Source: Methanomassiliicoccaceae archaeon DOK
GTDB lineage: Archaea; Thermoplasmatota; Thermoplasmata; Methanomassiliicoccales; Methanomethylophilaceae
Assembly: GCA_009911715.1 (NCBI GenBank)
Contig: CP047880.1
Coordinates: 1,240,001 to 1,304,000, forward strand
Direction of reading: 5' to 3'
DNA length: 64,000 bases
Shown: piece after piece, positions 1-64,000 of the stretch
Position numbering within the stretch: the first letter of the stretch is position 1
Layout of the letters: every line of letters begins with the position of its first letter
The notes under the pieces: generated by a model
What the model was told of the DNA's origin: nothing
Seen by the model: the letters and a program-made list of their open reading frames with translations, nothing else
Database searches by the model: none
Program-made: the position numbers and the translations under genes

Positions 1-2
1 CC

Positions 3-368
3 AGAGACAAGCTGGAGGACTTCGTAAGGAACCCCGATTTCAAGGTCATCGCAGGCCTGAGGACGGAGGGCCTCGAAGGGCTCATCGGTCTCGTCACGGC
101 CGAGATCAGGAGGCAGGAGCCGGAGTCGAAGACCATCCTCGTCGACAGGGAGGTCATGAGCGACAACGGCATCGACTTCCCCAAGGACCTGGAGAGGTAC
201 TTCAAGCAGGAGATGTCGGCCGGCATCAGATGCAACTTCCTGCTCTGCGACGACCTCCCCGTGGTCAACTGGCAGTCCGCGCTCCTGGGCCTGAAGGGTG
301 CAGACGCGCAGGTGTACTGCTTCTCGGTCGCCTGCAGGCAGATCCCGTCCTGCTCGAAGATGCTCTGA
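3..368 (+). CDS. C-terminal part of an unrecognised protein (5' truncated)
   Basis: An open frame enters from the left edge and stops with TGA, giving about 121 residues. It reads as an acidic, soluble C-terminal region with no membrane segment. It contains the stretch LLCDDLPVVNW and ends in a cysteine-containing tail (VACRQIPSCSKML). I do not recognise the family. Its codon use matches the neighbouring GC-rich genes, and a strong terminator follows directly, so it is the last gene of a rightward unit that converges on the hem operon. Confidence 0.6.
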   Translation, partial: RDKLEDFVRNPDFKVIAGLRTEGLEGLIGLVTAEIRRQEPESKTILVDREVMSDNGIDFPKDLERYFKQEMSAGIRCNFLLCDDLPVVNWQSALLGLKGADAQVYCFSVACRQIPSCSKML

Positions 369-392
369 TTATCTCAAAATGCAAAATGAAGT

Positions 393-421
393 CCGGGTCC
401 GTCACGTCACGACGGACCCGG
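393..421. terminator. Bidirectional hairpin between convergent genes
   Basis: A perfect 11-bp inverted repeat (CCGGGTCCGTC / GACGGACCCGG) with a 7-nt loop lies between the converging 3' ends of the truncated gene and hemD. Position and symmetry suggest a terminator for both strands. Confidence 0.6.
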
Positions 422-430
422 CGATAGTTT

Positions 431-1201
431 TCAGGACTCCGGGAAGGCGGCCTTTATCGCCAGGAGCATGTCGTGGAACGTCGTGTCCTCTGGCACGATG
501 TCGGGCTTGAACCCCAGGCTCTCCAGCCTCTCCGACGTCGGTCTGCCTATGGCGGCGATCTTTATCTGGCGGAGGTACTCGTCACCCTTCTCCTTGCCGT
601 AGTGCTCCTCGAGATGCCTTATGAACGAGGATGCCGACATCGGCGACGTGAACGCCATGACGTCCATCTGGGCCCTCTTCACAGCGATCATCATGTGGAG
701 GAGCGCCGGGCACATGCCGACCTCCTTGAGCTTGTAGGACGCGATGTCCACCAGGTCCGCCCCGGCTGCCCTGAGGCCGTCCGAGAGCACGTCCGAACCG
801 CTGTCGGAGCGTATGACGACGATCCTCCTGCCGGACGCCTCCCCTTTGAGGAGGTCGACCAGGCCGTAGGACGAGAAGTCCTCCGGGACGGCGTCGACCT
901 GGAACCCGGCGGCGGTCAGCCTCTTGGTGGTGGCCGGGCCGATGGATACGATCTTCGCCCCCTGGAAGACGCCCACGAGACGGTCGCCGAAGTACTTCTG
1001 GCACTGCTCCACCGCGGTGGACGACCCGAAGACCACGACGCACCCGTCGGTCACGGAGTCCTCCAGCCTCTTGAACTCCGACTCGTCCCCCGGCATGATT
1101 TCCAGGGACGGCGCGGCCATGACGTCGAACCCGAGGTCCCTGGCCTCCTGCACCGAGTCCTTGATCCTCACGGACGGACGGGTGAAGCCTACGGTGGTCA
1201 C
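431..1201 (-). CDS. hemD: Uroporphyrinogen-III synthase
   Basis: 256-residue HemD-type protein. It closes and inverts ring D of hydroxymethylbilane to give uroporphyrinogen III, the precursor of siroheme, cobalamin and F430. The family is poorly conserved, but the start VTTVGFTRP, the VVVFGSSTAVEQC segment near the domain swap and the C-terminal IAAIGRPTSERLESLGF segment are typical, as is the length. I chose the GTG at 1201 because it overlaps the cobA stop as GTGA and opens with the usual first beta strand. An upstream in-frame ATG would run through cobA in another frame. It is the last gene of the minus-strand tetrapyrrole operon. Confidence 0.85.
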   Translation of the reverse strand: MTTVGFTRPSVRIKDSVQEARDLGFDVMAAPSLEIMPGDESEFKRLEDSVTDGCVVVFGSSTAVEQCQKYFGDRLVGVFQGAKIVSIGPATTKRLTAAGFQVDAVPEDFSSYGLVDLLKGEASGRRIVVIRSDSGSDVLSDGLRAAGADLVDIASYKLKEVGMCPALLHMMIAVKRAQMDVMAFTSPMSASSFIRHLEEHYGKEKGDEYLRQIKIAAIGRPTSERLESLGFKPDIVPEDTTFHDMLLAIKAAFPES

Positions 1202-1941
1202 GCGAGGTCCCCCAGGATGTCGCGGACCTTCGCGACGGAGCCGATGACCATGATTCCCGGGGGCTCCAGCTCGTTGTCCCTTATCGCGGCCTCCAGTCCG
1301 GACACCGTCGTGACAGCGACCTTCTGCTCCGGGGTCGAGCCCTTGGAGATGATCGCAGCGGGCATGTCGGGTGACATGCCCCCCTCTATGAGCTGCTGGG
1401 AGATGTGGCCCGCGTTCCCCAGACCCATCAGGATCACCAGGGTCCCGTGCCCTCCGACGAGGGCCTTCCAGTCGACCCTGTCCTCGGTGCGGTCGGCCTT
1501 CTCGTGGCCTGTGATGAAAGTCACCAGAGATGTGTGGTCCCTGTGGGTCACAGGGATCCCTGCCAGCTCCGGGACGGAGATCGAGGACGACACGCCGGGG
1601 ACGACATGGACCTCCGCGCCCGCCTTCCTGAGCTCCTCGGCCTCCTCGGCCCCGCGGCCGAAGAGGAACGGGTCGCCGCCTTTGAGACGGACCACGGTCT
1701 TCCCCTCCTGGGCGTATTTGACCAGCAGCTCGTTGGTCTGCCACTGGCTGAGATGATGGTCCCTGGCCCTCTTGCCCGCGTCGATGAGCTCGGCATCCGG
1801 CCTGCACTCCTTCAGCAGGTCGGGGTTGGCGAGGGCGTCGTACATCACGACGTCCGCCTCCCTCAGGAGCTGCAGCCCCTTGATCGTGAACAGCCCGGGG
1901 TCCCCGGGACCGGCTCCAACCAGATACACCTTGCCTGTCAA
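1198..1941 (-). CDS. cobA: Uroporphyrinogen-III C-methyltransferase (SUMT)
   Basis: 247 residues. Uses two SAM to methylate uroporphyrinogen III at C2 and C7, giving precorrin-2. The N-terminal MTGKVYLVGAGPGDPGLFT, the GGDPFLFGRGAEE motif (about residues 88-100) and the VPGVSSS and GIPVTHRD segments are diagnostic of SUMT. There is no CysG-type fusion: dehydrogenase activity comes from the separate Met8-like gene at the head of the operon, and ring synthesis from hemD. It overlaps hemC upstream and hemD downstream by 4 nt each, so translation is probably coupled. Confidence 0.95.
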   Translation of the reverse strand: MTGKVYLVGAGPGDPGLFTIKGLQLLREADVVMYDALANPDLLKECRPDAELIDAGKRARDHHLSQWQTNELLVKYAQEGKTVVRLKGGDPFLFGRGAEEAEELRKAGAEVHVVPGVSSSISVPELAGIPVTHRDHTSLVTFITGHEKADRTEDRVDWKALVGGHGTLVILMGLGNAGHISQQLIEGGMSPDMPAAIISKGSTPEQKVAVTTVSGLEAAIRDNELEPPGIMVIGSVAKVRDILGDLA

Positions 1942-2813
1942 ATCGTGTCCCTCCTTCCTGTGAGATAGTCAGAGATGTCCAGGAGCTCGTCCATGACGTA
2001 GTCTATGGGCAGGTCCTTCTCGACCCTCCTGGGTTCATCCGTGTAACCGTAAGACACCGCCCTCACGTGGACCACGTCCCCGTCGACGACGGCGTTTATT
2101 CCGACGGGCGACGAGCATCCCGCGCCCATCAGCTTCATAATGCCCCTCTCGACGCCGACGGCGGTCCTGGTGGGCCTGTCGTCCAGCTTCTGCAGGGCCC
2201 TCCTCGTCTCGTCGTCGTCCATCCTGCACTCCACGGCGATGGCTCCCTGCGCGGGGGCTGGTACGAACTGCCTCTTGTCCAGAACGAACATGGGGCGGTC
2301 GATCCCCATGCGGTCCATACCCGCCTTGGCCAGGATTATCGCGTCGAAGTCCCCGTCGTCCAGACGTCTGAGGCGGGTATGTATGTTCCCCCTCAGGTTC
2401 TCTATGACCAGGTCCGGGCGGACCTCGTGGAGCATGTTCCTCCTCCTGACAGAGGCCGTCCCGACCTTCGCCCCCTCGGGGAGATCCTCCAGCGGGCAGG
2501 GGAGGATCACGTCCTCGTCCGAGTCGCGGGGGAATATGGCGACCACCGTGAGCTCGGGGTCGACATCGATGGGTATGTCCTTCAGGGAATTGACGGAGCA
2601 GTCGATCTGGTCCTGCTTCATGGCCTCGTCCAGCTCGCGCACGAAGGCGCCGGTGGCGGCCATCTTGTCCAGCGGGGACGTCAGGTCGATGTCGCCGAGG
2701 GACTTGAGCCCCACGACGTCGCAACGGATGTCGGGGTTGAGCTCCGCCATCCTCTCGCAGAAGATCTCCGTCTGCCTCATGGCGAGTTTGCTCTCGCGGG
2801 TTCCAACCCTCAT
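1938..2813 (-). CDS. hemC: Porphobilinogen deaminase (hydroxymethylbilane synthase)
   Basis: 291 residues. Joins four porphobilinogens into hydroxymethylbilane on a covalent dipyrromethane cofactor. The cofactor-binding cysteine is visible in MGAGCSSPVG (Cys233). Other signatures are RVGTRESKLA at the start, VNSLKDIP (about 74-81), and LRGNIHTRLRRL. The start ATG at 2813 overlaps the hemL stop (ATGA). The same frame stays open upstream of this point as a shadow of hemL and should be ignored. Soluble enzyme. Confidence 0.95.
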   Translation of the reverse strand: MRVGTRESKLAMRQTEIFCERMAELNPDIRCDVVGLKSLGDIDLTSPLDKMAATGAFVRELDEAMKQDQIDCSVNSLKDIPIDVDPELTVVAIFPRDSDEDVILPCPLEDLPEGAKVGTASVRRRNMLHEVRPDLVIENLRGNIHTRLRRLDDGDFDAIILAKAGMDRMGIDRPMFVLDKRQFVPAPAQGAIAVECRMDDDETRRALQKLDDRPTRTAVGVERGIMKLMGAGCSSPVGINAVVDGDVVHVRAVSYGYTDEPRRVEKDLPIDYVMDELLDISDYLTGRRDTI

Positions 2814-4078
2814 CCCTTGACCTCCGAGAAGAATCCCTTGAAGGCCTCCTCCAGCTGGGAGACCGCCTCCTCGTCGTGGGCGATCGACATGAAGTCGTCC
2901 TCCAGGGCCGACGGCGGCAGGTAGACGCCGTGGGCCAGCATGTACCTGAACATCCTGTCGAACATGGCGCGGTCGACATTCTCGGTCTGGGATCCGTTGG
3001 TGACCTCCTCTGGTCCGAAGAAGACGGCGAACATCGAGGCGACGGAGTTGACGCATCCCCTGACCCCCGCATCCTGCATGGAGTCCCTGATGGTGGACAC
3101 CACGGACTGGGTGGCCCTCTCCAGTTTGGAGTAGTTGTCGTCTGAGCACATAAGGTCGATCTGGGCGAGTCCGGCCGATGCCGAGACGGGGTTGCCGGCG
3201 AACGTCCCGGCCACGTAGACCGGCCCCTCCGGGGCGACGTTCTCCATGATCTCCCTCTTCCCCATGAACGCGCCGGCGGGGAAACCCCCTCCGATGATCT
3301 TCGCCATTGTGGTCATGTCGGGGGTGACCCCGTACCTCTTCTGGGCTCCTCCGGAGGACACCCTGAAGCCGGTGATGACCTCGTCGAAGATCAGGATGAC
3401 ATCGTTCTCGGCGGTGATCTTCCTGACCTCCTCGAGATAGCCCTTCTGCGGCGGGATGACCCCCACGTTCCCCAGGACGGGCTCCATTATGACGCAGGCG
3501 ATGTCCCCGTTCCCCTCCAGGAGGTCGGCCATGGCCTGGGCGTCGTTGTACTCCACGACATGGGTGTGCCTGGCCGTGTCCGCCAGCACGCCCTTGGACG
3601 AGGGTACGCCCTCCGCCGAGCCGCTGCCCGCGTTGACCAGGGCGGCGTCGTGGGCGCCGTGGAACCCTCCCTTCATCTTGACAATGTCGTCCCTTCCGGT
3701 GACTCCGCGCGCGACGCGGATCGCGTGCATGGTGGCCTCGGTGCCCGAGCAGGCCAGCCTGACCATCTCGGCACAGGGGACCTCCTTGTGGATCCTCTCG
3801 ATGAGCGCCAGCTCGGCCTCGGACGGGGCTCCGTAGACGGTTCCCCTCTCCAGCTGGCTCCTGGCGGCGTCCATGACCCTCGGATGGGCATGGCCGGTGA
3901 TGAGCGGCCCGTAGGCCATGCATAGGTCGATGTACTCCTTCCCATCCGCGTCCCTCATCCTGCATCCGTCGCCGGACTCGATGAAGAGGGGGTAGGGCTT
4001 GAACGCCCTGACCGGACTGGACACGCCGCCCGGGGTGACCGCGTGCGACTCGCTGTAAAGCTCCTCCGATCTGTCCAT
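2810..4078 (-). CDS. hemL: Glutamate-1-semialdehyde 2,1-aminomutase
   Basis: 422 residues, full length for this PLP-dependent class-III aminotransferase. It turns glutamate-1-semialdehyde into 5-aminolevulinate, the second step of the C5 route started by HemA. Signatures include the N-terminal TPGGVSSPVRAFKP, the LIFDEVITGFR segment that contacts the cofactor, and TMAKIIGGGFPAGA with the Schiff-base lysine. It sits 4 nt after hemB and overlaps hemC, so all steps to uroporphyrinogen III are in one minus-strand operon. Confidence 0.96.
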   Translation of the reverse strand: MDRSEELYSESHAVTPGGVSSPVRAFKPYPLFIESGDGCRMRDADGKEYIDLCMAYGPLITGHAHPRVMDAARSQLERGTVYGAPSEAELALIERIHKEVPCAEMVRLACSGTEATMHAIRVARGVTGRDDIVKMKGGFHGAHDAALVNAGSGSAEGVPSSKGVLADTARHTHVVEYNDAQAMADLLEGNGDIACVIMEPVLGNVGVIPPQKGYLEEVRKITAENDVILIFDEVITGFRVSSGGAQKRYGVTPDMTTMAKIIGGGFPAGAFMGKREIMENVAPEGPVYVAGTFAGNPVSASAGLAQIDLMCSDDNYSKLERATQSVVSTIRDSMQDAGVRGCVNSVASMFAVFFGPEEVTNGSQTENVDRAMFDRMFRYMLAHGVYLPPSALEDDFMSIAHDEEAVSQLEEAFKGFFSEVKG

Positions 4079-4082
4079 GCTA

Positions 4083-5054
4083 TCAAAGAAGCCTTGCGGC
4101 CTCCCTCGCGAAGTATGTTATTATGATGTCGGCGCCGGCCCTCTTGATCCCGAGGAGGGACTCCATCATGATCCTCTCCTCGTCGATCCATCCGTTCTGC
4201 GCGGCGGCCTTGATCATGGCGTACTCCCCGGACACCTGGTAGGCGGCCAGCGGGAGGTCGAACCTCTCCCTGGCGTCCCTGATGATGTCCAGGTATGGGC
4301 CGGCGGGCTTGACCATGATCATGTCCGCGCCCTCGGCCACGTCCATCTCGATCTCCCTCATGGCCTCCAGCCTGTTGCCGCAGGGCATCTGGTAGCCCGC
4401 GCGGTTGCCCTTCCCGGGAGCGGAGTTGGCGACGTCCCTGAACGGGCCGTAGTACGCGCTGTAGAACTTGGCGCTGTACGCCATGATGGGCACGTTCTTG
4501 AACCCGGCGTCGTCCAGCGCGATCCTGATCGCCGCGATCTGGCCGTCCATCATGCCGCTCGGCGCGATGATGTCGGCGCCGGCCTCCGCCTGGGAGACCG
4601 CGGTCCTGCCGTACAGCTCGATGGTCTCGTCGTTCATGACGTAGCCGTCACCGTCCAGGACGCCGCAGTGCCCGTGGTCGGTGTACTCGCAGAGGCACAG
4701 GTCCGCGATGACCAGCATGTCCGAGTTCTCCTTGAGCCCGGCGATGGCCTTCTGCACGACCCCGTCCTTCTCGTACGCCCCGCTTCCGCAGGAGTCCTTG
4801 TGCGAGGGGACACCGAACACCAGGACGGAGTTCACACCGCTGTCCTGTATGCCCGCGGCGATGTCCTGGTAGCCGGAGAGCGGGTAGGTCTCCACGCCGG
4901 GCATCGACCCCGTCGTCTTCATCCTGTCAATGTTCGCGTCGAAGAAGATCGGCAGCACGAACTCGTCCGGGTGCAGCCTGGTCTCGGCGACCAGGTTCCT
5001 CATCCTGTCATTCACTCTCAGTCTCCTGAGACGCACATCTGGGTACATCATCAT
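4083..5054 (-). CDS. hemB: Delta-aminolevulinic acid dehydratase (porphobilinogen synthase)
   Basis: 323 residues. Condenses two 5-aminolevulinates into porphobilinogen. The zinc-site region DLCLCEYTDHGHCG, the active-site YSAKFYSAYYGPFRDV and the Schiff-base region MIMVKPAGPYLDI are present. The frame is open upstream of 5054, but the first ATG of an ATGATGATG run at 5054 overlaps the hemA stop in the same ATGA fashion as the other genes of the operon, so I take that start. Confidence 0.95.
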   Translation of the reverse strand: MMMYPDVRLRRLRVNDRMRNLVAETRLHPDEFVLPIFFDANIDRMKTTGSMPGVETYPLSGYQDIAAGIQDSGVNSVLVFGVPSHKDSCGSGAYEKDGVVQKAIAGLKENSDMLVIADLCLCEYTDHGHCGVLDGDGYVMNDETIELYGRTAVSQAEAGADIIAPSGMMDGQIAAIRIALDDAGFKNVPIMAYSAKFYSAYYGPFRDVANSAPGKGNRAGYQMPCGNRLEAMREIEMDVAEGADMIMVKPAGPYLDIIRDARERFDLPLAAYQVSGEYAMIKAAAQNGWIDEERIMMESLLGIKRAGADIIITYFAREAARLL

Positions 5055-6292
5055 TCTACATCCCTCAGTCCGAAAAGATCGACGGCGGCGTTGCACATGT
5101 CTATGCGGCCGTCGCGTGAGGCCTCCCTCAGATTCTTGTAGAGTTCGGCCGTGAACTTGTTTGTGAGCGCCCTGGACAGGTCGTCCAGGAGCACGTTTAC
5201 ATCGGTGGACCCAGCCTTGGACATCGCGGTCTCCAGCTCGTGGTCCCTTATCCCGGCCAGCTTCAGGCCCAGCCTGCGGATTACGTCGTTCGCTATCTGC
5301 TCCTTCTGCTCCGCGTCCATCCTGGCCAGCTCCTGGCCGATGATCCTCTCCGCGGATGCGATCTCGTGCTTCCTGCGCTCGACGTTGCGCATGGCGATCG
5401 TCTGCAGCGAGTCCATGTTGTCGAGCTCGACGTTGGGGATCTCCTTGACGTCCGCGTCGGTGTTGCGGGGGATCGACACGTCGATGATCAGCAGCTTCCT
5501 GTCCGGACGCGTCCTCATAGCGTCCTCGACATGGTGCCTGTGCAGGACCGCGTGCGGGGCCCCCGTGGCCACCAGGACCAGGTCGGACTCCGCCACGGCC
5601 TCGGTCAGACGGGCCATGCTCACGGCCTTCCCGCCGAGCTCGTCTGCGAGCTCGATGGCGCGGCTGTACGTCCTGTTGGAGACGATGACCGTGCCGACGT
5701 TCTTGCCGACCAGGTTCTTTGAGATGACCGAGGCTATGTCACCGGCACCGAGGATCGTGATGGCCTTCCCGCCCAGGTCGCCGATCTTGCTCTCCGCCAG
5801 CTCCACGGCGGCGGAACCGACCGAGACGGCCCCCTTGTTCAGGGCGGTCTCGGACCTGACCCTCTTGCCGACGATCATGGCGTTGTCGAACAGGCGCGTC
5901 AGCATGGGGCCCACATGGCCCTTCTCCCTGGCGTCCATGTACGACTCCCTGACCTGGTGCTGGATCTGGTCCTCGCCGACTATGAGCGAGTCGAGGCCGC
6001 AGACCACCCTGAACAGGTGCCTTATGCTCTCCCTGTCCTCCAGTATGTACGAGATGTTGGTGGACGGGACTATCGTCCTCAGGATCGACTGCAGGTAGTC
6101 GGACACCGTCCTGTTGTCGGAGGTCGCGGTGTAGACCTCGAAGCGGTTGCAGGTCCTGACGATGACGAACTCGGAGACCTGGTCCATGACGGAAACCCTC
6201 TTGCCGACCTCGGCCTCCAGTATGGGGACTACGTTGTTCAGACCCTCCGTGCCCCCCGCGGAGGAGTGTGTGACATGCATGCTAACGATCAT
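5051..6292 (-). CDS. hemA: Glutamyl-tRNA reductase
   Basis: 413 residues. Reduces the glutamate on tRNA-Glu to glutamate-1-semialdehyde, the committed step of the C5 route. The catalytic cysteine lies in IVRTCNRFEVYT (about Cys49), followed by CGLDSLIVGEDQIQ and a Rossmann NADP segment ITILGAGDIASVISKN. The C-terminal dimerisation helices are complete. It overlaps the upstream Met8-like gene by 4 nt. Confidence 0.96.
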   Translation of the reverse strand: MIVSMHVTHSSAGGTEGLNNVVPILEAEVGKRVSVMDQVSEFVIVRTCNRFEVYTATSDNRTVSDYLQSILRTIVPSTNISYILEDRESIRHLFRVVCGLDSLIVGEDQIQHQVRESYMDAREKGHVGPMLTRLFDNAMIVGKRVRSETALNKGAVSVGSAAVELAESKIGDLGGKAITILGAGDIASVISKNLVGKNVGTVIVSNRTYSRAIELADELGGKAVSMARLTEAVAESDLVLVATGAPHAVLHRHHVEDAMRTRPDRKLLIIDVSIPRNTDADVKEIPNVELDNMDSLQTIAMRNVERRKHEIASAERIIGQELARMDAEQKEQIANDVIRRLGLKLAGIRDHELETAMSKAGSTDVNVLLDDLSRALTNKFTAELYKNLREASRDGRIDMCNAAVDLFGLRDVE

Positions 6293-6906
6293 GATAGACC
6301 GCCTCTCTCCAGTGCCGCCGCGTACGCCCCGTCGCGGTCCCCCTGCCTGAGCATCGTCCAGATGTCCCCGTCTGCGAGCACCCCCGCCAGGAACTCCGCC
6401 CTGCCGGGCTGTGTGGGGATCCTGTCGCGGATCACCTTCCTCAGCTCCACGAGGAGCTCCAGCATGGAGTCGTACGACGGGTCGAGGAACTCGTCTATCC
6501 TCTCTATCACATAGGGCGGGAACGCGGGCACGCGGCCCTCGGAGGACACCGTCACGGTGAACCCGTCACGGTGGAGTGTCGATGGTATGAGGACGTCTCC
6601 TCCGCCGTGGGCGGAGTTCGTCATGATGCCCCTGGACATGGAGACGTCGCGGATCGCGTCGTTGAGCTCGTGGCTCGCCGTGGCGGCGACCACTATGTCC
6701 GAGCCGTCCATGTACCCTGCGGCCGTCTCCGGGTCGACCGCCTCGCGGACGACCTCGTCCGCCAGCTCCTCGAGCTCGGGGAGGACCTCGGGCGAGACGA
6801 CCCTGATCCTGAATCCGTCGAAGTGCCTGCACTTGCGCAGGGCTACCCTACCTCCGCCGAACACGGTGACCAGACGGTCGCCGGGCGACAGCAGGATAGG
6901 AGACAT
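6289..6906 (-). CDS. Precorrin-2 dehydrogenase (Met8/CysG N-terminal type)
   Basis: 205 residues. NAD-dependent oxidation of precorrin-2 to sirohydrochlorin; Met8-family members can also insert iron. The Rossmann segment VTVFGGGRVALRKC and the ATASHELNDAI and NSAHGGGDVLIPS segments match the family. I prefer the ATG at 6906, preceded by AAGGT at good spacing, over a TTG 33 nt upstream. It is the first gene of the seven-gene tetrapyrrole operon. A separate CbiK cobaltochelatase lies at 41.8 kb, so sirohydrochlorin can go to cobalamin as well as siroheme. Confidence 0.85.
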   Translation of the reverse strand: MSPILLSPGDRLVTVFGGGRVALRKCRHFDGFRIRVVSPEVLPELEELADEVVREAVDPETAAGYMDGSDIVVAATASHELNDAIRDVSMSRGIMTNSAHGGGDVLIPSTLHRDGFTVTVSSEGRVPAFPPYVIERIDEFLDPSYDSMLELLVELRKVIRDRIPTQPGRAEFLAGVLADGDIWTMLRQGDRDGAYAAALERGGLS

Positions 6907-7021
6907 CTGAACCTTCTCCAAAAGAGCACCTTCCTCCAACTGGTCGACCCCTATGGCGAAGGATGTGATAAAGTCTTGGTTTATGCGTCCAACCGACAGA
7001 AAGTATGCACTATAAAAGAAA

Positions 7022-7037
7022 GGGGCCGGAGGGCCCC
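7022..7037 (-). terminator. Terminator hairpin after metY
   Basis: GGGGCC-GGAG-GGCCCC hairpin 25 nt beyond the metY stop. On the minus strand it is followed by a T-rich run (CTTTCTTTTATAG). The same short region also serves as the upstream spacer of the hem operon. Confidence 0.6.
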
Positions 7038-7061
7038 GACTGGCGGATAAAGTTTACGACT

Positions 7062-8396
7062 TCACACCCTGTCCAGCGCCTGGGACAGGTCTGCTATGAT
7101 GTCGTCGATGTGCTCGCAGCCGATGGACAGCCTGATGGTCGACGGCCTTATACCCGCCTCCTCCAGCTGCTCGTCGGTGAGCTGTGAATGGGTGGTTATC
7201 GCAGGCGGGATCACCAGCGACTTCATGTCGGCGACGTTGGCGAGAAGCGAGAACAGCCTCAGTGAGTCGGCGAAGCGCTTCGCCCCCTCCCTGCCGCCCT
7301 TGGTCTCGAACGTGAAGATCGATCCGGCCCCGTTTGGGAAGTAGCGCTCGTACAGCGCGTGGTCCGGATGGTCGGGCAGCATCGGGTGGTTGACCCTCTC
7401 GACCTTCGGGTGCCCGGCGAGGAACTCCACCACTCTCTGGGTGTTGTAGACGTGGCGCTCCACCCTCAGAGAGAGCGTCTCCAGCCCCTGCATGAGGGCG
7501 AACGAGTTGACGGGCGAGATGCACGCGCCCATGTCCCTTAGGATGATCGCGCGTATCCTGTTGCAGAACGGCGCGTCCGGCATGTCCTTTGCGAAGCAGA
7601 CTCCGTGGTAGCTCGGATCCGGCTCGGACAGCTGGGGGAACCTCCCGGAACCCACCCAGTCGAACCTGCCGTTCTCGATGATGACCCCTCCGAGGACCAG
7701 GCCGTGCCCTCCGATGAACTTGGTCGCGGACTCGACGACGATGTCCGCACCGTGCTCCAGGGGCCTGAAGAGGTAAGGCGTCGCGAAGGTGTTGTCCACG
7801 ACCAGCGGGATTCCGTGCCTGTGGCACATCTCCGCCAGGGCGTCTATGTCGACGAGGTTGGCGTTGGGGTTCCCTATGGTCTCCACGAACACGGCCTTCG
7901 TGTTCTCCCGGATGGCCCTCTCGAAGTTCCCTATCGGATCGGGCTGCGTGGGGTCGACGAACGTGCAGTCCACCCCGTACGACTTCAGGGTGTGGTCGAA
8001 GTAGTTGATGGTCCCCCCGTAGATCGAGATGGACGACACGATATGGTCCCCCGAGAACGCCAGGTTGTTGATGGTGTACGTGATCGCGGCGGCGCCAGAG
8101 GCGACTGCCAGCGCGGCGGTCCCTCCCTCCAGCGCGGCGACCCTCCTCTCGAAGGCGTCCGTAGTCGTGTTCGTGAGCCTGCTGTAGATGTTCCCCTCCT
8201 TCCTGAGGGCGAACCTGTCCGCCGCGTCGTCGCAGTCCCTGAAAACATAGGACGTGGTGAGGTAGATCGGCGTGGCACGGGCGTCCGACGCTGGGTCGGG
8301 CGACTCCTGCCCGGCATGGAGCATGACGGTCTCGAATCTCTGACCCGCCGGGTTCAGCGGGCTCTCCGGAACGTTCCTGTCGTCTCTGAATCCCAT
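7062..8396 (-). CDS. metY: O-acetylhomoserine sulfhydrylase-type PLP enzyme
   Basis: 444 residues. Makes homocysteine from O-acetylhomoserine and sulfide. Cys/Met-metabolism PLP fold: FETVMLHAGQESPD at the start, PIYLTTSYVF, SGAAAITYTINNL, VVDNTFATPYLFRPLEHGAD, and the PLP lysine in VESATKFIGGHG. The C-terminal IRLSIGCEHIDDIIADL is typical. The frame is open 160 nt further upstream, but a TATA-like ACTATATA about 31 nt before the ATG at 8396 argues for a short or absent leader and for this start. Gamma-lyase specificity cannot be fully excluded from sequence alone. Confidence 0.9.
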   Translation of the reverse strand: MGFRDDRNVPESPLNPAGQRFETVMLHAGQESPDPASDARATPIYLTTSYVFRDCDDAADRFALRKEGNIYSRLTNTTTDAFERRVAALEGGTAALAVASGAAAITYTINNLAFSGDHIVSSISIYGGTINYFDHTLKSYGVDCTFVDPTQPDPIGNFERAIRENTKAVFVETIGNPNANLVDIDALAEMCHRHGIPLVVDNTFATPYLFRPLEHGADIVVESATKFIGGHGLVLGGVIIENGRFDWVGSGRFPQLSEPDPSYHGVCFAKDMPDAPFCNRIRAIILRDMGACISPVNSFALMQGLETLSLRVERHVYNTQRVVEFLAGHPKVERVNHPMLPDHPDHALYERYFPNGAGSIFTFETKGGREGAKRFADSLRLFSLLANVADMKSLVIPPAITTHSQLTDEQLEEAGIRPSTIRLSIGCEHIDDIIADLSQALDRV

Positions 8397-8426
8397 GGAA
8401 AATCCCTTCCGCGGGATTGCCATCAT

Positions 8427-8434
8427 ACTATATA
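8427..8434 (-). promoter_or_regulatory. TATA element of metY
   Basis: ACTATATA on the plus strand (TATATAGT on the coding strand), about 31 nt upstream of the chosen metY ATG. It decides the start codon. The spacer up to 8600 otherwise holds imperfect GC-rich inverted repeats (CCCGGG / CCCGGG around 8491-8515, CGGAT / ATCCG around 8523-8540) that may end the upstream flavodoxin gene. Confidence 0.5.
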
Positions 8435-8600
8435 CCGTGCTTGAGGGACGGTTCCGAGCCGAGACCTCTACAACGTCAAGACCCGGGCGTCTGCGTATTC
8501 CCCGGGACCCGTCCCGATTCACAGCCGGATCGGAATCCGACCGACCGCACTGGCTCATTGGTCTTTGAATGGAGATTGTGGAAATTGTTTACCAGAGCCC

Positions 8601-9374
8601 TCAGTACTTCAACGGGATCCCGATGCTCCTCTCGTAGTACGCCTTGTTGAAGAACCTGCGGCGTCCGACGGTCTCCTCCCCGTACTCTATCGCCTGCTTG
8701 GGACACAGTTCCAGGCATCCCATGCAGAGGGAACACTTCTCCTCGTCCCAGACCGGCTTGCGGTGGTAGACCTTTATAATCTGCTCGGGGCAGATGTCCT
8801 CGCATATCCTGCACTCGATGCACTTGTCGGTGACGACGAACGGCTCCGTCACGCGCTGCTCCTCATACATGGGATAGATCTCGCGCCAGTCCCTGTCGCC
8901 CTTGTGACGGCAGAAGTCGCCGTCCTCCTTCGCCTGGATGGAAGCGATGATCCTCTCGACCTCCGCATCCGCGGCCTCCAGTGTTGCGGCCTCCTGCTCC
9001 GGCGTGGGGGGTTCGAACGCGAAGATGGAGTTGTCTGGCATGACGATGTCGTAACAGGCGTCGAAATCCAGCCTTCCGGACAGCTTCTCCGCGAGCATCT
9101 CACACGCGCCTCCGGACTCCTCGCCGCATGTCGCGACGCACCATACCCTTCCCGGATTCCTGACGACCAGGTTCTCCGCGAGGGTGGCGACCATCGAGGG
9201 CAGCCCGTAGTAGTAGACGGGGAACACGAAGCCGACGTCCTCGCCGGCGGCGTCGTATCCGAAGCGCTTGTACCTCACCGCAGCCGCGGTATCGACCATC
9301 TTCACCCCCGTGGCATCTGAGATGCGCTTGGCCACGGAGTACGAGTTCCCGGTTCCGGAGAAGACGAAGATCAT
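8601..9374 (-). CDS. EFR1-type flavodoxin-ferredoxin fusion protein
   Basis: 257 residues. The N-terminal flavodoxin-like half begins with the FMN-phosphate loop FSGTGNSYSVAKRI. The C-terminal half has two [4Fe-4S] motifs, CIECRICEDICP (about 185-196) and CSLCMGCLELCP (about 214-225). Proteins of this EFR1 class are predicted soluble electron carriers between low-potential donors and flavoenzymes; the partner is unknown here. A TATA box at about 9397-9406 puts the transcript start almost on the ATG. A GTTAA-rich palindrome lies just upstream, as for fprA 1.4 kb away, which hints at shared redox control. Confidence 0.85.
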   Translation of the reverse strand: MIFVFSGTGNSYSVAKRISDATGVKMVDTAAAVRYKRFGYDAAGEDVGFVFPVYYYGLPSMVATLAENLVVRNPGRVWCVATCGEESGGACEMLAEKLSGRLDFDACYDIVMPDNSIFAFEPPTPEQEAATLEAADAEVERIIASIQAKEDGDFCRHKGDRDWREIYPMYEEQRVTEPFVVTDKCIECRICEDICPEQIIKVYHRKPVWDEEKCSLCMGCLELCPKQAIEYGEETVGRRRFFNKAYYERSIGIPLKY

Positions 9375-9396
9375 GATGCCATGGTGCCGTCTGGAA

Positions 9397-9440
9397 GTTA
9401 TAAAACATGCGGCTTGAAGGTAACGGTGTTAATACCGTTA
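9397..9440 (-). promoter_or_regulatory. TATA box plus palindromic operator candidate upstream of the flavodoxin-ferredoxin gene
   Basis: The plus strand reads GTTATAAAAC at 9397-9406 (TATA on the minus strand). A perfect 7-bp inverted repeat TAACGGT-GTTAAT-ACCGTTA follows at 9421-9440, then another CCGTTAA. It could alternatively be the 3' hairpin of the gene at 9447-9959, which ends just after it. Confidence 0.45.
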
Positions 9441-9446
9441 AAGCCG

Positions 9447-9959
9447 TTAATCCCTGGCGAAGATGGCCTGCAGGTTCCTGACGAACTCCGGGTCCTCCGA
9501 TGTCTCGGCCCACGAGTCGAAGTCCACCATGCCGTCGACGCAGTGCAGGCGGTAGTTGAGGACCTCCCTGGCTCTCCAAGGCGCCATGCGGAACTCGCCC
9601 GAGATCGCCCTGGCGCGGTAGGGTGCTGACTGGGTCTCCGAGACCATCCTGGCTATGAGCCTTCCCTGTACCTCGGGATGGTTGACCGATGCCCCGCACT
9701 CCCCCCATCTGACGGCTGATGCCGCAAGGGCGTGAATTACCGTTGCCTCGACCACCGTGTCCTCGAAGTCCGGGGCCAGACCGTTGCCCACCACCGCATG
9801 TGCCAGCGTCCTGGCGCAAGCGGCCACCGTGTCGCACATGTCCTCATCAGGAGCCGTCTCCGCGACGACCTCCGGCATGTCCCCCAGGACCTCTCCGACG
9901 ATCGCGCGCTGGAACTCCATCACGGCCTCGGCGTTTCTGTTCTGATCTGCATCCGACAT
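9447..9959 (-). CDS. Conserved-looking hypothetical protein
   Basis: 170 residues, soluble, helix-rich, not recognised. Visible features are an acidic N-terminus (MSDADQNRN), an alanine-rich central helix region (TVEAT-type, IHALAASAVRWGECGA) and a C-terminal VDFDSWAETSEDPEFVRNLQAIFA. The start rests on GGAGGT 4-7 nt before an ATGATG pair at 9957-9962; an upstream start (10013) lacks such a site. It lies between a methyltransferase gene (stop at 10017) and the flavodoxin-ferredoxin gene, all on the minus strand. No function can be assigned. Confidence 0.6.
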   Translation of the reverse strand: MSDADQNRNAEAVMEFQRAIVGEVLGDMPEVVAETAPDEDMCDTVAACARTLAHAVVGNGLAPDFEDTVVEATVIHALAASAVRWGECGASVNHPEVQGRLIARMVSETQSAPYRARAISGEFRMAPWRAREVLNYRLHCVDGMVDFDSWAETSEDPEFVRNLQAIFARD

Positions 9960-10016
9960 CATCTGAACCTCCAGTAACATCTGGTCCCCAGACCTTCTCA
10001 TCGACACCATCATTCT

Positions 10017-10703
10017 TCATCCCGTCGGGGATGTAAACGACGGAGCTCTTGAAACTCCCAACATTGTTCGGAATCGGAACCTCTTGACCCCTCTGTACAG
10101 GACCCCGTGCTCCCCCGGTATCGCCTCTGCGTCGATGCCGTTGGAATCCAGGACGGCGAGGATCTCGTCATCCCTGAGGATCCTCATCCCGTACTCCTCG
10201 CACATGGAGTCGACCCTGTTGTCATCCCCGTCGCCGTACCTGATCTCCGACCCTATCGCCAGGACACCGCCCGGCGAGAGGACCCTGGATATCTCCGCAA
10301 CGCCTTTCCCGAAATCAGGCCAGAAGAAGTAGGTCTCCATCGCGGTGACCATGTCGAAGGACCCCTCCTGGAAGGGCAGTGACTCGACTGACGCCTCATG
10401 GAGCTCCAGACCGCCGGACTCGTACGTCTCCGAGTTTACGGACGCCGTCATCTCGAGGGCGTCCCTCGAGATGTCGACTCCGAAGAGCATGGCGAAGGGG
10501 TACCTGTCGGACAGCCTGCGGAGGAACCCGCCTCCGCCGCAGCCCACGTCCAGCACTGCCCCGTCCATAGACCTGGGGAGCTTCGACAGGCAGAACTCCC
10601 ACAGCGGGACGTGATGGTCGTTCATGGACTCCAGTACCTTCCTTCCCTCGTCCCCGTTAGGGTTCCTGAACTGCGCCTTCGTCTGCTCGTCGCGGTCTGC
10701 CAT
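10017..10703 (-). CDS. Class I SAM-dependent methyltransferase
   Basis: 228 residues. The SAM-binding motif GAVLDVGCGGGGFLRRLSD (about 50-68), the acidic motif II LFGVDISRDAL and the post-motif SFDMVTAMETYFFWPD are those of a Methyltransf_11 type enzyme. The substrate is unknown. It is divergent from fprA and shares a 105-nt spacer that carries a GTTAAC palindrome. Confidence 0.8.
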   Translation of the reverse strand: MADRDEQTKAQFRNPNGDEGRKVLESMNDHHVPLWEFCLSKLPRSMDGAVLDVGCGGGGFLRRLSDRYPFAMLFGVDISRDALEMTASVNSETYESGGLELHEASVESLPFQEGSFDMVTAMETYFFWPDFGKGVAEISRVLSPGGVLAIGSEIRYGDGDDNRVDSMCEEYGMRILRDDEILAVLDSNGIDAEAIPGEHGVLYRGVKRFRFRTMLGVSRAPSFTSPTG

Positions 10704-10764
10704 GAACGGGGTATCCCTCCGGGCAGTGATAACAACTGCGGACCGGACCTCGGGACGTTTCGAT

Positions 10765-10786
10765 GTTAACGAAGTTAACTATAAAG
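10765..10786 (+). promoter_or_regulatory. fprA promoter with GTTAAC palindrome
   Basis: GTTAAC-GAA-GTTAAC (10765-10779) abuts the TATA-like ACTATAAAG (10779-10787), 22 nt before the fprA ATG. A regulator bound here would block or contact TBP/TFB directly. Confidence 0.5.
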
Positions 10787-10808
10787 GCAACGTGCACATG
10801 GCAGGGTC

Positions 10809-12020
10809 ATGGCTTACGTGAACGAGAGCGCCGTCCCCATCAGGGACGACATATACTGGATCGGCGGGGACGACCGCACCGCATCGATCTTCGAGGGCGC
10901 CTTCCCCATACCCGAGGGCGTCTCCTACAATAGCTACCTGATCAGGGACGAGAAGACATGCCTCCTGGACTCCTGCGATGCGTCCATCGCCGCCAAGTTC
11001 TGGAGGAACCTGCGCACCGCCCTGGACGGCAGGCCCCTCGACTACTTCGTGATCAACCACATGGAGCCGGACCACGGCGCGTGCATCACCCAGGTGCTGG
11101 AGACGTGGCCGGATGTGACCGTCATCGGGAACTCCAAGACGTTCGACATGATGGAGAACTTCTACCACATCCAGCCCAAGAACAGGATGGAGGTCAAGGA
11201 GGGCGACGAGGTCACCATCGGGAAGCACACCCTCCGCTTCTACTTCGCCGTGATGGTTCACTGGCCCGAGGTGATGTTCACCTACGACGTCGGTGAGAGG
11301 ATCCTCTTCTCCGCTGACGCTTTCGGGACCTTCAAGACCCTCTCCGGCGCCCTTTACGCCGACGAGACCGACTTCGACAGGGAGTACCTGGACGAGGCCA
11401 GGAGGTACTACTCCAACATCGTGGGGAAGTACGGAAGCAAAGTCCAGGCCGTGTTCAAGAAGCTCGACGGTGTGCCGATAGACATGATCTGCCCCCTCCA
11501 CGGACCCATCTGGAGGAAGGACCTCGGCTACATCCTCGAGAAGTACGACCTCTGGAGCAGGTACGAGCCCGAGGAGAAGGGCGTCGTTATCGCCTACACC
11601 TCGATGTACGGCAACACCGCCGCCGCTGCGGACAGGCTCGCCATGCTGCTGAAGGAGAGGGGCATCGCCAACGTCACCATGTACGACGTCACCAGGATGC
11701 ACCCCTCCTACGTCGTGTCGGACGCGTTCAGGTTCACCAACATCGTCCTGGCGGCCCCGACGTACAACAACGCCCTCCACCCGACCATGTCCGCGGTCAT
11801 CGAGGACATGGAGAACATGGCGGTCCAGAACAGGAGGTACTCCCTCATCGGCAACGGATCGTGGGCGCCCCAGTCCCCCAGGATCATGGAGGAGCGCATA
11901 TCCAAGCTGAAGGACATGACCAAGGTCGGCGAGACCTTCGTCATCAAGTCGTCCATGAGGGACGACCAGCTCCCGGACCTCGAGAAACTGGCGGACGAGA
12001 TCGCCGCCTCGATGTCCTGA
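10809..12020 (+). CDS. fprA: A-type flavoprotein (F420H2 oxidase / diiron flavoprotein)
   Basis: 403 residues. The N-terminal beta-lactamase-like diiron domain carries HMEPDHGA (His84, Glu86, Asp88, His89). The C-terminal flavodoxin domain starts at about residue 258 (VVIAYTSMYGNTAAAADRLA). In methanogens such proteins reduce O2 to water with F420H2; related ones reduce NO. The gene is single, with its own promoter, and a textbook terminator follows at 12,031. It is an oxygen-defence enzyme in a strict anaerobe. Confidence 0.93.
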   Translation: MAYVNESAVPIRDDIYWIGGDDRTASIFEGAFPIPEGVSYNSYLIRDEKTCLLDSCDASIAAKFWRNLRTALDGRPLDYFVINHMEPDHGACITQVLETWPDVTVIGNSKTFDMMENFYHIQPKNRMEVKEGDEVTIGKHTLRFYFAVMVHWPEVMFTYDVGERILFSADAFGTFKTLSGALYADETDFDREYLDEARRYYSNIVGKYGSKVQAVFKKLDGVPIDMICPLHGPIWRKDLGYILEKYDLWSRYEPEEKGVVIAYTSMYGNTAAAADRLAMLLKERGIANVTMYDVTRMHPSYVVSDAFRFTNIVLAAPTYNNALHPTMSAVIEDMENMAVQNRRYSLIGNGSWAPQSPRIMEERISKLKDMTKVGETFVIKSSMRDDQLPDLEKLADEIAASMS

Positions 12021-12030
12021 ATATCTTGAA

Positions 12031-12053
12031 GCGGAGGGGTCCGACCCCTCCGC
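12031..12053 (+). terminator. Terminator after fprA
   Basis: Perfect 10-bp stem GCGGAGGGGT / ACCCCTCCGC with a 3-nt loop, then ATCTTTATTTTTG. It also lies at the 3' end of the convergent hydantoinase-like gene and may serve both. Confidence 0.8.
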
Positions 12054-12081
12054 ATCTTTATTTTTGATTTCTACCGCGGGG

Positions 12082-14067
12082 TCAGAACATCCTCGGCTTC
12101 CCTGCGGCCGTGACCACGAGGATCGCCTCCTCCAGGTCAGTCGATCCCAGGTTAAGCACGTACGGCTTCCTGTCCAGGTCGACGGTGACCTCCACGAACT
12201 CGGCGTTGTTGTCCAGGGCGGCCTTCGTCACGAACTCCCTGCCCTGCTCCACACATCTCTCGACAGCTTCGTCCATCGTGGTGTAGATTGCCCTCCCGAA
12301 CCTGGAGAAGACCTCGTAGGCGCTTCCCTCGACGGCCTTTATCGGGGATATGCTGAACTTCACGGACTCCGAGACCGACGCGCATATCGCGCCGACCGCG
12401 TTGCCCACGTCCGAGTCGTCGCATACGATGACGTCGGTGCCGAGGACGTCGCCGACCCATCTGATGTACACGCCGGACGGCGCGCCTATGCCGACGATCG
12501 GCTTGTCGAGCTTGAAGAAGCAGCCGAAGTCCCGGGCGTGCTCGCAGGTGATGGCCTTCGTCAGCAGGTCCGCCCCAGTCCTCCCTAAGTCCGGCTCGCC
12601 GGAGTCCTCGGTGATCAGCGCCTCCATGAGCTCGCGGCACAGCTTCGTCCGGATGGTCTTCCTGCATTCGCCCACGAACTCGTCGGCATCCATCCCGGCG
12701 AGGGCGGCCAGATAGGCCGCTCCGGCCTTCGATGCGTCGACGTCGAACTCCGTGTAGGTGCCGTCCGCGTGGAGCACGTCTGTCGGCGTGAACCCTATCC
12801 TCTGGATGAGTCCCATCTCCTCCAGGCTCTCGAGGAAGAAATCGGACGGCTCGCGCCCGAGCCTGTCACACGCCTCCATGATCCCGCAGGGCTCGTCGAA
12901 GGCGAGCTTCAGCAGCTCCGTGTTGTCCTCGTTCACGCTGTAGCCCTCCGGCGGCATCCTGACAGTCAGGATCATCTCCGAGGCGAGGGCCTGCCTGCCG
13001 GGCTTTGGCAGCTCCTTGACCATCGGCTTCGGAAGCCCGTCGGTCAGACGCGAGAACGCCTCCGCCACCTTCGGCCACCTAGTTGCCGCCACGCACATGG
13101 GTATCGCCCTCCTCGGCGTCAGCACGGGCCTGCCTGGGTTGACCACGATGCGGCTGTCGCCCCCTATACCGGAGGTGTAGATCCTGGCCGCCATCACCCT
13201 GGTCCTCTTTCCGCCGATGACGGTCCCCTCTGGGTCGAGGCTCGGGCGTCCGTTCCTCAGGATCCCTATATCGGTCGTGGTTCCGCCCATGTCCATGACC
13301 ACCGCGTCCCTGACGCCGGCCATGGACATGGCGCCCATCAGACTGGCCGCCGGTCCCGAGAGGATCGTCTCCACCGGCCTATCCCTCGCGAAGGAGTCCT
13401 TCATCATCGTTCCGTCGCCGCGAGAGATCATGAGCGGAGCGGAGATGCCCCTCTCGTCGAGAACGGCACGGACCGAGCGTATGAGCTCGTCCATGACGGG
13501 GATCAGTCTGGCGTTCATCACGCAGGTGGTGGTGCGCTCGTTGAAACCGAGCTCGGACGAGAGCTCGAAACCGCAGACCGCCGGGACGTCCAGGATCTCC
13601 CTGGCCATCTCCCTGACCCTGATCTCGTGCTCCGGGTTCCTGACGCTCATGAAGCTGGAGATCGCTATTCCCTCGACCTTGCCCTTGATCGACTCGAGGA
13701 ACTCCCTGGCCTCCTTCTCGCCGAGGTACTGTACCGGTTCACCGTGGATCCCATGGCCACCCTGAATCCTGACGCTGTAGTCCGGGGGCAGCGTGTTGTC
13801 GTAGTCGCATCCGATGCTGACGAGCCCTACACGGCAGCCCCTCCCCTCGACAACCGAGTTTGTTGCCAGAGTGGATGAGAGCGCCACGACGCCAACTTTC
13901 CCAAGCATACCTGGGTCGAGCCCGTCGATGGCTCCGCGTATTCCTATGCTGAGATTCCTGTGGGTGGTCCTGGATTTGGACTTGCAGAGGACCTCCCCCC
14001 TGTCCAGATCCATGATCACCGCGTCCGTGTATGTTCCGCCGGTATCCAATCCGAGTCCGTACCCCAT
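12082..14067 (-). CDS. Hydantoinase/oxoprolinase-family ATPase, copy 1
   Basis: 661 residues, ASKHA (actin-like ATPase) fold. The phosphate-1 loop is GLDTGGTYTDAVIMD near the start and phosphate-2 is VVMDMGGTTTDIGI; SGIGGDSRIVV follows. Known HyuA/oxoprolinase members hydrolyse cyclic amides (N-methylhydantoin, 5-oxoproline) using ATP, normally with a HyuB partner, and no HyuB is in this window. It is divergent from an orphan corrinoid protein with a palindrome-rich spacer, and a paralogue lies 2 kb away. I infer a role linked to a corrinoid-dependent methyl donor; it could instead be an activator-like ATPase. The start at 14067 (MGYGLGLD) follows an AGGGAT; an ATG 15 nt upstream is possible. 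Confidence 0.8.
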   Translation of the reverse strand: MGYGLGLDTGGTYTDAVIMDLDRGEVLCKSKSRTTHRNLSIGIRGAIDGLDPGMLGKVGVVALSSTLATNSVVEGRGCRVGLVSIGCDYDNTLPPDYSVRIQGGHGIHGEPVQYLGEKEAREFLESIKGKVEGIAISSFMSVRNPEHEIRVREMAREILDVPAVCGFELSSELGFNERTTTCVMNARLIPVMDELIRSVRAVLDERGISAPLMISRGDGTMMKDSFARDRPVETILSGPAASLMGAMSMAGVRDAVVMDMGGTTTDIGILRNGRPSLDPEGTVIGGKRTRVMAARIYTSGIGGDSRIVVNPGRPVLTPRRAIPMCVAATRWPKVAEAFSRLTDGLPKPMVKELPKPGRQALASEMILTVRMPPEGYSVNEDNTELLKLAFDEPCGIMEACDRLGREPSDFFLESLEEMGLIQRIGFTPTDVLHADGTYTEFDVDASKAGAAYLAALAGMDADEFVGECRKTIRTKLCRELMEALITEDSGEPDLGRTGADLLTKAITCEHARDFGCFFKLDKPIVGIGAPSGVYIRWVGDVLGTDVIVCDDSDVGNAVGAICASVSESVKFSISPIKAVEGSAYEVFSRFGRAIYTTMDEAVERCVEQGREFVTKAALDNNAEFVEVTVDLDRKPYVLNLGSTDLEEAILVVTAAGKPRMF

Positions 14068-14105
14068 GGTATCCCTATGCATGTGGGACGTGTTGCTGAC
14101 TATAT

Positions 14106-14148
14106 GATGATTATATCATCTTACATATTATAATGGATGATACATCCA
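14106..14148. promoter_or_regulatory. Tandem palindromes in a divergent promoter
   Basis: GATGAT-TAT-ATCATC (14106-14120) and TGGATG-ATA-CATCCA (14134-14148) lie between the divergent hydantoinase-like and corrinoid genes. The second belongs to a TTGGAT/ATCCAA-type motif seen at other methylotrophy and transport genes in the window. Confidence 0.5.
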
Positions 14149-14207
14149 ACTAAATTCACAGGTTTTAGTTACCTTTATTTCATACCGTGAGAATACCTAT
14201 CAATCCC

Positions 14208-14867
14208 ATGAACCAAGACGAGATTCTTGACAAGCTCGGAGCCTCCATCGAAGCCTACGACATTGATGAAGCCGAGAAGTATGCCAGGCTTGCGATGGAT
14301 GAGGGCATATCGCCCGACGATGCGATAAACCTGGGTCTCGCCAAGGGCATGGACACGATAAGCCGTCTTTTCGACGAGGCCAAGATCTTCCTCCCCCAGA
14401 TCCTGATGGCTGCCAAGGCCATGGAGGCGGCCCTCGACATCATCGAGCCCTACATGAAGAAGGGCGACGATGTCAAGCTCAAGGGGGTCATCGTGATGGG
14501 ATCCGTCAAAGGGGACATCCACGAGATCGGTAAGAACGTCTGCTGCGCCATGCTGCGCGGTGCCGGATTCAAGGTCATCGACCTCGGGACCGATGTCTCG
14601 CCCTACGCGTTCGAGAAGGCCATAGAGGAGTCCAACGCCGATGTCGTCGGAGGGTCCGCGCTCATGACCACAAGCCTGTACCAGCAGAAGGACATGGTTC
14701 GCGTGTTCAATGAGGACAAACTCCCGGTGATCACGATTTTCGGAGGGGCCCCCTGCAGCGAGGAATGGGTCAACGAGATCGGCGGTGACGGCTACTCTGC
14801 ATCCGGGTCGGAGATCGTGGAGCTCGTCCGCAGACTCCTCTCCGAGAAGCCTGACGGGTCAGAGTGA
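14208..14867 (+). CDS. Orphan corrinoid protein, MtmC-like
   Basis: 219 residues. N-terminal four-helix cap, then the cobalamin-binding domain with GDIHEIGKNVCCAML (lower-ligand His105), GGSALMTTS and FGGAPCSEEW. It is far closer to the MtmC at 26.8 kb than to MttC or MtbC; the segment from AEIFLP to RGAGF is nearly superposable. No methyltransferase gene is attached. Possible partners are the lone second MtmB at 29.1 kb or an unknown enzyme tied to the neighbouring hydantoinase-like ATPases. I take ATG 14208; a GTG 21 nt upstream is an alternative. The leader is short, with an AT-rich TTTATTT box about 35 nt upstream. Confidence 0.88.
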   Translation: MNQDEILDKLGASIEAYDIDEAEKYARLAMDEGISPDDAINLGLAKGMDTISRLFDEAKIFLPQILMAAKAMEAALDIIEPYMKKGDDVKLKGVIVMGSVKGDIHEIGKNVCCAMLRGAGFKVIDLGTDVSPYAFEKAIEESNADVVGGSALMTTSLYQQKDMVRVFNEDKLPVITIFGGAPCSEEWVNEIGGDGYSASGSEIVELVRRLLSEKPDGSE

Positions 14868-14917
14868 TCCGTTAATTCTGATTCAGAAAAAGGATTTGGA
14901 AATGGTTTCTCGTCCGC

Positions 14918-15259
14918 TCAGGACACCATCTTCAGACCGACCACTCCGGCCACTGTGACCATAAGGAACAGGACCATTCCGAGTGTGATCGTCTCCAGAC
15001 CCAAGATGGCGGATACGATGATGGTCAGGACGACGCCGAGGCCCACCCACACGGCGTAGGCCGTGCTGATGCTGATGCCGCTCTTCATCGGAATCGAAAG
15101 GCACAGCATACTGAGCAGAAGCGATACGAGGACTATGATGTCCCACAGGATGTTGGTCATCCCCTCGGTGTAATCCAGGCCTATGGACCATCCGACCTGG
15201 AACACCCCTCCTAAGATGATCAGGAGCCAGGCCACCCTTGGACTGACGTTGAGTTCCAT
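14918..15259 (-). CDS. SMR-family transporter subunit B (Glu replaced by Gln)
   Basis: 113 residues, four transmembrane helices. Small multidrug resistance family, closest in pattern to the SugE/Gdx branch (GGVFQVGWSIGLDYTEG). The essential membrane glutamate of helix 1 is glutamine here (Gln21), while the partner subunit keeps Glu. This suggests an asymmetric heterodimer with one proton/substrate carboxylate. The ATG at 15259 is preceded by GGAGGTG at 7-nt spacing, which is better than the GTG at 15268. It follows subunit A by 1 nt. A substrate such as guanidinium or a quaternary amine is inference. Confidence 0.85.
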   Translation of the reverse strand: MELNVSPRVAWLLIILGGVFQVGWSIGLDYTEGMTNILWDIIVLVSLLLSMLCLSIPMKSGISISTAYAVWVGLGVVLTIIVSAILGLETITLGMVLFLMVTVAGVVGLKMVS

Positions 15260-15260
15260 T

Positions 15261-15596
15261 TCAGGCACCTCCAGATGTCAGACGGATACCGACAATTCCG
15301 ATCACGATCACGATGATGAAGAAGATCTTCTTCGCGTTGATGGGATCCTTGTACAGGAACACACCGGCTATGACCGTTCCAATCGCACCGATCCCCGCCA
15401 GGATGCTGTACGCCACACCGGGCCCAATGTTCAGGACGGCCAGCGACAGCATGAACAGACAGCAGAGAACGGCGACGATCGCGGCGATCCCCCATCCCTT
15501 CTTCTTGAAGTTGTCCGACTTCTCGAGAAGGACCACCCAAATGGGCTCGAGGATGCTTGCTATGATCAAGCACACCCACGACATTGCTGCTTCCAT
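15261..15596 (-). CDS. SMR-family transporter subunit A
   Basis: 111 residues, four transmembrane helices. Helix 1 reads IIASILEPIWVVLLEKSDN with the conserved Glu, and GPGVAYSILAGIGAIGT is the usual helix-3 motif. Paired SMR genes normally form a heterodimeric proton-coupled exporter of small cations. A second complete pair lies at 43.3 kb. Its placement between an orphan corrinoid gene and two hydantoinase-like ATPases suggests that it moves a substrate or product of that cluster. Confidence 0.87.
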   Translation of the reverse strand: MEAAMSWVCLIIASILEPIWVVLLEKSDNFKKKGWGIAAIVAVLCCLFMLSLAVLNIGPGVAYSILAGIGAIGTVIAGVFLYKDPINAKKIFFIIVIVIGIVGIRLTSGGA

Positions 15597-15922
15597 GCAG
15601 ATTGTATCGCCGAGTCATACATATTAAAGGGTAGCAGTTGGACGCGTTAAGATGCAGTTTTTTGAATCAGACTGTTGTATGTTTGATTGAATTTCTATAA
15701 TAAATTTTTGTCCAATAGTAGTTGTTGTTTCAACCACTTATATTTATACATTCTCTTTATTTGATGATTAGTACATCCAATTCGTTTATCCACCCATCAA
15801 ATCATCAAGCCCACATTCCGGACATGATCTGCTTCATACCGTACGGAAACAGATGACACTTCCGATTCGATGGATGTTTAATACATTGAACAGTTGAATT
15901 AAGATGTTTGATAAATGAAATC
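15597..15922. other. AT-rich spacer without a gene
   Basis: I see no coding region or tRNA here. The stretch is strongly AT-rich (TATATTTATAC near 15740, ATTAAAGG near 15630). It contains TTGATG / CATCCAA elements (15761-15780) and an imperfect inverted repeat TTTGATGATT / AATCATCAAG (15760-15812). The right end of the spacer is probably the promoter region for the SMR pair. Confidence 0.4.
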
Positions 15923-15958
15923 GGGCGGGAGACAAAGGATAATCATTGGCCCCCGCCC
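15923..15958 (-). terminator. Hairpin after hydantoinase-like copy 2
   Basis: GGGCGGG / CCCGCCC arms with a 22-nt loop directly beyond the stop of the minus-strand ATPase gene, followed by an AT-rich stretch on that strand. Confidence 0.5.
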
Positions 15959-15975
15959 TGATATTTGAACCAGGC

Positions 15976-17988
15976 TTACGCCTTCTTCCTGTAGGCAGGG
16001 TCTCCGGTCGCGGTGATGATCAGCTTGATCTCCACGAACCTCGTCCTCAGATGCTCCTTTCCGACGAAGACCTCGGACTTGTCGGAACCGACCGTGACCT
16101 TGATGTTCTCGGCCCCCGCCTTCTTGGCCATCTCGGTGACGTACTGCTTGCCTGCCTCGGTCGCCTGCACGACTCCGTCGTCGAACTTCTCGTAATAGAA
16201 CCTGCCGAGTCTGGAGAACGCGGTGCATGCGGGGTTGTCGATAGTCGTTCCGGTGGCGGTCTGGATGAGTATCTCTATACTCTCGACGACCTTTCCGCTC
16301 ACCGCTCCAACGGCGTTTCCTACGTCGTAGTTCTCCGGCATGACCAGCTCCGTGCCCAGAAGCTCTGCGACCTTCGGAAGCATGTCGTACGCGGGACCTC
16401 CCATTCCGATGATGGGCTTGTTGAGCCTGAAGGACACGTCGTAGTCCAGGGCGTGGGACCCAGTGACCGCCTTGTCCACGAGATCCATCCCGAAACCGGT
16501 GAGGTCGGTCTCCCTGTTGTCCTCGAGAAGTACTTTCTTGACGATCTCCATACCGATCTTCTCGGTGACCAGGTAGTCGGCCTTTGCGATGAACTCCTCG
16601 GGCGTCATGTCCAGGTTGGCGGCGTGGTACGCGATTCCGAGCTTGGACGCCTCCGCATCGTACTTGGTGAAGCATCCGCGGGCGTGCATCAGGTCGGTAG
16701 GGGTGAGCCCGATTCTCTGGATTATCCCGAGCTCCTCCATCTTCTCGATGTTGAACGAGATCGGAGGCTCCTTCAGCTTCCTCTTGGCCTCGGCGAGCGA
16801 ATGAGGCTCATCCTTGACGAAGTCGAGGAACTTCTCGTCCAGCTCGGTGAGGTAGTCGGCGTTCTTCATCTCCTTCACTTTGATGAAGTACTCCGTGTCG
16901 ATGACTATGTTCCTGGCGTAATGGGCCACAGGAATCTTCTTCGGACCGTCGTCGACAAGGGTCTGGAGCCTCTCGCGCAGACCGGGATGCTTCCATGCGG
17001 CGACGCAGAGGGGTATGACGCGGACCGGCGAGAGGTACACCTTCTCCCCGTTTATGACGATGCGGCTGTCCCCGCCCATTCCCGCGGTGGTGATCTCCGC
17101 CGCCATGACACGGGTCCTGTACCCGCCGATGAGGGCGCCCTCGGGATCCAGACGGGGCTTGCCGTCCCTGACGATTCCGATGTCGGTGGTGGTGCCTCCG
17201 ATGTCGACAACGATGGCGTTGTCCTTACCGGAGAGCTTCTTGGCACCGTTGATACTGGACGCGGGTCCTGAGAGGATCGTCTCCACGGGCCTGATCTTCG
17301 CCATCTCCTCGCTCATGACAGAGCCGTCTCCCTTGACGATCATCAGGGGGGCGTCAATGCCGAACTCGTCCAGGACCTTGTTGACCGACTGGATGAGCTC
17401 CTCGATGACTGGGATGAGCCTGGCGTTCATCACACAGGTGATGGTACGCTCGTTGAACCCGAGTCCGGAGGACAGCTCGTATCCGCAGACCACGGGCACG
17501 TGGAGGGTCTCCTTCGCGAGAGCGGCGATCTCCTGCTCGTGCTCAGGGTTCCTGACGCTCATGAACCCTGTGACGGCCATACAGTCGACCTTGCCCCTGA
17601 TCGATTTGAGGAACTCCTTCGCCGCCTCTACGTCGAGGGGCTCGTCGACCTTGCCGGTCGCCGTGTGGGATCCCTTTATCATAATAGAATAATCAACCTT
17701 GGCGGAAACGGTGATCTGGGATCCGATCAGGATCAGACCCACGCGGCACCCCTTGCCCTCCACGATGGAGTTGGTGGCGAGGGTGGATGACAGACAGACT
17801 GTGACGACCTCGGAGAGGAGGCTCTTGTCGAACTCCGCGATGGCACCCTTGATCCCTATGGAAAGGTCGTTCCTCGTTGTGAGGGACTTCGCCCTCTCGA
17901 AGATCTCCCCTGTGTCGAGGTCCATTATCACTGCGTCCGTGTACGTTCCACCCGTGTCGAATCCTAGTCCTAGCCTGCTCATCTCCAT
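15976..17988 (-). CDS. Hydantoinase/oxoprolinase-family ATPase, copy 2
   Basis: 670 residues, paralogue of the gene at 12.1-14.1 kb along its whole length. Phosphate-1 is GFDTGGTYTDAVIMD, phosphate-2 is VVDIGGTTTDIGIVRDG, then GMGGDSRIVI. Both copies share VCLSSTLATNSIVEGKGCRVG-type text and CVMNARLIPV. No HyuB partner is present. It is divergent from mttB across a 376-nt spacer, so the two may share regulation by methylated amines. Starts at 17988, 17982 and 18012 are all possible, and none has a clear ribosome-binding site. The reaction is unknown. Confidence 0.8.
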   Translation of the reverse strand: MEMSRLGLGFDTGGTYTDAVIMDLDTGEIFERAKSLTTRNDLSIGIKGAIAEFDKSLLSEVVTVCLSSTLATNSIVEGKGCRVGLILIGSQITVSAKVDYSIMIKGSHTATGKVDEPLDVEAAKEFLKSIRGKVDCMAVTGFMSVRNPEHEQEIAALAKETLHVPVVCGYELSSGLGFNERTITCVMNARLIPVIEELIQSVNKVLDEFGIDAPLMIVKGDGSVMSEEMAKIRPVETILSGPASSINGAKKLSGKDNAIVVDIGGTTTDIGIVRDGKPRLDPEGALIGGYRTRVMAAEITTAGMGGDSRIVINGEKVYLSPVRVIPLCVAAWKHPGLRERLQTLVDDGPKKIPVAHYARNIVIDTEYFIKVKEMKNADYLTELDEKFLDFVKDEPHSLAEAKRKLKEPPISFNIEKMEELGIIQRIGLTPTDLMHARGCFTKYDAEASKLGIAYHAANLDMTPEEFIAKADYLVTEKIGMEIVKKVLLEDNRETDLTGFGMDLVDKAVTGSHALDYDVSFRLNKPIIGMGGPAYDMLPKVAELLGTELVMPENYDVGNAVGAVSGKVVESIEILIQTATGTTIDNPACTAFSRLGRFYYEKFDDGVVQATEAGKQYVTEMAKKAGAENIKVTVGSDKSEVFVGKEHLRTRFVEIKLIITATGDPAYRKKA

Positions 17989-18228
17989 TCGCCTATTATT
18001 CTTATTTTCCATCCTGTGGACAGAGGCATGGAAGCCCCTTCCGATGCAATGCGAGAGCAGAGTTAGTTGCTACATATAATACAATCACCCGGGGGTGGGT
18101 GGCCGAGGTCGGAAAAATGAACAAGAAACTCGGATTACACATCCATCTATGGAAATGGTTTTATATGGTTGGACAAGGCAACAAATTCATCAGAATCATC
18201 CAATAGTAATTTTTAAATAGAATGAAAA

Positions 18229-18305
18229 ACGGAGCTTGCGAGCAAAAAGCTCGCGACGTACATCCGTATTTAATACTTTTGATTCAGTCACATAGCATTA
18301 TATAG
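18229..18305 (+). promoter_or_regulatory. mttB upstream hairpin and TATA box
   Basis: A GCGAGC-AAAAA-GCTCGC hairpin (18238-18254) is followed by CATTATATAGG (18295-18305), the TATA element of mttB, 60 nt before the ATG. The same ATTATATA element precedes mtmC, the second mtmB and (as TTATATAGG) pylT. AT-rich TTTTTAAATAG at 18211-18221 is a second candidate box. The remainder of 17989-18364 holds CATCCA / TGGA half-sites but no gene. Confidence 0.5.
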
Positions 18306-18364
18306 GATAAATGGAATCATTCGTCCAACGAGTGTATCCAATACTCTCGTATGGAGGAAACAAA

Positions 18365-19852
18365 ATGGAAGCAAGATTCCCAGGCAGAAAAAGCCTGAAT
18401 GGCGTAAAGCTGGAGCTTTTCTCTGAGGACGACATTCGCGAGATCGACCTCGCGACCAGGGACATCCTGACCAACGCTGGTGTCCAGGTCTCCGATGAGG
18501 AAGCCAGGCAGCTCTTCAAAGACGCCGGATGCGAAGTCAACGAGGAGACTTACATCGTCAAGATCCCCGACTGGCTTCTCAACAAGTGCCTCGACATGGC
18601 ACCGTCCAAATTCTACCTCTACGGAAGGGACGACGAGCACACACTCGAGCAGCAGTGGTGCGGAAAGGTCCACTTCACCTGCTTCGGAACCGGAATCCAG
18701 GTGTGCAAATACCTCGGAGACGGAAAGTTCGAGACCAGGGACTCCACCGACGCCGACCTCGCCGAGTGCGCTAAACTCGTCGACTGGGCCGAGAACATCG
18801 ACTACTTCTCCCTGCCTGTCTCCGCTAGGGACTGGGCCGGAAAGGGTGCCGAGGATGTTCACGAGATGTACACATCCATCGCGAACACCGTCAAGCACTT
18901 CCACCACATCGACCCCGTCGGAGAGCACGTCGAGTACTACTGGGAGATGGCAAAGGCCTTCTACGGTGGCGACGAGAAGAAAGCCCGCGACAGGCCCATC
19001 TTCTCCATGCTCGTGTGCCCCACCAGCCCCCTCGAGCTGTCCCACAACGCCTGCCAGGTCATCATGAAGGGAGCCAGGTTCGGCATCCCCGTGAACGTCC
19101 TGTCCATGGCCATGTCCGGCGGATCCTCGCCCGTGTTCCTCGCAGGAACCCTCGTCACCCACAACGCCGAGGTCCTGTCCGGAATCGTCCTGGCCCAGCT
19201 GGCTGCCCCCGGCGCCAAGTGCTGGTACGGATCCTCGACCACCACCTTCGACCTCAAGCGCGGAACTGCCCCCGTCGGTTCTCCCGAGCTGGCCCTCACC
19301 TCTGCAGCTGTTGCAAAGCTCGGACAGTACTATGGACTGCCCGTGTTCGTGGCCGGTGTCTAGTCCGACTCGAAGGTCCCTGACACCCAGTCGGGACACG
19401 AGAAGACCATCACTGGACTGTTCCCCGCACTCTCCGGAGCCAACACTCTCTACGGAGCCGGAATGCTCGAGCTCGGAGTCACCTTCTCCATGGAGCAGCT
19501 CGTCATCGACAACGACATCATCTCCATGATCAAGAAGGCCATGGACGGAATACCGGTGAACGAGTACACCCTCGCCGTCGACGCCATCAAGGAGGTCGGC
19601 GTTGGTAACGACTTCATCGGACACGAGACCACCATGGACAACATGGACCTCCCCTCCGACCCCCTCGTCATCAACCGTGACATGATCGGAGACTGGAGAG
19701 CCGCCGGCTGCAAGAACCTGGCCGAGGCTGCCCACGATGTCGTCGAGGACGTCCTCAAAAACCACACCGTCGAGCCTCTGACACCCGAGGTCGACGCCGC
19801 AATGAAGGCCATCGTGAAGAAGGCCGACGATGAATTCCTCAAGGAGGCTTGA
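18365..19852 (+). CDS. mttB: Trimethylamine methyltransferase (pyrrolysine protein)
   Basis: 495 residues with one in-frame TAG at 19361-19363, codon 333, read as pyrrolysine. It moves a methyl group from trimethylamine to Co(I)-MttC. The Pyl context [21 protein letters not shown] and flanking [12 protein letters not shown] are characteristic. Stopping at the TAG would remove the C-terminal third of the barrel. I chose ATG 18365 because GGAGG lies 7 nt upstream and the TATA box at about 18300 leaves room for a leader; the in-frame ATG at 18311 is too close to that box. The mttC ribosome-binding site AGGAGG is inside the last codons. Confidence 0.96.
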
Positions 19853-19857
19853 ATTTA

Positions 19858-20511
19858 ATGTCACAGGAAGAAGTCAACGCAAAAGCGAAACAGGCAGTGC
19901 TGAAATACGATGTCAAGGGCGCCAAGGCAGCAGCCCAGCAGGCAGTCGACGAGAAGCTCGACCTCGTCCAGGTCATCAACGACGGTTTCACCGCCGGAAT
20001 CCAGGAGGTCGGAGAGCTCTTCGAGGCCAAGAAGCTGTACCTGCCCCACATCATGGCAGCCGCCAACGCGATGAACGCCGGTGTCGACATCCTGACCCCC
20101 GAGATCGAGAAGTCCGGAGCCAACACCGGAGAGGGACTCGGAAAGTTCGTGATCTGCACCATCGAGGGTGACATCCACTCCATCGGAAAGGACATCGTCG
20201 CCATCATGCTGAAGGTCGCCGGATTCGACGTCGTCAACCTCGGAAGGGACATCGCCCTGAAGGACATCGTCGCCGCATGCAAGGCCGAGAAGCCCATCGC
20301 CGTCGGAACCTCCGCGCTCATGACCTCCACCATGGTCAACCAGAAGACCCTGGAGGAGCTCCTGAAGGAGGAGGGAATCAGGGGAGACCTGATCACCAAC
20401 GTCGGCGGAGCACCCACCACCCAGCAGTGGGCCGACGAGATCGGAGCCGATGTGTACTCCGAGAACGCCCTGGACTGCGTCGCCAAATTCAAGGCGAAGG
20501 TCGCCCAGTGA
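19858..20511 (+). CDS. mttC: Trimethylamine corrinoid protein
   Basis: 217 residues. A helical cap is followed by the B12 domain, with GDIHSIGKD (lower axial ligand His107), GTSALMTST and NVGGAPTTQQW. It accepts the methyl group from MttB and passes it to the corrinoid:CoM methyltransferase, whose gene is not in the window. It begins 6 nt after mttB, with its ribosome-binding site in the end of mttB, so the two are co-translated. In the mttB-mttC-transporter order it matches the Methanosarcina mttBCP operon. Confidence 0.95.
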   Translation: MSQEEVNAKAKQAVLKYDVKGAKAAAQQAVDEKLDLVQVINDGFTAGIQEVGELFEAKKLYLPHIMAAANAMNAGVDILTPEIEKSGANTGEGLGKFVICTIEGDIHSIGKDIVAIMLKVAGFDVVNLGRDIALKDIVAACKAEKPIAVGTSALMTSTMVNQKTLEELLKEEGIRGDLITNVGGAPTTQQWADEIGADVYSENALDCVAKFKAKVAQ

Positions 20512-20541
20512 GCCTAACCTAAAGCTTAAATCACTTAATCT

Positions 20542-20557
20542 GGGGCCTTCGGGCCCC
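20542..20557 (+). terminator. UUCG-capped hairpin after mttC
   Basis: GGGGCC-TTCG-GGCCCC, a very stable tetraloop hairpin 31 nt past mttC. It probably acts as a partial terminator or 3'-end stabiliser, so that mttBC mRNA exceeds that of the membrane genes behind it. Confidence 0.6.
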
Positions 20558-20573
20558 TACCAGTTTCCATTTG

Positions 20574-20595
20574 TAGCTGCGGTCAGCCGCGGCTA
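20574..20595 (+). promoter_or_regulatory. Second hairpin before the transporter ribosome-binding site
   Basis: TAGCTGCGG-TCAG-CCGCGGCTA, a 9-bp stem (one G-U pair) ending just before AAAGGAGG. The same order (terminator hairpin, then a second hairpin, then the ribosome-binding site) recurs at 24,555 and 26,073. Confidence 0.45.
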
Positions 20596-20612
20596 TGAAA
20601 GGAGGAATGGAA

Positions 20613-21688
20613 ATGGTATCTGTTGAAGAAATCAAGAAAATGGATCACAAGACGAAGATTCGCATCGGACTTGTCATGGGAATCTTCTGTGCCCTGTACT
20701 GGGGAGTCTGGTACGTTCCGGGATACGCCGCGTGGAACATGGACATCCTGACCCAGCTGACCCCCAACATTGAGGCAGACGGTTTCGGATACGACTTCTC
20801 ATATCTGACCACATGTCTGTTCCTTACAGGATTCAACGCTATTGCCTGTGCGATTGTGCTGTTCATCTGGAACGGTGCCCTCGGAAAGCTCCCCGAGCTT
20901 AAGAGGACCACAGTCCAGTTTAAGGGAGCAAGCAAGTACTTCCTCATGGCAGGTCTCTGCGGAGCCTGCGCCGTGTTCGGAACATACATTGCCGCGGCCT
21001 ACCTCAGTGCCGCTTTCGCAGCCGTCGCAGGACTGCTGTACCCCATCATCGGTACCACCCTGTCCGTCCTGGTCCTTAAGCAGAAGGTCTCCAAGCGCGC
21101 CTACCTCGAATCACCGTCATCCTCATTGGAGGAATCACACTTTATGCGGGAAGTATTGCCGCCAATGGTGTCGGAAACGCAATCGGACTCATTGGAGGAA
21201 TCATGGCCGCTGTAGGATGGGGATGCGAGGGTGCCGTCGCCGGAAAGGCCCTCGACACCTGCGAGCCCGATGTCGGACTCCACCTCAGGTTCATCTTCGA
21301 GGCCCTGTTCTGGATCGTCGTCATGCTGATCTTCGCCGCCTGTGGAGTTCCCATATTCTCTACACTCAGCATGTTCGCTGACCCCGGAGTCCTCTTCGTG
21401 TTCCTGCTGCTCGGACTGTCCTTCGGATGGTGCTACGTCTCTTGGTACAAGTCGTTCCCGTTCCTGGGAGTTCCGAGAGGACAGGCCATCGGAAGTCTGT
21501 ACGCCGCATGCGGAGTCATATTCCTGTGCATCTTCGCCGGTCCTGCCGGAGCGCTCGGATACACCGACGACACCATGGTCATGATCGTAGGATCGACAAT
21601 TGCGGGTCTCATCATCTGTCTCATCGGAAGCTACCTGTTGGGCAGCGAGGACAGTGAAGGACTTGTCAGTCTGAGGGAGGAATCCTGA
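20613..21688 (+). pseudogene. Multi-spanning permease in mttP position, frameshifted
   Basis: A roughly ten-helix membrane protein of the drug/metabolite transporter type, split by a -1 shift. The first frame reads well to KQKVSKRAYL (about 21,105) and then becomes membrane-unlike. The other frame continues RITVILIGGITLYAG into MAAVGWGCEG and on to the stop at 21688. One missing G in CTCGAATC near 21,106-21,112 would restore about 358 residues. It occupies the place of mttP, the presumed trimethylamine permease gene of mttBCP operons. ATG 20613 has AGGAGG 7 nt upstream. It could be an assembly error, a recent mutation or programmed shifting; the conserved coding on both sides favours error or very recent loss. 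Confidence 0.75.
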
Positions 21689-21990
21689 TGATGGAAGGTC
21701 AACCCATCAAGTTCCGTATCCTGGAACTCTTCAAGGAGAAGGGTGCCATGTGGACGGACGAGATCGTCCCCATCATTCAGGACGAGTACAACATGAAGAG
21801 CAACTATGGGAGAGACATGGTGAACTTCGATGTCATCGAACTCGTCTCCGCCGGACTCCTCAGAGAAGGTGAGTCCAAGGTCGATGAGGATGGCCACTAC
21901 AAGAAGGACCACCTCATCACCAAGTACGAGATCTCCGGACTCGGAGAGTCGTACCTGGAAGACCTGCAGAAGAAGGTAGGAAAGAGGTGA
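21688..21990 (+). CDS. Small winged-helix-like protein
   Basis: 100 residues, ATG overlapping the transporter stop, GGAGG 7 nt upstream. The pattern (FRILELFKEKGAMWTDEIV, then DVIELVSAGLLREGESKVDEDGHY, then ITKYEISGLGESYLEDL) looks like a winged-helix DNA-binding domain with a wing and a C-terminal helix. That is structure by eye, not a family match. It is carried at the end of the mttBC operon, so it might be a regulator of trimethylamine genes or of the small membrane protein behind it. Confidence 0.7.
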   Translation: MMEGQPIKFRILELFKEKGAMWTDEIVPIIQDEYNMKSNYGRDMVNFDVIELVSAGLLREGESKVDEDGHYKKDHLITKYEISGLGESYLEDLQKKVGKR

Positions 21991-21996
21991 TTTGAG

Positions 21997-22131
21997 ATGT
22001 CACAGTGGTCTCAGTATGCCGAGTACTTCGTCGATGGGATGCCCTACGGCGACATCATATGCTCGGTCTTCATCATCGCACTCTGTGCGGTCGGTGTGAT
22101 CGTGGCCAGAAAGGCATATAACAAGCTTTGA
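21997..22131 (+). CDS. 44-residue single-span membrane protein
   Basis: Short gene starting ATG 21997, with GAGGTGA 6 nt upstream (it overlaps the previous gene's stop) and ending TGA at 22131. The polar N-terminus MSQWSQYAEYFVDGMPYGD leads into one hydrophobic helix (IICSVFIIALCAVGVIVA) and a basic end RKAYNKL, so the N-terminus is probably outside. Tight spacing and a strong ribosome-binding site make it credible. Its place behind the permease suggests a transporter accessory subunit, which is inference. Confidence 0.7.
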   Translation: MSQWSQYAEYFVDGMPYGDIICSVFIIALCAVGVIVARKAYNKL

Positions 22132-22136
22132 AAACA

Positions 22137-22153
22137 GAGGGGCAACCCCCCTC
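22137..22153 (+). terminator. End of the mtt operon
   Basis: GAGGGG-CAACC-CCCCTC hairpin 6 nt after the mini membrane protein gene, followed by ACCTTTCCTTTTTCT. Classic stem plus T-rich tail. Confidence 0.75.
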
Positions 22154-22339
22154 ACCTTTCCTTTTTCTGCCATAAAATTGGATACGGATTCCATCCATCA
22201 TAACGTTGATATACAAGTGGATGAACACAAAAATCCGCTTTCTATATCCAATAAAAAAATTTAAATATTGAATTTTTTGAAAAACTCGATGTGGATAGAT
22301 TCCATTTGTTTTGCTATTTAAAACTAACTGTACATACAA

Positions 22340-22457
22340 GGTAATTTTAAATAGGTTGGATGTGGATGTGACCGCAACGAGTTAAACCAGACTCGTGAGG
22401 AGGAAAGTGACTGAAAAGTCGCCATCCAATCGGATGGAATTATCCTTCAAGAGGTGA
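22340..22457 (+). promoter_or_regulatory. mtbC leader: TATA box, palindrome and possible 16-codon leader frame
   Basis: GTAATTTTAAATAGG (22341-22355) is the likely TATA region. A TTGGATGTGGATG repeat follows (22357-22369), then GAGGAGG, a GTG-started 16-codon frame (22407-22457) ending at the mtbC ribosome-binding site, and the palindrome CCATCC-AATC-GGATGG (22422-22437) inside it. The palindrome could be an operator or an mRNA hairpin. The rest of 22154-22339 is AT-rich and holds no gene. Confidence 0.4.
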
Positions 22458-22461
22458 AACA

Positions 22462-23103
22462 ATGGCTTTCGAGAACGAAGAGAAAAAACTGCACGACGCG
22501 CTCGTGTCCTGTAAAGTACCTGACATCGCCAAAGCTGTCGACGAGGCCCACGCTGCCGGAATGTCCGCTACCGCGATCATCGACTGCCTCGGAAACTCCA
22601 TGTCCGAGGTCGGTGTCCTTTTCGAGAGGGGAAAACTGTTCCTGCCCCACGTCCTGAGTGCCGCCAACGGAATGAAGAAGGCAATGGACGACCTCGGACC
22701 GGAACTCGCCGCCGGTGGAGAGACCGGAGAGGCCAAGGCCTCCGTCGTCATGGGAACCGTCGAGGGAGATGTCCACGACATCGGAAAGTCCATCTGCTCG
22801 ACCATGCTCCAGTGCGCCGGATTCGATGTCCACGACCTCGGAAGGGACGTCCCCAAGGGCAACTTCATCAACGAGGTCCAGAACGGATGCACCTTCTGCG
22901 GAATGTCCGCCCTGATGACCACCACCATGACCGTCCAGAAGGACGTCATCGAGATGCTCAAAGAGGCCGGACTCAGGGACAAGGTCACCGTCATGGTCGG
23001 AGGAGCCCCCGTCACACAGGCCTACGCCGACAAGATCGGAGCAGACATCTACGGAGAGTCCGCTTCCGAGACCACCAGGAAGGCCAAAGACCTGATTGCC
23101 TGA
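22462..23103 (+). CDS. mtbC: Dimethylamine corrinoid protein
   Basis: 213 residues. Helical cap, then the B12 domain: [15 protein letters not shown] with ligand His105, [10 protein letters not shown], and [16 protein letters not shown]. It is assigned to dimethylamine because it lies 29 nt upstream of mtbB in one transcript. GAGGTG lies 5 nt before the ATG. It accepts methyl groups from MtbB in the cytoplasm. Confidence 0.93.
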
Positions 23104-23132
23104 TCAAACTTCAAAATCAAAGAGGTAGAATC

Positions 23133-24533
23133 ATGACTGAGTATTACACAAGGATGGGTGACGGAAAAAGAATCACCATGACCAAAGAGCAGATCATGGC
23201 TGACCTCCAGGCCGGAACCGCTGACGCGGCCGACATGGGAGAGATTCCCGCACTGAGCTCCGAGGAGATGGAGCAGCTCTTCGACATCATCTCCGACAAG
23301 AACAGGATCGTCGGAGTCGAGCCCGGCAAAGAGGTCGTCCTGACCTACGACATCGGACAGCTGGACTTCACCGGCGACAACGGAAACTCCGGAAACGGAG
23401 TCGACATGGGAAGGCTCGAGGCCGCCCTGCTCCACGAGAGGGCACTGGGAGCCGACACATTCGAGCTCGCCCACGCCGACTACTCCATCAAGCCTGTCAA
23501 GCCCATCATCGCCAACGAGATGCAGACCATGGAGGAGATCCAGAACGAGATCATCGCCCCCTACTTCTACGGAGCGATGCCCAACATGGGTCTCTACTAC
23601 GCCCCCGACGGACCCTACGGAAACCCGGCAGACCTGATGAGGGAGTTCAAGATGGAGGAGTCCATGGCTTCCTCCGAGGCCGCCGCCGAGCACCTCGCAA
23701 GGGACATCGAGTACGTCTCCACCAGGATCATCCAGGCCGGAGCCGACGGATTCAACTTCGACACCACCGCCTCCGCTGGAGACGCCGACTTCGTCGGAAC
23801 CCTCAGGGGAGTCGAGGCACTGAGGAAAGCCTGCCCCGACGCGTACATCAACGTCGGAATGGCCGGAGAGTCCGTCATGGGAATCCACGGTGGAATCGAG
23901 TACGACGGACAGATCGTCGCCGGAATGTACCCCCACCAGCAGGTCAAGATGGCCGAGAAGGCCGGAGCCGATGTCTTCGGACCCGTGTGCAACACCAACA
24001 CCTCCAAGAGCCTCGCCTGGAACCTCGCCCGCTCCGTGACATTCATCAAGGAGTGCGTCAAGGTCGCCACCATCCCCTGCCACGTCAACATGGGTATGGG
24101 AGTCGGAGGAATCCCCATGTGCGAGACCGCGCCCATCGACGCCGTCACCAGGTGCAACAAGGCCATGGTCGAGATCGCCCATGTGGACGGTATTTAGGTC
24201 GGAGTGGGAGACACCGCCGGAATGGCAGTCCCCCACTACATGGCTTCCGGAATGGGAGGAATCAGGTCCGCTGGAGACCTCGTCGCCAGGATGGAGTACA
24301 ACAGCAACATGAAGGTCGACAAGGCCAAGGAGTATGTTGCCAAGAAGCTCGGAATCTCCACCCTCGAGATCGCTGACGAGTGCATCATGAGAGAGCTCAG
24401 GGAGGAGCTCAAGATCGGAACCGTCACCGCCGTGCCCGGTGTTCCCCGCGGTATCGCCGCCAAGATGAACATCGAGAAGCTGCTTGACATCAAGATCAAC
24501 AGCTGCGAGAAGTTCCGCGGAATGCTCAACTGA
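23133..24533 (+). CDS. mtbB: Dimethylamine methyltransferase (pyrrolysine protein)
   Basis: 466 residues with an in-frame TAG at 24195-24197, codon 355 (the known MtbB pyrrolysine is at 356 in Methanosarcina barkeri). Transfers one methyl group of dimethylamine to MtbC. The text around the [25 protein letters not shown], and the TTA-rich start [14 protein letters not shown] fit the family. Downstream reading ([17 protein letters not shown]) is in the same frame and equally conserved, so the TAG is not a stop. AGAGGTAG precedes the ATG. Confidence 0.96.
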
Positions 24534-24554
24534 GCCCTTTAAATTATTTTTTCA

Positions 24555-24594
24555 GGGGGGCAAAGCCCCCCACCTATTTCCCTGAAAAATAGGT
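24555..24594 (+). terminator. Twin hairpins between mtbB and the permease
   Basis: GGGGGGC-AAA-GCCCCCC (24555-24571) is followed at once by ACCTATTT / AAATAGGT (24572-24594, 7-nt loop), which ends 6 nt before the permease ATG. The first is a likely partial terminator. The second contains or abuts the ribosome-binding site (AGGTGG), so it may gate permease translation. Confidence 0.6.
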
Positions 24595-24600
24595 GGTTTC

Positions 24601-26058
24601 ATGTCTGAAGAGAGTACGGGACTGGCACGTACAGTCAACTGGAAGCAGGGGATGTTCATCGCCCTCGGCGTTCCGCTTCTGATCGTTCCGTCCCTTTATG
24701 ATGTCGAGCAACTAGTATGGGGTCTCTGTATCGTCGTTTGGACAGTGTCTGTCCTGCAGGGATTCGTCCAGAACCTTGCTTACGGGGAGATGGTCACACT
24801 CTTCCCCAACGCCACAGGCCTACCGGGCTGTGCGCAAGCTGTGTTTACAAAAGACAATAACGAAGGCAAGATCGACAAGGGTAAGCTCATCGGTGCTTTC
24901 AGCGCCTGGTGCTACTGGTTCGCCTGGTGCCCTGTCGTCGCCATCTTCACGATGATGATCGGTGACTACCTGGTCGCGATGTTCTCCATCGACTGGACCG
25001 GCTGGACACTCCTCGGGCTCTACATGCTCGTGGGTATCATCGTCGTCCTGATCATGTACGTCCTCAGTGCGCGTGGACTTGAGGGAGGAGCCACCGTCGG
25101 TACGATCCTCGCACTCATCTCGATGATCCCGATCATCATCATCCTCATCGGAGGACTCGCCGCTGGAATGTTCGACTTCAGCACCATCACGTCCGAGTTC
25201 ACCTCACCCGACTGGTCCTGGAGCGGCAGCGAGATCGTCCTCGTCCTCGGATGCTTCGGACTCGCCCAGTGGAGCGCATGCGCCTGGGAGACCGCGGCCA
25301 TCTACGGACCTGAGTACAAGGAGCCCGGCAAGGATGTCCCCAAGGCCCTGTTCGGCTGCGGAATCATCTGCCTGATCATGTACTTCTTCGTGTCCACTGT
25401 GGTCTTCGGATCCCTCGGTCACGAGGGAATCGCGGACGCCGTATACGCCACGCTCAGGCCTATCGCCGAGACCGCGTTCGGAGAGTACGGATCCTACATC
25501 GCTCTGTTCTTCCTCATCGTCGCCATGCTGCTGGTCATCCAGACCGGATTCCTCGGATCCTCCAGGACCCTCAACTCCATGGCCGGGGAAGGCAACCTCC
25601 CCAAGTGGTTCGGAAAGCTCAACAAGCACGGCATGCCTGCCAATGCGATGCTGTTCGTGGGAATCTTCAACCTGATTCTCGTGTTCATCATCGAGTACAG
25701 CGCGTTCCTGCTCGAGATGACGACCACTTCGATGACCGTCCTCACCGCTTCCGCCCTGGGATACTGTCTCGCCAACGGAATCGCCCTGTCCGCGTTCGTC
25801 ATCACCAGGAGGAACGCCAGGTTCAAAGACCTCGACAGGCCCTTCAAGGCGCCCGGTGGATGGCAGTACGTCATCCTCGTGTTCGTGGTCATCCAGTTCG
25901 TCGTGTTCTTCCCGAGCCTGATGTACTGGAGCTACATCCAGTCCGGTGGATTCATCGCCATCGCGCTGGCCATCGTCATCCTGCTGATCTTCATCCCCGT
26001 CTGGTACTGGGTCCAGAAGAACCAGTCTGCGGGCAAGGAAGCGCAGGCAACCGAGTGA
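24601..26058 (+). CDS. APC-family permease, probable methylamine transporter
   Basis: 485 residues, about twelve transmembrane helices, amino acid-polyamine-organocation superfamily. The N-terminal NWKQGMFIALGVPLLIVPSL replaces the usual glycine-rich helix-1 motif. A WSACAWETAAIYGPEYKEPGKDVPKAL loop is shared with the second APC protein at 57.8-59.2 kb. It lies directly behind mtbCB, as the permease mtbP does in Methanosarcina, so I infer di- or monomethylamine uptake across the cytoplasmic membrane. Confidence 0.85.
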   Translation: MSEESTGLARTVNWKQGMFIALGVPLLIVPSLYDVEQLVWGLCIVVWTVSVLQGFVQNLAYGEMVTLFPNATGLPGCAQAVFTKDNNEGKIDKGKLIGAFSAWCYWFAWCPVVAIFTMMIGDYLVAMFSIDWTGWTLLGLYMLVGIIVVLIMYVLSARGLEGGATVGTILALISMIPIIIILIGGLAAGMFDFSTITSEFTSPDWSWSGSEIVLVLGCFGLAQWSACAWETAAIYGPEYKEPGKDVPKALFGCGIICLIMYFFVSTVVFGSLGHEGIADAVYATLRPIAETAFGEYGSYIALFFLIVAMLLVIQTGFLGSSRTLNSMAGEGNLPKWFGKLNKHGMPANAMLFVGIFNLILVFIIEYSAFLLEMTTTSMTVLTASALGYCLANGIALSAFVITRRNARFKDLDRPFKAPGGWQYVILVFVVIQFVVFFPSLMYWSYIQSGGFIAIALAIVILLIFIPVWYWVQKNQSAGKEAQATE

Positions 26059-26072
26059 CCCTGAAACAAACC

Positions 26073-26107
26073 GGGGGAGCAATCCCCCATTACCTTTCAC
26101 ACAAGGT
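26073..26107 (+). terminator. Twin hairpins after the permease
   Basis: GGGGGA-GCAA-TCCCCC (26073-26088), then ACCTT-TCACAC-AAGGT (26092-26107). The second includes the AAGGTG ribosome-binding site of the next gene. This is the third case of the same two-hairpin layout in the region. Confidence 0.55.
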
Positions 26108-26113
26108 GAACCC

Positions 26114-26608
26114 ATGACAGACACCAAGGTCAAGATCTTCGATTTCATACTGCAGTCGCCGCTGCTCCCGGTCATCGGGATAATCTCATCCCTGATCGGA
26201 ATCGTCGCGTACTTCCTGCCGTGGACATCCAACGGGTACGAGTACACTGCGATGGACTTCCTCACCGGCAACTCCGGCGAACTGACCGGCATCCAGGCAT
26301 ATCTCCCGACCGTCCTCCTGGCCTTCATGGTCATCATCCTGGTCCTCTCGGTACTGGGAGTGACGGACAAGCGCAGAGCGCTCGGATTCTACGGTATGAT
26401 CATCTTCGGATTCGTCGGTCTGGCCCTCGTCGTGCTGTTCGGGAACTGGGTCCCGGTGGACGACTACAAGATCCTCGTCAACGGAGGACTCGGGTTCTAC
26501 CTGGAGATGCTTGCCTGCATCATCTACATCTTCGCCGGAATCGTCGGGTACTCGGTGCGCCCACTTCCACCACCGCCTGCAAAAAAGACCAATCAGGCGC
26601 GTAAGTGA
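26114..26608 (+). CDS. Four-helix membrane protein of unknown function
   Basis: 164 residues with four predicted transmembrane spans: LPVIGIISSLIGIVAYFL, VLLAFMVIILVLSVLGV, LGFYGMIIFGFVGLALVVLF and LEMLACIIYIFAGIVGY. The C-terminus is proline-rich and basic (PLPPPPAKKTNQARK), probably in the cytoplasm. It is the last gene of the mtbCB-permease unit with AAGGTG upstream. It resembles small partner proteins of transporters in position only; I do not recognise the family. Confidence 0.75.
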   Translation: MTDTKVKIFDFILQSPLLPVIGIISSLIGIVAYFLPWTSNGYEYTAMDFLTGNSGELTGIQAYLPTVLLAFMVIILVLSVLGVTDKRRALGFYGMIIFGFVGLALVVLFGNWVPVDDYKILVNGGLGFYLEMLACIIYIFAGIVGYSVRPLPPPPAKKTNQARK

Positions 26609-26760
26609 AGTGTTTCGCATCTTATATTTAAACATTTTTCCCTCTTTTCTCATTCGATTTCGAATTAGAATAAAATTTATATAGTATATCAAAAACAACT
26701 TATTCATTAACAGTAAACTTTAAATATTATGTTTTTTGAAATTGCGCTCAAAAAGATAAC

Positions 26761-26804
26761 ATTATATAGTGTAGAACAGATGTTAACATCACCCCCAAAG
26801 GAGG
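26761..26804 (+). promoter_or_regulatory. mtmC promoter and ribosome-binding site
   Basis: ATTATATAG (26761-26769) matches the TATA element of mttB. About 45 nt later AAAGGAGG (26797-26804) sits 7 nt before the mtmC ATG. The spacer 26609-26760 is very AT-rich and carries an additional TTTAAATATT box at 26719-26728 but no gene. Confidence 0.55.
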
Positions 26805-26811
26805 AACAAGA

Positions 26812-27447
26812 ATGAGCAAAGAACAGATCCTCGCAGACCTCAAGACGTCTGTTGAGACATGGAACATCAAACTCGCCCAGGACGCCACCAACGCCGCCAT
26901 CGCCGAGGGAATCTCCATCGGAGACATCATCGGAGACGGACTCGGAAAGGGAATGGAGGTCGTCGGAGAGAGGTTCGACAAGGCTGAGATCTTCCTACCC
27001 CAGGTCGTCGCCGCTTCCAAGACCATGGAGGCCGCTCTGAAAATCCTCGAGCCCCTGATGAGCAAGGGAGAGGGAGCCCTCAAGGGAACCGTCGTCATGG
27101 CTACCGTCGAGGGAGACATCCACGAGATTGGAAAGAACGTCTGCTGCGCCATGCTCCGCGGAGCCGGATACAACGTCATCGACCTCGGATGCGACGTTAC
27201 CGCTCAGGACTTCATCGACGCCGGAGACGAGAACGAGGCCCAGGTCCTCGGTGGATCCGCACTCATGACCACCACCCTCGAGGCCCAGAGGGAGCTCGTC
27301 GAGGCCGTCAAGGAGGTCGAGGCCCCCTACAAGTGCATCTTCGGAGGCGCCCCCTGCAGCCAGGCCTGGTGCGACGAGATCGGAGCCGACGGATACTCCG
27401 AGACCGCCAACGAGATCATCACCCTGGTCGACAAACTCGTTTCCTGA
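26812..27447 (+). CDS. mtmC: Monomethylamine corrinoid protein
   Basis: 211 residues. Cap helices, then GDIHEIGKNVCCAML (ligand His104), GGSALMTTTL and IFGGAPCSQAW. It receives the methyl group of monomethylamine from MtmB. The mtmC-mtmB order, 29 nt apart, is that of methanogen mtmCB operons. Highly biased codons (ggA, gtC, atC) suggest very strong expression. Confidence 0.94.
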   Translation: MSKEQILADLKTSVETWNIKLAQDATNAAIAEGISIGDIIGDGLGKGMEVVGERFDKAEIFLPQVVAASKTMEAALKILEPLMSKGEGALKGTVVMATVEGDIHEIGKNVCCAMLRGAGYNVIDLGCDVTAQDFIDAGDENEAQVLGGSALMTTTLEAQRELVEAVKEVEAPYKCIFGGAPCSQAWCDEIGADGYSETANEIITLVDKLVS

Positions 27448-27476
27448 AATCGGACAATCAACATAAGGTGAATAAA

Positions 27477-28865
27477 ATGGCAGCAACAAGAGCGCTGACG
27501 ATCCCTGACGTCTACGACAGGTTCGTGAAAGGCAAGAAGGTCAAGGTCGAGGACTGGGACTACAAGGTCATCCCCGAGAACCTGACCGCCCTGAAAGAGA
27601 AGTACAACATCAAGATCGACCCCAACACCATCATCCCCGAGGACAAGGAGCTCATCAACAACCTGTTCCAGGCCGGACTCGAGATGCTGGTCACCACCGG
27701 ATACTACTGCCAGGACCTCGGCCGTGTCATGCACGTCACCGAGGAGGAAGTCTGGGAGGGAATCAAGAAGACCCCCACCAAGCTGATCCTGGGAGAGGGC
27801 AAAGACATCGCCAGGTTCTACCCCAGGCACGGCAACAGCCCCGTCAAGCCCATCATCCAGGGAGGACCCACCGGATCCCCCATCTCCGAGGACGTCTTCG
27901 TGCAGATCATGCAGTCCTACGCCCAGGAGGGAATCGTCGATGACCTCGTCAACGGAGTCATGACCACCATCGAGGGCCACCCCGCCAAATCCAAGACCCC
28001 CTACGAGATCCGCGCCACCATGGCGGAGCTCAGGGCCACCAAAGAGGCCAGGGTCAGAGCCGGCAGGCCCGGACTCGGTGTTTAGGGACCTGAGACGCCC
28101 CTCTCCGAGGCGGCACGTCTCTGCGCAGACCTCCCCAACGCGGGACACAGGATCACCGACGCCCACGAGTGCTCCCAGCTCAACGAGCTGAAGATGGACA
28201 TGACCGGACTGAACATGCTGGCCGGATGGACCACCGTCGGCGACACCATCATGATCGAGCAGATGCCCATCCTCGGTGGATACACCGGAGGAGTCGAGGA
28301 GACCGCCATCTGTGATGTCGCTACCACCCTCGGATCCTTCGCCTGCTTCAGCGGAAACTTCCACCTCGACGGACCTATCCACATCAGGTGGGGAACCACA
28401 ATGGCCCGCGGAACCCTCCAGGTCGCCGCCCACGCCGCAGCAGCCATCGACGCCAACACCGACCTGCTGCTCGCCAACCAGTACTACCCCATCGCCGGAC
28501 CCTGCACCGAGATGTGCCTGCTGGAGACCGCCGCCCAGGCGATCACCGACACCGCGTCCGGAAGGGAGCTCCTGTCTGGATCCGCTGCCGCCAAGGGAGT
28601 CGTCCAGGACAAGACCACCGGAATGGAGGCCAGGATGATGGGTAACGCCGCTCTGGCTACATGCGGAATGAAGATCTCCGACGTCAACGACGTCCTGAAC
28701 AAGCTCATCCCCATGTACGAGGCCCACTACACCGACGCCCCCGCCGGAAAGACCTTCCAGGAGTGCTACGACGTCAGGACCGTGAAGCCCACCCAGGAGT
28801 ACCTCGAGGTCTACGACAAGGCCGTCGCCACCCTGAGGGACATCGGACTCGACATCAAGCACTGA
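27477..28865 (+). CDS. mtmB: Monomethylamine methyltransferase, copy 1 (pyrrolysine protein)
   Basis: 462 residues with TAG at 28083-28085, codon 203 (Pyl202 in the mature Methanosarcina enzyme). The context GRPGLGV-O-GPETPLSEAA is diagnostic. It transfers the methyl group of monomethylamine to MtmC through a pyrrolysine adduct in a TIM barrel. GPCTEMCLLETAAQ is a conserved active-site region. The start ATG 27477 has AAGGTG 9 nt upstream. A double hairpin follows, separating it from the second copy. Confidence 0.96.
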
Positions 28866-28896
28866 TTTCGGGATCGGCTAAACCATAAAGGAACCA

Positions 28897-28962
28897 GCCC
28901 GGGGGTCCGCCCCCGGGCACACACCGCCACAGGTTCCTTTTATTTTCCTCGCCTGTGGCGGT
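28897..28962 (+). terminator. Two successive hairpins after mtmB copy 1
   Basis: GCCCGGGGG-TCCG-CCCCCGGGC (28897-28918) and ACCGCCACAGG / CCTGTGGCGGT (28923-28933 with 28952-28962), with a T-rich loop TTCCTTTTATTTTCC. A further GCCGCGGCC palindrome pair lies at 28988-29010. Strong transcript end before the second mtmB promoter. Confidence 0.75.
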
Positions 28963-29059
28963 TAGCCAGCAACCTATCTCCTCATAAGCCGCGGCCGTCC
29001 CGCCGCGGCCCCTGGGGATGGAAAGTTATATATCTTAAAACTCGAAAAACTTAGACGAA

Positions 29060-29070
29060 TCATTATATAT
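29060..29070 (+). promoter_or_regulatory. TATA box of the second mtmB
   Basis: TCATTATATAT about 30 nt before the ATG at 29096, so the transcript is nearly leaderless. A second GTTATATATC lies at 29024-29033. Confidence 0.5.
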
Positions 29071-29095
29071 CATGCACTGACCAGGGTGTTGCCAG

Positions 29096-30475
29096 ATGAC
29101 AGCGAAGAGGTATGTCGACATCTACGAGGCCTACGACCGCTTCTACGAGGGGAAGAGGGTCAGGGAGGACCAGTGGGACTACTCCATAGTCCCGACGAAC
29201 GCCTCGCTGATGAAGGAGAAGTACGGCATATCCTTCGGACCCGACATAATCCCCACCGACGACGACCTCTGCGAGAGGCTCTTCCTCGCAGGCGTCGACA
29301 TGCTCCTGACCACCGGCTTCTACAACCCAGACCTGGGGCGCGTGATGCACATCACCGAGGAGGAGCTGTTCGAGGGCCTGAAGATGGCCCCCAAGAAGCT
29401 CTCGCTGGGATCCGGGAAGGACAGGGTGAAGTGCAAGGCCCGCCGCGGCAACGCCCGCAGGAAGCCGATCATCCAGGGCGGACCCACCGGGGCCCCCGTG
29501 TCCGAGGACATCTTCGTGTCCATGATCAAGTCCTACGCCCAGGAGCCCGTCGTCGACACCATCGTCAGCGGGGTGCTGAACACCGTCAACAACCACCCGG
29601 CCACCACCAACACGCCCTGGGAGATCCGCGCCACCATGGCGGAGGTCCGCTATGTTCGCGAGGCCTGCCTGATGTCCCAGCGTCCCGGGATGTGCATATA
29701 GGGACCGGAGACCCCGCTGTCCGCCGCCGGACGCATCTCGTCGGACCTCACACCGCACGGGCTGAAGCCCTTCGACGCCCACGAGTGCTCCCAGCTCAAC
29801 GAGATGAAGATGGACATGTCCGGCCTGAACATGCTGGCCGGATGGGGCGCCTCCGGGGACGTCATCATGATGGAGCAGATGCCCATCTACGGCGGTTACA
29901 TAGGCGACATCGAGGAGACCACCATCTGCGACGTCGCCACGATGATCGCGTCGTTCGTCATATTCGACTGCGACATCCACCTGGACGGACCCATCCACAT
30001 CAGATGGGGCACGACCACCACCAGGGAGACCCTCAAGATCGCCGCCCACGCCGCCGCCGCGCTGGACCTCAACACCGACTTCCTGCTGGCCAACCAGTAC
30101 TACACCCTGGCCGGCCCGTGCACCGAGATGTGCCTGCTGGAGACCGCCGCCCAGGCGATCACCGACACCGCATCCGGAAGGGAGCTCCTGTCTGGTGTCG
30201 CGTCGTCTAAGGGCGTGTCCCAGGACAAGACCACCGGGATGGAGGCCAGGATGATGGGCGAGGCCGCGCTTGCCACATGCGGCATGGAGATCCCCGAGGT
30301 CAACCGCGTCCTCGACAGGGTCGTCGGCCTCTACGAGAAGAACTTCGGCAAGGCGCCGCAGGGGAAGAGGTTCCAGGACTGCTACAACGTCAAGGACGTG
30401 GAGCCGTCGGACGAGTACATCGACCTCTACGACGACACCATCAAGACGCTTCTCCGCTGCGGAATCGAGCTCTGA
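29096..30475 (+). CDS. Monomethylamine methyltransferase, copy 2 (pyrrolysine protein)
   Basis: 459 residues with TAG at 29699-29701, codon 202, in the context RPGMCI-O-GPETPLSAAG. It aligns along its whole length with copy 1 but has clearly different codon use (more ggc, ccg, gac) and its own promoter, and it lacks a cognate corrinoid gene. It may use MtmC at 26.8 kb or the orphan corrinoid at 14.2 kb. A 77-nt stretch (30119-30195) is almost identical to copy 1, unlike the flanks. The last gene before pylT. Confidence 0.93.
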
Positions 30476-30654
30476 GGCCGTTTTCAGCATTCGGTATAAA
30501 TAGTTGTATCAAACTTCTTACCAGTAATATTTATAATTTACTGTAATTTCAACCATCCATGAAAACCCTTATTTAAACTTGACTGTTGGACGGGAACACA
30601 CAAGACCCAGATGTCCGAAACCGTGTGCATTCCAATGCTTTAAATCGGAAATCG

Positions 30655-30661
30655 TTATATA
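30655..30661 (+). promoter_or_regulatory. TATA box of the pyl operon
   Basis: TTATATA lies 27-33 nt before the first base of the pyrrolysine tRNA, the right distance for archaeal initiation at the tRNA 5' end. Confidence 0.6.
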
Positions 30662-30687
30662 GGGTCTCAACAGGTTTTTCGTCCGAT

Positions 30688-30755
30688 GGAGGGCGGTCCG
30701 GCGACCAGCGGGTCTCTAAAACCTAGCCAGCGGGGATCGACACCCCGGCCTTTCG
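30688..30755 (+). tRNA. pylT: Pyrrolysine tRNA, anticodon CUA
   Basis: 68 nt. Acceptor arms GGAGGGC / GCCTTTC (30688-30694, 30748-30754, two G-U pairs), discriminator G. The D arm GGTC-CGGC-GACC follows with no linker base and only a 4-nt loop. Anticodon loop CTCTAAA has CTA at 30716-30718; the anticodon stem is interrupted by an unpaired base. T arm CGGGG / CCCCG with ATCGACA loop. CCA is not encoded. The missing linker, tiny D loop and broken anticodon stem are the known marks of Methanomassiliicoccales tRNA-Pyl. It lies 21 nt before pylS in the same transcript. Confidence 0.93.
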
Positions 30756-30776
30756 CTTTCACATCGGTGACACCAC

Positions 30777-31601
30777 ATGAGTGTAAGATTCACAGACCCT
30801 CAGATTCAGCGCCTTATGGAGTACGGAGACGAGGACCGCTCCGACATGGAGTTCCCCGACACCGCGGAACGCGACAAGCAGTTCGCCAAGCTCATGTCGA
30901 AGACCCAGGCAGCGAACGACGCCGGTATCGCGGACCTGATAGCGAACCCTCACAGGCACGACCTCTCGCGCCTTGAGGCCGCCATCGCCGAGAAGCTCAC
31001 GGCAAGAGGGTTCATCGAGGTCAGGACGCCTATCATGATCTCGACAAACGCGCTCTCGAAGATGACCATCACCCCCGAGCACCCCCTCTACAAGCAGGTG
31101 TTCTTCGTGGATGACAAGAGATGCCTCAGGCCCATGCTGGCACCCAACCTCTACGTGGTGATGAGGAAGCTCAGGGACCACACCGACGGTCCGGTGAAGA
31201 TCTTCGAGATGGGCTCCTGCTTCAGGAAGGAGTCGAAGAGCAACGTCCACCTGGAGGAGTTCACGATGATGAACCTGGTGGACATGGGCCCCGACGGGGA
31301 CCCGATGGAGTGCCTCAAGTCCTACATCGCCGACGTCATGGACGCCGCGGGACTGGAGTACACCCTGTCCAGGGAGGAGTCCGACGTGTACGTCGAGACC
31401 CTGGACGTGAACGTTAACGGAGAGGAGGTCGCCTCGGGGGCGATCGGACCCCACATCCTCGACCCCGCCCATGACGTCCACGAGCCGTGGGCCGGCGTGG
31501 GATTCGGGCTGGAGAGGCTGCTGATGCTCAAGAACGGCAAGAGCAACGCCAAGAAGATGGGCAAGAGCAACACCTACCTCGACGGATTCAAGATCGACTG
31601 A
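30777..31601 (+). CDS. pylS: Pyrrolysyl-tRNA synthetase, catalytic domain only
   Basis: 274 residues. Class II synthetase core with motif 2 IFEMGSCFRKESKSNVHLEEF and motif 3 GVGFGLERLLML. LRPMLAPNLYVVMRKL is the pyrrolysine-pocket helix region. The N-terminal tRNA-binding domain of Methanosarcina PylS is absent, and no separate pylSn is in the window, so this is the delta-PylSn class that pairs with the shortened tRNA just upstream. Charges tRNA-Pyl with pyrrolysine using ATP. Confidence 0.97.
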   Translation: MSVRFTDPQIQRLMEYGDEDRSDMEFPDTAERDKQFAKLMSKTQAANDAGIADLIANPHRHDLSRLEAAIAEKLTARGFIEVRTPIMISTNALSKMTITPEHPLYKQVFFVDDKRCLRPMLAPNLYVVMRKLRDHTDGPVKIFEMGSCFRKESKSNVHLEEFTMMNLVDMGPDGDPMECLKSYIADVMDAAGLEYTLSREESDVYVETLDVNVNGEEVASGAIGPHILDPAHDVHEPWAGVGFGLERLLMLKNGKSNAKKMGKSNTYLDGFKID

Positions 31602-31609
31602 GTGAGAAA

Positions 31610-32665
31610 ATGATAGACGAGATCATTGACAGGGCCGTGAAGGGAGGCGAGGTCGGCGTCGACGACGTGTACGAGCTCATGTCCATAAGCGACCCGAAGG
31701 AGCTGGAAACCCTATACGAGGCTGCCAGGAAGGTCAGGGACGCCAGGTTCGGCAGGAAGGTCTTCACCTACGGCTTCGTCTACTTCTCCACCTACTGCAA
31801 GAACAACTGCGCGTTCTGCTACTTCAGGAGGTCCAACGGCGAGATAGAGAGGTACCGCAAGGACAGGGAGGAGATCGTCCAGCTGGCCGGAAGCCTGAAG
31901 GACGCCGGGATCAACCTGGCGGACCTGACAATGGGCGAGGACCCCAGGATGTACGCCGACGACTACAGGCTCCTCCTGGACCTGATCTCCGCGGTTCACG
32001 ACGAGGTCGGCATCAACATCATGGCGTCGCCCGGGGCCCTGCCCAGGGAGATGTTCCCCAGGCTCAGGGAGGCCGGGGCAGACTGGCACGCCTGCTACCA
32101 GGAGACCTACAACAGGGAGCTGTTCTCCAAGCTCAGGCTGGACCAGGACTTCGACGCCAGGAAGAACCAGAAGCTTTGGGCCATGGAGGCCGGGCTTCTC
32201 GCCGAGGACGGCATGATGATCGGACTCGGGGAGACCGTCCGCGACAGGGCGGAGACCATCCTCGAGATGGGCTCCACAGGCTGCCAGCAGATTCGCGCCA
32301 TGACCTTCGTGCCCCAGGAGGGAACCCCGATGCAGATGCTCAGGCCGTTCGACTCCACCGAGGAGCTCAAGGCCATAGCCGTAATGAGGATCCTCTATCC
32401 CGACAGGCTCATCCCCGCCACCCTGGACGTGGAGGGCATCGCCGGGCTCAAGACCAGGATCAGCGCCGGCGCCAACGTGATCACCTCGATCGTCCCGCCG
32501 AACAGGAACCTGGCCGGCGTCGCGCAGCACGAGCTCGACATCGAGAACGGCAACCGCTCCGTCGAGCACGTCTTCTCCATGCTGGACGAGATGGGCTACA
32601 GGCGCGCGACCAGCTCCGAGTACAGGGCGTTCCTCGACGAGCACAGACCCAGAGGGGGCGCGTAG
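31610..32665 (+). CDS. pylB: 3-Methylornithine synthase (radical SAM)
   Basis: 351 residues. Rearranges L-lysine to (3R)-3-methyl-D-ornithine, the first step of pyrrolysine synthesis. The radical-SAM cysteines are in YCKNNCAFCYF (Cys63, Cys67, Cys70). It stops with TAG at 32663-32665, the only gene with a visible end in this window to do so. Since UAG is pyrrolysine here, read-through would add 24 more residues after Pyl, to a TGA at 32738, overlapping the start of pylC. Begins 8 nt after pylS. Confidence 0.94.
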   Translation: MIDEIIDRAVKGGEVGVDDVYELMSISDPKELETLYEAARKVRDARFGRKVFTYGFVYFSTYCKNNCAFCYFRRSNGEIERYRKDREEIVQLAGSLKDAGINLADLTMGEDPRMYADDYRLLLDLISAVHDEVGINIMASPGALPREMFPRLREAGADWHACYQETYNRELFSKLRLDQDFDARKNQKLWAMEAGLLAEDGMMIGLGETVRDRAETILEMGSTGCQQIRAMTFVPQEGTPMQMLRPFDSTEELKAIAVMRILYPDRLIPATLDVEGIAGLKTRISAGANVITSIVPPNRNLAGVAQHELDIENGNRSVEHVFSMLDEMGYRRATSSEYRAFLDEHRPRGGA

Positions 32666-32666
32666 G

Positions 32667-33827
32667 ACGAGACTATGCATTGTGGGCGGTGCTCTCCAGG
32701 GGATGGAGGCCGCGTTCCTGGGGAAGAAGGCGGGCTTTGAGACCGTCGTCGTCGACAGGAAGGAGACCGCACCGGCGCTCTCGATCTGCGACGAGCCCCA
32801 TGTCCTGAACCCTCTGGACGATCCCGCGGAGGCCAAAGGGATCTTCGAGTCATGCGACGCGGTGATCCCCGCGTGCGAGGAGCTGGACCTGCTCGAGGCC
32901 CTCGACTCCTCGCTGTCGGGGACGTCCGTGCCGTTCCTTTTCGACCTGAAGTCCTACGGCGTCTCCTGCTCCAAGAGGAGATCCAACGACGTCATGGCCT
33001 CGGTCGGCGTCCCGCTGCCGCAGCCGTGGCCCGAGTGCGGGTTCCCGGTGATAGTCAAGCCGTCCTCGCAGAGCGGGAGCATCGGCGTGTCGGTGGCGTT
33101 CAACCAGCAGGACATAGACAGGGGCCTGGAGACCGTCAGGAGGCTCGGGGACGATCCGGTCATCCAGGAGTTCGTACACGGGCGCAGCATGTCCGTGGAG
33201 GTCATAGGGAACGGGGAGACCGCCAGGTCCTTCGTGACCACCGAGGTCGTCCTGGACCACAACTACGACTGCAAGATGGTCCGCTGCTTCCCCGACCTGC
33301 TCAGCCCCGAGGAGGACGAGCTGTTCGGCAGGATAGGCAGGGACGTCGCGGAGGCCATAGGCCTCAACGCCCTCATGGACGTGGAGGCGATCGACACCCC
33401 GAAGGGGCTCCGCGTCCTGGAGATAGACGCGCGCATCCCGAGTCAGACGCCCGCCGCCATATGGACGGGCACCGGGATCAACCTGCTCGAGGAGCTCGTG
33501 GCGTCCCGCACTGGCAGGGAGACGGGCAGGGGGAACAGCGACAGGTCCGGCATATACTGGCACCTGTACCAGCAGGACGGCGTCCTCCGCACAAGCGGCG
33601 AGAAGGAGTTCGGACACGTCAGGAACCCAAGGATGGAGAGGGGCCTGTTCGGCAGCGACGACTCCATCACGGACTACGAGCCCGGCAAAAGGGACTGGCA
33701 CGGCACGTTCATGGTGTCCGGCGACACCCCCGAGGAGGCCGAGGCCAGACGCGAGAGCGTCATAAACAGGATTATCGAAGAGTGCCAGGTGGACACGTTC
33801 ATCGACGGCGCTCCGGATGTGATATGA
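32667..33827 (+). CDS. pylC: 3-Methylornithine-lysine ligase
   Basis: ATP-grasp enzyme joining 3-methyl-D-ornithine to the epsilon amine of lysine. About 386 residues if begun at 32667. Conserved: IVGGALQGMEAAFLGKKAGF, VIVKPSSQSGSIGV, MDVEAIDTP, VLEIDARIPSQTP. No ATG, GTG or TTG is in frame before the GTG at 32682, which would cut off the first beta strand. Translating upstream gives TRLCIVGG from ACG 32667, the expected N-terminus, so either ACG is used or an ATG has been lost by one base change. It abuts the pylB stop. Confidence 0.88.
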   Translation, partial: TRLCIVGGALQGMEAAFLGKKAGFETVVVDRKETAPALSICDEPHVLNPLDDPAEAKGIFESCDAVIPACEELDLLEALDSSLSGTSVPFLFDLKSYGVSCSKRRSNDVMASVGVPLPQPWPECGFPVIVKPSSQSGSIGVSVAFNQQDIDRGLETVRRLGDDPVIQEFVHGRSMSVEVIGNGETARSFVTTEVVLDHNYDCKMVRCFPDLLSPEEDELFGRIGRDVAEAIGLNALMDVEAIDTPKGLRVLEIDARIPSQTPAAIWTGTGINLLEELVASRTGRETGRGNSDRSGIYWHLYQQDGVLRTSGEKEFGHVRNPRMERGLFGSDDSITDYEPGKRDWHGTFMVSGDTPEEAEARRESVINRIIEECQVDTFIDGAPDVI

Positions 33828-34636
33828 TGACAAGGCTCACACCAGACATGATCAAGGACGTCCCGGAAGACAAGATCGACCTGGACACCAGGCTAATGCA
33901 GGCCGCCGGAAAGACGGTCAAGGGCATCGCGCTGGAGGCCGCCGGCCTCCCGGAGGACACCGACCTCTCCGGATTCAAGGTGGCCGTGGTGCCCATCACA
34001 TCCGGCCTGGGCATCATCAGCGGATTCTCCGCGTCGGTCGACGCCATCGTCAAGAGGCTCGGGATGGACAGCCACGTCACCCAGGGCACGGACGTCAACG
34101 GCTTCACCGAGGCGGTGCGCGAGGGCGCGGACATCATCATGATGGCCGACGACAACATGTTCATAGCGTACAACGTCAGGGAGATGAGGGAGACCGACAA
34201 CTCCTGGGGCACCGCCAGGGGATACGCGGTGGCGCTGAAGAACGCCGCCGGCGGGCTCGAGGGCAAGAAGGTCCTCGTCATCGGGGCCGGGATGGTCGGA
34301 TCCTGGGCCGTCAGGTTCCTCATGGACATGGGCGCCGACGTGTACGTTACCGACATCGTGTACGAGAAGGCGGAGCGCCTGAGCCAGTACGGCGCCAAGC
34401 CGCTCCGCGACGTCAGCAAGGCGATCTCGGAGAACACGCTGCTGCTCAACGCGGCACCGTTCATAATCCCGGGGGAGATCATCGCTGAGGGATCCATATT
34501 CTCCAGCCCCGGTGTCCCCCATTACTTCGACCAGGTGGGCAGGAGCAGGGCCAAGGCCATCATCCACGACCCCCTGGAGATAGGCGCGGCGGTCATGGCC
34601 GTCAACAGCGCAGGATACTCGATCAAAAAGGAGTGA
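33824..34636 (+). CDS. pylD: Pyrrolysine synthase (dehydrogenase)
   Basis: 270 residues. Oxidises the delta carbon of L-lysine-N6-3-methylornithine with NAD; ring closure gives pyrrolysine. The Rossmann motif KVLVIGAGMVGSWAVRFL, SGFSASVDAIVKRLG and the C-terminal PGVPHYFDQVGRSRAK fit PylD. It overlaps the pylC stop as ATGATGA; the second ATG (33827) is equally possible. Last of the three biosynthetic genes, ramA follows after 4 nt. Confidence 0.95.
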   Translation: MMTRLTPDMIKDVPEDKIDLDTRLMQAAGKTVKGIALEAAGLPEDTDLSGFKVAVVPITSGLGIISGFSASVDAIVKRLGMDSHVTQGTDVNGFTEAVREGADIIMMADDNMFIAYNVREMRETDNSWGTARGYAVALKNAAGGLEGKKVLVIGAGMVGSWAVRFLMDMGADVYVTDIVYEKAERLSQYGAKPLRDVSKAISENTLLLNAAPFIIPGEIIAEGSIFSSPGVPHYFDQVGRSRAKAIIHDPLEIGAAVMAVNSAGYSIKKE

Positions 34637-34640
34637 TGAA

Positions 34641-36278
34641 ATGAGATACGGAATAGCATTGGACCTCGGAACCAGCGGGTTCCGCACCCAGGCGATTGAC
34701 CTGGACACGAAAGAGACAGTGGCCACCGCGATCACGGAGCGCCACCCCATCCCCGGCATGAACGTCATCGACCACGTGAACTTCGCCATCAAATCCGGCG
34801 AGGACGTGGCGAACGGACTGATGATCGGGGCCATCAACAACCTGTTCAAGGAGTTCAACATCGACCTGTCCAAGGTCGAGGTGATCGCCGTCTGCGGCAA
34901 CCCCTTCCAGCTCTCCCTCTTCCAGAACATCGAGATCAGGGACCTGGCCTACGCGGGCAAGAACATGCTGAAGGAGCTCGGTGTCGTCTCCCCTCCCAGG
35001 GACGGGGACGTCATAGACGCCACCTCTCTCGGCATCAAGGGAATGCCCAACGCCAAGGTCTACATCCCGCCGGCGGTCACCCACGAGATCGGTGCGGACG
35101 CCATCGCGATGATGCTCATGACGGACATCCTCGACGAGAAGGAGCCCTGCATCGTCGTCGACTACGGAACCAACGCCGAGATGGCCCTTGTCCGCGACGG
35201 GAACGTCTACACCGGATCCGCTGCCGCCGGTCCCGCCCTCGAGGGGCAGGAGATCGAGCGCGGAATGCTCGCCGCCCCCGGCGCCCTGAGCGAGGTCGAG
35301 ATAACCGACAGGGGCTGGAGATGCTACGTGCTGGACGACACCATCGCCGCCGTGGAGGGAGACCTCATCGACCCCGTCACCGGGGAGGTCATCGAGGAGG
35401 GACCCATGCACGGACAGGCTGTTGGAATCACCGGTACCGGAGTGATCGCCGCCCTCTGCAACGGACTGAAGCAGGGCATCATCGTCCCGCCGAAGATCCA
35501 GACCGAGGACGGGCTCCTGCACCTGCAGGACGGGATCACCATCTCCTCCCACGACGTGGAGGAGGCGGGTAAGGCCATCGGCGCGCTCCGCGCCGGATTC
35601 CTCACCCTGCTGGACGACTCCGGCCTCTGGGTCAGCGACGTGAAGAAGGCGTACATGTCCGGCGCGTCCGGACTCTACGTGGACGCCAGGAAGGCCCTCC
35701 AGATCGGAATGGTCACCCCCGGCGCCACGGACATCGTCCAGTTCGGGAACACGTCCATCGGACTCGCCAGGAAGCTCATCTTCGGCGAGGTCACCCTCGA
35801 GAGCCTCAGGGAGTTCGCCAAGAAGCTCAGGGCCACCCACTGCATGTTCGCCACCGCGCCCGTGTTCAAGGACCTGTACTCCATCGAGTACTCCATCTGG
35901 TGCGGAGGCATGCCGTACTCCGAGTACAACAACATGCTCGACCTGTACAACCTGCCCCACCTCCCCGACATGCCCGACGCGAAGGACGTGAAGGTCACCC
36001 GCCTGGCGGTGAGGGACCTGCCGGACACCGAGAAGTGCAAGGTCCACATCATCAAGTCCGGAACAGTCCTCACCGGAGTCCTGGACGGGTGCATCGGATG
36101 CAAGAAGTGCATGAAGGCCTGTCCCGAGCAGGCCCTGACCATCGTCCCCGAGGGAGTGTCCCAGTACAGGGCCAACATCGAGTCCGACCGCTGCGCCGGA
36201 ACCGCGTGCAGGAGATGCGAGGCGGCCTGCCCCAAGAGCGTCATCCACACGTCCGAGCTCAAGACCCTGGACGCCTGA
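34641..36278 (+). CDS. ramA: Corrinoid-activating ATPase
   Basis: 545 residues. Reduces inactive Co(II) methylamine corrinoid proteins to Co(I) with ATP. N-terminal ASKHA-type segments GIALDLGTSGFRTQAID and IVVDYGTNAEMALV; C-terminal ferredoxin region with CIGCKKCMKACP (Cys484, 487, 490, 494) and CAGTACRRCEAACP (Cys518, 523, 526, 530). The second set has four residues between its first two cysteines rather than two. It follows pylD by 4 nt, so it is expressed with pyrrolysine synthesis. Confidence 0.95.
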   Translation: MRYGIALDLGTSGFRTQAIDLDTKETVATAITERHPIPGMNVIDHVNFAIKSGEDVANGLMIGAINNLFKEFNIDLSKVEVIAVCGNPFQLSLFQNIEIRDLAYAGKNMLKELGVVSPPRDGDVIDATSLGIKGMPNAKVYIPPAVTHEIGADAIAMMLMTDILDEKEPCIVVDYGTNAEMALVRDGNVYTGSAAAGPALEGQEIERGMLAAPGALSEVEITDRGWRCYVLDDTIAAVEGDLIDPVTGEVIEEGPMHGQAVGITGTGVIAALCNGLKQGIIVPPKIQTEDGLLHLQDGITISSHDVEEAGKAIGALRAGFLTLLDDSGLWVSDVKKAYMSGASGLYVDARKALQIGMVTPGATDIVQFGNTSIGLARKLIFGEVTLESLREFAKKLRATHCMFATAPVFKDLYSIEYSIWCGGMPYSEYNNMLDLYNLPHLPDMPDAKDVKVTRLAVRDLPDTEKCKVHIIKSGTVLTGVLDGCIGCKKCMKACPEQALTIVPEGVSQYRANIESDRCAGTACRRCEAACPKSVIHTSELKTLDA

Positions 36279-36305
36279 GATCCCCGTGAAACAGAAGGCG
36301 GGCCC

Positions 36306-36320
36306 GCCCCTTCCCGGGGC
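36306..36320 (+). terminator. Possible terminator after ramA
   Basis: GCCCC-TTCCC-GGGGC short hairpin 28 nt after ramA, followed by GTTAATAATTATT. The next gene converges from the other strand. Confidence 0.4.
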
Positions 36321-36362
36321 CGGTCCGCTGGTTAATAATTATTCTGAGTTTGTGAGAGAATT

Positions 36363-36854
36363 TCACTTGATCAGAACGCTGGAGACCCCGCGGCACGACC
36401 TGAGCTCGGGGATCGCCTCCGGCGGGATCCTCCCGTACACCACGACCTGGAGCACCGCCCCGTTGCCGGAGTCGTCGACGACGGCCTGCCTGACAGAGAC
36501 GTTCGCCCTGTAGAGGACCTCCGTGATGTCCGCCAGGATTCCGGGGAGCTTGGAGTCCGTAGGGGTTATGACGATGGAGGAGCATCCTATCTCGGGGGCC
36601 ATGTCCGACATCGACAGCATCGGCCTGACCTTCGTGAAGATGGCGTCGAGCTCCGGCGTCGAGGATATACGTTCGAGCGTGGACCTGACCACCCTCCTGT
36701 CGACGCCGCATGCGCGCCCGATGGCCGAGTCGCCCTGTTCGATGTCGCCGCAGTACGCGTGTCCGTCCGCGACCCTGATGCCGCAGGAGAGGAGCTTCCC
36801 TGCCACCTTCTGCTGGGACGGGTATCCTTTGAAGTAGTCCCCGAGGAATTCCAT
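36363..36854 (-). CDS. ACT-domain regulator of amino acid metabolism (COG2150-like)
   Basis: 163 residues. The N-terminal part (EFLGDYFKGYPSQQKVAGKLL, then DSAIGRACGVDRRVVRSTLERI) looks like a helix-turn-helix. The C-terminal ACT-like domain (SSIVITPTDSKLPGILADITEVLYRANVSVRQAVVDD) would bind an amino acid. I chose ATG 36854; earlier in-frame starts lie inside the AT-rich promoter. It is divergent from chorismate mutase, which makes an aromatic amino acid regulator plausible. Confidence 0.78.
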   Translation of the reverse strand: MEFLGDYFKGYPSQQKVAGKLLSCGIRVADGHAYCGDIEQGDSAIGRACGVDRRVVRSTLERISSTPELDAIFTKVRPMLSMSDMAPEIGCSSIVITPTDSKLPGILADITEVLYRANVSVRQAVVDDSGNGAVLQVVVYGRIPPEAIPELRSCRGVSSVLIK

Positions 36855-36947
36855 GGTTCGGCATATCTTGGAACATTGATAAACATATTTGTTCATCAAA
36901 GCCTACATTGTGCAGAATTGTGCTCCGACCTCGTCCTTCCGACAAAC

Positions 36948-36954
36948 TATATAA
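36948..36954 (+). promoter_or_regulatory. TATA box of chorismate mutase
   Basis: TATATAA about 34-40 nt before the GTG start, giving a very short leader. Confidence 0.5.
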
Positions 36955-36987
36955 AGACGTGAGGAATGCGAACAATCGGTGTGACCA

Positions 36988-37260
36988 GTGCCGAACACTG
37001 ACGAACTCAGACAGCAGATCGAAGTCATCGACGAGCAGATCATCGACCTCATCGCGACCCGCATGGAGATCGCGGACGAGCTCGCGAGAGCCAAGAAGAA
37101 GAGTTCTCAGCAGTACTGGGACGAGGAGAAGGAGAGGGAGGTCATCCAGAGGTACCACGAGCTCTGCGAGGAGGTCAGCCTGTCCGAGACCGAGGCCAAG
37201 CAGATCGCCGAGGTCATACTCCACATCTCCAAGGAGAGGCAGAAGCAGATCTTCGAGTGA
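36988..37260 (+). CDS. Chorismate mutase (AroQ type)
   Basis: 90 residues, three-helix AroQ fold: LRQQIEVIDEQIIDLIATRMEIADELARAKKK, then REVIQRYHELCEE, then EAKQIAEVILHISKERQKQIF. It converts chorismate to prephenate for phenylalanine and tyrosine. The GTG start is 2 residues before the conserved helix and fits the TATA position. Divergent from the ACT regulator. Confidence 0.88.
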   Translation: MPNTDELRQQIEVIDEQIIDLIATRMEIADELARAKKKSSQQYWDEEKEREVIQRYHELCEEVSLSETEAKQIAEVILHISKERQKQIFE

Positions 37261-37332
37261 CGCCCTCCGTATTCTACATATGGATGTGTGCTCCAGCCTG
37301 GGGCATACTATTAAACGATGCTGTGCATCGGT

Positions 37333-38100
37333 GTGGCAGTGCCCAGCAAATCGAGCCTAGAGGCTTTTTTCAAGGACAACCATCGCGTCGCCATCGGGTT
37401 CTCCGGCGGAGTGGACTCATCCTATCTTGTCCATGTGGCCGCATCCGAGAGGGCCGACGCGCTGCCGGTTTTCATAAAGACGCCGTTCATCAGGGATTCC
37501 GAGCAGAGGGATGCCGAGGAGTTCTGCCGGAGACGCGGGATAAGGATGGAGGTCGTCGACATAGATCTCTACTCCGACGAGAGCGTCGTCAGCAACGGCC
37601 CGGACAGATGCTACCACTGCAAGAGGGCTATGTTCGAGAGGGTGATCGAGGTCGCCAGGGAGAACGGATGCGACGTGGTCGCGGACGGGACCAACGCCTC
37701 CGACCCCGTCGACGACAGACCCGGCGTCAGGGCCCTCCGCGAGCTCGGCATTAGGTCGCCCCTGAGGGACTCCGACCTGTCCAAGAGCGCCATCCGCAGG
37801 ATCTCGCGCATGGACAGGCTCGAGACCTGGAACAAGCAGTCCAACTCGTGCCTGGCGACGAGGATCGAAACAGGTGTGAGGATAACGCCCGACCTCATTG
37901 GCAGGGTCGCCGCCTCCGAGGACGCCGTCGCAGCGCTGGGGTTCTCCGGGATCAGGGTCCGCACGGACGGCAGGTCGGCGAAGGTCCAGTTCACCAAGTC
38001 GCAGATTGCGGACGCCCGTGCGAGGGCGGATGAGATAAAGGAGGCCGTCGCACCGTACTTCGACGATGTGACCATCGACGACAAGGTGAGGGATGACTGA
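37333..38100 (+). CDS. larE: LarE-type ATP-dependent sulfur-insertion protein
   Basis: 255 residues. PP-loop motif IGFSGGVDSSYLVHVA, DRCYHCKRAMF and SNSCLATRIETG are LarE signatures. LarE adenylates the carboxylates of the nickel-pincer precursor and inserts sulfur, in well-studied cases from its own cysteine. An ATTAAA box at about 37,310 leaves the ATG at 37318 too close for that promoter, so I prefer GTG 37333 or 37339. It overlaps larB downstream by one base. No larC (nickel insertion) is in the window. Confidence 0.85.
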   Translation: MAVPSKSSLEAFFKDNHRVAIGFSGGVDSSYLVHVAASERADALPVFIKTPFIRDSEQRDAEEFCRRRGIRMEVVDIDLYSDESVVSNGPDRCYHCKRAMFERVIEVARENGCDVVADGTNASDPVDDRPGVRALRELGIRSPLRDSDLSKSAIRRISRMDRLETWNKQSNSCLATRIETGVRITPDLIGRVAASEDAVAALGFSGIRVRTDGRSAKVQFTKSQIADARARADEIKEAVAPYFDDVTIDDKVRDD

Positions 38101-38852
38101 TGGACGGACACGGGGTTAGGGAGGTTCTGCAGGAGGTCGCCGACGGCAGGATCTCCGTCGACGATGCTGTTCTCAAGCTCAAGCAGCAGCCGTTCGAGGA
38201 CATGGGGTTCGCGAAGGTGGACCTCCACCGCGGACTGAGGCAGGGCGTCCCGGAGGTCATCTTCGGGGCGGGCAAGACGCCCGAGCAGATAGCTTCCATC
38301 GCAGAGAGGATGCTGGAGCGCGGCGAGGCGTCCGTGCTCATAACGAGGATATCTGCCGAGGCGGCGGATGTCGTCTCCCGTTCCATAGACCTCAGGTACG
38401 ACCCCGTCAGCCGCATCGGCGTGGCCGGAAGGCTGACGGACGAGCACATCGGCAAGATAACGGTGATGACCGCCGGCACCAGCGACATCCCCGTGGCCGA
38501 GGAGGCCGCGCAGACAGCCGAGGCCCTCGGAAACAACGTGGTCCGCGTCTTCGACGCCGGGGTCTCAGGCATACACAGGCTCCTGGCCCATTCCGACGAC
38601 ATCATGACCTCCAGAGTCATAGTCGCCGTGGCGGGGATGGAGGGAGCGCTCGCCAGCGTCGTGGGCGGAATGGCCGACTGCCCCGTCATCGCGGTACCCA
38701 CCAGCGTCGGGTACGGCGCCTCGTTCGGGGGGCTGTCCGCATTGCTCACCATGCTGAACTCCTGCGCCAGCGGGGTCTCCGTGGTCAACATCGACAACGG
38801 GTTCGGAGCCGGATACCTGGCTAGCATGATCAACCACATCGGCCTGGACTAA
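38100..38852 (+). CDS. larB: LarB-type carboxylase
   Basis: 250 residues, PurE-like C-terminal domain: ITVMTAGTSDIPVAEEAAQTAEALG, VVAGMEGALASVVGG-type text, and VPTSVGYGASFGGLSALLTMLNSCASG. LarB carboxylates and hydrolyses nicotinic acid adenine dinucleotide to start the nickel-pincer nucleotide. The larE-larB pair suggests that this archaeon makes such a cofactor for a LarA-like racemase or epimerase elsewhere. Ends with TAA. Confidence 0.9.
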   Translation: MDGHGVREVLQEVADGRISVDDAVLKLKQQPFEDMGFAKVDLHRGLRQGVPEVIFGAGKTPEQIASIAERMLERGEASVLITRISAEAADVVSRSIDLRYDPVSRIGVAGRLTDEHIGKITVMTAGTSDIPVAEEAAQTAEALGNNVVRVFDAGVSGIHRLLAHSDDIMTSRVIVAVAGMEGALASVVGGMADCPVIAVPTSVGYGASFGGLSALLTMLNSCASGVSVVNIDNGFGAGYLASMINHIGLD

Positions 38853-38919
38853 ATACTAAATACTGTCGTTTCGATACTTATTTGCAATCGAAATCGAAAC
38901 GAAAGAGGGTTGGTATTTG

Positions 38920-39477
38920 GTGAGTGAATCTGTATACTGCGGATGTCTGGAACAGCCTTACAATCACAACGACTGGAGATACAACCAAATCAAGGAAGAA
39001 CTGTGTTTCACATACCTGTCAACGATTTGTGCATTCCTGGGTGCTACCTTAGAACGTAAGACTCGCCCGATGGACAACGCTGGAGTAGACGCCACCATCG
39101 AACTTCCACCGAACGGAACAAGAAAGAGTCCCCTTCGTATCGACGTTCAATTGAAGGGGACATCGGTCCCCAGGTTTGATGATCTGAACGAATCAATCGT
39201 CTTCAGTCTGAAGAAAGACCTTTACAACATTATGTGCTCTCCGAGAACCACCCCATGGCTTCTTATGATACTAGTCCTGCCTATAGAGGTAGAAAGATGG
39301 GTGGTCGTAACCGACGAGGATCTTATTTCAAGCGGTACAATGATATGGTGTGATGTATCCTCCTCTGAAGCGATGGTAGGTGACAGCGAGGTAAAAATAA
39401 GAATACCTACCACGAACAAAGTCACTGAACAATGGTTACATCACGCACTGTTCAGCCAGTTGGAGATGATGCAATGA
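38920..39477 (+). CDS. DUF4365-like protein
   Basis: 185 residues. N-terminal YNQIKEELCFTYLSTICAFLGATLERK, then DATIELPPN and a IDVQLKGTS strand: the D...QxK pattern of the PD-(D/E)XK-like nuclease fold seen in DUF4365 proteins. GAGGG lies 9 nt before GTG 38920. Base composition is clearly lower in GC than larB and asd on either side, which suggests acquisition. It overlaps the next gene as ATGA, so both act together. A defence or DNA-processing role is inference. Confidence 0.65.
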   Translation: MSESVYCGCLEQPYNHNDWRYNQIKEELCFTYLSTICAFLGATLERKTRPMDNAGVDATIELPPNGTRKSPLRIDVQLKGTSVPRFDDLNESIVFSLKKDLYNIMCSPRTTPWLLMILVLPIEVERWVVVTDEDLISSGTMIWCDVSSSEAMVGDSEVKIRIPTTNKVTEQWLHHALFSQLEMMQ

Positions 39478-40583
39478 GGATCGACGGCTACTCTTACGAT
39501 GTTCTCAAGCAGATTAGCCCTCAGAAGATCAGACTGTATCTGACATCGTGCGGATGGGAGCTGGACCACAGGACAAACTTCCACGACGTCTTCATAAATC
39601 CCAGAACTAACGATGTAGTGACTGTCCCGAACAGCAGGGACTACACGGATTACGCTTACAGAGTGGAAGAAATCGTCAGCACTGTCTCTGAATCGGATAA
39701 CGTCTCGGTGCAACGTGTCATCACCGGCATGACTATATCGTCATCGTCCGACTGTGTGGAATATCACTACAACCCAGAGAACGGAGAGATCGGACTCATC
39801 CCCATCCCCGACATGATGAGCATAATCGAGACTGGAAACGATATCAACAACTTCGCATTCAGAGACCTGTGCGAGTTCAAGCCGTCATACTCTTCATCTT
39901 CATGGAAAGGAAGGAAGGAGCTCGAGGGCATCCGCATCGGACCCACTATCCCTGGAAGTTATGTCGTCCAGTTCATATATCCGATAATGGAGGGAACGGG
40001 ACAGATAGGTACAGACCTGGAAGGACACATCATTCCAGACAACATCAATCTGTGCAGATTGTGCGACAAGATCGAGTCGTCTCTGGGCGAAATCATCGAA
40101 GCCGCGGAGAGAAATAGAACAGAACTGGATCCGGAACTGAACATCTCCCACAACTTCGTCAGTTCTGTAATGGATTTGAGTTTCGAAAACGCCTACATGG
40201 ACATCCGCAGGATTAGGACCCTAGGGAAAAAGGACCCGCTCCCAAAGAGCTACACTCTGTCCAAAACCATATTCCCGAGGATATCCGCCATAGAGAATAA
40301 CATGCGCCCCAGAGAGATGACCCTGGAGCAGGATTTCATAGGGAGGATCACGAAATTCAAAGATCCCCGTGAAGCGGTCAACGAAGAACCAGCGGAAATC
40401 ACCATAGCGTTCATCGACAAGGAGGGGGGACTGGCAAAGGCAACATTCTCCCTGAGCGGTGAAGACCTGGACAAGGCATACGATGCGGCGAAATCGCGCA
40501 GCAACGTGCAGGTGTCCGGAACATTGACGGGCGGAAGATACAAGCGCATCGTCGACATCAAGTCGTTCAAAGTTCTAATCTGA
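39474..40583 (+). CDS. Unknown partner of the DUF4365-like protein
   Basis: 369 residues, soluble, not recognised. The N-terminal 85 residues (IRLYLTSCGWELDHRTN, then VVTVPNSRDYTDYAYRVEEIV) form one unit. A central region holds GIRIGPTIPGSYVVQFIYP. The last 80 residues (DFIGRITKFKDPR, ITIAFIDKEGGLAKATFSL, VQVSGTLTGGRYKRIVDI) look like an OB-type beta barrel. Coupled by ATGA to the preceding gene and equally low in GC. No methyltransferase or helicase motif. Confidence 0.75.
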   Translation: MRIDGYSYDVLKQISPQKIRLYLTSCGWELDHRTNFHDVFINPRTNDVVTVPNSRDYTDYAYRVEEIVSTVSESDNVSVQRVITGMTISSSSDCVEYHYNPENGEIGLIPIPDMMSIIETGNDINNFAFRDLCEFKPSYSSSSWKGRKELEGIRIGPTIPGSYVVQFIYPIMEGTGQIGTDLEGHIIPDNINLCRLCDKIESSLGEIIEAAERNRTELDPELNISHNFVSSVMDLSFENAYMDIRRIRTLGKKDPLPKSYTLSKTIFPRISAIENNMRPREMTLEQDFIGRITKFKDPREAVNEEPAEITIAFIDKEGGLAKATFSLSGEDLDKAYDAAKSRSNVQVSGTLTGGRYKRIVDIKSFKVLI

Positions 40584-40661
40584 ACATATGGCAGACCCGG
40601 TCCGCGCGCTATCTATTAATGCCTGCCCGAGATTCCCCGTCCTCATTGGGGGAATCCCGAA

Positions 40662-41726
40662 ATGAGCAAGATCAGCGTAGCAGTCCTCGGAGCGACGGGG
40701 ATGATTGGGCAGAGGTTCATCCAGATGCTGGAGGACCATCCGTATTTCGAGATCGAGGGGCTTTACGCCTCGGAGAGGTCCCAGGGCAAGAGGCTCGGGG
40801 ACGTCCTGAAGGTCAGGGACCACGAGTACCTGAACGACACCATGGACAGGAGGATCGAGACCATGGACATCTCCAAGATCGCCAAGAACTGCAGGATCGC
40901 GTTCAGCGGCATCCCCTCGGACCTCGCCGGACCCACCGAGTCCCAGCTCGCCGAGGCCGGCGTCGCCGTGTTCACCAACGCCGGAAGCCACAGGATGGAC
41001 CCCCACGTGCCCATCCTCATCCCGGAGGTCAACCCCGACCAGTTCGAGGCGGTGAAGGACCAGCCCACTTACAACAGCACCGGCGGGTACATCGTCACCA
41101 ACGCCAACTGCTCCTCCACTGGAATCGCCGCGCCCCTCAAGGCCATCGACGACGCCTTCGGGCTCAAGCAGGTCTTCGTCTCCACCTACCAGGCGCTGTC
41201 CGGCGCCGGGTACCCCGGAGTCCCCTCCCTGGACGCCGTCGGCAACGTGGTCCCGTTCATCAGCCACGAGGAGGAGAAGATGGAGTCCGAGCTCGCCAAG
41301 ATGCTCGGAACCTACGCCAGGGGCGAGTTCGAGTTCGCCAAGTTCAAGGTCATGGCCAACTGCGCCAGGGTCCCCGTGGTGGACGGCCACCTCGAGTCCC
41401 TCGTCCTGGACATGGAGCAGCAGCCCACCCTCGAGGAGCTCGAGAGGTGCCTCGTGGACTTCCGCGGAGAGCCCCAGAAGCTCGGGCTCCCCTCGGCACC
41501 TGTCCAGCCCATCATCGTCAGGAAGGAGGAGAACAGGCCCCAGCCCGTCTTCGACGCCATGGCAGGAAGGCCCGCCCGCGCGAGAGGCATGGCCGTCACC
41601 GTCGGCAGGCTCAGACAGAGCAACGGGTACTACAAGGCCTTCGCCATGAGCCACAACACCCTCCGCGGAGGGGCAGGGGGATCCGTCCTCAACGCCGAGC
41701 TCGCCAAGGCCAAGGGCATCCTCTGA
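40662..41726 (+). CDS. asd: Aspartate-semialdehyde dehydrogenase
   Basis: 354 residues. NADP-binding VAVLGATGMIGQRFIQML at the start; the active-site cysteine is in NANCSSTGIAAPLK (about residue 149); GHLESL and RPARARGMAVTVGR are further conserved stretches. Archaeal/fungal-type ASADH. It makes aspartate semialdehyde for methionine, threonine and lysine, the last being the sole precursor of pyrrolysine. Confidence 0.95.
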   Translation: MSKISVAVLGATGMIGQRFIQMLEDHPYFEIEGLYASERSQGKRLGDVLKVRDHEYLNDTMDRRIETMDISKIAKNCRIAFSGIPSDLAGPTESQLAEAGVAVFTNAGSHRMDPHVPILIPEVNPDQFEAVKDQPTYNSTGGYIVTNANCSSTGIAAPLKAIDDAFGLKQVFVSTYQALSGAGYPGVPSLDAVGNVVPFISHEEEKMESELAKMLGTYARGEFEFAKFKVMANCARVPVVDGHLESLVLDMEQQPTLEELERCLVDFRGEPQKLGLPSAPVQPIIVRKEENRPQPVFDAMAGRPARARGMAVTVGRLRQSNGYYKAFAMSHNTLRGGAGGSVLNAELAKAKGIL

Positions 41727-41813
41727 CATCGGGCTCAACCGCCCGCCAAACCACTCCAAACCCCTTCCTTCTCCCATCGTTCGACGCATCCAACGCTCGT
41801 CACCTTTAATTGT

Positions 41814-41832
41814 GTTGGATGTTATGTCCAAC
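41814..41832 (+). promoter_or_regulatory. Palindrome in the cbiK promoter
   Basis: GTTGGA-TGTTATG-TCCAAC, a perfect 6-bp repeat, 9 nt before the cbiK ATG and just after the AT-rich CTTTAATTG box. A CATCCAAC half-site lies 20 nt upstream. It resembles the TTGGAT motif at methylotrophy genes. Confidence 0.45.
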
Positions 41833-41840
41833 AGATATCA

Positions 41841-42635
41841 ATGGCAGACTGCAAGAGAGCCATAGTCGTGACCAGCTTCGGTACGAGCTACAACGAGAAC
41901 CGCGCCAAGACCATAGAGGCCATAGAGCGCCAGGCCGCCGAGGAGTTCCCCGGCTGGGACATACGCCGTGCGTTCACCAGCAGGATGATCATCAAGAAGA
42001 TCCTGGAGCGCGACGGCGAGAGGATCGACTACATCTCCGATGCCATGGAGAGGCTCGTGTCTGAGGGCTACGGACAGGTCGTGGTGCAACCCACGCACAT
42101 CATGAACGGCACCGAGTACGACGACGTCGTCAGGATCGTGGCCGACCACTGCGGGAACATCCCCGTGCTCAGGATGGGCAAGCCCCTGCTGACCACCTCC
42201 GAGGACTACGACGAGCTCGTGGAGGCCCTGGAGGGGTCCCTACTGAAGGAGATCGCCGACGAAGAGGCGCTCGTCCTGATGGGGCACGGATCCGAGCACT
42301 ACGCCAACGCGACGTACAGCCAGCTCCAGATCAAGCTCTGGCTCGCCGGACACGACGATGTCTTCGTCACCACCGTCGAAGGGTACCCGGAGTTCGACGA
42401 CACCATCCGTCTGATGGAGGGCTGCGGGAAGAAGAAGGCCGTGCTGTTCCCGCTGATGGTCGTCGCAGGAGACCACGCCAACAACGACATGGCGGGCGAC
42501 GAGGACGACTCGCTGAAGTCCGTGCTAGAGTCCCACGGCTACGAGGTCCGCTGCATCGTCAGGGGCATGGGTGAGTACCCCGAGTTCAGGGAGCTCTTCA
42601 TGGACCACATCAGGGACGCGGTCTCCAAGATCTGA
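41841..42635 (+). CDS. cbiK: Sirohydrochlorin cobaltochelatase, CbiK type
   Basis: 264 residues, full-length two-lobed CbiK form. The opening AIVVTSFGTSYNENR, the VVQPTHIMNGTEYD segment and the metal-ligand region LMGHGSEHYANATY followed by MVVAGDHANNDMAG are characteristic. Inserts Co2+ (or Ni2+ for F430) into sirohydrochlorin made by the operon at 0.4-6.9 kb. Confidence 0.92.
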   Translation: MADCKRAIVVTSFGTSYNENRAKTIEAIERQAAEEFPGWDIRRAFTSRMIIKKILERDGERIDYISDAMERLVSEGYGQVVVQPTHIMNGTEYDDVVRIVADHCGNIPVLRMGKPLLTTSEDYDELVEALEGSLLKEIADEEALVLMGHGSEHYANATYSQLQIKLWLAGHDDVFVTTVEGYPEFDDTIRLMEGCGKKKAVLFPLMVVAGDHANNDMAGDEDDSLKSVLESHGYEVRCIVRGMGEYPEFRELFMDHIRDAVSKI

Positions 42636-42654
42636 CCCCGACCCGATGAAAAAA

Positions 42655-42670
42655 GCGGGGGCGACCCCGC
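42655..42670. terminator. Hairpin between convergent genes
   Basis: GCGGGG-GCGA-CCCCGC preceded by AAAAAA and lying between the converging 3' ends of cbiK and the unknown minus-strand gene. Confidence 0.6.
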
Positions 42671-42683
42671 ATCTCAACCTTTC

Positions 42684-43223
42684 TCAGAGGTCCAGAGCGA
42701 CCATGGCTGTGGCCAGCTCCCCGAGGGGCTGACCGAAGTACCTGTGGATGATTGTGTTGCTGGTCGGCGACGGGAACCATATGACGCATCCCGTCTCCTC
42801 CGGGATCCAGCCCGTGCTCCCGCGGTAGGGGACGGCCAGCATGTCCATGGTGGGGGTCCCCTCGAGCGGTATCTCCGGGTACATCACGAAGTCCTCGGAG
42901 ATGAACATCACGTCGTGGCGCTTCGAGTACTCGAGGATCTGGGACTTCGGGATGTCGTGACCGACGATCCTGCCGTCCTCCCCGACCATGTGCATCGTGA
43001 CCTCGTCGGGGGTCCAGAACGTCTCGTCCTCGAACACACAGATCACGGTGTTCCTCCTCAGGCACTCGTCCAGACCCGAGTTCCTCACGGGCATGCTGCC
43101 CATCGCGCCCGTGACGGTGGCCTCCTCCTCGAGGATCATCCTGCACAGGTCCTCCGGCATGACCTCGGCGCGTACGGCGCCCCTCTCCCTCATCAGTCCG
43201 TCAAGTACCTCCTGGACTTCCAT
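42684..43223 (-). CDS. Hypothetical protein
   Basis: 179 residues, soluble, not recognised. N-terminal EVQEVLDGLMRERGAV helix, a central MPVRNSGLDECLRRNTVICVFEDETFW, and a C-terminal TGCVIWFPSPTSNTIIHRYFGQPLGELATAMVAL. Alternating beta and alpha elements without a nucleotide-binding motif. The ATG at 43223 is set by GGGAGG upstream and an AAATATT box about 30 nt further; longer readings run into the SMR gene on the other strand. Confidence 0.65.
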   Translation of the reverse strand: MEVQEVLDGLMRERGAVRAEVMPEDLCRMILEEEATVTGAMGSMPVRNSGLDECLRRNTVICVFEDETFWTPDEVTMHMVGEDGRIVGHDIPKSQILEYSKRHDVMFISEDFVMYPEIPLEGTPTMDMLAVPYRGSTGWIPEETGCVIWFPSPTSNTIIHRYFGQPLGELATAMVALDL

Positions 43224-43284
43224 GATGGATGTAACCTCCCAGACAATATTTATGTTCGAGGATGGATTAGCCTGTCCTGATAAG

Positions 43285-43617
43285 ATGGATCCGGCTATCC
43301 TATGGGTGATCTTCGGAGGGTTTCTCGAACCCGTCTGGGTCATCGGTCTGAAGAAGTACAACGACACCCGCAACAGGCTGTGGGCCGTGGTCGCCATTGT
43401 GTTCATGTTCCTCAGCCCGTGCTGTCTCGCCTTCGCCATGGAGACGATGTCGGTGGGCGTGGCCTACTCCATCTGGACCGGCATAGGCGCCGTCATGACC
43501 CTGGCCACCGGCGTGGTCATGTACCACGACAAACTGGACCGCCTGAAGATCCTGTTCGTGTTCCTCATCATCGCAGGGGTCATAGGCCTCGAGATGTCCT
43601 CGGAGGTGGTCCTGTGA
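43285..43617 (+). CDS. SMR-family transporter subunit, second pair, A
   Basis: 110 residues, four transmembrane helices. Helix 1 IFGGFLEPVWVIGLKKYND keeps the proton/substrate glutamate; MSVGVAYSIWTGIGAVMT is the helix-3 motif. It is the clear counterpart of subunit A at 15.3 kb. Sequence pattern is of the SugE/Gdx branch. Overlaps its partner gene by 4 nt (GTGA). Confidence 0.87.
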   Translation: MDPAILWVIFGGFLEPVWVIGLKKYNDTRNRLWAVVAIVFMFLSPCCLAFAMETMSVGVAYSIWTGIGAVMTLATGVVMYHDKLDRLKILFVFLIIAGVIGLEMSSEVVL

Positions 43618-43976
43618 ACCACAACTGGCTGTGGATCCTCGTCGGAGGCGTGTTCGAGACAGGATGGGCCACTGGCATGAAGATGTCCGAGAGCTTCACC
43701 AACATCCCCTGGACCATAATCACGCTGATTCTGATCGTGTACAGCGTCCACTTCCTCAACAAAGGGCTGAAGGAGGGTCTGCCCATGGGACCGTGCTACG
43801 CCGTCTGGGTGGGCATCGGCGCCGTCGGATCGATCATCGTGGGTCTCGTGGTCTTCAACGAGATGCTGAACATCCTCGGATGGGCCTTCCTCGTCGTGAT
43901 CATCATAGGCATCCTCGGCCTGAACCTGGTCACCGAGGGCGAGTCCCCGGAACCCGGGGACGACAAGCGCGAGTGA
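43614..43976 (+). CDS. SMR-family transporter subunit, second pair, B
   Basis: 120 residues, GTG start overlapping subunit A. Helix 1 VGGVFETGWATGMKMSESF has Glu where the first pair has Gln. GPCYAVWVGIGAVGSIIVG is helix 3. A charged C-terminal tail (ESPEPGDDKRE) extends beyond helix 4. With subunit A it probably forms a heterodimer exporting small cations. Confidence 0.87.
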   Translation: MNHNWLWILVGGVFETGWATGMKMSESFTNIPWTIITLILIVYSVHFLNKGLKEGLPMGPCYAVWVGIGAVGSIIVGLVVFNEMLNILGWAFLVVIIIGILGLNLVTEGESPEPGDDKRE

Positions 43977-44080
43977 CGCCCGCAACGGTCGCCGTCCGCC
44001 CTGCCCTCACGTGCGCGATGTGCGGGCGCGACTGAAACCTTATCTACGTCGCGATTATAGGGAAACTCCAGAGGAGCCAA

Positions 44081-44944
44081 ATGACGCTTAAATTCGGAGT
44101 ACCCAACAAAGGACGCTTGAACGAGAGGACCATCGAGCTGCTCGCCAAGGCGGGCATCGACCTCGGAGAGGACGTCGGACGCAGACTGTACGTCAAGGCG
44201 AGGAACCAGGACATCGAGGTCCTGTTCCTCAGGGCCCAGGACATCCCGGAGTTCGTCGCCACCGGTGCCATCGACATCGGGATCACCGGACAGGACCAGG
44301 TCGCCGAGGCCGGGGCGCAGATCGAGCAGGTGCTGGAGCTCAGGTTCGGATACTGCCACATGGCCGTCGCCGTCCCGGAGGCCTCCGGGATCAAGGACGC
44401 GTCCGAGATCAAGGATGGCAGCAGGATCGCCACATCCTACCCCAACATCGCCAGGCGCTACTTCGAGTCCCTCGGCAAGGACGTCAGCGTCATCGTGGTC
44501 ACCGGCGCGGCGGAGATCATGCCCTACCTCGGCATCTCCGACTACATCGTCGACCTCGTCTCCACCGGCTCCACGCTCAAGATGAACAGGATGATCGAGG
44601 CCGGCAGGATCCTCGACTCCCAGGCCGCGGTCTTCACGTCCAAGCAGTCCATGGAGAAGTACGGGGAGCAGATCGAGGAGATCGCCAGCTCCATCCAGAG
44701 CGTCATCGACGCCGAGAACAAGAGGTACATCATGGCCGACGTGCCCAGGGACAGGCTCTCCGACGTCGAGCGCATCATCCCCGGGATCGGCGGACCCACC
44801 ATCCTCGACATCGCGGGCAACAGCGGCTTCATGGCAGTCCACGCAGTCATAGACTCCGACCAGACGTTCCACGTCATCGCCGAGCTCAAGAAGATCGGCG
44901 CCAAGGGCATCCTGACCACCCCGATCGAGAGGCTGGTGAACTGA
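44081..44944 (+). CDS. hisG: ATP phosphoribosyltransferase (long form)
   Basis: 287 residues, the long HisG form with a C-terminal regulatory domain for histidine feedback. VPNKGRLNERTIELLAKAG, GITGQDQVAEAG and IVDLVSTGSTLKMNRM are conserved. First step of histidine synthesis; first gene of hisGCHA. Confidence 0.96.
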   Translation: MTLKFGVPNKGRLNERTIELLAKAGIDLGEDVGRRLYVKARNQDIEVLFLRAQDIPEFVATGAIDIGITGQDQVAEAGAQIEQVLELRFGYCHMAVAVPEASGIKDASEIKDGSRIATSYPNIARRYFESLGKDVSVIVVTGAAEIMPYLGISDYIVDLVSTGSTLKMNRMIEAGRILDSQAAVFTSKQSMEKYGEQIEEIASSIQSVIDAENKRYIMADVPRDRLSDVERIIPGIGGPTILDIAGNSGFMAVHAVIDSDQTFHVIAELKKIGAKGILTTPIERLVN

Positions 44945-44945
44945 G

Positions 44946-46007
44946 ATGGAGCCCGACAGGAGCATAATGAGGGAGACCACCAGGGACTTCCAGACGTACT
45001 ACAGCCCCATGCTCCACGGAGAGGTCAGGCTCGACACCAACACGAACGTCCTCGGCTCCAACCCTGCCGCCGCCGAGTACCTCAGGACCCACACCTGGGA
45101 CCTGAACGGATACCCGGACACCTACTCCAGGGACCTGCGCGCGGCGCTGGGGAAGCTCTACGGCGTCGACCCGGACTGCATCATCGCCGGCAACGGGTCC
45201 GACGAGATGATTGACGTCATCTTCAAGACGTTCACCAACTGGGGGGACAACAGCGTCGTTCCCGTCCCCTCCTACTCGCTATACGACTACTTCGTCAGGA
45301 TGAACGGCGGCAGGGCGATCCCCGTGGACCTCACGGAGGACTACCAGCTCGACGTCGACTCCATGGTGAAGCAGGAGAACGCCAAGGTCACCATCGTGCC
45401 CTCGCCCAACAACCCCACCGGCAACTGCTTCAGGACCAAGGACCTGGAGGAGCTCATATCCAGGTTCGACGGCATCGTCGTCATGGACGAGGCCTACACC
45501 GAGTACACAGGCACCGACGGGTTCATCAAGAGGGCGACCGAGTTCGACAACCTAGTCGTCACCAGGACGTTCTCCAAGGTCTACGCCATGGCGGCGCTGC
45601 GCGTCGGGTACATGGTCGCCAACAGAAAGCTCACCGACATGATGATGAGCGTCAAGATCCCCTACTCCCTGAACGCCATCAGCGAGGGGGCCGCGGTCGC
45701 CGCGCTGAAAGACCAGGACTTCGTCAGGAGGAGCGTCCAGATGGTGACCGAGCAGAGGCCCAAGCTCGAGGCGGGGCTCAGGAAGCTCGGATTCGAGCCG
45801 TTCCCGTCCGACTCCAACTTCATCCTCGCCAGGTCCCCCATCGACCACACCGCCCTCGTCGAGGGCCTCAAGAAGAAGGGCGTGCTCATACGCGACTTCG
45901 GGTCCAAGCGCAGGACCGAGAACTGCGTCAGGCCCACCGTGGGCACCGAGGAGCTCAACAGGCTGCTCCTGGAGAAGACGGCAGAGGTGATCGACGAATG
46001 CCGCTGA
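44946..46007 (+). CDS. hisC: Histidinol-phosphate aminotransferase
   Basis: 353 residues, fold-type I PLP enzyme. IIAGNGSDEMIDVIFKTF, VPSPNNPTGNCFRTKDL, the PLP lysine in VTRTFSKVYAMAALRVGY, and an arginine in the C-terminal NCVRPTVGTEELN. One base after hisG, overlaps hisH. Confidence 0.95.
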   Translation: MEPDRSIMRETTRDFQTYYSPMLHGEVRLDTNTNVLGSNPAAAEYLRTHTWDLNGYPDTYSRDLRAALGKLYGVDPDCIIAGNGSDEMIDVIFKTFTNWGDNSVVPVPSYSLYDYFVRMNGGRAIPVDLTEDYQLDVDSMVKQENAKVTIVPSPNNPTGNCFRTKDLEELISRFDGIVVMDEAYTEYTGTDGFIKRATEFDNLVVTRTFSKVYAMAALRVGYMVANRKLTDMMMSVKIPYSLNAISEGAAVAALKDQDFVRRSVQMVTEQRPKLEAGLRKLGFEPFPSDSNFILARSPIDHTALVEGLKKKGVLIRDFGSKRRTENCVRPTVGTEELNRLLLEKTAEVIDECR

Positions 46008-46600
46008 GGATCACGCTGACCGACTACGGCGTCGGCAACCTCTACTCCATCCGCAGGTCCCTCGAGAACTGCGGCGCGGAGGTGGTCACCGTCAGGGACA
46101 TGAGGGACGTCCTCGACGCCGAGTGCGTCGTGTTCCCCGGCGTGGGGGCTTTCGACAAGACGATGGAGAAGCTGCAGCCCTACAGGGAGGACATCAGGGA
46201 GAGGCTGCTCTCCGGCACCCCCGCGCTGGGCATATGCATCGGCATGCAGATCATGTTCGGTTCCAGCGCCGAGGGCACCACCCCCGGCCTAGGCGTGTTC
46301 GACGGCGACGTGGTCCCGCTCACCGGGAGGGTCGTCCCGCACATGGGATGGAACCAGGTGGTGTCCGACGACCCCCTCATGGAAGACGTCGGTGACAACA
46401 ACTTCTACTTCGCACACTCGTACCGCGGGAACCCCGCCGAGGACATCACCATCGGCACCACCGAGTACGAGGGCGCCGAGATACCCACGTTCTTCAGGAA
46501 GGCCAACACGTACGGCACGCAGTTCCACCCGGAGAAGAGCAGCTCGTCCGGCATGGCGTTCCTCAGGAACTTCATAGCGTTCGCGGAGTCGGTACTGTGA
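45998..46600 (+). CDS. hisH: Imidazole glycerol phosphate synthase, glutaminase subunit
   Basis: 200 residues, class I glutamine amidotransferase. Nucleophile cysteine in GICIGMQIMFGSS, His/Glu pair in GTQFHPEKSSSSG. Supplies ammonia to HisF. Overlaps hisC by 10 nt. Confidence 0.95.
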   Translation: MPLRITLTDYGVGNLYSIRRSLENCGAEVVTVRDMRDVLDAECVVFPGVGAFDKTMEKLQPYREDIRERLLSGTPALGICIGMQIMFGSSAEGTTPGLGVFDGDVVPLTGRVVPHMGWNQVVSDDPLMEDVGDNNFYFAHSYRGNPAEDITIGTTEYEGAEIPTFFRKANTYGTQFHPEKSSSSGMAFLRNFIAFAESVL

Positions 46601-47310
46601 TGGTCATACCCGCAGTCGACGTGCTGGACCACCAGGTGGTGCAGCTGGTCGGGGGAGTCCCCGGCAGCCAGCAGATCGTGATGCCCAACCCCGCGGACGT
46701 GGCCGAGATGTGGGTCGACAAGGGTGCCAGGTACCTGCACCTCGTCGACCTGGACGGAGCGTTCGGGAAGGAGAACAACATCCCCGTCTTCAAGAGGATC
46801 ATAAGGGACGCCGGCGTCCCTGCACAGGTGGGGGGCGGCATCAGGTCCGCCGAGACCATCGACGACCTCATATCCGCAGGCGCGGACCGCGTGGTCGTGG
46901 GGACCAAGGCCGTCAAGGAGCCGGAGTGGCTGGCGGAGATGGCCGACAGGCACCCCGGGAGGATCGTCCTGGGACTGGACACCAAGGCCGGGCGCATCGC
47001 CATCAAGGGATGGCAGGAATCCGCGCAGATGACAGTCGGGGAGATGTTCGACATCATCAGGGACCTCCCCCTCGCCGGAGTGCTCAACACCAACGTGGAC
47101 GTCGAGGGCCAGAAGAAGGGCATCGACGAGAGGCAGGCCAGGGACTTCATCTCCAGGTGCCCGTGCGACGTGATCTCGTCCGGGGGCGTGACCTCCAGGA
47201 TTGACGCGGACATCCTCGCAGACGCGGGGGCCGTGGGCGCGGTCGTGGGTCTGGCACTCTACACCGAGGTCATCAAGCCGTGGGAGTGGGACACGCCCTG
47301 GATGGCGTGA
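46600..47310 (+). CDS. hisA: Phosphoribosylformimino-AICAR ribotide isomerase
   Basis: 236 residues, (beta/alpha)8 barrel. VIPAVDVLDHQVVQLVGGVPGS at the N-terminus, YLHLVDLDGAFG, and VISSGGVTSRIDA near the C-terminus. The ATG at 46600 shares one base with the hisH stop; a GTG one codon upstream is possible. Last gene of the first his block. Confidence 0.93.
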   Translation: MVIPAVDVLDHQVVQLVGGVPGSQQIVMPNPADVAEMWVDKGARYLHLVDLDGAFGKENNIPVFKRIIRDAGVPAQVGGGIRSAETIDDLISAGADRVVVGTKAVKEPEWLAEMADRHPGRIVLGLDTKAGRIAIKGWQESAQMTVGEMFDIIRDLPLAGVLNTNVDVEGQKKGIDERQARDFISRCPCDVISSGGVTSRIDADILADAGAVGAVVGLALYTEVIKPWEWDTPWMA

Positions 47311-47362
47311 GCCACTCCGCCGCAAACACCTTACCGACCATTTTTCGGTTTTCCTAACGGCG

Positions 47363-47381
47363 TTACATTTAACTCATGTAA
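47363..47381. promoter_or_regulatory. Palindrome upstream of the XRE-type regulator
   Basis: TTACAT-TTAACTC-ATGTAA, perfect 6-bp arms, 15 nt before the ATG of the regulator. A possible autoregulatory operator. Confidence 0.4.
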
Positions 47382-47396
47382 TCCAATCCTCGGCTC

Positions 47397-47798
47397 ATGA
47401 AGATGCCCTGCGAGCTGATCGTCACCCACATCCTCCCCACCGCCAGGGGAGCGCTGGCCAAGGAGCTGGTCCACAACCACGGAATGACCCAGGTGCAGGT
47501 GGCGAACCTCTTCGGCGTCACCAGCGCCGCCGTGTCCCAGTACATCAAGGGGCTCAGAGGCGGGAACAACCTCATCGACAAGAGCGCCTACCGCGAGGAC
47601 TTCTACAACATGATCTCCGACACCGCCGACATGGTCGCCGACGGCAAGGACCTCACCGAGGCCCTGTGCGAGATCTGCTCCTTCGTCAAGAGCAGCGGGC
47701 TGCTCAAGGCCCTGTACGTCTACGAGGGCTACAGCGGCGAGCTCGGGGTGTGCATGGAGTGCCCCAGGACCACCATCACCATCCCCGAGGGACTCTGA
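47397..47798 (+). CDS. XRE-type transcriptional regulator (COG2522-like)
   Basis: 133 residues. A helix-turn-helix at about 29-55 (GMTQVQVANLFGVTSAAVSQYIKGLRGG) is followed by a conserved C-terminal part with CEICSFVKSSG and CMECPRTTITIPEGL, whose cysteines could bind metal. This pattern occurs in archaeal predicted regulators. It lies between the his block and the metallophore-type transport block. Confidence 0.82.
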   Translation: MKMPCELIVTHILPTARGALAKELVHNHGMTQVQVANLFGVTSAAVSQYIKGLRGGNNLIDKSAYREDFYNMISDTADMVADGKDLTEALCEICSFVKSSGLLKALYVYEGYSGELGVCMECPRTTITIPEGL

Positions 47799-47870
47799 GA
47801 GAAAAATACACTCTGGATGACGACGATAGGTATTGTCGCCACATCATACCTGAAGATGTTCGATTCGACC

Positions 47871-49013
47871 TTACGAGACCCCTTCGATACGGTTGCACAT
47901 CTCGAGGATCGACCTGATAACATACGGGTTTACTAGGCTGTACTTGACTTCCTTTCCTTCTTTGGTGGATTCTACTATCCCTGCTTCTTTCATGATCTTC
48001 AGATTGTGAGACACCAGTGATGACGAGGCACCGACAGTGACGGAAATCTGACTGACGCTCATCCTCCCGCTCATCAGTGCTATTATGATCTCCATCCTCT
48101 TGGCGTCTGCCATCGCTTTCAGGGTTTGCAATCCTCCGGTGCCCACATTCTCCACTCTCCGGGCAACCTTTTCCAACATGGAATCATCGATGGGCTTGCG
48201 GCATATCTCCTGATCATAGGGACTCGCATCGTCATAGGGCTTCTGTGCACTGATGATGAAATTACTGGGGAGCTTCATGAAGCCGTTCTCCGTGAGAACG
48301 GAATAGGAGTAAGAATCCAGTGACAACACATGGATATCTGTCATTCCCAGGCCCAACAATGTGGACACGTCCCATGTCGGTCTTCTCTCACGGGTCAGAG
48401 GCAGCTCATATGCCAACTTCCTGATGATGTTCAGATCCACCCCGCCGACATTCGTCTTGGCATGTAGGTTGTTGTCAACACCGTTCTTAAGGTCGAGATA
48501 CTGCTTCCTGCGACGATAGTCTTCATCGAAAAGATCCAGATAGTAATTACCATCAAGGATCGCCATGTGTCCGCCGGGTTTCAACAATTTCAACCATCTT
48601 TCATAAGCACCTACCGGATCCTCAAGGCACCACAATACACTCCGGGCAACTACAAGATCATAGGACGCTTCGGGCAACTCGGGATTTTGAGCATCCATTA
48701 TCCGATAGTCTATGGAGAGACCGAGTTCACGTGCGTTTCTCTCTGCAAGGTCTATCATCCTTTTAGACAAGTCCAAGGCCGTCACATCATGACCCATCTG
48801 TGTGAGCCAAATTGCCATCAACCCAGCGCCTGTACCCATATCTACGACTCTCATACTGTTGTTCAGGTCTATCACATGACCTAGAGTCTCTACAATCCGT
48901 TTCTCCGAATTTAACGAAATCCGGGTGGCCAGACTGTATCCGGGAGCGCGCAAATCCCAGAATCCGATTACACGGCTCTGGAGTTCAGTTCCATGATTAT
49001 GCTCTTCGTTCAC
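47871..49013 (-). CDS. SAM methyltransferase fused to an ArsR-type DNA-binding domain
   Basis: 380 residues. The N-terminal methyltransferase has MRVVDMGTGAGLMAIWLTQMG (about 53-73) and DLVVARSVLWCLEDP. The C-terminal 80 residues are a winged helix (LKAMADAKRMEIIIALMSGRMSVSQISVTVGASSSLVSHNLKIMKEAG). The enzyme domain is a paralogue of the stand-alone methyltransferase at 50.6 kb, sharing WDLR, ILDGN(Y/F)Y and RR/ER-PTWDVS-type text. Divergent from the binding-protein gene across a TTGGAT palindrome, so it probably senses the transported ligand or its methylated form and represses the operon. Confidence 0.85.
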   Translation of the reverse strand: MNEEHNHGTELQSRVIGFWDLRAPGYSLATRISLNSEKRIVETLGHVIDLNNSMRVVDMGTGAGLMAIWLTQMGHDVTALDLSKRMIDLAERNARELGLSIDYRIMDAQNPELPEASYDLVVARSVLWCLEDPVGAYERWLKLLKPGGHMAILDGNYYLDLFDEDYRRRKQYLDLKNGVDNNLHAKTNVGGVDLNIIRKLAYELPLTRERRPTWDVSTLLGLGMTDIHVLSLDSYSYSVLTENGFMKLPSNFIISAQKPYDDASPYDQEICRKPIDDSMLEKVARRVENVGTGGLQTLKAMADAKRMEIIIALMSGRMSVSQISVTVGASSSLVSHNLKIMKEAGIVESTKEGKEVKYSLVNPYVIRSILEMCNRIEGVS

Positions 49014-49020
49014 TTCATGA

Positions 49021-49039
49021 ATTGGATGATTAATCCAAT
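49021..49039. promoter_or_regulatory. TTGGAT palindrome in the divergent spacer
   Basis: ATTGGAT-GATTA-ATCCAAT, perfect 7-bp arms, 8 nt upstream of the ArsR-methyltransferase gene. A second half-site CATCCAAC lies at 49,168-49,175 before the binding-protein gene. Operator candidate. Confidence 0.5.
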
Positions 49040-49214
49040 ATTTACCTGTACTGCAATCTCGTCAAATATAACCACTAATCAGCCATTCATTTGAACTAAT
49101 TTTCAATCATTACTGATAATTGGCTATTTACTTTAAATAATTTGAATGAAGAATGATGTTATGTTGGTATATACATCCAACATTGTGGCAGATTATCTAG
49201 CCATGGTGATGAAT

Positions 49215-50600
49215 ATGAATACAAAGCAAATTGGTGCCATTGCGGTGGTCCTCGTGATTATTATCGCAGGAGTCAGCGTGTACCTGGCATTCGGCGGCGG
49301 ATCATCCAACAACGATCCCAACTACGGCCTTAGCGACAATATCGATGGCCGTCTCACAATATTCGGAAACGCAAACAACGATGACTACATCGATCAGAGG
49401 GATGTGGAGGCTGTTGAATCCATAATTTCCGGTGAAGTCGAACCCGTCTACTTCGACTGCAAGCTTTCCTATGGCGGAGCGACCGTTCAGAGAACTCTCG
49501 CAGACGCCAACTGTGACGGGGTTGTTGATGAAACCGACCTTGACATCATCCAGCGCATGGTTGACAGGGAAGTGGGGATGCAGATCCACTTCTACGATGT
49601 CGACGGAGTTGCCAGTTCATGCACATACCCTCTCGACACGATGGCGATCGGATACAAGAGCAACTACGAGGCCGTTCTCATCCTCGGGGCAGAAGACAAG
49701 TGCCTCTACGCCTGCAACCAGGTCTCAGACAACGGAGCCTACAGCAAATGGTACACCGCATTCAGCGATGCCCAGGGAATCGGAAGCAGGTTCGATCCCG
49801 ACTACGAAGTGTTTGTAAAGGAAGGAAACGAGAAACCCAACTGTGTCATCACTGGCACCAGGGCATGGTTCGATGCCGATATGGAGACCACCCTTGCGCC
49901 CCTCGGTATCGATGTTGTTCGCCTCCCGTTCTGGGAGGACAACGTAACAGTCTCGGGCATCATCACCCTCGGATATCTCCTCGGCTGCGAGGATGCCGCA
50001 TACGATTACGCAGAGACTGCAGACAGCGTTCTTGAGACGATAGAGGACACCCTGTCGAACGTCCCCCTTGCGGACAGACCCCTGGTCTACGCCTCATACA
50101 ATGGGACCAAGATCTCCACGATGCACAACGGCGTTCATGAGTTCGTCACCGCTGCTGGAGGAAAAACGGTCCTCGACATCGGAGGATATCAGGCCGGAAC
50201 GAACATCGACGGAGAGGGAATCATCAGCATGAATCCCGACTTCATCGTATTCAGCGTCTACTACGGATTCCTGGAGGAGTATGACAGTCTCGAGACCACC
50301 AAGGACTACGTCTACGACATGCTCACGAACTCCGACGGAATGTACTTCAGTCTGATCGAACAGACCAACGCGTACAAGGAAGGCAACGTATACATCTTCG
50401 ATCAGGGAATGTTCATGGGTCCTGCCAGCTACATTCCGATAGCCTACATGGCCAATCTGCTGTATCCGGACCTGTTCGATTTCGATGTCGACGCCCTTTT
50501 CACCGAGTATCTTGAGAAGTACCACCCCGAGTTCTCCATCGAGGACTTCGAGGGACTCAGCTACTACAGCTTGAATGAGGTGCTGAACTACTACAACTGA
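49215..50600 (+). CDS. ABC transporter substrate-binding protein with dockerin-like repeats
   Basis: 461 residues. N-terminal membrane anchor or signal (IGAIAVVLVIIIAGVSVYLAF), then two calcium-loop repeats, GNANNDDYIDQRDVEAVESI (51-70) and ADANCDGVVDETDLDIIQRM (96-115), as in dockerin or EF-hand type modules. A BtuF/FecB-like periplasmic binding domain follows (GTRAWFDADMETTLAPLGI, FVTAAGGKTVLDIGG, NPDFIVFSVYY). It presumably binds an iron chelate or corrinoid outside the cell. Several Mets at the N-terminus (49203-49215) are possible starts. Its codon use and GC are below the window average. Confidence 0.82.
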   Translation: MNTKQIGAIAVVLVIIIAGVSVYLAFGGGSSNNDPNYGLSDNIDGRLTIFGNANNDDYIDQRDVEAVESIISGEVEPVYFDCKLSYGGATVQRTLADANCDGVVDETDLDIIQRMVDREVGMQIHFYDVDGVASSCTYPLDTMAIGYKSNYEAVLILGAEDKCLYACNQVSDNGAYSKWYTAFSDAQGIGSRFDPDYEVFVKEGNEKPNCVITGTRAWFDADMETTLAPLGIDVVRLPFWEDNVTVSGIITLGYLLGCEDAAYDYAETADSVLETIEDTLSNVPLADRPLVYASYNGTKISTMHNGVHEFVTAAGGKTVLDIGGYQAGTNIDGEGIISMNPDFIVFSVYYGFLEEYDSLETTKDYVYDMLTNSDGMYFSLIEQTNAYKEGNVYIFDQGMFMGPASYIPIAYMANLLYPDLFDFDVDALFTEYLEKYHPEFSIEDFEGLSYYSLNEVLNYYN

Positions 50601-50623
50601 GGGGACGGGCTTCGGCCCTCCCC
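50601..50623 (+). terminator. Hairpin after the binding-protein gene
   Basis: GGGGACGGGC-TTCG-GCCCTCCCC, a UUCG-capped stem with one bulged C, immediately after the stop. It likely ends or attenuates transcription so that the binding protein is made in excess over the permease. Confidence 0.65.
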
Positions 50624-50640
50624 GGATTTCCAGTGATCCG

Positions 50641-51360
50641 ATGGAACTGACAGAGAATATCAGGAAGTATTGGGATCTCCGGAGCAGAGGTTTCTCGGAA
50701 TCTGTTATCTACGAGATTTCAACAGGAGAGTCGGAAAAAACCCTCGAACTCCTGGAATCGATGGGTGTAGCTGCCGGAGACAGCATCCTGGATGTGGGAT
50801 GCGGACCAGGGTATTTTGCTCTCGCCCTAGCAAGATCCAGAGTACATGTCACGGGAATCGATTTCTCCGAAGACATGATCGAAAAAGCTCGCACAAACGC
50901 TTCGAAATACAACTCCGATGCACGCTTCGTTGTAATGGACGCACAGAAGATGAGCTTTCCAGACGACACGTTCGACCACGTGGTAAGCAGGAACGTTCTG
51001 TGGAACCTCACACGTCCAGAGGATGCGTATTCTGAGATCTTCAGGGTATTGAAGCCCGGCGGTTCTGCGGGCATCCTTGACGGGAACTTCTACCTGATGG
51101 ACAAGGAAACGTCCGGACATCATACCCATGACCAGGACTGTCACAGTCGCTTCAACAGGGGAGAGGTGGATTTCTCAATCATCGAACGTCTGGCGAAGGA
51201 CCTGCCACTCAGCTCCGTCGAACGCCCAGCGTGGGATGTGAGCGTCCTAGGCAAGATGCACGAGTGCTCATCGGTGGAGGTGAGATTCCTCAAACACTCC
51301 GATGATGGATGTTCTCCGCCATCGTCATTCGCCATAATCGCCAGAAAGGTGATGCGATGA
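50641..51360 (+). CDS. Class I SAM-dependent methyltransferase in the transport operon
   Basis: 239 residues. SAM motif DSILDVGCGPGYFALALA (about 47-64), then HVTGIDFSEDMIEKA and FDHVVSRNVLWNLTRPEDAY. Close paralogue of the enzyme domain of the ArsR fusion at 47.9-49.0 kb. Its ATGA overlap with the permease gene indicates tight coupling. It may modify the imported chelator or a corrinoid side chain; the substrate is unknown. Confidence 0.85.
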   Translation: MELTENIRKYWDLRSRGFSESVIYEISTGESEKTLELLESMGVAAGDSILDVGCGPGYFALALARSRVHVTGIDFSEDMIEKARTNASKYNSDARFVVMDAQKMSFPDDTFDHVVSRNVLWNLTRPEDAYSEIFRVLKPGGSAGILDGNFYLMDKETSGHHTHDQDCHSRFNRGEVDFSIIERLAKDLPLSSVERPAWDVSVLGKMHECSSVEVRFLKHSDDGCSPPSSFAIIARKVMR

Positions 51361-52427
51361 ATCCAGAAGAAACATCCTCCGATATGGAAACCGAGTACCA
51401 CAGGTACGTCTACCGCAAGATCGTCTTCATCCTGGGATGCGTACTGGCGATGTTTCTTGTGTTGGGCTATGCAGCAACGATCGGATCCTCCGGAATCTCG
51501 ACATTGGATGTCTACAGGGACATCTGGTACCATTTCGTCGACCCCAGCAAATTGGACACGACCATCGATTGGATAGTCTTCACCAACCGCCTGCCCCGCA
51601 TAGCTACAGGACTGGTGGCTGGAATATCACTGGGAGTGGCCGGCGCGGCAATGCAGAGTATGATGAAGAATCCGTTGGCTGACCCATACACCACGGGAAT
51701 ATCCTCAGGAGCTTCGTTCGGTGCTACACTGGCCATCGTCATGGGGTTCAGCATCGCAGACCTGGGAGGTACGGCAGGGATGGTTGTCACAGCCTTCGTC
51801 TTCGCCCTCATTCCTGCGGCCGTCATAATCCTGGTGTCCTCTCTGAAGAACACGTCCGCAGCGACCATGATCCTTGCGGGAATCGCCGTGATGTATCTGT
51901 TCAATGCCTGCACGACGATAGTACAACTGAGAGCCTCGGATGCAAGCCTGTCCGCGGTATTCCAATGGTCCATCGGTGATCTGAGTGGAGCCACCTGGGA
52001 ATCGTTCTACGTCATCACCGCATTCACGATCGTGGGCACGATAATACTGATGGCGGTGTCGAAGAAGCTGAACATACTGATCACAGGAGACAAGAACGCC
52101 ACGGCACTGGGCCTGAACGCTCACAAACTGAGGATACTCCTGCTGATCGTCATCTCCCTGATGGCAGCATCTGTCGTGTGCTTCACCGGAATCATCGGAT
52201 TCGTCGGATTGGTCGCCCCCCACATCGTCAGGATATTCATCGGATCCGACAACAGATACCTAATACCTGCATCCGCAGCATTCGGAGCAGTGCTGCTGAT
52301 GATAGCCGATCTGATTTCCAGGATGATCATCGCACCCACGTTCCTGCCTGTAGGGGTGATAACGGCATTCATCGGATGTCCGCTGTTCCTGTATCTGCTA
52401 ATCAAGCAAAGAAAATCCATGTGGTGA
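51357..52427 (+). CDS. FecCD-type ABC transporter permease
   Basis: 356 residues, about nine to ten membrane helices. NRLPRIATGLVAGISLGVAGAAMQ, KNPLADPYTTGISSGASFGA and GIIGFVGLVAPHIVRIFIG are hallmarks of BtuC/FecCD permeases for iron chelates or vitamin B12. A charged cytoplasmic N-terminus of 24 residues precedes helix 1. Works with the binding protein and the ATPase of the same operon. Confidence 0.94.
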   Translation: MNPEETSSDMETEYHRYVYRKIVFILGCVLAMFLVLGYAATIGSSGISTLDVYRDIWYHFVDPSKLDTTIDWIVFTNRLPRIATGLVAGISLGVAGAAMQSMMKNPLADPYTTGISSGASFGATLAIVMGFSIADLGGTAGMVVTAFVFALIPAAVIILVSSLKNTSAATMILAGIAVMYLFNACTTIVQLRASDASLSAVFQWSIGDLSGATWESFYVITAFTIVGTIILMAVSKKLNILITGDKNATALGLNAHKLRILLLIVISLMAASVVCFTGIIGFVGLVAPHIVRIFIGSDNRYLIPASAAFGAVLLMIADLISRMIIAPTFLPVGVITAFIGCPLFLYLLIKQRKSMW

Positions 52428-52431
52428 TAGG

Positions 52432-53208
52432 ATGGACATTCAACTGAAAGGAGTGGAGTTCGGATACGACTCGGATGTCATGGTGCTGAAAGGCATAGAC
52501 TTCGAGTTCAACAAACCGGAGTTCATCTGCATCATGGGACCGAATGGGGTAGGGAAATCAACATTGATCCACTGTATGAACAAGATCCTGAAACCCACCG
52601 GAGGGACGGTCCTCATCGATGGGAAGGACATCACTGGAATCAAGCTGAAAGAATTGGCCCGCAACATGGGGTATGTCCCCAACGCCACTGAGGACGCCTT
52701 CCCTCTGACTGTGGTGGATACAGTCATGGTCGGCCTCCAGAACGACTACAAGTTCGGAACCACTTCTGATGACCTGCAGAAGGTACACGATGCACTGAAA
52801 CTCATGGGCATTGAGCATCTGGCGATGCGTAACTTCGACGAGCTGTCCGCAGGGCAGCATCAGAAGGTCATGCTAGCCCGCGGACTGGTTAGAGAACCTT
52901 CCGTAGTCCTCCTGGATGAACCGACCTCAAATCTTGACATCAGACATCAGATAGAGGTGACGAAGGTTCTCAGCCGCCTGCCTCGTGACAAGGGCATGAC
53001 GGTGATCATGATTAGTCACGACATCAACATCACCGCCAAGTTCGCGGATAGGATCATCATGCTCCATGATGGGGAGATCTATGCTGTGGGAACACCTTCG
53101 GAGGTTCTGACGAAGGAGAACCTGCATATCGTCTACGGAGTTGATGCGGACATAATAGAGAAAGACGGACGCCCGCATGTGATACTGAACGATGCCTATC
53201 CGGAATGA
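52432..53208 (+). CDS. ABC transporter ATP-binding protein
   Basis: 258 residues. Walker A MGPNGVGKSTLI, signature FDELSAGQHQKVMLARGL (LSAGQ in place of LSGGQ), Walker B VVLLDEPTSNLD and H-loop MISHDINIT. FepC/BtuD family, forms a dimer under the FecCD permease. Starts 4 nt after the permease stop. Confidence 0.94.
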   Translation: MDIQLKGVEFGYDSDVMVLKGIDFEFNKPEFICIMGPNGVGKSTLIHCMNKILKPTGGTVLIDGKDITGIKLKELARNMGYVPNATEDAFPLTVVDTVMVGLQNDYKFGTTSDDLQKVHDALKLMGIEHLAMRNFDELSAGQHQKVMLARGLVREPSVVLLDEPTSNLDIRHQIEVTKVLSRLPRDKGMTVIMISHDINITAKFADRIIMLHDGEIYAVGTPSEVLTKENLHIVYGVDADIIEKDGRPHVILNDAYPE

Positions 53209-53225
53209 TGAAAACCTTTTCCAGA

Positions 53226-53239
53226 CGGGGGAGACCCCG
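53226..53239 (+). terminator. Hairpin at the end of the transport operon
   Basis: CGGGG-GAGA-CCCCG about 17 nt after the ATPase stop, with AAACCTTTTCC before it. The rest of the spacer up to 53,402 contains the TATA-like TACTATTTTTATC (53,364-53,376) of hisB and nothing else I can name. Confidence 0.5.
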
Positions 53240-53402
53240 CCCAAACCGTTTCTCTAGACGGGAACGTAAAACATGTTGTACTCTCAGACGGCATCGTCCT
53301 CATAAGTGCACGTACCTTCTTCGAAAACCGATTCTTGAGCACGAGTCATGATGCTGACGCGCATACTATTTTTATCTGCTATCCCTACGCGGACATGTTA
53401 TC

Positions 53403-53951
53403 ATGACCGCCAGGACGTCCTCAATAGAGCGCAGCACAAGGGAGACCAGAATCTCCGTGGACCTCGACATAGACGGCACGGGCAAGTTCGACGTGACCTG
53501 CGAGATCCAGTTCCTGAAGCACATGACCGAGACGCTCGCCAGGTACGCCGGCTTCGACCTCGTCCTGAGCGCCGAGGGCGACAACGACCACCACATCATC
53601 GAGGACACGGCGATCACCCTGGGGAAGGCCATCAGGCAGGCCATGGGCGACGAGCCCATCGAGAGGATGGCCACCGCCGTCATCCCCATGGACGACGCCC
53701 TCGTGATGGCGTCGCTCGACCTGGTCGACCGCCCCTACGCGGACATCGACTGCCCCGACCCGCTGTACACCCACTTCATGAGGAGCCTGGCGATGTCGGC
53801 GGGCATGACACTCCACATCGTGGTCATCAGGGGGTTCGACGAGCACCACATCGTCGAGGCCGGGTTCAAGGCCACGGGCAAGGCCCTGGCCGAGGCCCTG
53901 AGGCGCCGCAGCACCGAGCTGAGCACGAAGGACCGCGAGATCATAGCGTGA
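53403..53951 (+). CDS. hisB: Imidazoleglycerol-phosphate dehydratase
   Basis: 182 residues, single-domain form without a phosphatase part. The metal-binding motifs [13 protein letters not shown] and [13 protein letters not shown] and the start [21 protein letters not shown] are typical. First gene of the second his block. Confidence 0.95.
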
Positions 53952-53955
53952 TAAG

Positions 53956-54708
53956 ATGCTGACAAAGAGGATCATTCCGTGCCTTGACGTGAAGAACGGC
54001 AAGGTCGTAAAAGGGATCAACTTCAAAGGGCTCCGCGACGTGGGGTACCCGCCGGAGATGGCCGCGGCCTACGAGCTGCAGGGCGCCGACGAGATAACGT
54101 TCCTGGACATCACCGCGTCCCTGGAGACCAGGCAGACCATGCTCGACATCGTCTCGGAGACGGCCGGCAAGCTGTTCGTGCCACTGACCGTCGGAGGGGG
54201 CATCAGGAGCGTGGACGACATGAGGGACGCCCTCAACGCGGGAGCCGACAAGGTCTCCGTTAACTCCGCCGCCGTGAAGGACCCGGACATCATCTCCGAG
54301 TGCGCCGAGAGCTTCGGCAGGCAGTGCGTCGTCGTCGCCATCGACGGCAAGAGGGTCGACGACCACTGGGAGGTCTTCACCCACGGGGGAACGAAGCCCA
54401 CCGGCATCGACGCCGTCGAATGGGCCAAGAGGGCCGAGGACCTGGGCGCGGGCGAGATCCTGCTCACGTCCATGGACACGGACGGCGTGAAGACCGGCTA
54501 CGACATCCCGCTCACCGCCGCCGTGGCGGACGAGGTCAGCATACCCGTCATCGCCTCCGGCGGATGCGGATGCAAGGAGCACATCTACGACGTCTTCGCA
54601 CAGACCGGTGCGTCGGCGGCGCTGGCGGCATCCATCTTCCATTACAACGAATGCACTGTCGGAGGGGTCAAGGAGTACCTCAGGGACAGGGGGATCGTGG
54701 TCAGATGA
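53956..54708 (+). CDS. hisF: Imidazole glycerol phosphate synthase, cyclase subunit
   Basis: 250 residues, TIM barrel. [49 protein letters not shown] and [15 protein letters not shown] are diagnostic. Partner of HisH 8 kb upstream. Confidence 0.96.
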
Positions 54709-55310
54709 ACGACCTGAAATACGACGAGAAGGGACTGATCCCCGTCGTGGTCCAGGACTGGATCACCAACGAGGTGCTCATGGTCGCATGGGCGAACGAA
54801 GAGGCAGTCTCCAAGATGTACGAGACCGGATACACCCACTTCTGGTCCAGAAGCAGGCAGAAGCTCTGGAAGAAGGGGGAGGAGTCCGGGCACCTCCAGA
54901 AGATCAAGTCCATCCAGAAGGACTGTGACGCCGACACCCTGCTGGTCAGGGTGGAGCAGGTCGGCGGCATCGCCTGCCACCTGAACAAGCCCTCATGCTT
55001 CGACGAGACCATCTACGGCAGCACCGAGGAGACGATGGCCATCATCCCCGACCTCAGGAGGGTCCTGAAGGACAGGCACGAGAACCCCGAGGAGGGCAGC
55101 TACACCTGCAAGCTCTACGACAACGAGACGAAGATGTGCAAGAAGATCGTGGAGGAAGCCACCGAGTTCGTCCTGGCCATCAAGGACCGCAGCGAGGACG
55201 AGATGTGCGGCGAGCTTGCCGACCTGATCTACCACACCATGGTCGCCGTCGAGAAGATGGGCGTCCCCATGGGGAAGGTCTACAGGGAGCTCTGGGAGAG
55301 GTCGCAATGA
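54705..55310 (+). CDS. hisIE: Phosphoribosyl-AMP cyclohydrolase / phosphoribosyl-ATP pyrophosphatase
   Basis: 201 residues, fusion of HisI ([39 protein letters not shown]-type region, zinc cysteines in [10 protein letters not shown] and [12 protein letters not shown]) and HisE (from about residue 115, [31 protein letters not shown]). Two steps after HisG. ATG overlaps the hisF stop. Confidence 0.95.
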
Positions 55311-55957
55311 GGGCCGATCTCCACACCCACACAGTGTTCAGCGACGGGGAGCTGATCCCCGCCGAGCTCGTGAGGAGGGCGATGGTCCTCGGTCACGACA
55401 TGATCGCCATCACCGACCACGTGGACATGACCAACGTGGAGTTCGTGGCGTCCAACGTCGCGAAGGCCGTGGAGCTCTGCGAGGACTACATCAGGGTCAT
55501 CCCCGGGGTGGAGATCACCCACGTCCCGCCGTCCAAGATCGACCACGTGGCGAAGCTCGCGAGGAGAAACGGGGCGGAATGGATCGTGGTCCACGGGGAG
55601 ACCGTCACGGAGCCCGTCGCCCCTGGAACCAACCGCGCGTCCGCCGAGAACCCCGAGATCGACGTGCTGGCGCACCCCGGCTTCATCACGGTCGAGGAGG
55701 CGCAGATCGCCAAGGACAACGACGTCCTGCTGGAGGTCTCCGGCCGCGCCGGGCACAACATCACCAACGGCCATGTGGTCAACGTGGCCAGGGCGGTCGG
55801 CGCCAGGATGGTCGTCGACTCCGACACCCACTCCCCCGAGAACCTCATGGACGACGCCGCGGCCAGGACCGTGGCTTTCGGCGCCGGCATGACCAAGGAG
55901 GAGGCGGAGAGGGCGCTGTACGTCACCCCCTACGAGGCCACCAGGCACATCGCCTGA
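55307..55957 (+). CDS. PHP-domain phosphatase, probable histidinol-phosphate phosphatase
   Basis: 216 residues. PHP metal motifs: ADLHTHTVFSDGELIPAELV, AITDHVD, VVHGET, LAHPGFIT and VDSDTHSPENL. Overlap with hisIE and the lack of a HAD phosphatase in hisB support a role as histidinol-phosphate phosphatase. hisD is not in the window. Confidence 0.87.
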   Translation: MRADLHTHTVFSDGELIPAELVRRAMVLGHDMIAITDHVDMTNVEFVASNVAKAVELCEDYIRVIPGVEITHVPPSKIDHVAKLARRNGAEWIVVHGETVTEPVAPGTNRASAENPEIDVLAHPGFITVEEAQIAKDNDVLLEVSGRAGHNITNGHVVNVARAVGARMVVDSDTHSPENLMDDAAARTVAFGAGMTKEEAERALYVTPYEATRHIA

Positions 55958-55968
55958 ACGGCCCACCC

Positions 55969-55989
55969 GCCGGGGCCGACGGCCCCGGC
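55969..55989 (+). terminator. Terminator of the second his block
   Basis: GCCGGGGCC-GAC-GGCCCCGGC, perfect 9-bp stem 12 nt after the PHP gene. Confidence 0.7.
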
Positions 55990-56044
55990 CCTCCGCTGGA
56001 GGTCACTCAAAGCTTTTAATTAGAGGTACGGTCTAATCGTCCCG

Positions 56045-56608
56045 ATGACCCAGCGTGAGGACATCTACTGGAACACGTTCCTCCCCGCATTCTTCACTAG
56101 GATATCCGACATCATCAAGAACAGGATAACCGCGGAGCTGGAACCGCTCGGGCTCACCAACGCCCACGCCATCTACATCATGGCGCTCACGCTGAAGGAC
56201 GGGCAGACCATGGTCGGCCTGTCACAGTTCCTCGACCTGGACACCTCCAACACCAACCACGTGATCAAGGTGCTGAGGGAGAGGGACCTGGTCTGCGACG
56301 ACCGCGTCGACCAGTCCAAGAAGAAGTTCAGGATATTCCTGACGCCGGAGGGGAGGCTCCTGGGCCTGTACCTCATGGACTTCCAGACCAACGTGGTCAA
56401 CGAGTGCTTCAAGGGCATCTCCGACGAGGAGATCCTGTTCATGCGCAACATCATGATCAGGCTGCTGGAGAACATCGACCCCGACCTGGAGAACTACATG
56501 CAGAGCAGGTACCAGGACCCGTTCTACACCTACCTGCACGTGGACCTCGGGGACGAGAAGTTCCATGTGGTCAACCACATCCGCAGGCGCCACAGGGACG
56601 AGGAGTGA
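56045..56608 (+). CDS. MarR-family transcriptional regulator
   Basis: 187 residues. Winged helix region: LTNAHAIYIMALTLKDGQTMVGLSQFLDLDTSNTNHVIKVLRERDLV followed by the wing (DRVDQSKKKFRIFLTPEG). Helices at both ends for dimerisation. It has its own TATA-like TTTTAATTAG 25 nt upstream and precedes a flavodoxin-fold protein, its likely target. Confidence 0.88.
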   Translation: MTQREDIYWNTFLPAFFTRISDIIKNRITAELEPLGLTNAHAIYIMALTLKDGQTMVGLSQFLDLDTSNTNHVIKVLRERDLVCDDRVDQSKKKFRIFLTPEGRLLGLYLMDFQTNVVNECFKGISDEEILFMRNIMIRLLENIDPDLENYMQSRYQDPFYTYLHVDLGDEKFHVVNHIRRRHRDEE

Positions 56609-56659
56609 AAGAATCATATCCGCGTAAACCATACGGGAGAGGTAGTCAGAGGGAGAACC

Positions 56660-57319
56660 ATGGGAAGGATCGTATCCATTGTTTCCAGTCCCAGAGAGCA
56701 GGGCAACACGGACACCCTGGTCCACAAGGCGATGGTCGGAGCCATGGGCCTCTCCACCAACACGTTCTCGCTCTACCGCATCGCCAGGATGCGCATGCGC
56801 GGATGCATGGCTTGCGAGGCCTGCAAGTCCCGCGGAAGTTGTATCCAGGAGGACGAGCTCACGCCCGTCCTCGAGGACATCCGCGACGCGGACGCCCTGA
56901 TCGTCTCCACGCCGGTGTACTTCGGCCAGGCGTCATGGGCGTACCGCATCTTCGAGGACAGGATGTACTCGTTCCTGGACAAGGATCTGAGGTCCACCCT
57001 GCCCGAGGGCAAGGACCTGATCATCGTCGTCAGCTACTCCTCCGACAGGGAGGCCGCGGAGAGGATCGCGGACCACATCAGGCATCTGATGGTGGACTTA
57101 TTCCGCTTCAGGCACGTGGGGACCATGATCTACTGCGACCACAGCAGGACGACCCACGCCAAGGACGACGAGGAGGCCTGCCGCATCGCGGTCAGCCTGG
57201 GGACGTCCCTGCATGTCGCCGTCCCGTTCGACAACCACTCCGTCGTGTCGATGCCCGAGGACGATGCCCGTCGCGGCAACACGCGCCTCGAGCCCGGATT
57301 CGTCTGGAAATCCCAGTGA
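56660..57319 (+). CDS. Flavodoxin-fold FMN reductase-like protein
   Basis: 219 residues. Opening IVSIVSSPREQGNTDTLVHKAM is the FMN phosphate loop of NADPH-dependent FMN reductases. RGCMACEACKSRGSCIQEDEL is the cysteine-rich stretch of the iron-sulfur flavoprotein-like group, but only with C-x2-C-x5-C spacing, so an FeS cluster is uncertain. DALIVSTPVYFGQASW is conserved. Probably a redox stress or electron-transfer protein controlled by the MarR gene upstream. Confidence 0.85.
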   Translation: MGRIVSIVSSPREQGNTDTLVHKAMVGAMGLSTNTFSLYRIARMRMRGCMACEACKSRGSCIQEDELTPVLEDIRDADALIVSTPVYFGQASWAYRIFEDRMYSFLDKDLRSTLPEGKDLIIVVSYSSDREAAERIADHIRHLMVDLFRFRHVGTMIYCDHSRTTHAKDDEEACRIAVSLGTSLHVAVPFDNHSVVSMPEDDARRGNTRLEPGFVWKSQ

Positions 57320-57424
57320 ATCCGCATATTTTATTCTGGAATTGTCCCGAAACAGTGGCAGCCATGCAGTTCCACGGGTGCTGTGTCATCATAAATGATG
57401 TTGGACGAATCTTTTTTGATGAAT

Positions 57425-57680
57425 GACCCAATATTTTTTTAAACCCCTGTTGCTATTACTTATTCAACCGAATTATGGGACGCCCCCATCCGTACGGGGA
57501 TGGCGGTTGTCCGTGCAGGTCCGGTTCCGCACCTTAACCGGTTCCTGCGAAGGGATCGGGGGTGGGGAACGTTCTCCTCCTTACACGACTCCGCCCCGAT
57601 CCCAGGTCTTCGAAACCCCCTTACGATGATCCGAGGGACGCCCGACCCGCGACTGTCCGGAGACGGATGGAGAAAAAGAA
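57425..57680. ncRNA. Candidate structured RNA, family not recognised
   Basis: No convincing protein frame. After the AT-rich box AATATTTTTTTAAACC (57430-57445) the sequence becomes GC-rich and folds by eye into consecutive helices: CCATCC / GGATGG (57486-57503), GCAGG-t-CCGGTT / AACCGG-tt-CCTGC (57515-57548), and GGGATCGGGG / CCCCGATCCC (57552-57603, with further pairing possible inside). Then GGGACGCCCGACCC (57634-57647) echoes GGGACGCCCCCATCC at 57478-57492. The box places a plus-strand transcript start near 57,470. I see none of the key SRP RNA or RNase P RNA core motifs. Orientation and identity are open. Confidence 0.45.
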
Positions 57681-57687
57681 AAAGGGT

Positions 57688-57711
57688 GTCCGCCCGCTGC
57701 CACGGGCGGAC
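57688..57711. terminator. Hairpin with T-rich tail on the minus strand
   Basis: GTCCGCCCG / CGGGCGGAC, 9-bp stem with 6-nt loop. On the minus strand it is followed by ACCCTTTTTCTTTTTCTCC, so it ends the permease transcript; on the plus strand it could close the structured RNA region. Confidence 0.7.
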
Positions 57712-57762
57712 GGAGGAAATAATGGAAGAGGTTTGTTGGCTTTCTTCCGAAGATCCCTCGGA

Positions 57763-59229
57763 TCATCCAGACGAGTAGTCCTCTTCTGTGGTGTCGTTGG
57801 GATCGTCGTTGCGGTGGAGTATAAACCAAATTGGTACATAAACCAACAGGATGATCGCACCCAGGATCACAGACTGATATCCGTAGATTGCGATGCTGTA
57901 TACAGCGCATCCGGGGATCAGGATGAAGAACTGGTAGATCATGATGGCCCATGCGACGTAGTACCATCCCTTCGGTGCTATGTACTCCCTCTTGTCCCTG
58001 ATCTCCTTCCAGCGGTCCTCGCGCCTGAACTTGATGAAACTCATCATGGCGAATCCGAGGGCGATGCAGAATCCGAACGAGGAGGCGGCCAGAATCATGG
58101 CGGGGCTTCCCAGGGGGATCATGCACATACCGACCACGAACTGGAAGAGCATGGCGTAGATGGGAGCGTCGTTCTTGTTGGTGTGGCTGATGAACTTGGG
58201 CATGTTGCCGTGCTGCGACATGCAGTGCAGCGTCCTGGAGGATCCGAGGAACGCGGTCTGGATCAGCATGACCATTCCGGCGACCAGCAGGATCAGAGCG
58301 ATCCAGGAACCGACGTCGCCGAAGTCGATGATGGCGATGGGCACCAGGGTGGCGTAGCCGTACTCGTTGATTCCCTCCATTCCGAGGGTTCCGAACACGG
58401 ACAGCGAGACGAGGAAGTAGATGACCAGACAGACCAGTCCGCAGCTGATGAGTGCCTTGGGCAGGTTCTTTCCGGGGTCCTTGTACTCGGCACCGTACGT
58501 GGCTGTCGACTCCCAGGCGCAAGCGCTCCACTGGGCGACGGCGAAGGCACCGAACATCACGAAGATGTCATGGATGGACCAGCCCCACTCCGGGGGAAGG
58601 AACTCGTCGACGATGACCTGGGTGTCGAACGCTCCGTTGAAGAACGGGATGAGGACGACGACGACCAGCGGAATGATCGTGATCGCGGCGAGGACGAGAC
58701 CGAACTTGGCTCCTCCGGAGAGACCCTTGGAACCGAAGAACGTGATGAGTGAGAATATGATGAATCCGAGCACGAGGTTGAGCAGGGTCGAGTTGACGCC
58801 CGCCAGAGGCTCGATGAACTCCTGGAGGTAGGCTCCCGCGGTGATGGTGAAGATCGGGATGACGGGGGTCCAGGTGAACCAGTAGGACCAGGCGCAGAAC
58901 GCACCTACGAACTTTCCGAGGTTGTACTTCTTACCCTTGTACTTCTGAGGATTGTTGAAAACCCTCTGTGCACACGCACCGATACCGGGCACCTCTAGTG
59001 CCGCGGCCATTTCTCCGATGGCCATGTTCTGGAGGAAACCCTGGATGACCGACACCGTCCAGATGACGATACTGAACGCCCAGACCGAGCCTGAGATGTC
59101 GTACAGAGAGGGAAGGATCAGGATGGGCACACCCATGGCGATGATGAGACCCTGCTTCCAGTCGATCGACTTGGCGAGGGTGTTCGCCGGCCTCCTCTGG
59201 CATGACACGAAACTATCTTCTTCTGACAT
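57763..59229 (-). CDS. APC-family permease, second copy
   Basis: 488 residues, about twelve membrane helices. Clear paralogue of the permease behind mtbB: SIDWKQGLIIAMGVPILILPSLYD, then QWSACAWESTATYGAEYKDPGKNLPKAL. Not linked to a methyltransferase. Given the shared family it may import another methylated amine or an amino acid. The ATG at 59229 (MSEEDSF) is preferred over one 36 nt upstream because the paralogue begins MSEEST. The promoter region has a TGGATT / AATCCA palindrome. Confidence 0.87.
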   Translation of the reverse strand: MSEEDSFVSCQRRPANTLAKSIDWKQGLIIAMGVPILILPSLYDISGSVWAFSIVIWTVSVIQGFLQNMAIGEMAAALEVPGIGACAQRVFNNPQKYKGKKYNLGKFVGAFCAWSYWFTWTPVIPIFTITAGAYLQEFIEPLAGVNSTLLNLVLGFIIFSLITFFGSKGLSGGAKFGLVLAAITIIPLVVVVLIPFFNGAFDTQVIVDEFLPPEWGWSIHDIFVMFGAFAVAQWSACAWESTATYGAEYKDPGKNLPKALISCGLVCLVIYFLVSLSVFGTLGMEGINEYGYATLVPIAIIDFGDVGSWIALILLVAGMVMLIQTAFLGSSRTLHCMSQHGNMPKFISHTNKNDAPIYAMLFQFVVGMCMIPLGSPAMILAASSFGFCIALGFAMMSFIKFRREDRWKEIRDKREYIAPKGWYYVAWAIMIYQFFILIPGCAVYSIAIYGYQSVILGAIILLVYVPIWFILHRNDDPNDTTEEDYSSG

Positions 59230-59265
59230 ATAACGCACCCCTGGACCGGGAGATGGTATAGACAT

Positions 59266-59735
59266 CCTCCATGTCCGGTTGTCTGTTATTGGATTAAACT
59301 CAATCCATCAGTATTTAATCGTTTTGGGTAAATATAGAAACATTTTTATATCGGGTCAAATTAATCGGCTATTAAATGTGCTTGCTCAAAATTTCTGATA
59401 TTTAAAATAATCCTATTTACGAGAAAATAGTTGATTTTTAAGTGAATTTTTAAATACCAAAAAAATATCAGCCTCGGCTTTACTTATTATCAAGTAGAAT
59501 CATCAGAAAACTGTACCCATTTTTCTGCATCCAGCGATGATTCCGAGGGGTTTTTCCACATGGTAATTCCAATACTATTGTGATAACAGACGCCTTTTGA
59601 TGACAGAAACCGCGGGATTCTATGTAATCTACATACGACCAACGGACGGACCACCCATCCAACGGACAGACTCCTCCGGCGACCTGCCGCGGCGGGGATG
59701 CGCTCACCTTTATAGGGCCCCTCCGATAACGGTGC
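59266..59735. other. AT-rich spacer with TGGATT palindrome and short repeats
   Basis: No gene found. TGGATT-AAACTC-AATCCA (59290-59307) lies upstream of the permease and belongs to the TTGGAT motif group. Several AT-rich boxes follow (TTTTTATATC near 59,345, TTTTTAAATACC near 59,450). CCAACGGAC occurs twice (59639-59647, 59659-59667). CTTTATAGGG (59709-59718) is the likely TATA box of the phosphorylase gene. Confidence 0.4.
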
Positions 59736-60512
59736 ATGCCAGAAATCGCAATCATCGGCGGCACGGGGATCTACAACCCCGACACCTTCGAGACCATCGA
59801 GGAGGTCTTCCCCGACACACCCTACGGGAAGCCCTCGGACCCCATCCTCGTCGGAAGGATCAACGGTGTGGAGGTCGCGTTCCTCTACCGCCACGGCAAG
59901 AGGCACCAGTACCCTCCGACCAACGTCCCCTACAGGGCCAACATGTGGGCGCTGAAGGAGCTCGGCTGCAAGTACATCATCTCAGCCTGCGCCGTCGGGT
60001 CCCTGCAGGAGCAGTTCGTCCCCGGGGACCTGGTCATCGCGGACCAGTTCATCGACTTCACCAAGAGGAGGGACTACACCTACTTCGACGACAGCGCGGT
60101 GCACATCTCCATCCCCGACCCCTTCTGCCCCTACCTGAACGGGATCTTCGCCGAGACCGCGGAGGAGATGGGCATCAGGTACCACAGAGGCGGAACATAC
60201 CTGTGCATCGAGGGCCCCAGGTTCTCCACCAGGGCCGAGAGCAACATGTTCAGGCAGTTCGCCGACATCATCGGCATGACCGTCGTCCCCGAATGCCAGC
60301 TGGCCAGGGAGCTCGGCCTCTGCTACTGCAGCCTCGCCACCATCACAGACTACGACGTGTGGAAGGACGAGCCCGTGGACATCGCCATGGTCAACAGGAC
60401 CATGTCCGAGTGCCTCGCCAAGGTCCTCACCCTCCTCGAGAGGGGCCTGCCCAAGATCGGGGACGGGTGCTCCGAGTGCATCGAGGCGGCCAAGGGCGCC
60501 GGGGCGCTCTGA
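59736..60512 (+). CDS. S-methyl-5'-thioadenosine (or thioinosine) phosphorylase
   Basis: 258 residues, MTAP/PNP family. IAIIGGTGIYNPDTFE (phosphate loop), YRHGKRHQYPPTNVPYRANM, and CIEGPRFSTRAESNMFRQF. The family splits MTA, from polyamine and SAM radical reactions, into a base and 5-methylthioribose-1-phosphate. Methanogens often use methylthioinosine after deamination; sequence alone does not settle this here. Confidence 0.9.
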   Translation: MPEIAIIGGTGIYNPDTFETIEEVFPDTPYGKPSDPILVGRINGVEVAFLYRHGKRHQYPPTNVPYRANMWALKELGCKYIISACAVGSLQEQFVPGDLVIADQFIDFTKRRDYTYFDDSAVHISIPDPFCPYLNGIFAETAEEMGIRYHRGGTYLCIEGPRFSTRAESNMFRQFADIIGMTVVPECQLARELGLCYCSLATITDYDVWKDEPVDIAMVNRTMSECLAKVLTLLERGLPKIGDGCSECIEAAKGAGAL

Positions 60513-60526
60513 CCGTCCTCTCAACA

Positions 60527-60545
60527 GGCGGGGCTCCGCCCCGCC
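60527..60545 (+). terminator. Hairpin after the phosphorylase gene
   Basis: GGCGGGG-CTCCG-CCCCGCC, 7-bp stem 14 nt after the stop. Confidence 0.6.
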
Positions 60546-60560
60546 CTCCTCCATCACCAC

Positions 60561-60977
60561 ATGATCGTTTTCGCCTACGGCACGCTCACCGTCGACATCG
60601 TCCGCGACAGGGTGCTAGGTCATCCCGTCGACACCGGGGACGCCGTGCTCCGCGGGTACTCCAAGGTCTGCGGGTGGGACTACCTCACGCTGGTGCCCTC
60701 GGACTCCTCGGTCAGGGGAGTGGTGTTCGAGGCGGATGCCGACGACGTGGCGCGCATGGACGTCTGGGAGGACGTCCCCGTGTACTCCCTGGTCCCGGTT
60801 ACCGTGGAGACCGACGACGGCCCCGCGGAGGCGCACACCTACATCATGGGCACCCCGCCGGAGCACTACGAGACGGTGGACGACTCCTGCGTGGCCGCCA
60901 TCCCCATCCTGGAGATCATGGCCGACCTGGACAGGATGCTCGGCCGCAGGCGATGGGGACTCCGTTCGCGTTTTTGA
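60561..60977 (+). CDS. Gamma-glutamylcyclotransferase-like (AIG2/GGCT) protein
   Basis: 138 residues. FAYGTLTVDIVRDRVLG at the start is the substrate-loop motif YGTL; DSSVRGVVFEADADDVARMDVWEDVP with the expected acidic residue and the C-terminal YIMGTPPEHYE follow. Beta-barrel fold of the GGCT family. The substrate in this organism is unknown. Confidence 0.85.
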   Translation: MIVFAYGTLTVDIVRDRVLGHPVDTGDAVLRGYSKVCGWDYLTLVPSDSSVRGVVFEADADDVARMDVWEDVPVYSLVPVTVETDDGPAEAHTYIMGTPPEHYETVDDSCVAAIPILEIMADLDRMLGRRRWGLRSRF

Positions 60978-61065
60978 TATCATTTCCGTTGAGTGAATTC
61001 CGTTTTTGATATTATCAATGTGCCATTGATTGTATGTTTATATTGTTATATGCATATCAAGGCGG

Positions 61066-62358
61066 ATGTTCCGCAGCATAGAGGCCACCCTGGAGCGCTG
61101 GAGGGCCGGCGACAGGAGGGAGCCGCTCGTCGTCGAGGGTGTCCACGGCTGCGGAAAGACCCACACGCTGGAGAGGTTCGCGGAGAGGTTCTTCCCGGAC
61201 CATGTGCGCCTAGACCTGAGGGAGAACGTGGCGGAGCAGGCGGTGTCGGTGGGGCAGCCCGTCAGGATCGTGTCCGAGATCGGGAGGCTCACGGGGACCG
61301 AGGTCACCGAGAGAACCCTGATCATCCTGGACAGCTTGGAGAGGGCGCCGGCGGTCATGGACAACGTCCGCAGGCTGGCCGCCAGCGGGCTCTGCGCCGG
61401 CGTCGCCTGCGCGTGCGCACGCGTCGGGACGGTGCCCGGATCGATCCCGATGCACCCGATGTCCTTCGACGAGTTCCTGGTCGCCTGCGGGGAGGAGGGC
61501 CTCGCTGAATCACTCTCCGACCCCTTCTCCGAAACGGTCGCATCAAGCCACGGGAGGCTGCTGTCGCTGATGCGGGAGTACTGGGCGGTCGGGGGTCTGC
61601 CTGGGGCGGTGTCAGCGTGGCTGTCAACAGGCGACAGCCGCATGGTGGACCAGGAGATCTCCAGGGTCCTCGACTCCATCCGCGAGGACGCGATGCTGTC
61701 GGTGCCGGGGATCGCCGGAACGCTGTGGTCCGTGATGACCAGCGTCCCGGAGCAGCTCTCCGGGAGGAACCGCAAGTTTATGTTCAGCCGGGCGGTGCCC
61801 GGGGCCAGGTCCAAGACCCTCTTCGAGTCCATTCGCTGGCTGGAGTCCTGCGGGGCCGTCCACAGGCTGCGCATCGCCGAGGACGTGGACCCCGCGGACG
61901 ACGGGGACTCCGTCCCGCCCAGCTTCAAGCTCTACGCCTTCGACACGGGTGCGCTGAGGGTCCTGGCGGGGATCCCGCTGGAGATGCTCCTGTCGGAGCA
62001 GAGGGCCGCTGCGATGCCCGCGGACGGCCTCGCCGAGGACTTCGCCCTGACCGAGATGATCCGCTCCGGGATGGAGGGGATGTACTGCTGGAGGTCGGGG
62101 AACAGAGCAGAGGTGGCGTTCGTCATCGGCTCCGGAGAACACAGGGTGCCGATGCAGCTCAACATCGGCAGGATGGCCTTCACACGCAGCATCGCCGAGT
62201 TCAGAAGGAGGCACCCGTCGGAGAAGGGCGTGTACCTGTCCCCTCTGGCGCCGGACCTAGGAGCAGACCCCGTCAGGATCCCGATCTACGCGGCCGGGCA
62301 CCTCCGCGACATCCTCCCGGAGGCTTCGACGACATCGTCGATGGGACAGCAAGATTGA
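61066..62358 (+). CDS. AAA-type ATPase with DUF4143-like C-terminal domain
   Basis: 430 residues. Walker A VVEGVHGCGKTHTLERFAE (about 24-42), Walker B LIILDSLERAP. The C-terminal half with MREYWAVGGLPGAVSAWL, LYAFDTGALRVLAG and YCWRSGNRAEVAFVI matches the DUF4143 layout, including the nuclease-like ending. Function of the family is unclear. An AT-rich spacer with two imperfect CGTTTTTGATAT repeats precedes it. ATG 61066 avoids a hydrophobic run that would be read from 61030. Confidence 0.82.
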   Translation: MFRSIEATLERWRAGDRREPLVVEGVHGCGKTHTLERFAERFFPDHVRLDLRENVAEQAVSVGQPVRIVSEIGRLTGTEVTERTLIILDSLERAPAVMDNVRRLAASGLCAGVACACARVGTVPGSIPMHPMSFDEFLVACGEEGLAESLSDPFSETVASSHGRLLSLMREYWAVGGLPGAVSAWLSTGDSRMVDQEISRVLDSIREDAMLSVPGIAGTLWSVMTSVPEQLSGRNRKFMFSRAVPGARSKTLFESIRWLESCGAVHRLRIAEDVDPADDGDSVPPSFKLYAFDTGALRVLAGIPLEMLLSEQRAAAMPADGLAEDFALTEMIRSGMEGMYCWRSGNRAEVAFVIGSGEHRVPMQLNIGRMAFTRSIAEFRRRHPSEKGVYLSPLAPDLGADPVRIPIYAAGHLRDILPEASTTSSMGQQD

Positions 62359-62386
62359 AGTACGAGCGCAAACACTGTTCGCGGAC

Positions 62387-63799
62387 ATGGTGAAGAAGAC
62401 CAAAGGCCAGACGCTGGCCGAAGACATCCTGTCCAACCCCAAGAGCCTCCCCGAGAAGGACCCGAAGCTCCTGGAGAAGGCCGCGGAGTTCTGCGAGGGG
62501 TACAAGGCGTTCCTCGCCAACAAGACCGAGCGCGAGGTCATAGACTACGTCCTGCCCATCCTGAAAGACCGCGGGTACACCGAGTACGTCCGCGGAACGA
62601 AGTACAAGGCGGGCGCCAAGTTCTACAAGGTCAACCGCAGCAAGACCATCATGATGTGCACCAAGGGAAAGAAACCGGTGTCCGAGGGCATCCGCGTGTG
62701 CGTGGCGCACATCGACAGCCCCAGGCTGGACTTCAAGCCCCACCCGCTGTTCCAGGACGCGGACATGGCGTTCTTTAAGACCCACTACTACGGGGGCATC
62801 AAGAAGTACCAGTGGACCACCATCCCACTTTCCATAAGGGGTGTGGTGCACACCTCCGACGGGAAGACGGTGAAGGTCAGGATCGGCGAGGAGGACGACG
62901 AGCCGTCGTTCCTGATCACCGACCTGCTCCCGCACCTGGCGCAGAACCAGATGAGGAAGAACGCCTCCGAAGTCGTGGAGGGGGAGCAGCTGAACCTGCT
63001 GCTGGGATCCTGGCCCTACGACGACGAGAAGGTGAAGGACAGGGTGAAACTTGCCATCATGCAGATCCTGAACGAGAAGTACGGCATCAGGGAGGACGAC
63101 TTCGAGACCGCGGAGCTCTGCGCGGTACCGGCGTTCAAGGCGAGGGACCTGGGCTTCGACAGATCGATGGTCGCGGGCTACGGGCAGGACGACAGCTCCT
63201 GCGCCTACGCCCAGTTCATGGCCGAGCTCGACGTGAAAGACCCGGAGTACACCACCATGACGATCTTCGCCGACAAGGAGGAGACCGGCTCCGACGGCGT
63301 GACCGGCATGAGGTCGTTCTTCTTCAGGGACTTCGTGGAGGACCTGGCGCAGGATGAGGGATGCGAGGTCAGGCACGTGCTGCAGAACTCCGTCTGCCTG
63401 TCGTGCGACGTGAGCGCGGCGTTCGACCCTGCCTACCCGGACGTGCAGGAGAGGAACAACTGCTGCTACCTGAACCACGGCCCGTGCATCGCGAAGTACG
63501 ACGGCGCCAGGGGCAAGTACAGCACCAACGACGCCTCTGCGGAGATGATGGACTACGTCATCGGCATCTTCAGGGACGCCGGCGTGACGTGGCAGATCGG
63601 AGAGCTGGGGAAGATTGACCTGGGCGGAGGAGGCACCATCGCCTCGGAGATCTCGGTGCACGACATCGACACCGTGGACATCGGTGTGCCTGTGCTGTCC
63701 ATGCACGCGCCCGTGGAGGTCACCGCCAAGGCGGACGTGTACATGCTCTACAAAGCAGTGCTGGCACTGTACAATTCCAAGAAGGCCAAGGCCTTCTGA
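62387..63799 (+). CDS. M18-family aminopeptidase
   Basis: 470 residues. Metal and catalytic motifs: CVAHIDSPRLDFKP, the central Asp region, DKEETGSDGVTGM, and the final His in LSMHAPVEVTAKAD. Member of the aspartyl aminopeptidase (M18) group, cytoplasmic, forms large tetrahedral oligomers in relatives. It begins 28 nt after the ATPase gene. Confidence 0.92.
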   Translation: MVKKTKGQTLAEDILSNPKSLPEKDPKLLEKAAEFCEGYKAFLANKTEREVIDYVLPILKDRGYTEYVRGTKYKAGAKFYKVNRSKTIMMCTKGKKPVSEGIRVCVAHIDSPRLDFKPHPLFQDADMAFFKTHYYGGIKKYQWTTIPLSIRGVVHTSDGKTVKVRIGEEDDEPSFLITDLLPHLAQNQMRKNASEVVEGEQLNLLLGSWPYDDEKVKDRVKLAIMQILNEKYGIREDDFETAELCAVPAFKARDLGFDRSMVAGYGQDDSSCAYAQFMAELDVKDPEYTTMTIFADKEETGSDGVTGMRSFFFRDFVEDLAQDEGCEVRHVLQNSVCLSCDVSAAFDPAYPDVQERNNCCYLNHGPCIAKYDGARGKYSTNDASAEMMDYVIGIFRDAGVTWQIGELGKIDLGGGGTIASEISVHDIDTVDIGVPVLSMHAPVEVTAKADVYMLYKAVLALYNSKKAKAF

Positions 63800-63811
63800 A
63801 CCCTTTTTTCC

Positions 63812-63831
63812 GGATGGGCTAACGCCCATCC
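63812..63831. terminator. Hairpin between convergent genes
   Basis: GGATGGGC-TAAC-GCCCATCC, 8-bp perfect stem with CCTTTTTTC on one side; it lies between the aminopeptidase stop and the stop of the converging zinc-ribbon gene. Confidence 0.65.
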
Positions 63832-63838
63832 ATTCTTC

Positions 63839-64000
63839 TCATCTCAGGTTCCTTCCGCAGGACCTGCAGAACGCATCGTCGGGATTCACGACGGAACCGC
63901 ACTCCGGACAGAACGCCCCGCTGCCGGGCTCGTCCTCGACCTTCCTGAACACGCCGAAGGTGGCCAGTCCGGGGAAGCAGAGGAACAGTGCCAGAAAGGG
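63839..64000 (-). CDS. C-terminal part of a membrane zinc-ribbon protein (truncated at the window edge)
   Basis: 53 residues visible. A hydrophobic span (PFLALFLCFPGLATFGVF) is followed by a linker RKVEDEPGSG and a double-CxxC zinc ribbon FCPECGSVVNPDDAFCRSCGRNL, then TGA. Zinc-ribbon tails on membrane proteins are common in archaea; the rest of the gene lies outside. Confidence 0.7.
   Translation of the reverse strand, partial: PFLALFLCFPGLATFGVFRKVEDEPGSGAFCPECGSVVNPDDAFCRSCGRNLR

Follow-up and report, generated by a model that had tools for sequence, protein, structure and literature searches.

The window that we analyzed, a 64,000-nucleotide stretch of the Methanomassiliicoccaceae archaeon DOK genome, covers the edge of a methylamine/pyrrolysine island in this gut-type methanogen (order Methanomassiliicoccales). 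The genes at this edge are as follows: a HyuA-like ASKHA ATPase of 666 aa, here ATPase A (12082..14082, minus strand; Pfam Hydant_A_N at E=1e-25 and the N-terminal half of Hydantoinase_A at E=2e-29), a 226 aa corrinoid protein that we call MtmC2 (14187..14867, plus strand), two small multidrug resistance (SMR) transporter subunits on the minus strand (subunit 1, 14918..15268, Multi_Drug_Res E=1e-14; subunit 2, 15261..15596, E=2e-21) and a second HyuA-like ASKHA ATPase of 678 aa, ATPase B (15976..18012, minus strand), characterized by Pfam and an AlphaFold model. Beyond them, all on the plus strand, the island carries the trimethylamine methyltransferase gene mttB (18311..19852; pyrrolysine TAG at 19361, PYLIS_3 at 19361-19460), the corrinoid protein genes mttC (19849..20511) and mtbC (22462..23103), the dimethylamine methyltransferase gene mtbB (23133..24533; pyrrolysine TAG at 24195, PYLIS_2 at 24195-24294), the corrinoid protein gene mtmC1 (26812..27447), the monomethylamine methyltransferase gene mtmB1 (27477..28865; PF05369, pyrrolysine TAG at 28083), a second pyrrolysine-type gene, mtmB2, recognized by homology to mtmB1 (29096..30475; pyrrolysine TAG at 29699), and ramA for the corrinoid reductive activase (34641..36278; TIGR04270 693 bits, cut-off 500). 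Gene coordinates and strands bear out the initial annotation in that ATPase A and the corrinoid gene are divergently oriented, as are ATPase B and mttB. Purifying selection on both ATPases, MtmC2 and the SMR pair is strong (dN/dS 0.03-0.05, with 0.05 for ATPase A, measured against an orthologous locus that is 86-95% identical).

What kind of ATPases are A and B? They had been described as two full-length HyuA ATPases, and they are indeed intact, with Hydant_A_N and the N-terminal half of Hydantoinase_A matched, but full length holds only at the level of the fold: no HyuA profile matches their C-terminal ~340 residues, and the model of ATPase B (mean pLDDT 88.9) has HyuA-family subunits as its best PDB folds at a TM of about 0.6. 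The phosphate motifs P1 (DxGGTxTD) and P2 (DxGGT) are kept in 61 of 61 family members, and the residues that surround the phosphate in CapA have invariant counterparts in the family (D19, D26, K42, D270, T274 and D277; PMC8453981); the adenosine motif of HyuA enzymes, GxxPGP (defined in PMC8453981), is present in none of the 61. The NCBIfam CapA model scores the ATPases at 106-108 bits against a cut-off of 1000, and the acetophenone carboxylase models at 56-66 bits against cut-offs of 1250-1500. The lack of a HyuB subunit noted earlier extends to the whole genome, in which a profile search gave no Hydantoinase_B (PF02538) match (the same search was positive in six control genomes). Neither ATPase has a Pfam match to RACo_C_ter (PF14574) or Fer4, whereas the RamA of the window, which has its own ASKHA domain and ferredoxin clusters, matches both. 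Orthologues of ATPase A occur in genomes G023 and G020. The DOK genome holds four genes of the family, and the paralogues of A and B adjoin housekeeping genes (serS and adk, for example); a scan of genome contigs with ATPase B as sole query returned one close relative only.

Across Methanomassiliicoccales, 34 of 68 ATPase genes lie no more than 5 kb from a corrinoid gene, where 2.6 would be expected, although the loci counted are not phylogenetically independent. Thirty family genes in the order (several at contig ends), among them two of the four in DOK, have no C1 gene within 8 kb, so that the ATPases, which the initial annotation had asked not to be mostly away from corrinoid genes, divide about half and half. 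One class of UroD-type methyltransferase lies within 7.2 kb of a family ATPase in 17 of 17 cases, and the compact gene order CORR-UroD-zinc-ribbon-HyuA(-DUF1638) recurs, with a gap of only ~7 bp upstream of the ATPase at locus L061. An exclusive tie to one methyltransferase class is ruled out by the DOK genome itself, which has four ATPases and no UroD1-type gene; the methyltransferase partner changes (UroD, MttB and MtmB classes) and the corrinoid gene recurs. RamA immediately adjoins a family ATPase at locus L081, the CbiMNQO cobalt transporter lies 45-69 bp upstream of the ATPase in three genomes of one lineage, and CobW and DUF1638 are further repeated companions. In Desulfobacterota, six of eight loci with the full-length form adjoin corrinoid, MttB or CobW genes, versus none of 32 loci with shorter ~560-aa relatives (Fisher p=7e-6). 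Many archaea, and some bacteria as well, have relatives of these ATPases beside corrinoid proteins. A plasmid relative in Azoarcus has MttB-family, SMR, choline/betaine and ASKHA genes as neighbors, and the neighborhoods of plasmid relatives in Sinorhizobium, Mesorhizobium and Rhodobacter lack genes of this type. No family ATPase was detected in genome G007 (98% complete), which nevertheless keeps mttBC, mtbBC and mtmBC, so methylamine use does not in general depend on the ATPase; likewise, MtmC2 and MtmB2 occur in G010 (89% complete) in the absence of the ATPase, which is therefore not bound to MtmC2 as such. ATPases A and B are members of a HyuA-fold, HyuB-less ASKHA ATPase subfamily that is linked to corrinoid systems generally.

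MtmC2 has both B12-binding domains (the cap domain B12-binding_2, PF02607, and B12-binding, PF02310), and its TIGR02370 score of 193 bits is, like the 200.5 bits of MtmC1, just under the cut-off of 215.3. It had been thought to lack a methyltransferase gene, but the second pyrrolysine-type MtmB (29096-30475) lies in the same window, and with this find the idea of an orphan corrinoid protein was abandoned. MtmB2 is a separate MtmB clade with 100% support (54-67% identical to MtmB1 across two halves, 61% overall), and 'Ca. M. alvus' is likewise listed with two pyrrolysine monomethylamine methyltransferases under consecutive accessions (PMC4153887). The MtmC2 clade is separate from MtmC1, its members in G020, G017, G006 and G001 directly adjoin MtmB2 (the distance is 59-438 bp in five genomes), and the MtmC2 and MtmB2 trees are compatible. 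From this orthologue adjacency and these trees, MtmB2 is most likely the partner of MtmC2, even though the two genes are 14 kb apart in DOK.

The SMR pair (14918-15268 and 15261-15596) was confirmed, both subunits matching Multi_Drug_Res. Subunit 1 has Gln (FQVGW) at the position of the central Glu in other pairs seen, as do its orthologues in G023 and G021, and subunit 2 keeps the Glu (LEPIW). The SugE model scores the pair at 61-62 bits against a cut-off of 126, below what would assign it to Gdx/SugE, and Rfam gave no match of any kind at E<=1 in 11900-18500, a guanidine riboswitch included, so riboswitch support for guanidinium export was dropped. The association of MtmC2 with SMR is repeated in G023 and G021, and MtmB2 is flanked by SMR pairs in G020, G021 and G004; the cargo is probably a small cationic compound, either substrate or product of the MtmC2/MtmB2 system.

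The explanation toward which we lean, somewhat more than halfway, is that an MtmC2-MtmB2 system lies at the edge of the methylamine island together with ATPases that act with corrinoid methyl-transfer proteins in an ATP-driven accessory step. MtmC2 would be the corrinoid protein that carries methyl groups for a second monomethylamine-type methyltransferase, MtmB2, the SMR pair would move its small cationic substrate or product, and ATPases A and B would work with corrinoid methyl-transfer proteins, perhaps by reactivation, cofactor exchange or cofactor loading of the corrinoid protein alongside RamA. To judge from linkage, homology, fold and motifs, this is most likely the kind of reaction that they catalyze. 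Because relatives stand beside corrinoid carriers in so many archaea and in some bacteria, the ATPases are probably helpers of such systems, and linkage across partner classes, with the corrinoid and cobalt functions RamA, CobW, DUF1638 and CbiMNQO as companions and not enzymes that degrade amides or guanidines, favors an accessory role over hydantoin or creatinine activation. DUF1638 and a RamA-like protein have been genetically tied to B12 reactivation (PMC5764234), and the co-induction of a HyuA-like protein in a glycine-betaine cluster (PMC9768040) also speaks for this role. The alternative in the initial annotation, that the ATPases serve the corrinoid, is thus the better fit to the linkage in the order and in Desulfobacterota. 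Several facts count against it: RamA, an ATP-dependent corrinoid reducer, is already in the window, the enzymes nearest in fold phosphorylate substrates and are not known reactivases, G007 and G010 do without the ATPase, and thirty family genes have no C1 gene nearby.

The main idea of that annotation, that ATP activates a methylated cyclic amide, fared less well. Here the ATPase would phosphorylate a methylated amide, ureide or creatinine-like compound at its carbonyl and so make it a better methyl donor to the corrinoid via the neighboring methyltransferase. The HyuA fold and the conserved CapA-type phosphate site would suit such a step, and the invariably linked UroD-type class could be an obligate substrate-level partner, but the genome has no HyuB, no creatininase- or hydantoinase-type neighbors were found at the loci, the partner methyltransferases are of three classes, and a cobalt transporter and CobW are among the companions. 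In addition, a HyuA-like protein is co-induced with the demethylation of betaine (PMC9768040), which has no lactam, and this counts against cyclic-amide activation. We consider such substrate activation unlikely, and highly unlikely its wider version, in which the target of a HyuB-less HyuA-type ATPase is an N-methyl compound (amide, ureide, creatinine or guanidine) that does not react otherwise: once its carbonyl or amidine is phosphorylated, a corrinoid methyltransferase takes its methyl group. It is also distinctly unlikely that the corrinoid gene is truly an orphan and its SMR and ATPase neighbors a chance assembly at the island's edge: neither of the two ATPases has a UroD partner here, and their paralogues adjoin housekeeping genes, but the MtmC2-SMR and SMR-MtmB2 associations recur, MtmC2 orthologues adjoin MtmB2 and all the genes are under purifying selection. 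An ordinary 5-oxoprolinase, hydantoinase or caprolactamase, which the best Pfam and NCBIfam names would suggest, is scarcely credible given scores of 56-108 bits against cut-offs of 1000-1500, a genome without HyuB, the uniform lack of GxxPGP and a C-terminal half without a profile match.

Our literature search found no paper that connects the ATPases with corrinoid proteins in Methanomassiliicoccales and no assay of this ATPase component. If they are corrinoid accessory factors, the subfamily is misnamed by terms such as 'hydantoinase' and 'oxoprolinase', and RamA and DUF1638 are joined by a further component of corrinoid methyl transfer, in methanogens and sulfate reducers and possibly in acetogens; if ATP-dependent methyl activation were true instead, it would be a new way to feed methanogenesis. 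In Methanomassiliicoccales the compact CORR-UroD-zinc-ribbon-HyuA operon marks an uncharacterized system for a methyl substrate, and MtmB2/MtmC2 together with the transporter pair is a candidate for the use of a second methylamine-like substrate.

How do these proteins compare with known systems? The alpha subunits HyuA, OplA and CapA of ATP-dependent lactamases and hydantoinases and the ATPase subunits of acetone and acetophenone carboxylases share the ASKHA fold, P1/P2 motifs and domain order with the family, which differs from them in lacking HyuB and GxxPGP, in its divergent C-terminal half and in its corrinoid methyl-transfer neighborhood. In M. acetivorans two predicted hydantoinases (MA4395/4396) lie downstream of mtaCB2 (PMC11619418), but since that genome has HyuB the two may simply form an ordinary pair, which we do not count as evidence. 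The RamA/RACo activases are likewise ASKHA ATPases of corrinoid methyl-transfer clusters and adjoin the family ATPase in some loci, but RamA has Fe-S clusters and RACo domains, neither of which Pfam matches in the window ATPases. By description, a possible parallel is the HyuA-like 'HydA' of bacterial glycine-betaine methyltransferase clusters (strain DCMF, Sporomusa and Frackibacter; PMC9768040), which lies beside MttB-family and corrinoid proteins and is co-induced with them, although there the substrate is betaine and the methyl acceptor THF. Finally, MtmC2 and MtmB2 are close relatives of the MtmBC monomethylamine system and MtmB2, whose substrate is putatively methylamine-like, keeps the pyrrolysine codon, but it stands apart from MtmB1 in its separate clade and in the distance to its probable corrinoid gene.

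The genome from which the window comes is a single contig of 1.89 Mb. Window positions 12082-18012 hold the genes that the initial annotation described: two HyuA-like ATPases (ATPase A, 12082-14082, and ATPase B, 15976-18012) and a two-gene SMR pair, all encoded on the minus strand, together with a plus-strand corrinoid protein (MtmC2, 14187-14867); 3' of these lie mttB-mttC, mtbC-mtbB, mtmC1-mtmB1, mtmB2, pyrrolysine genes and ramA. None of these five genes is disrupted, and a dN/dS of 0.03-0.05 relative to an orthologous locus shows strong purifying selection on all of them.

Is the corrinoid protein an orphan without a methyltransferase, as was originally proposed? Most likely not, given a second pyrrolysine-type MtmB in the window (MtmB2, 29096-30475, in-frame TAG at 29699), clade membership and linkage elsewhere. 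The MtmB tree has two clades, each with 100% support, and within the genus the corrinoid tree places MtmC2 in a clade separate from MtmC1; MtmC2-clade genes lie 59-438 bp from MtmB2 in four other genomes (G020, G017, G006 and G001), and G002, whose corrinoid is outside the tree's sample, has a like arrangement at 373 bp. The predicted MtmC2-MtmB2 pairing thus has strong support from linkage and moderate support from phylogeny, the latter because the key branches of the corrinoid tree are only modestly supported (85-93). In the window's genome 14 kb separate the two genes. A further MtmC-like corrinoid gene of the same genome (locus L160, 7212-7850) adjoins a gene resembling ammonium transporters, and no methyltransferase is recognised next to it.

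Five genomes (the window's own G000, G023, G021, G020 and G004) have SMR pairs flanking MtmC2 or MtmB2, so the transporter is tied to the MtmC2/MtmB2 system more than to the ATPases. Family resemblance weakly suggests guanidinium as its cargo; no guanidine riboswitch was found in the sequence around the pair. In SMR subunit 1 (14918-15268) Gln replaces the central Glu (FQVGW) and is kept in two related genomes; Glu is retained in both subunits of the pairs beside MtmB2 and of the window's second pair (43285-43934), which shares 38-40% identity with the first and has a gene for the cobalt chelatase CbiK close by (41841-42635). A one-Glu heterodimer would alter proton coupling.

The ATPase family is present in 37 of 41 genomes searched, and a corrinoid gene lies within 5 kb of 34 of the 68 family genes in Methanomassiliicoccales (2.6 expected from corrinoid gene density; this ratio is usable, and the printed P value is not, since it assumes an independence that related genomes violate). 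The co-occurrence that the initial annotation proposed to survey comes out about half and half, 30 of the genes having no C1 gene nearby; contig ends hide neighbours in many fragmented genomes, and linkage counts vary with BLAST thresholds. For one UroD-type methyltransferase, 14 genomes hold 17 strong matches (at least 50% identity), none of them farther than 7.2 kb from an ATPase of the family. The frequent order there is corrinoid-UroD-zinc-ribbon-HyuA, with DUF1638 after HyuA in some; locus L061 (7154-11332) is a compact operon of this order with a ~7 bp gap ahead of the ATPase. Companions at further loci are RamA, an MtaA-like UroD protein and a radical SAM protein of the AmmeMemoRadiSam type. 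Three loci, L079 (5986-12017), L072 and L074, each have what appears to be a single operon, in which the cobalt transporter CbiMNQO immediately precedes the ATPase and two DGC-domain proteins come after it. G020 carries, downstream of its ATPase A orthologue, an MttB-family gene (locus L073, 12512-13975) without an in-frame amber codon, and this gene is considered non-pyrrolysine because its reading frame is uninterrupted.

The Desulfobacterota provide a useful internal control: corrinoid, MttB or CobW genes stand alongside full-length relatives in 6 of 8 loci, versus 0 of 32 for the shorter ~560-aa relatives (three short-form rows, each on a long branch, grouped among the long forms in the tree).

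What do the ATPases do? The corrinoid protein recurs as a neighbour from locus to locus while the class of methyltransferase varies, and other companions (RamA, DUF1638, CobW, CbiMNQO) relate to cobalt, corrinoids or corrinoid reactivation; DUF1638 is genetically tied to B12 reactivation (PMC5764234) and is more abundant on N-osmolytes (PMC12478193). In strain DCMF a glycine-betaine demethylation cluster, with no lactam involved, is co-induced with a HyuA-like protein (PMC9768040); acetogen HydA proteins of this kind may belong to the same subfamily as the window ATPases. Taken together, these observations lead us to lean somewhat, short of proof, toward an accessory step, in which the ATPase would act with ATP on the corrinoid protein. 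Of the two roles first suggested, service to the corrinoid is thus preferred over activation of a cyclic amide substrate for methyl transfer; the latter seems improbable on the same evidence, although the 17/17 link to one UroD-type methyltransferase is also expected of a substrate-level partner. The presence of RamA already, G007 (a genome that keeps its methylamine systems and is missing the ATPase) and the 30 genes mentioned above speak against an accessory role.

HyuA profile matches are limited to residues ~10-330 in both ATPases. The AlphaFold model of ATPase B is confident (mean pLDDT 88.9), and the solved structures closest to it in fold, with TM about 0.6, are those of N-methylhydantoinase, caprolactamase and the acetone and acetophenone carboxylase subunits. 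Every family member has the phosphate motifs, GxxPGP (the adenosine motif) is missing in 61 of 61 members, and HyuB, noted earlier as lacking, is absent from the whole genome. ATPases A and B therefore share the fold and phosphate motifs of HyuA/HyuB enzymes, but without GxxPGP or a HyuB in the genome they are HyuA-fold ATPases that fall outside the tested defining features of those enzymes.
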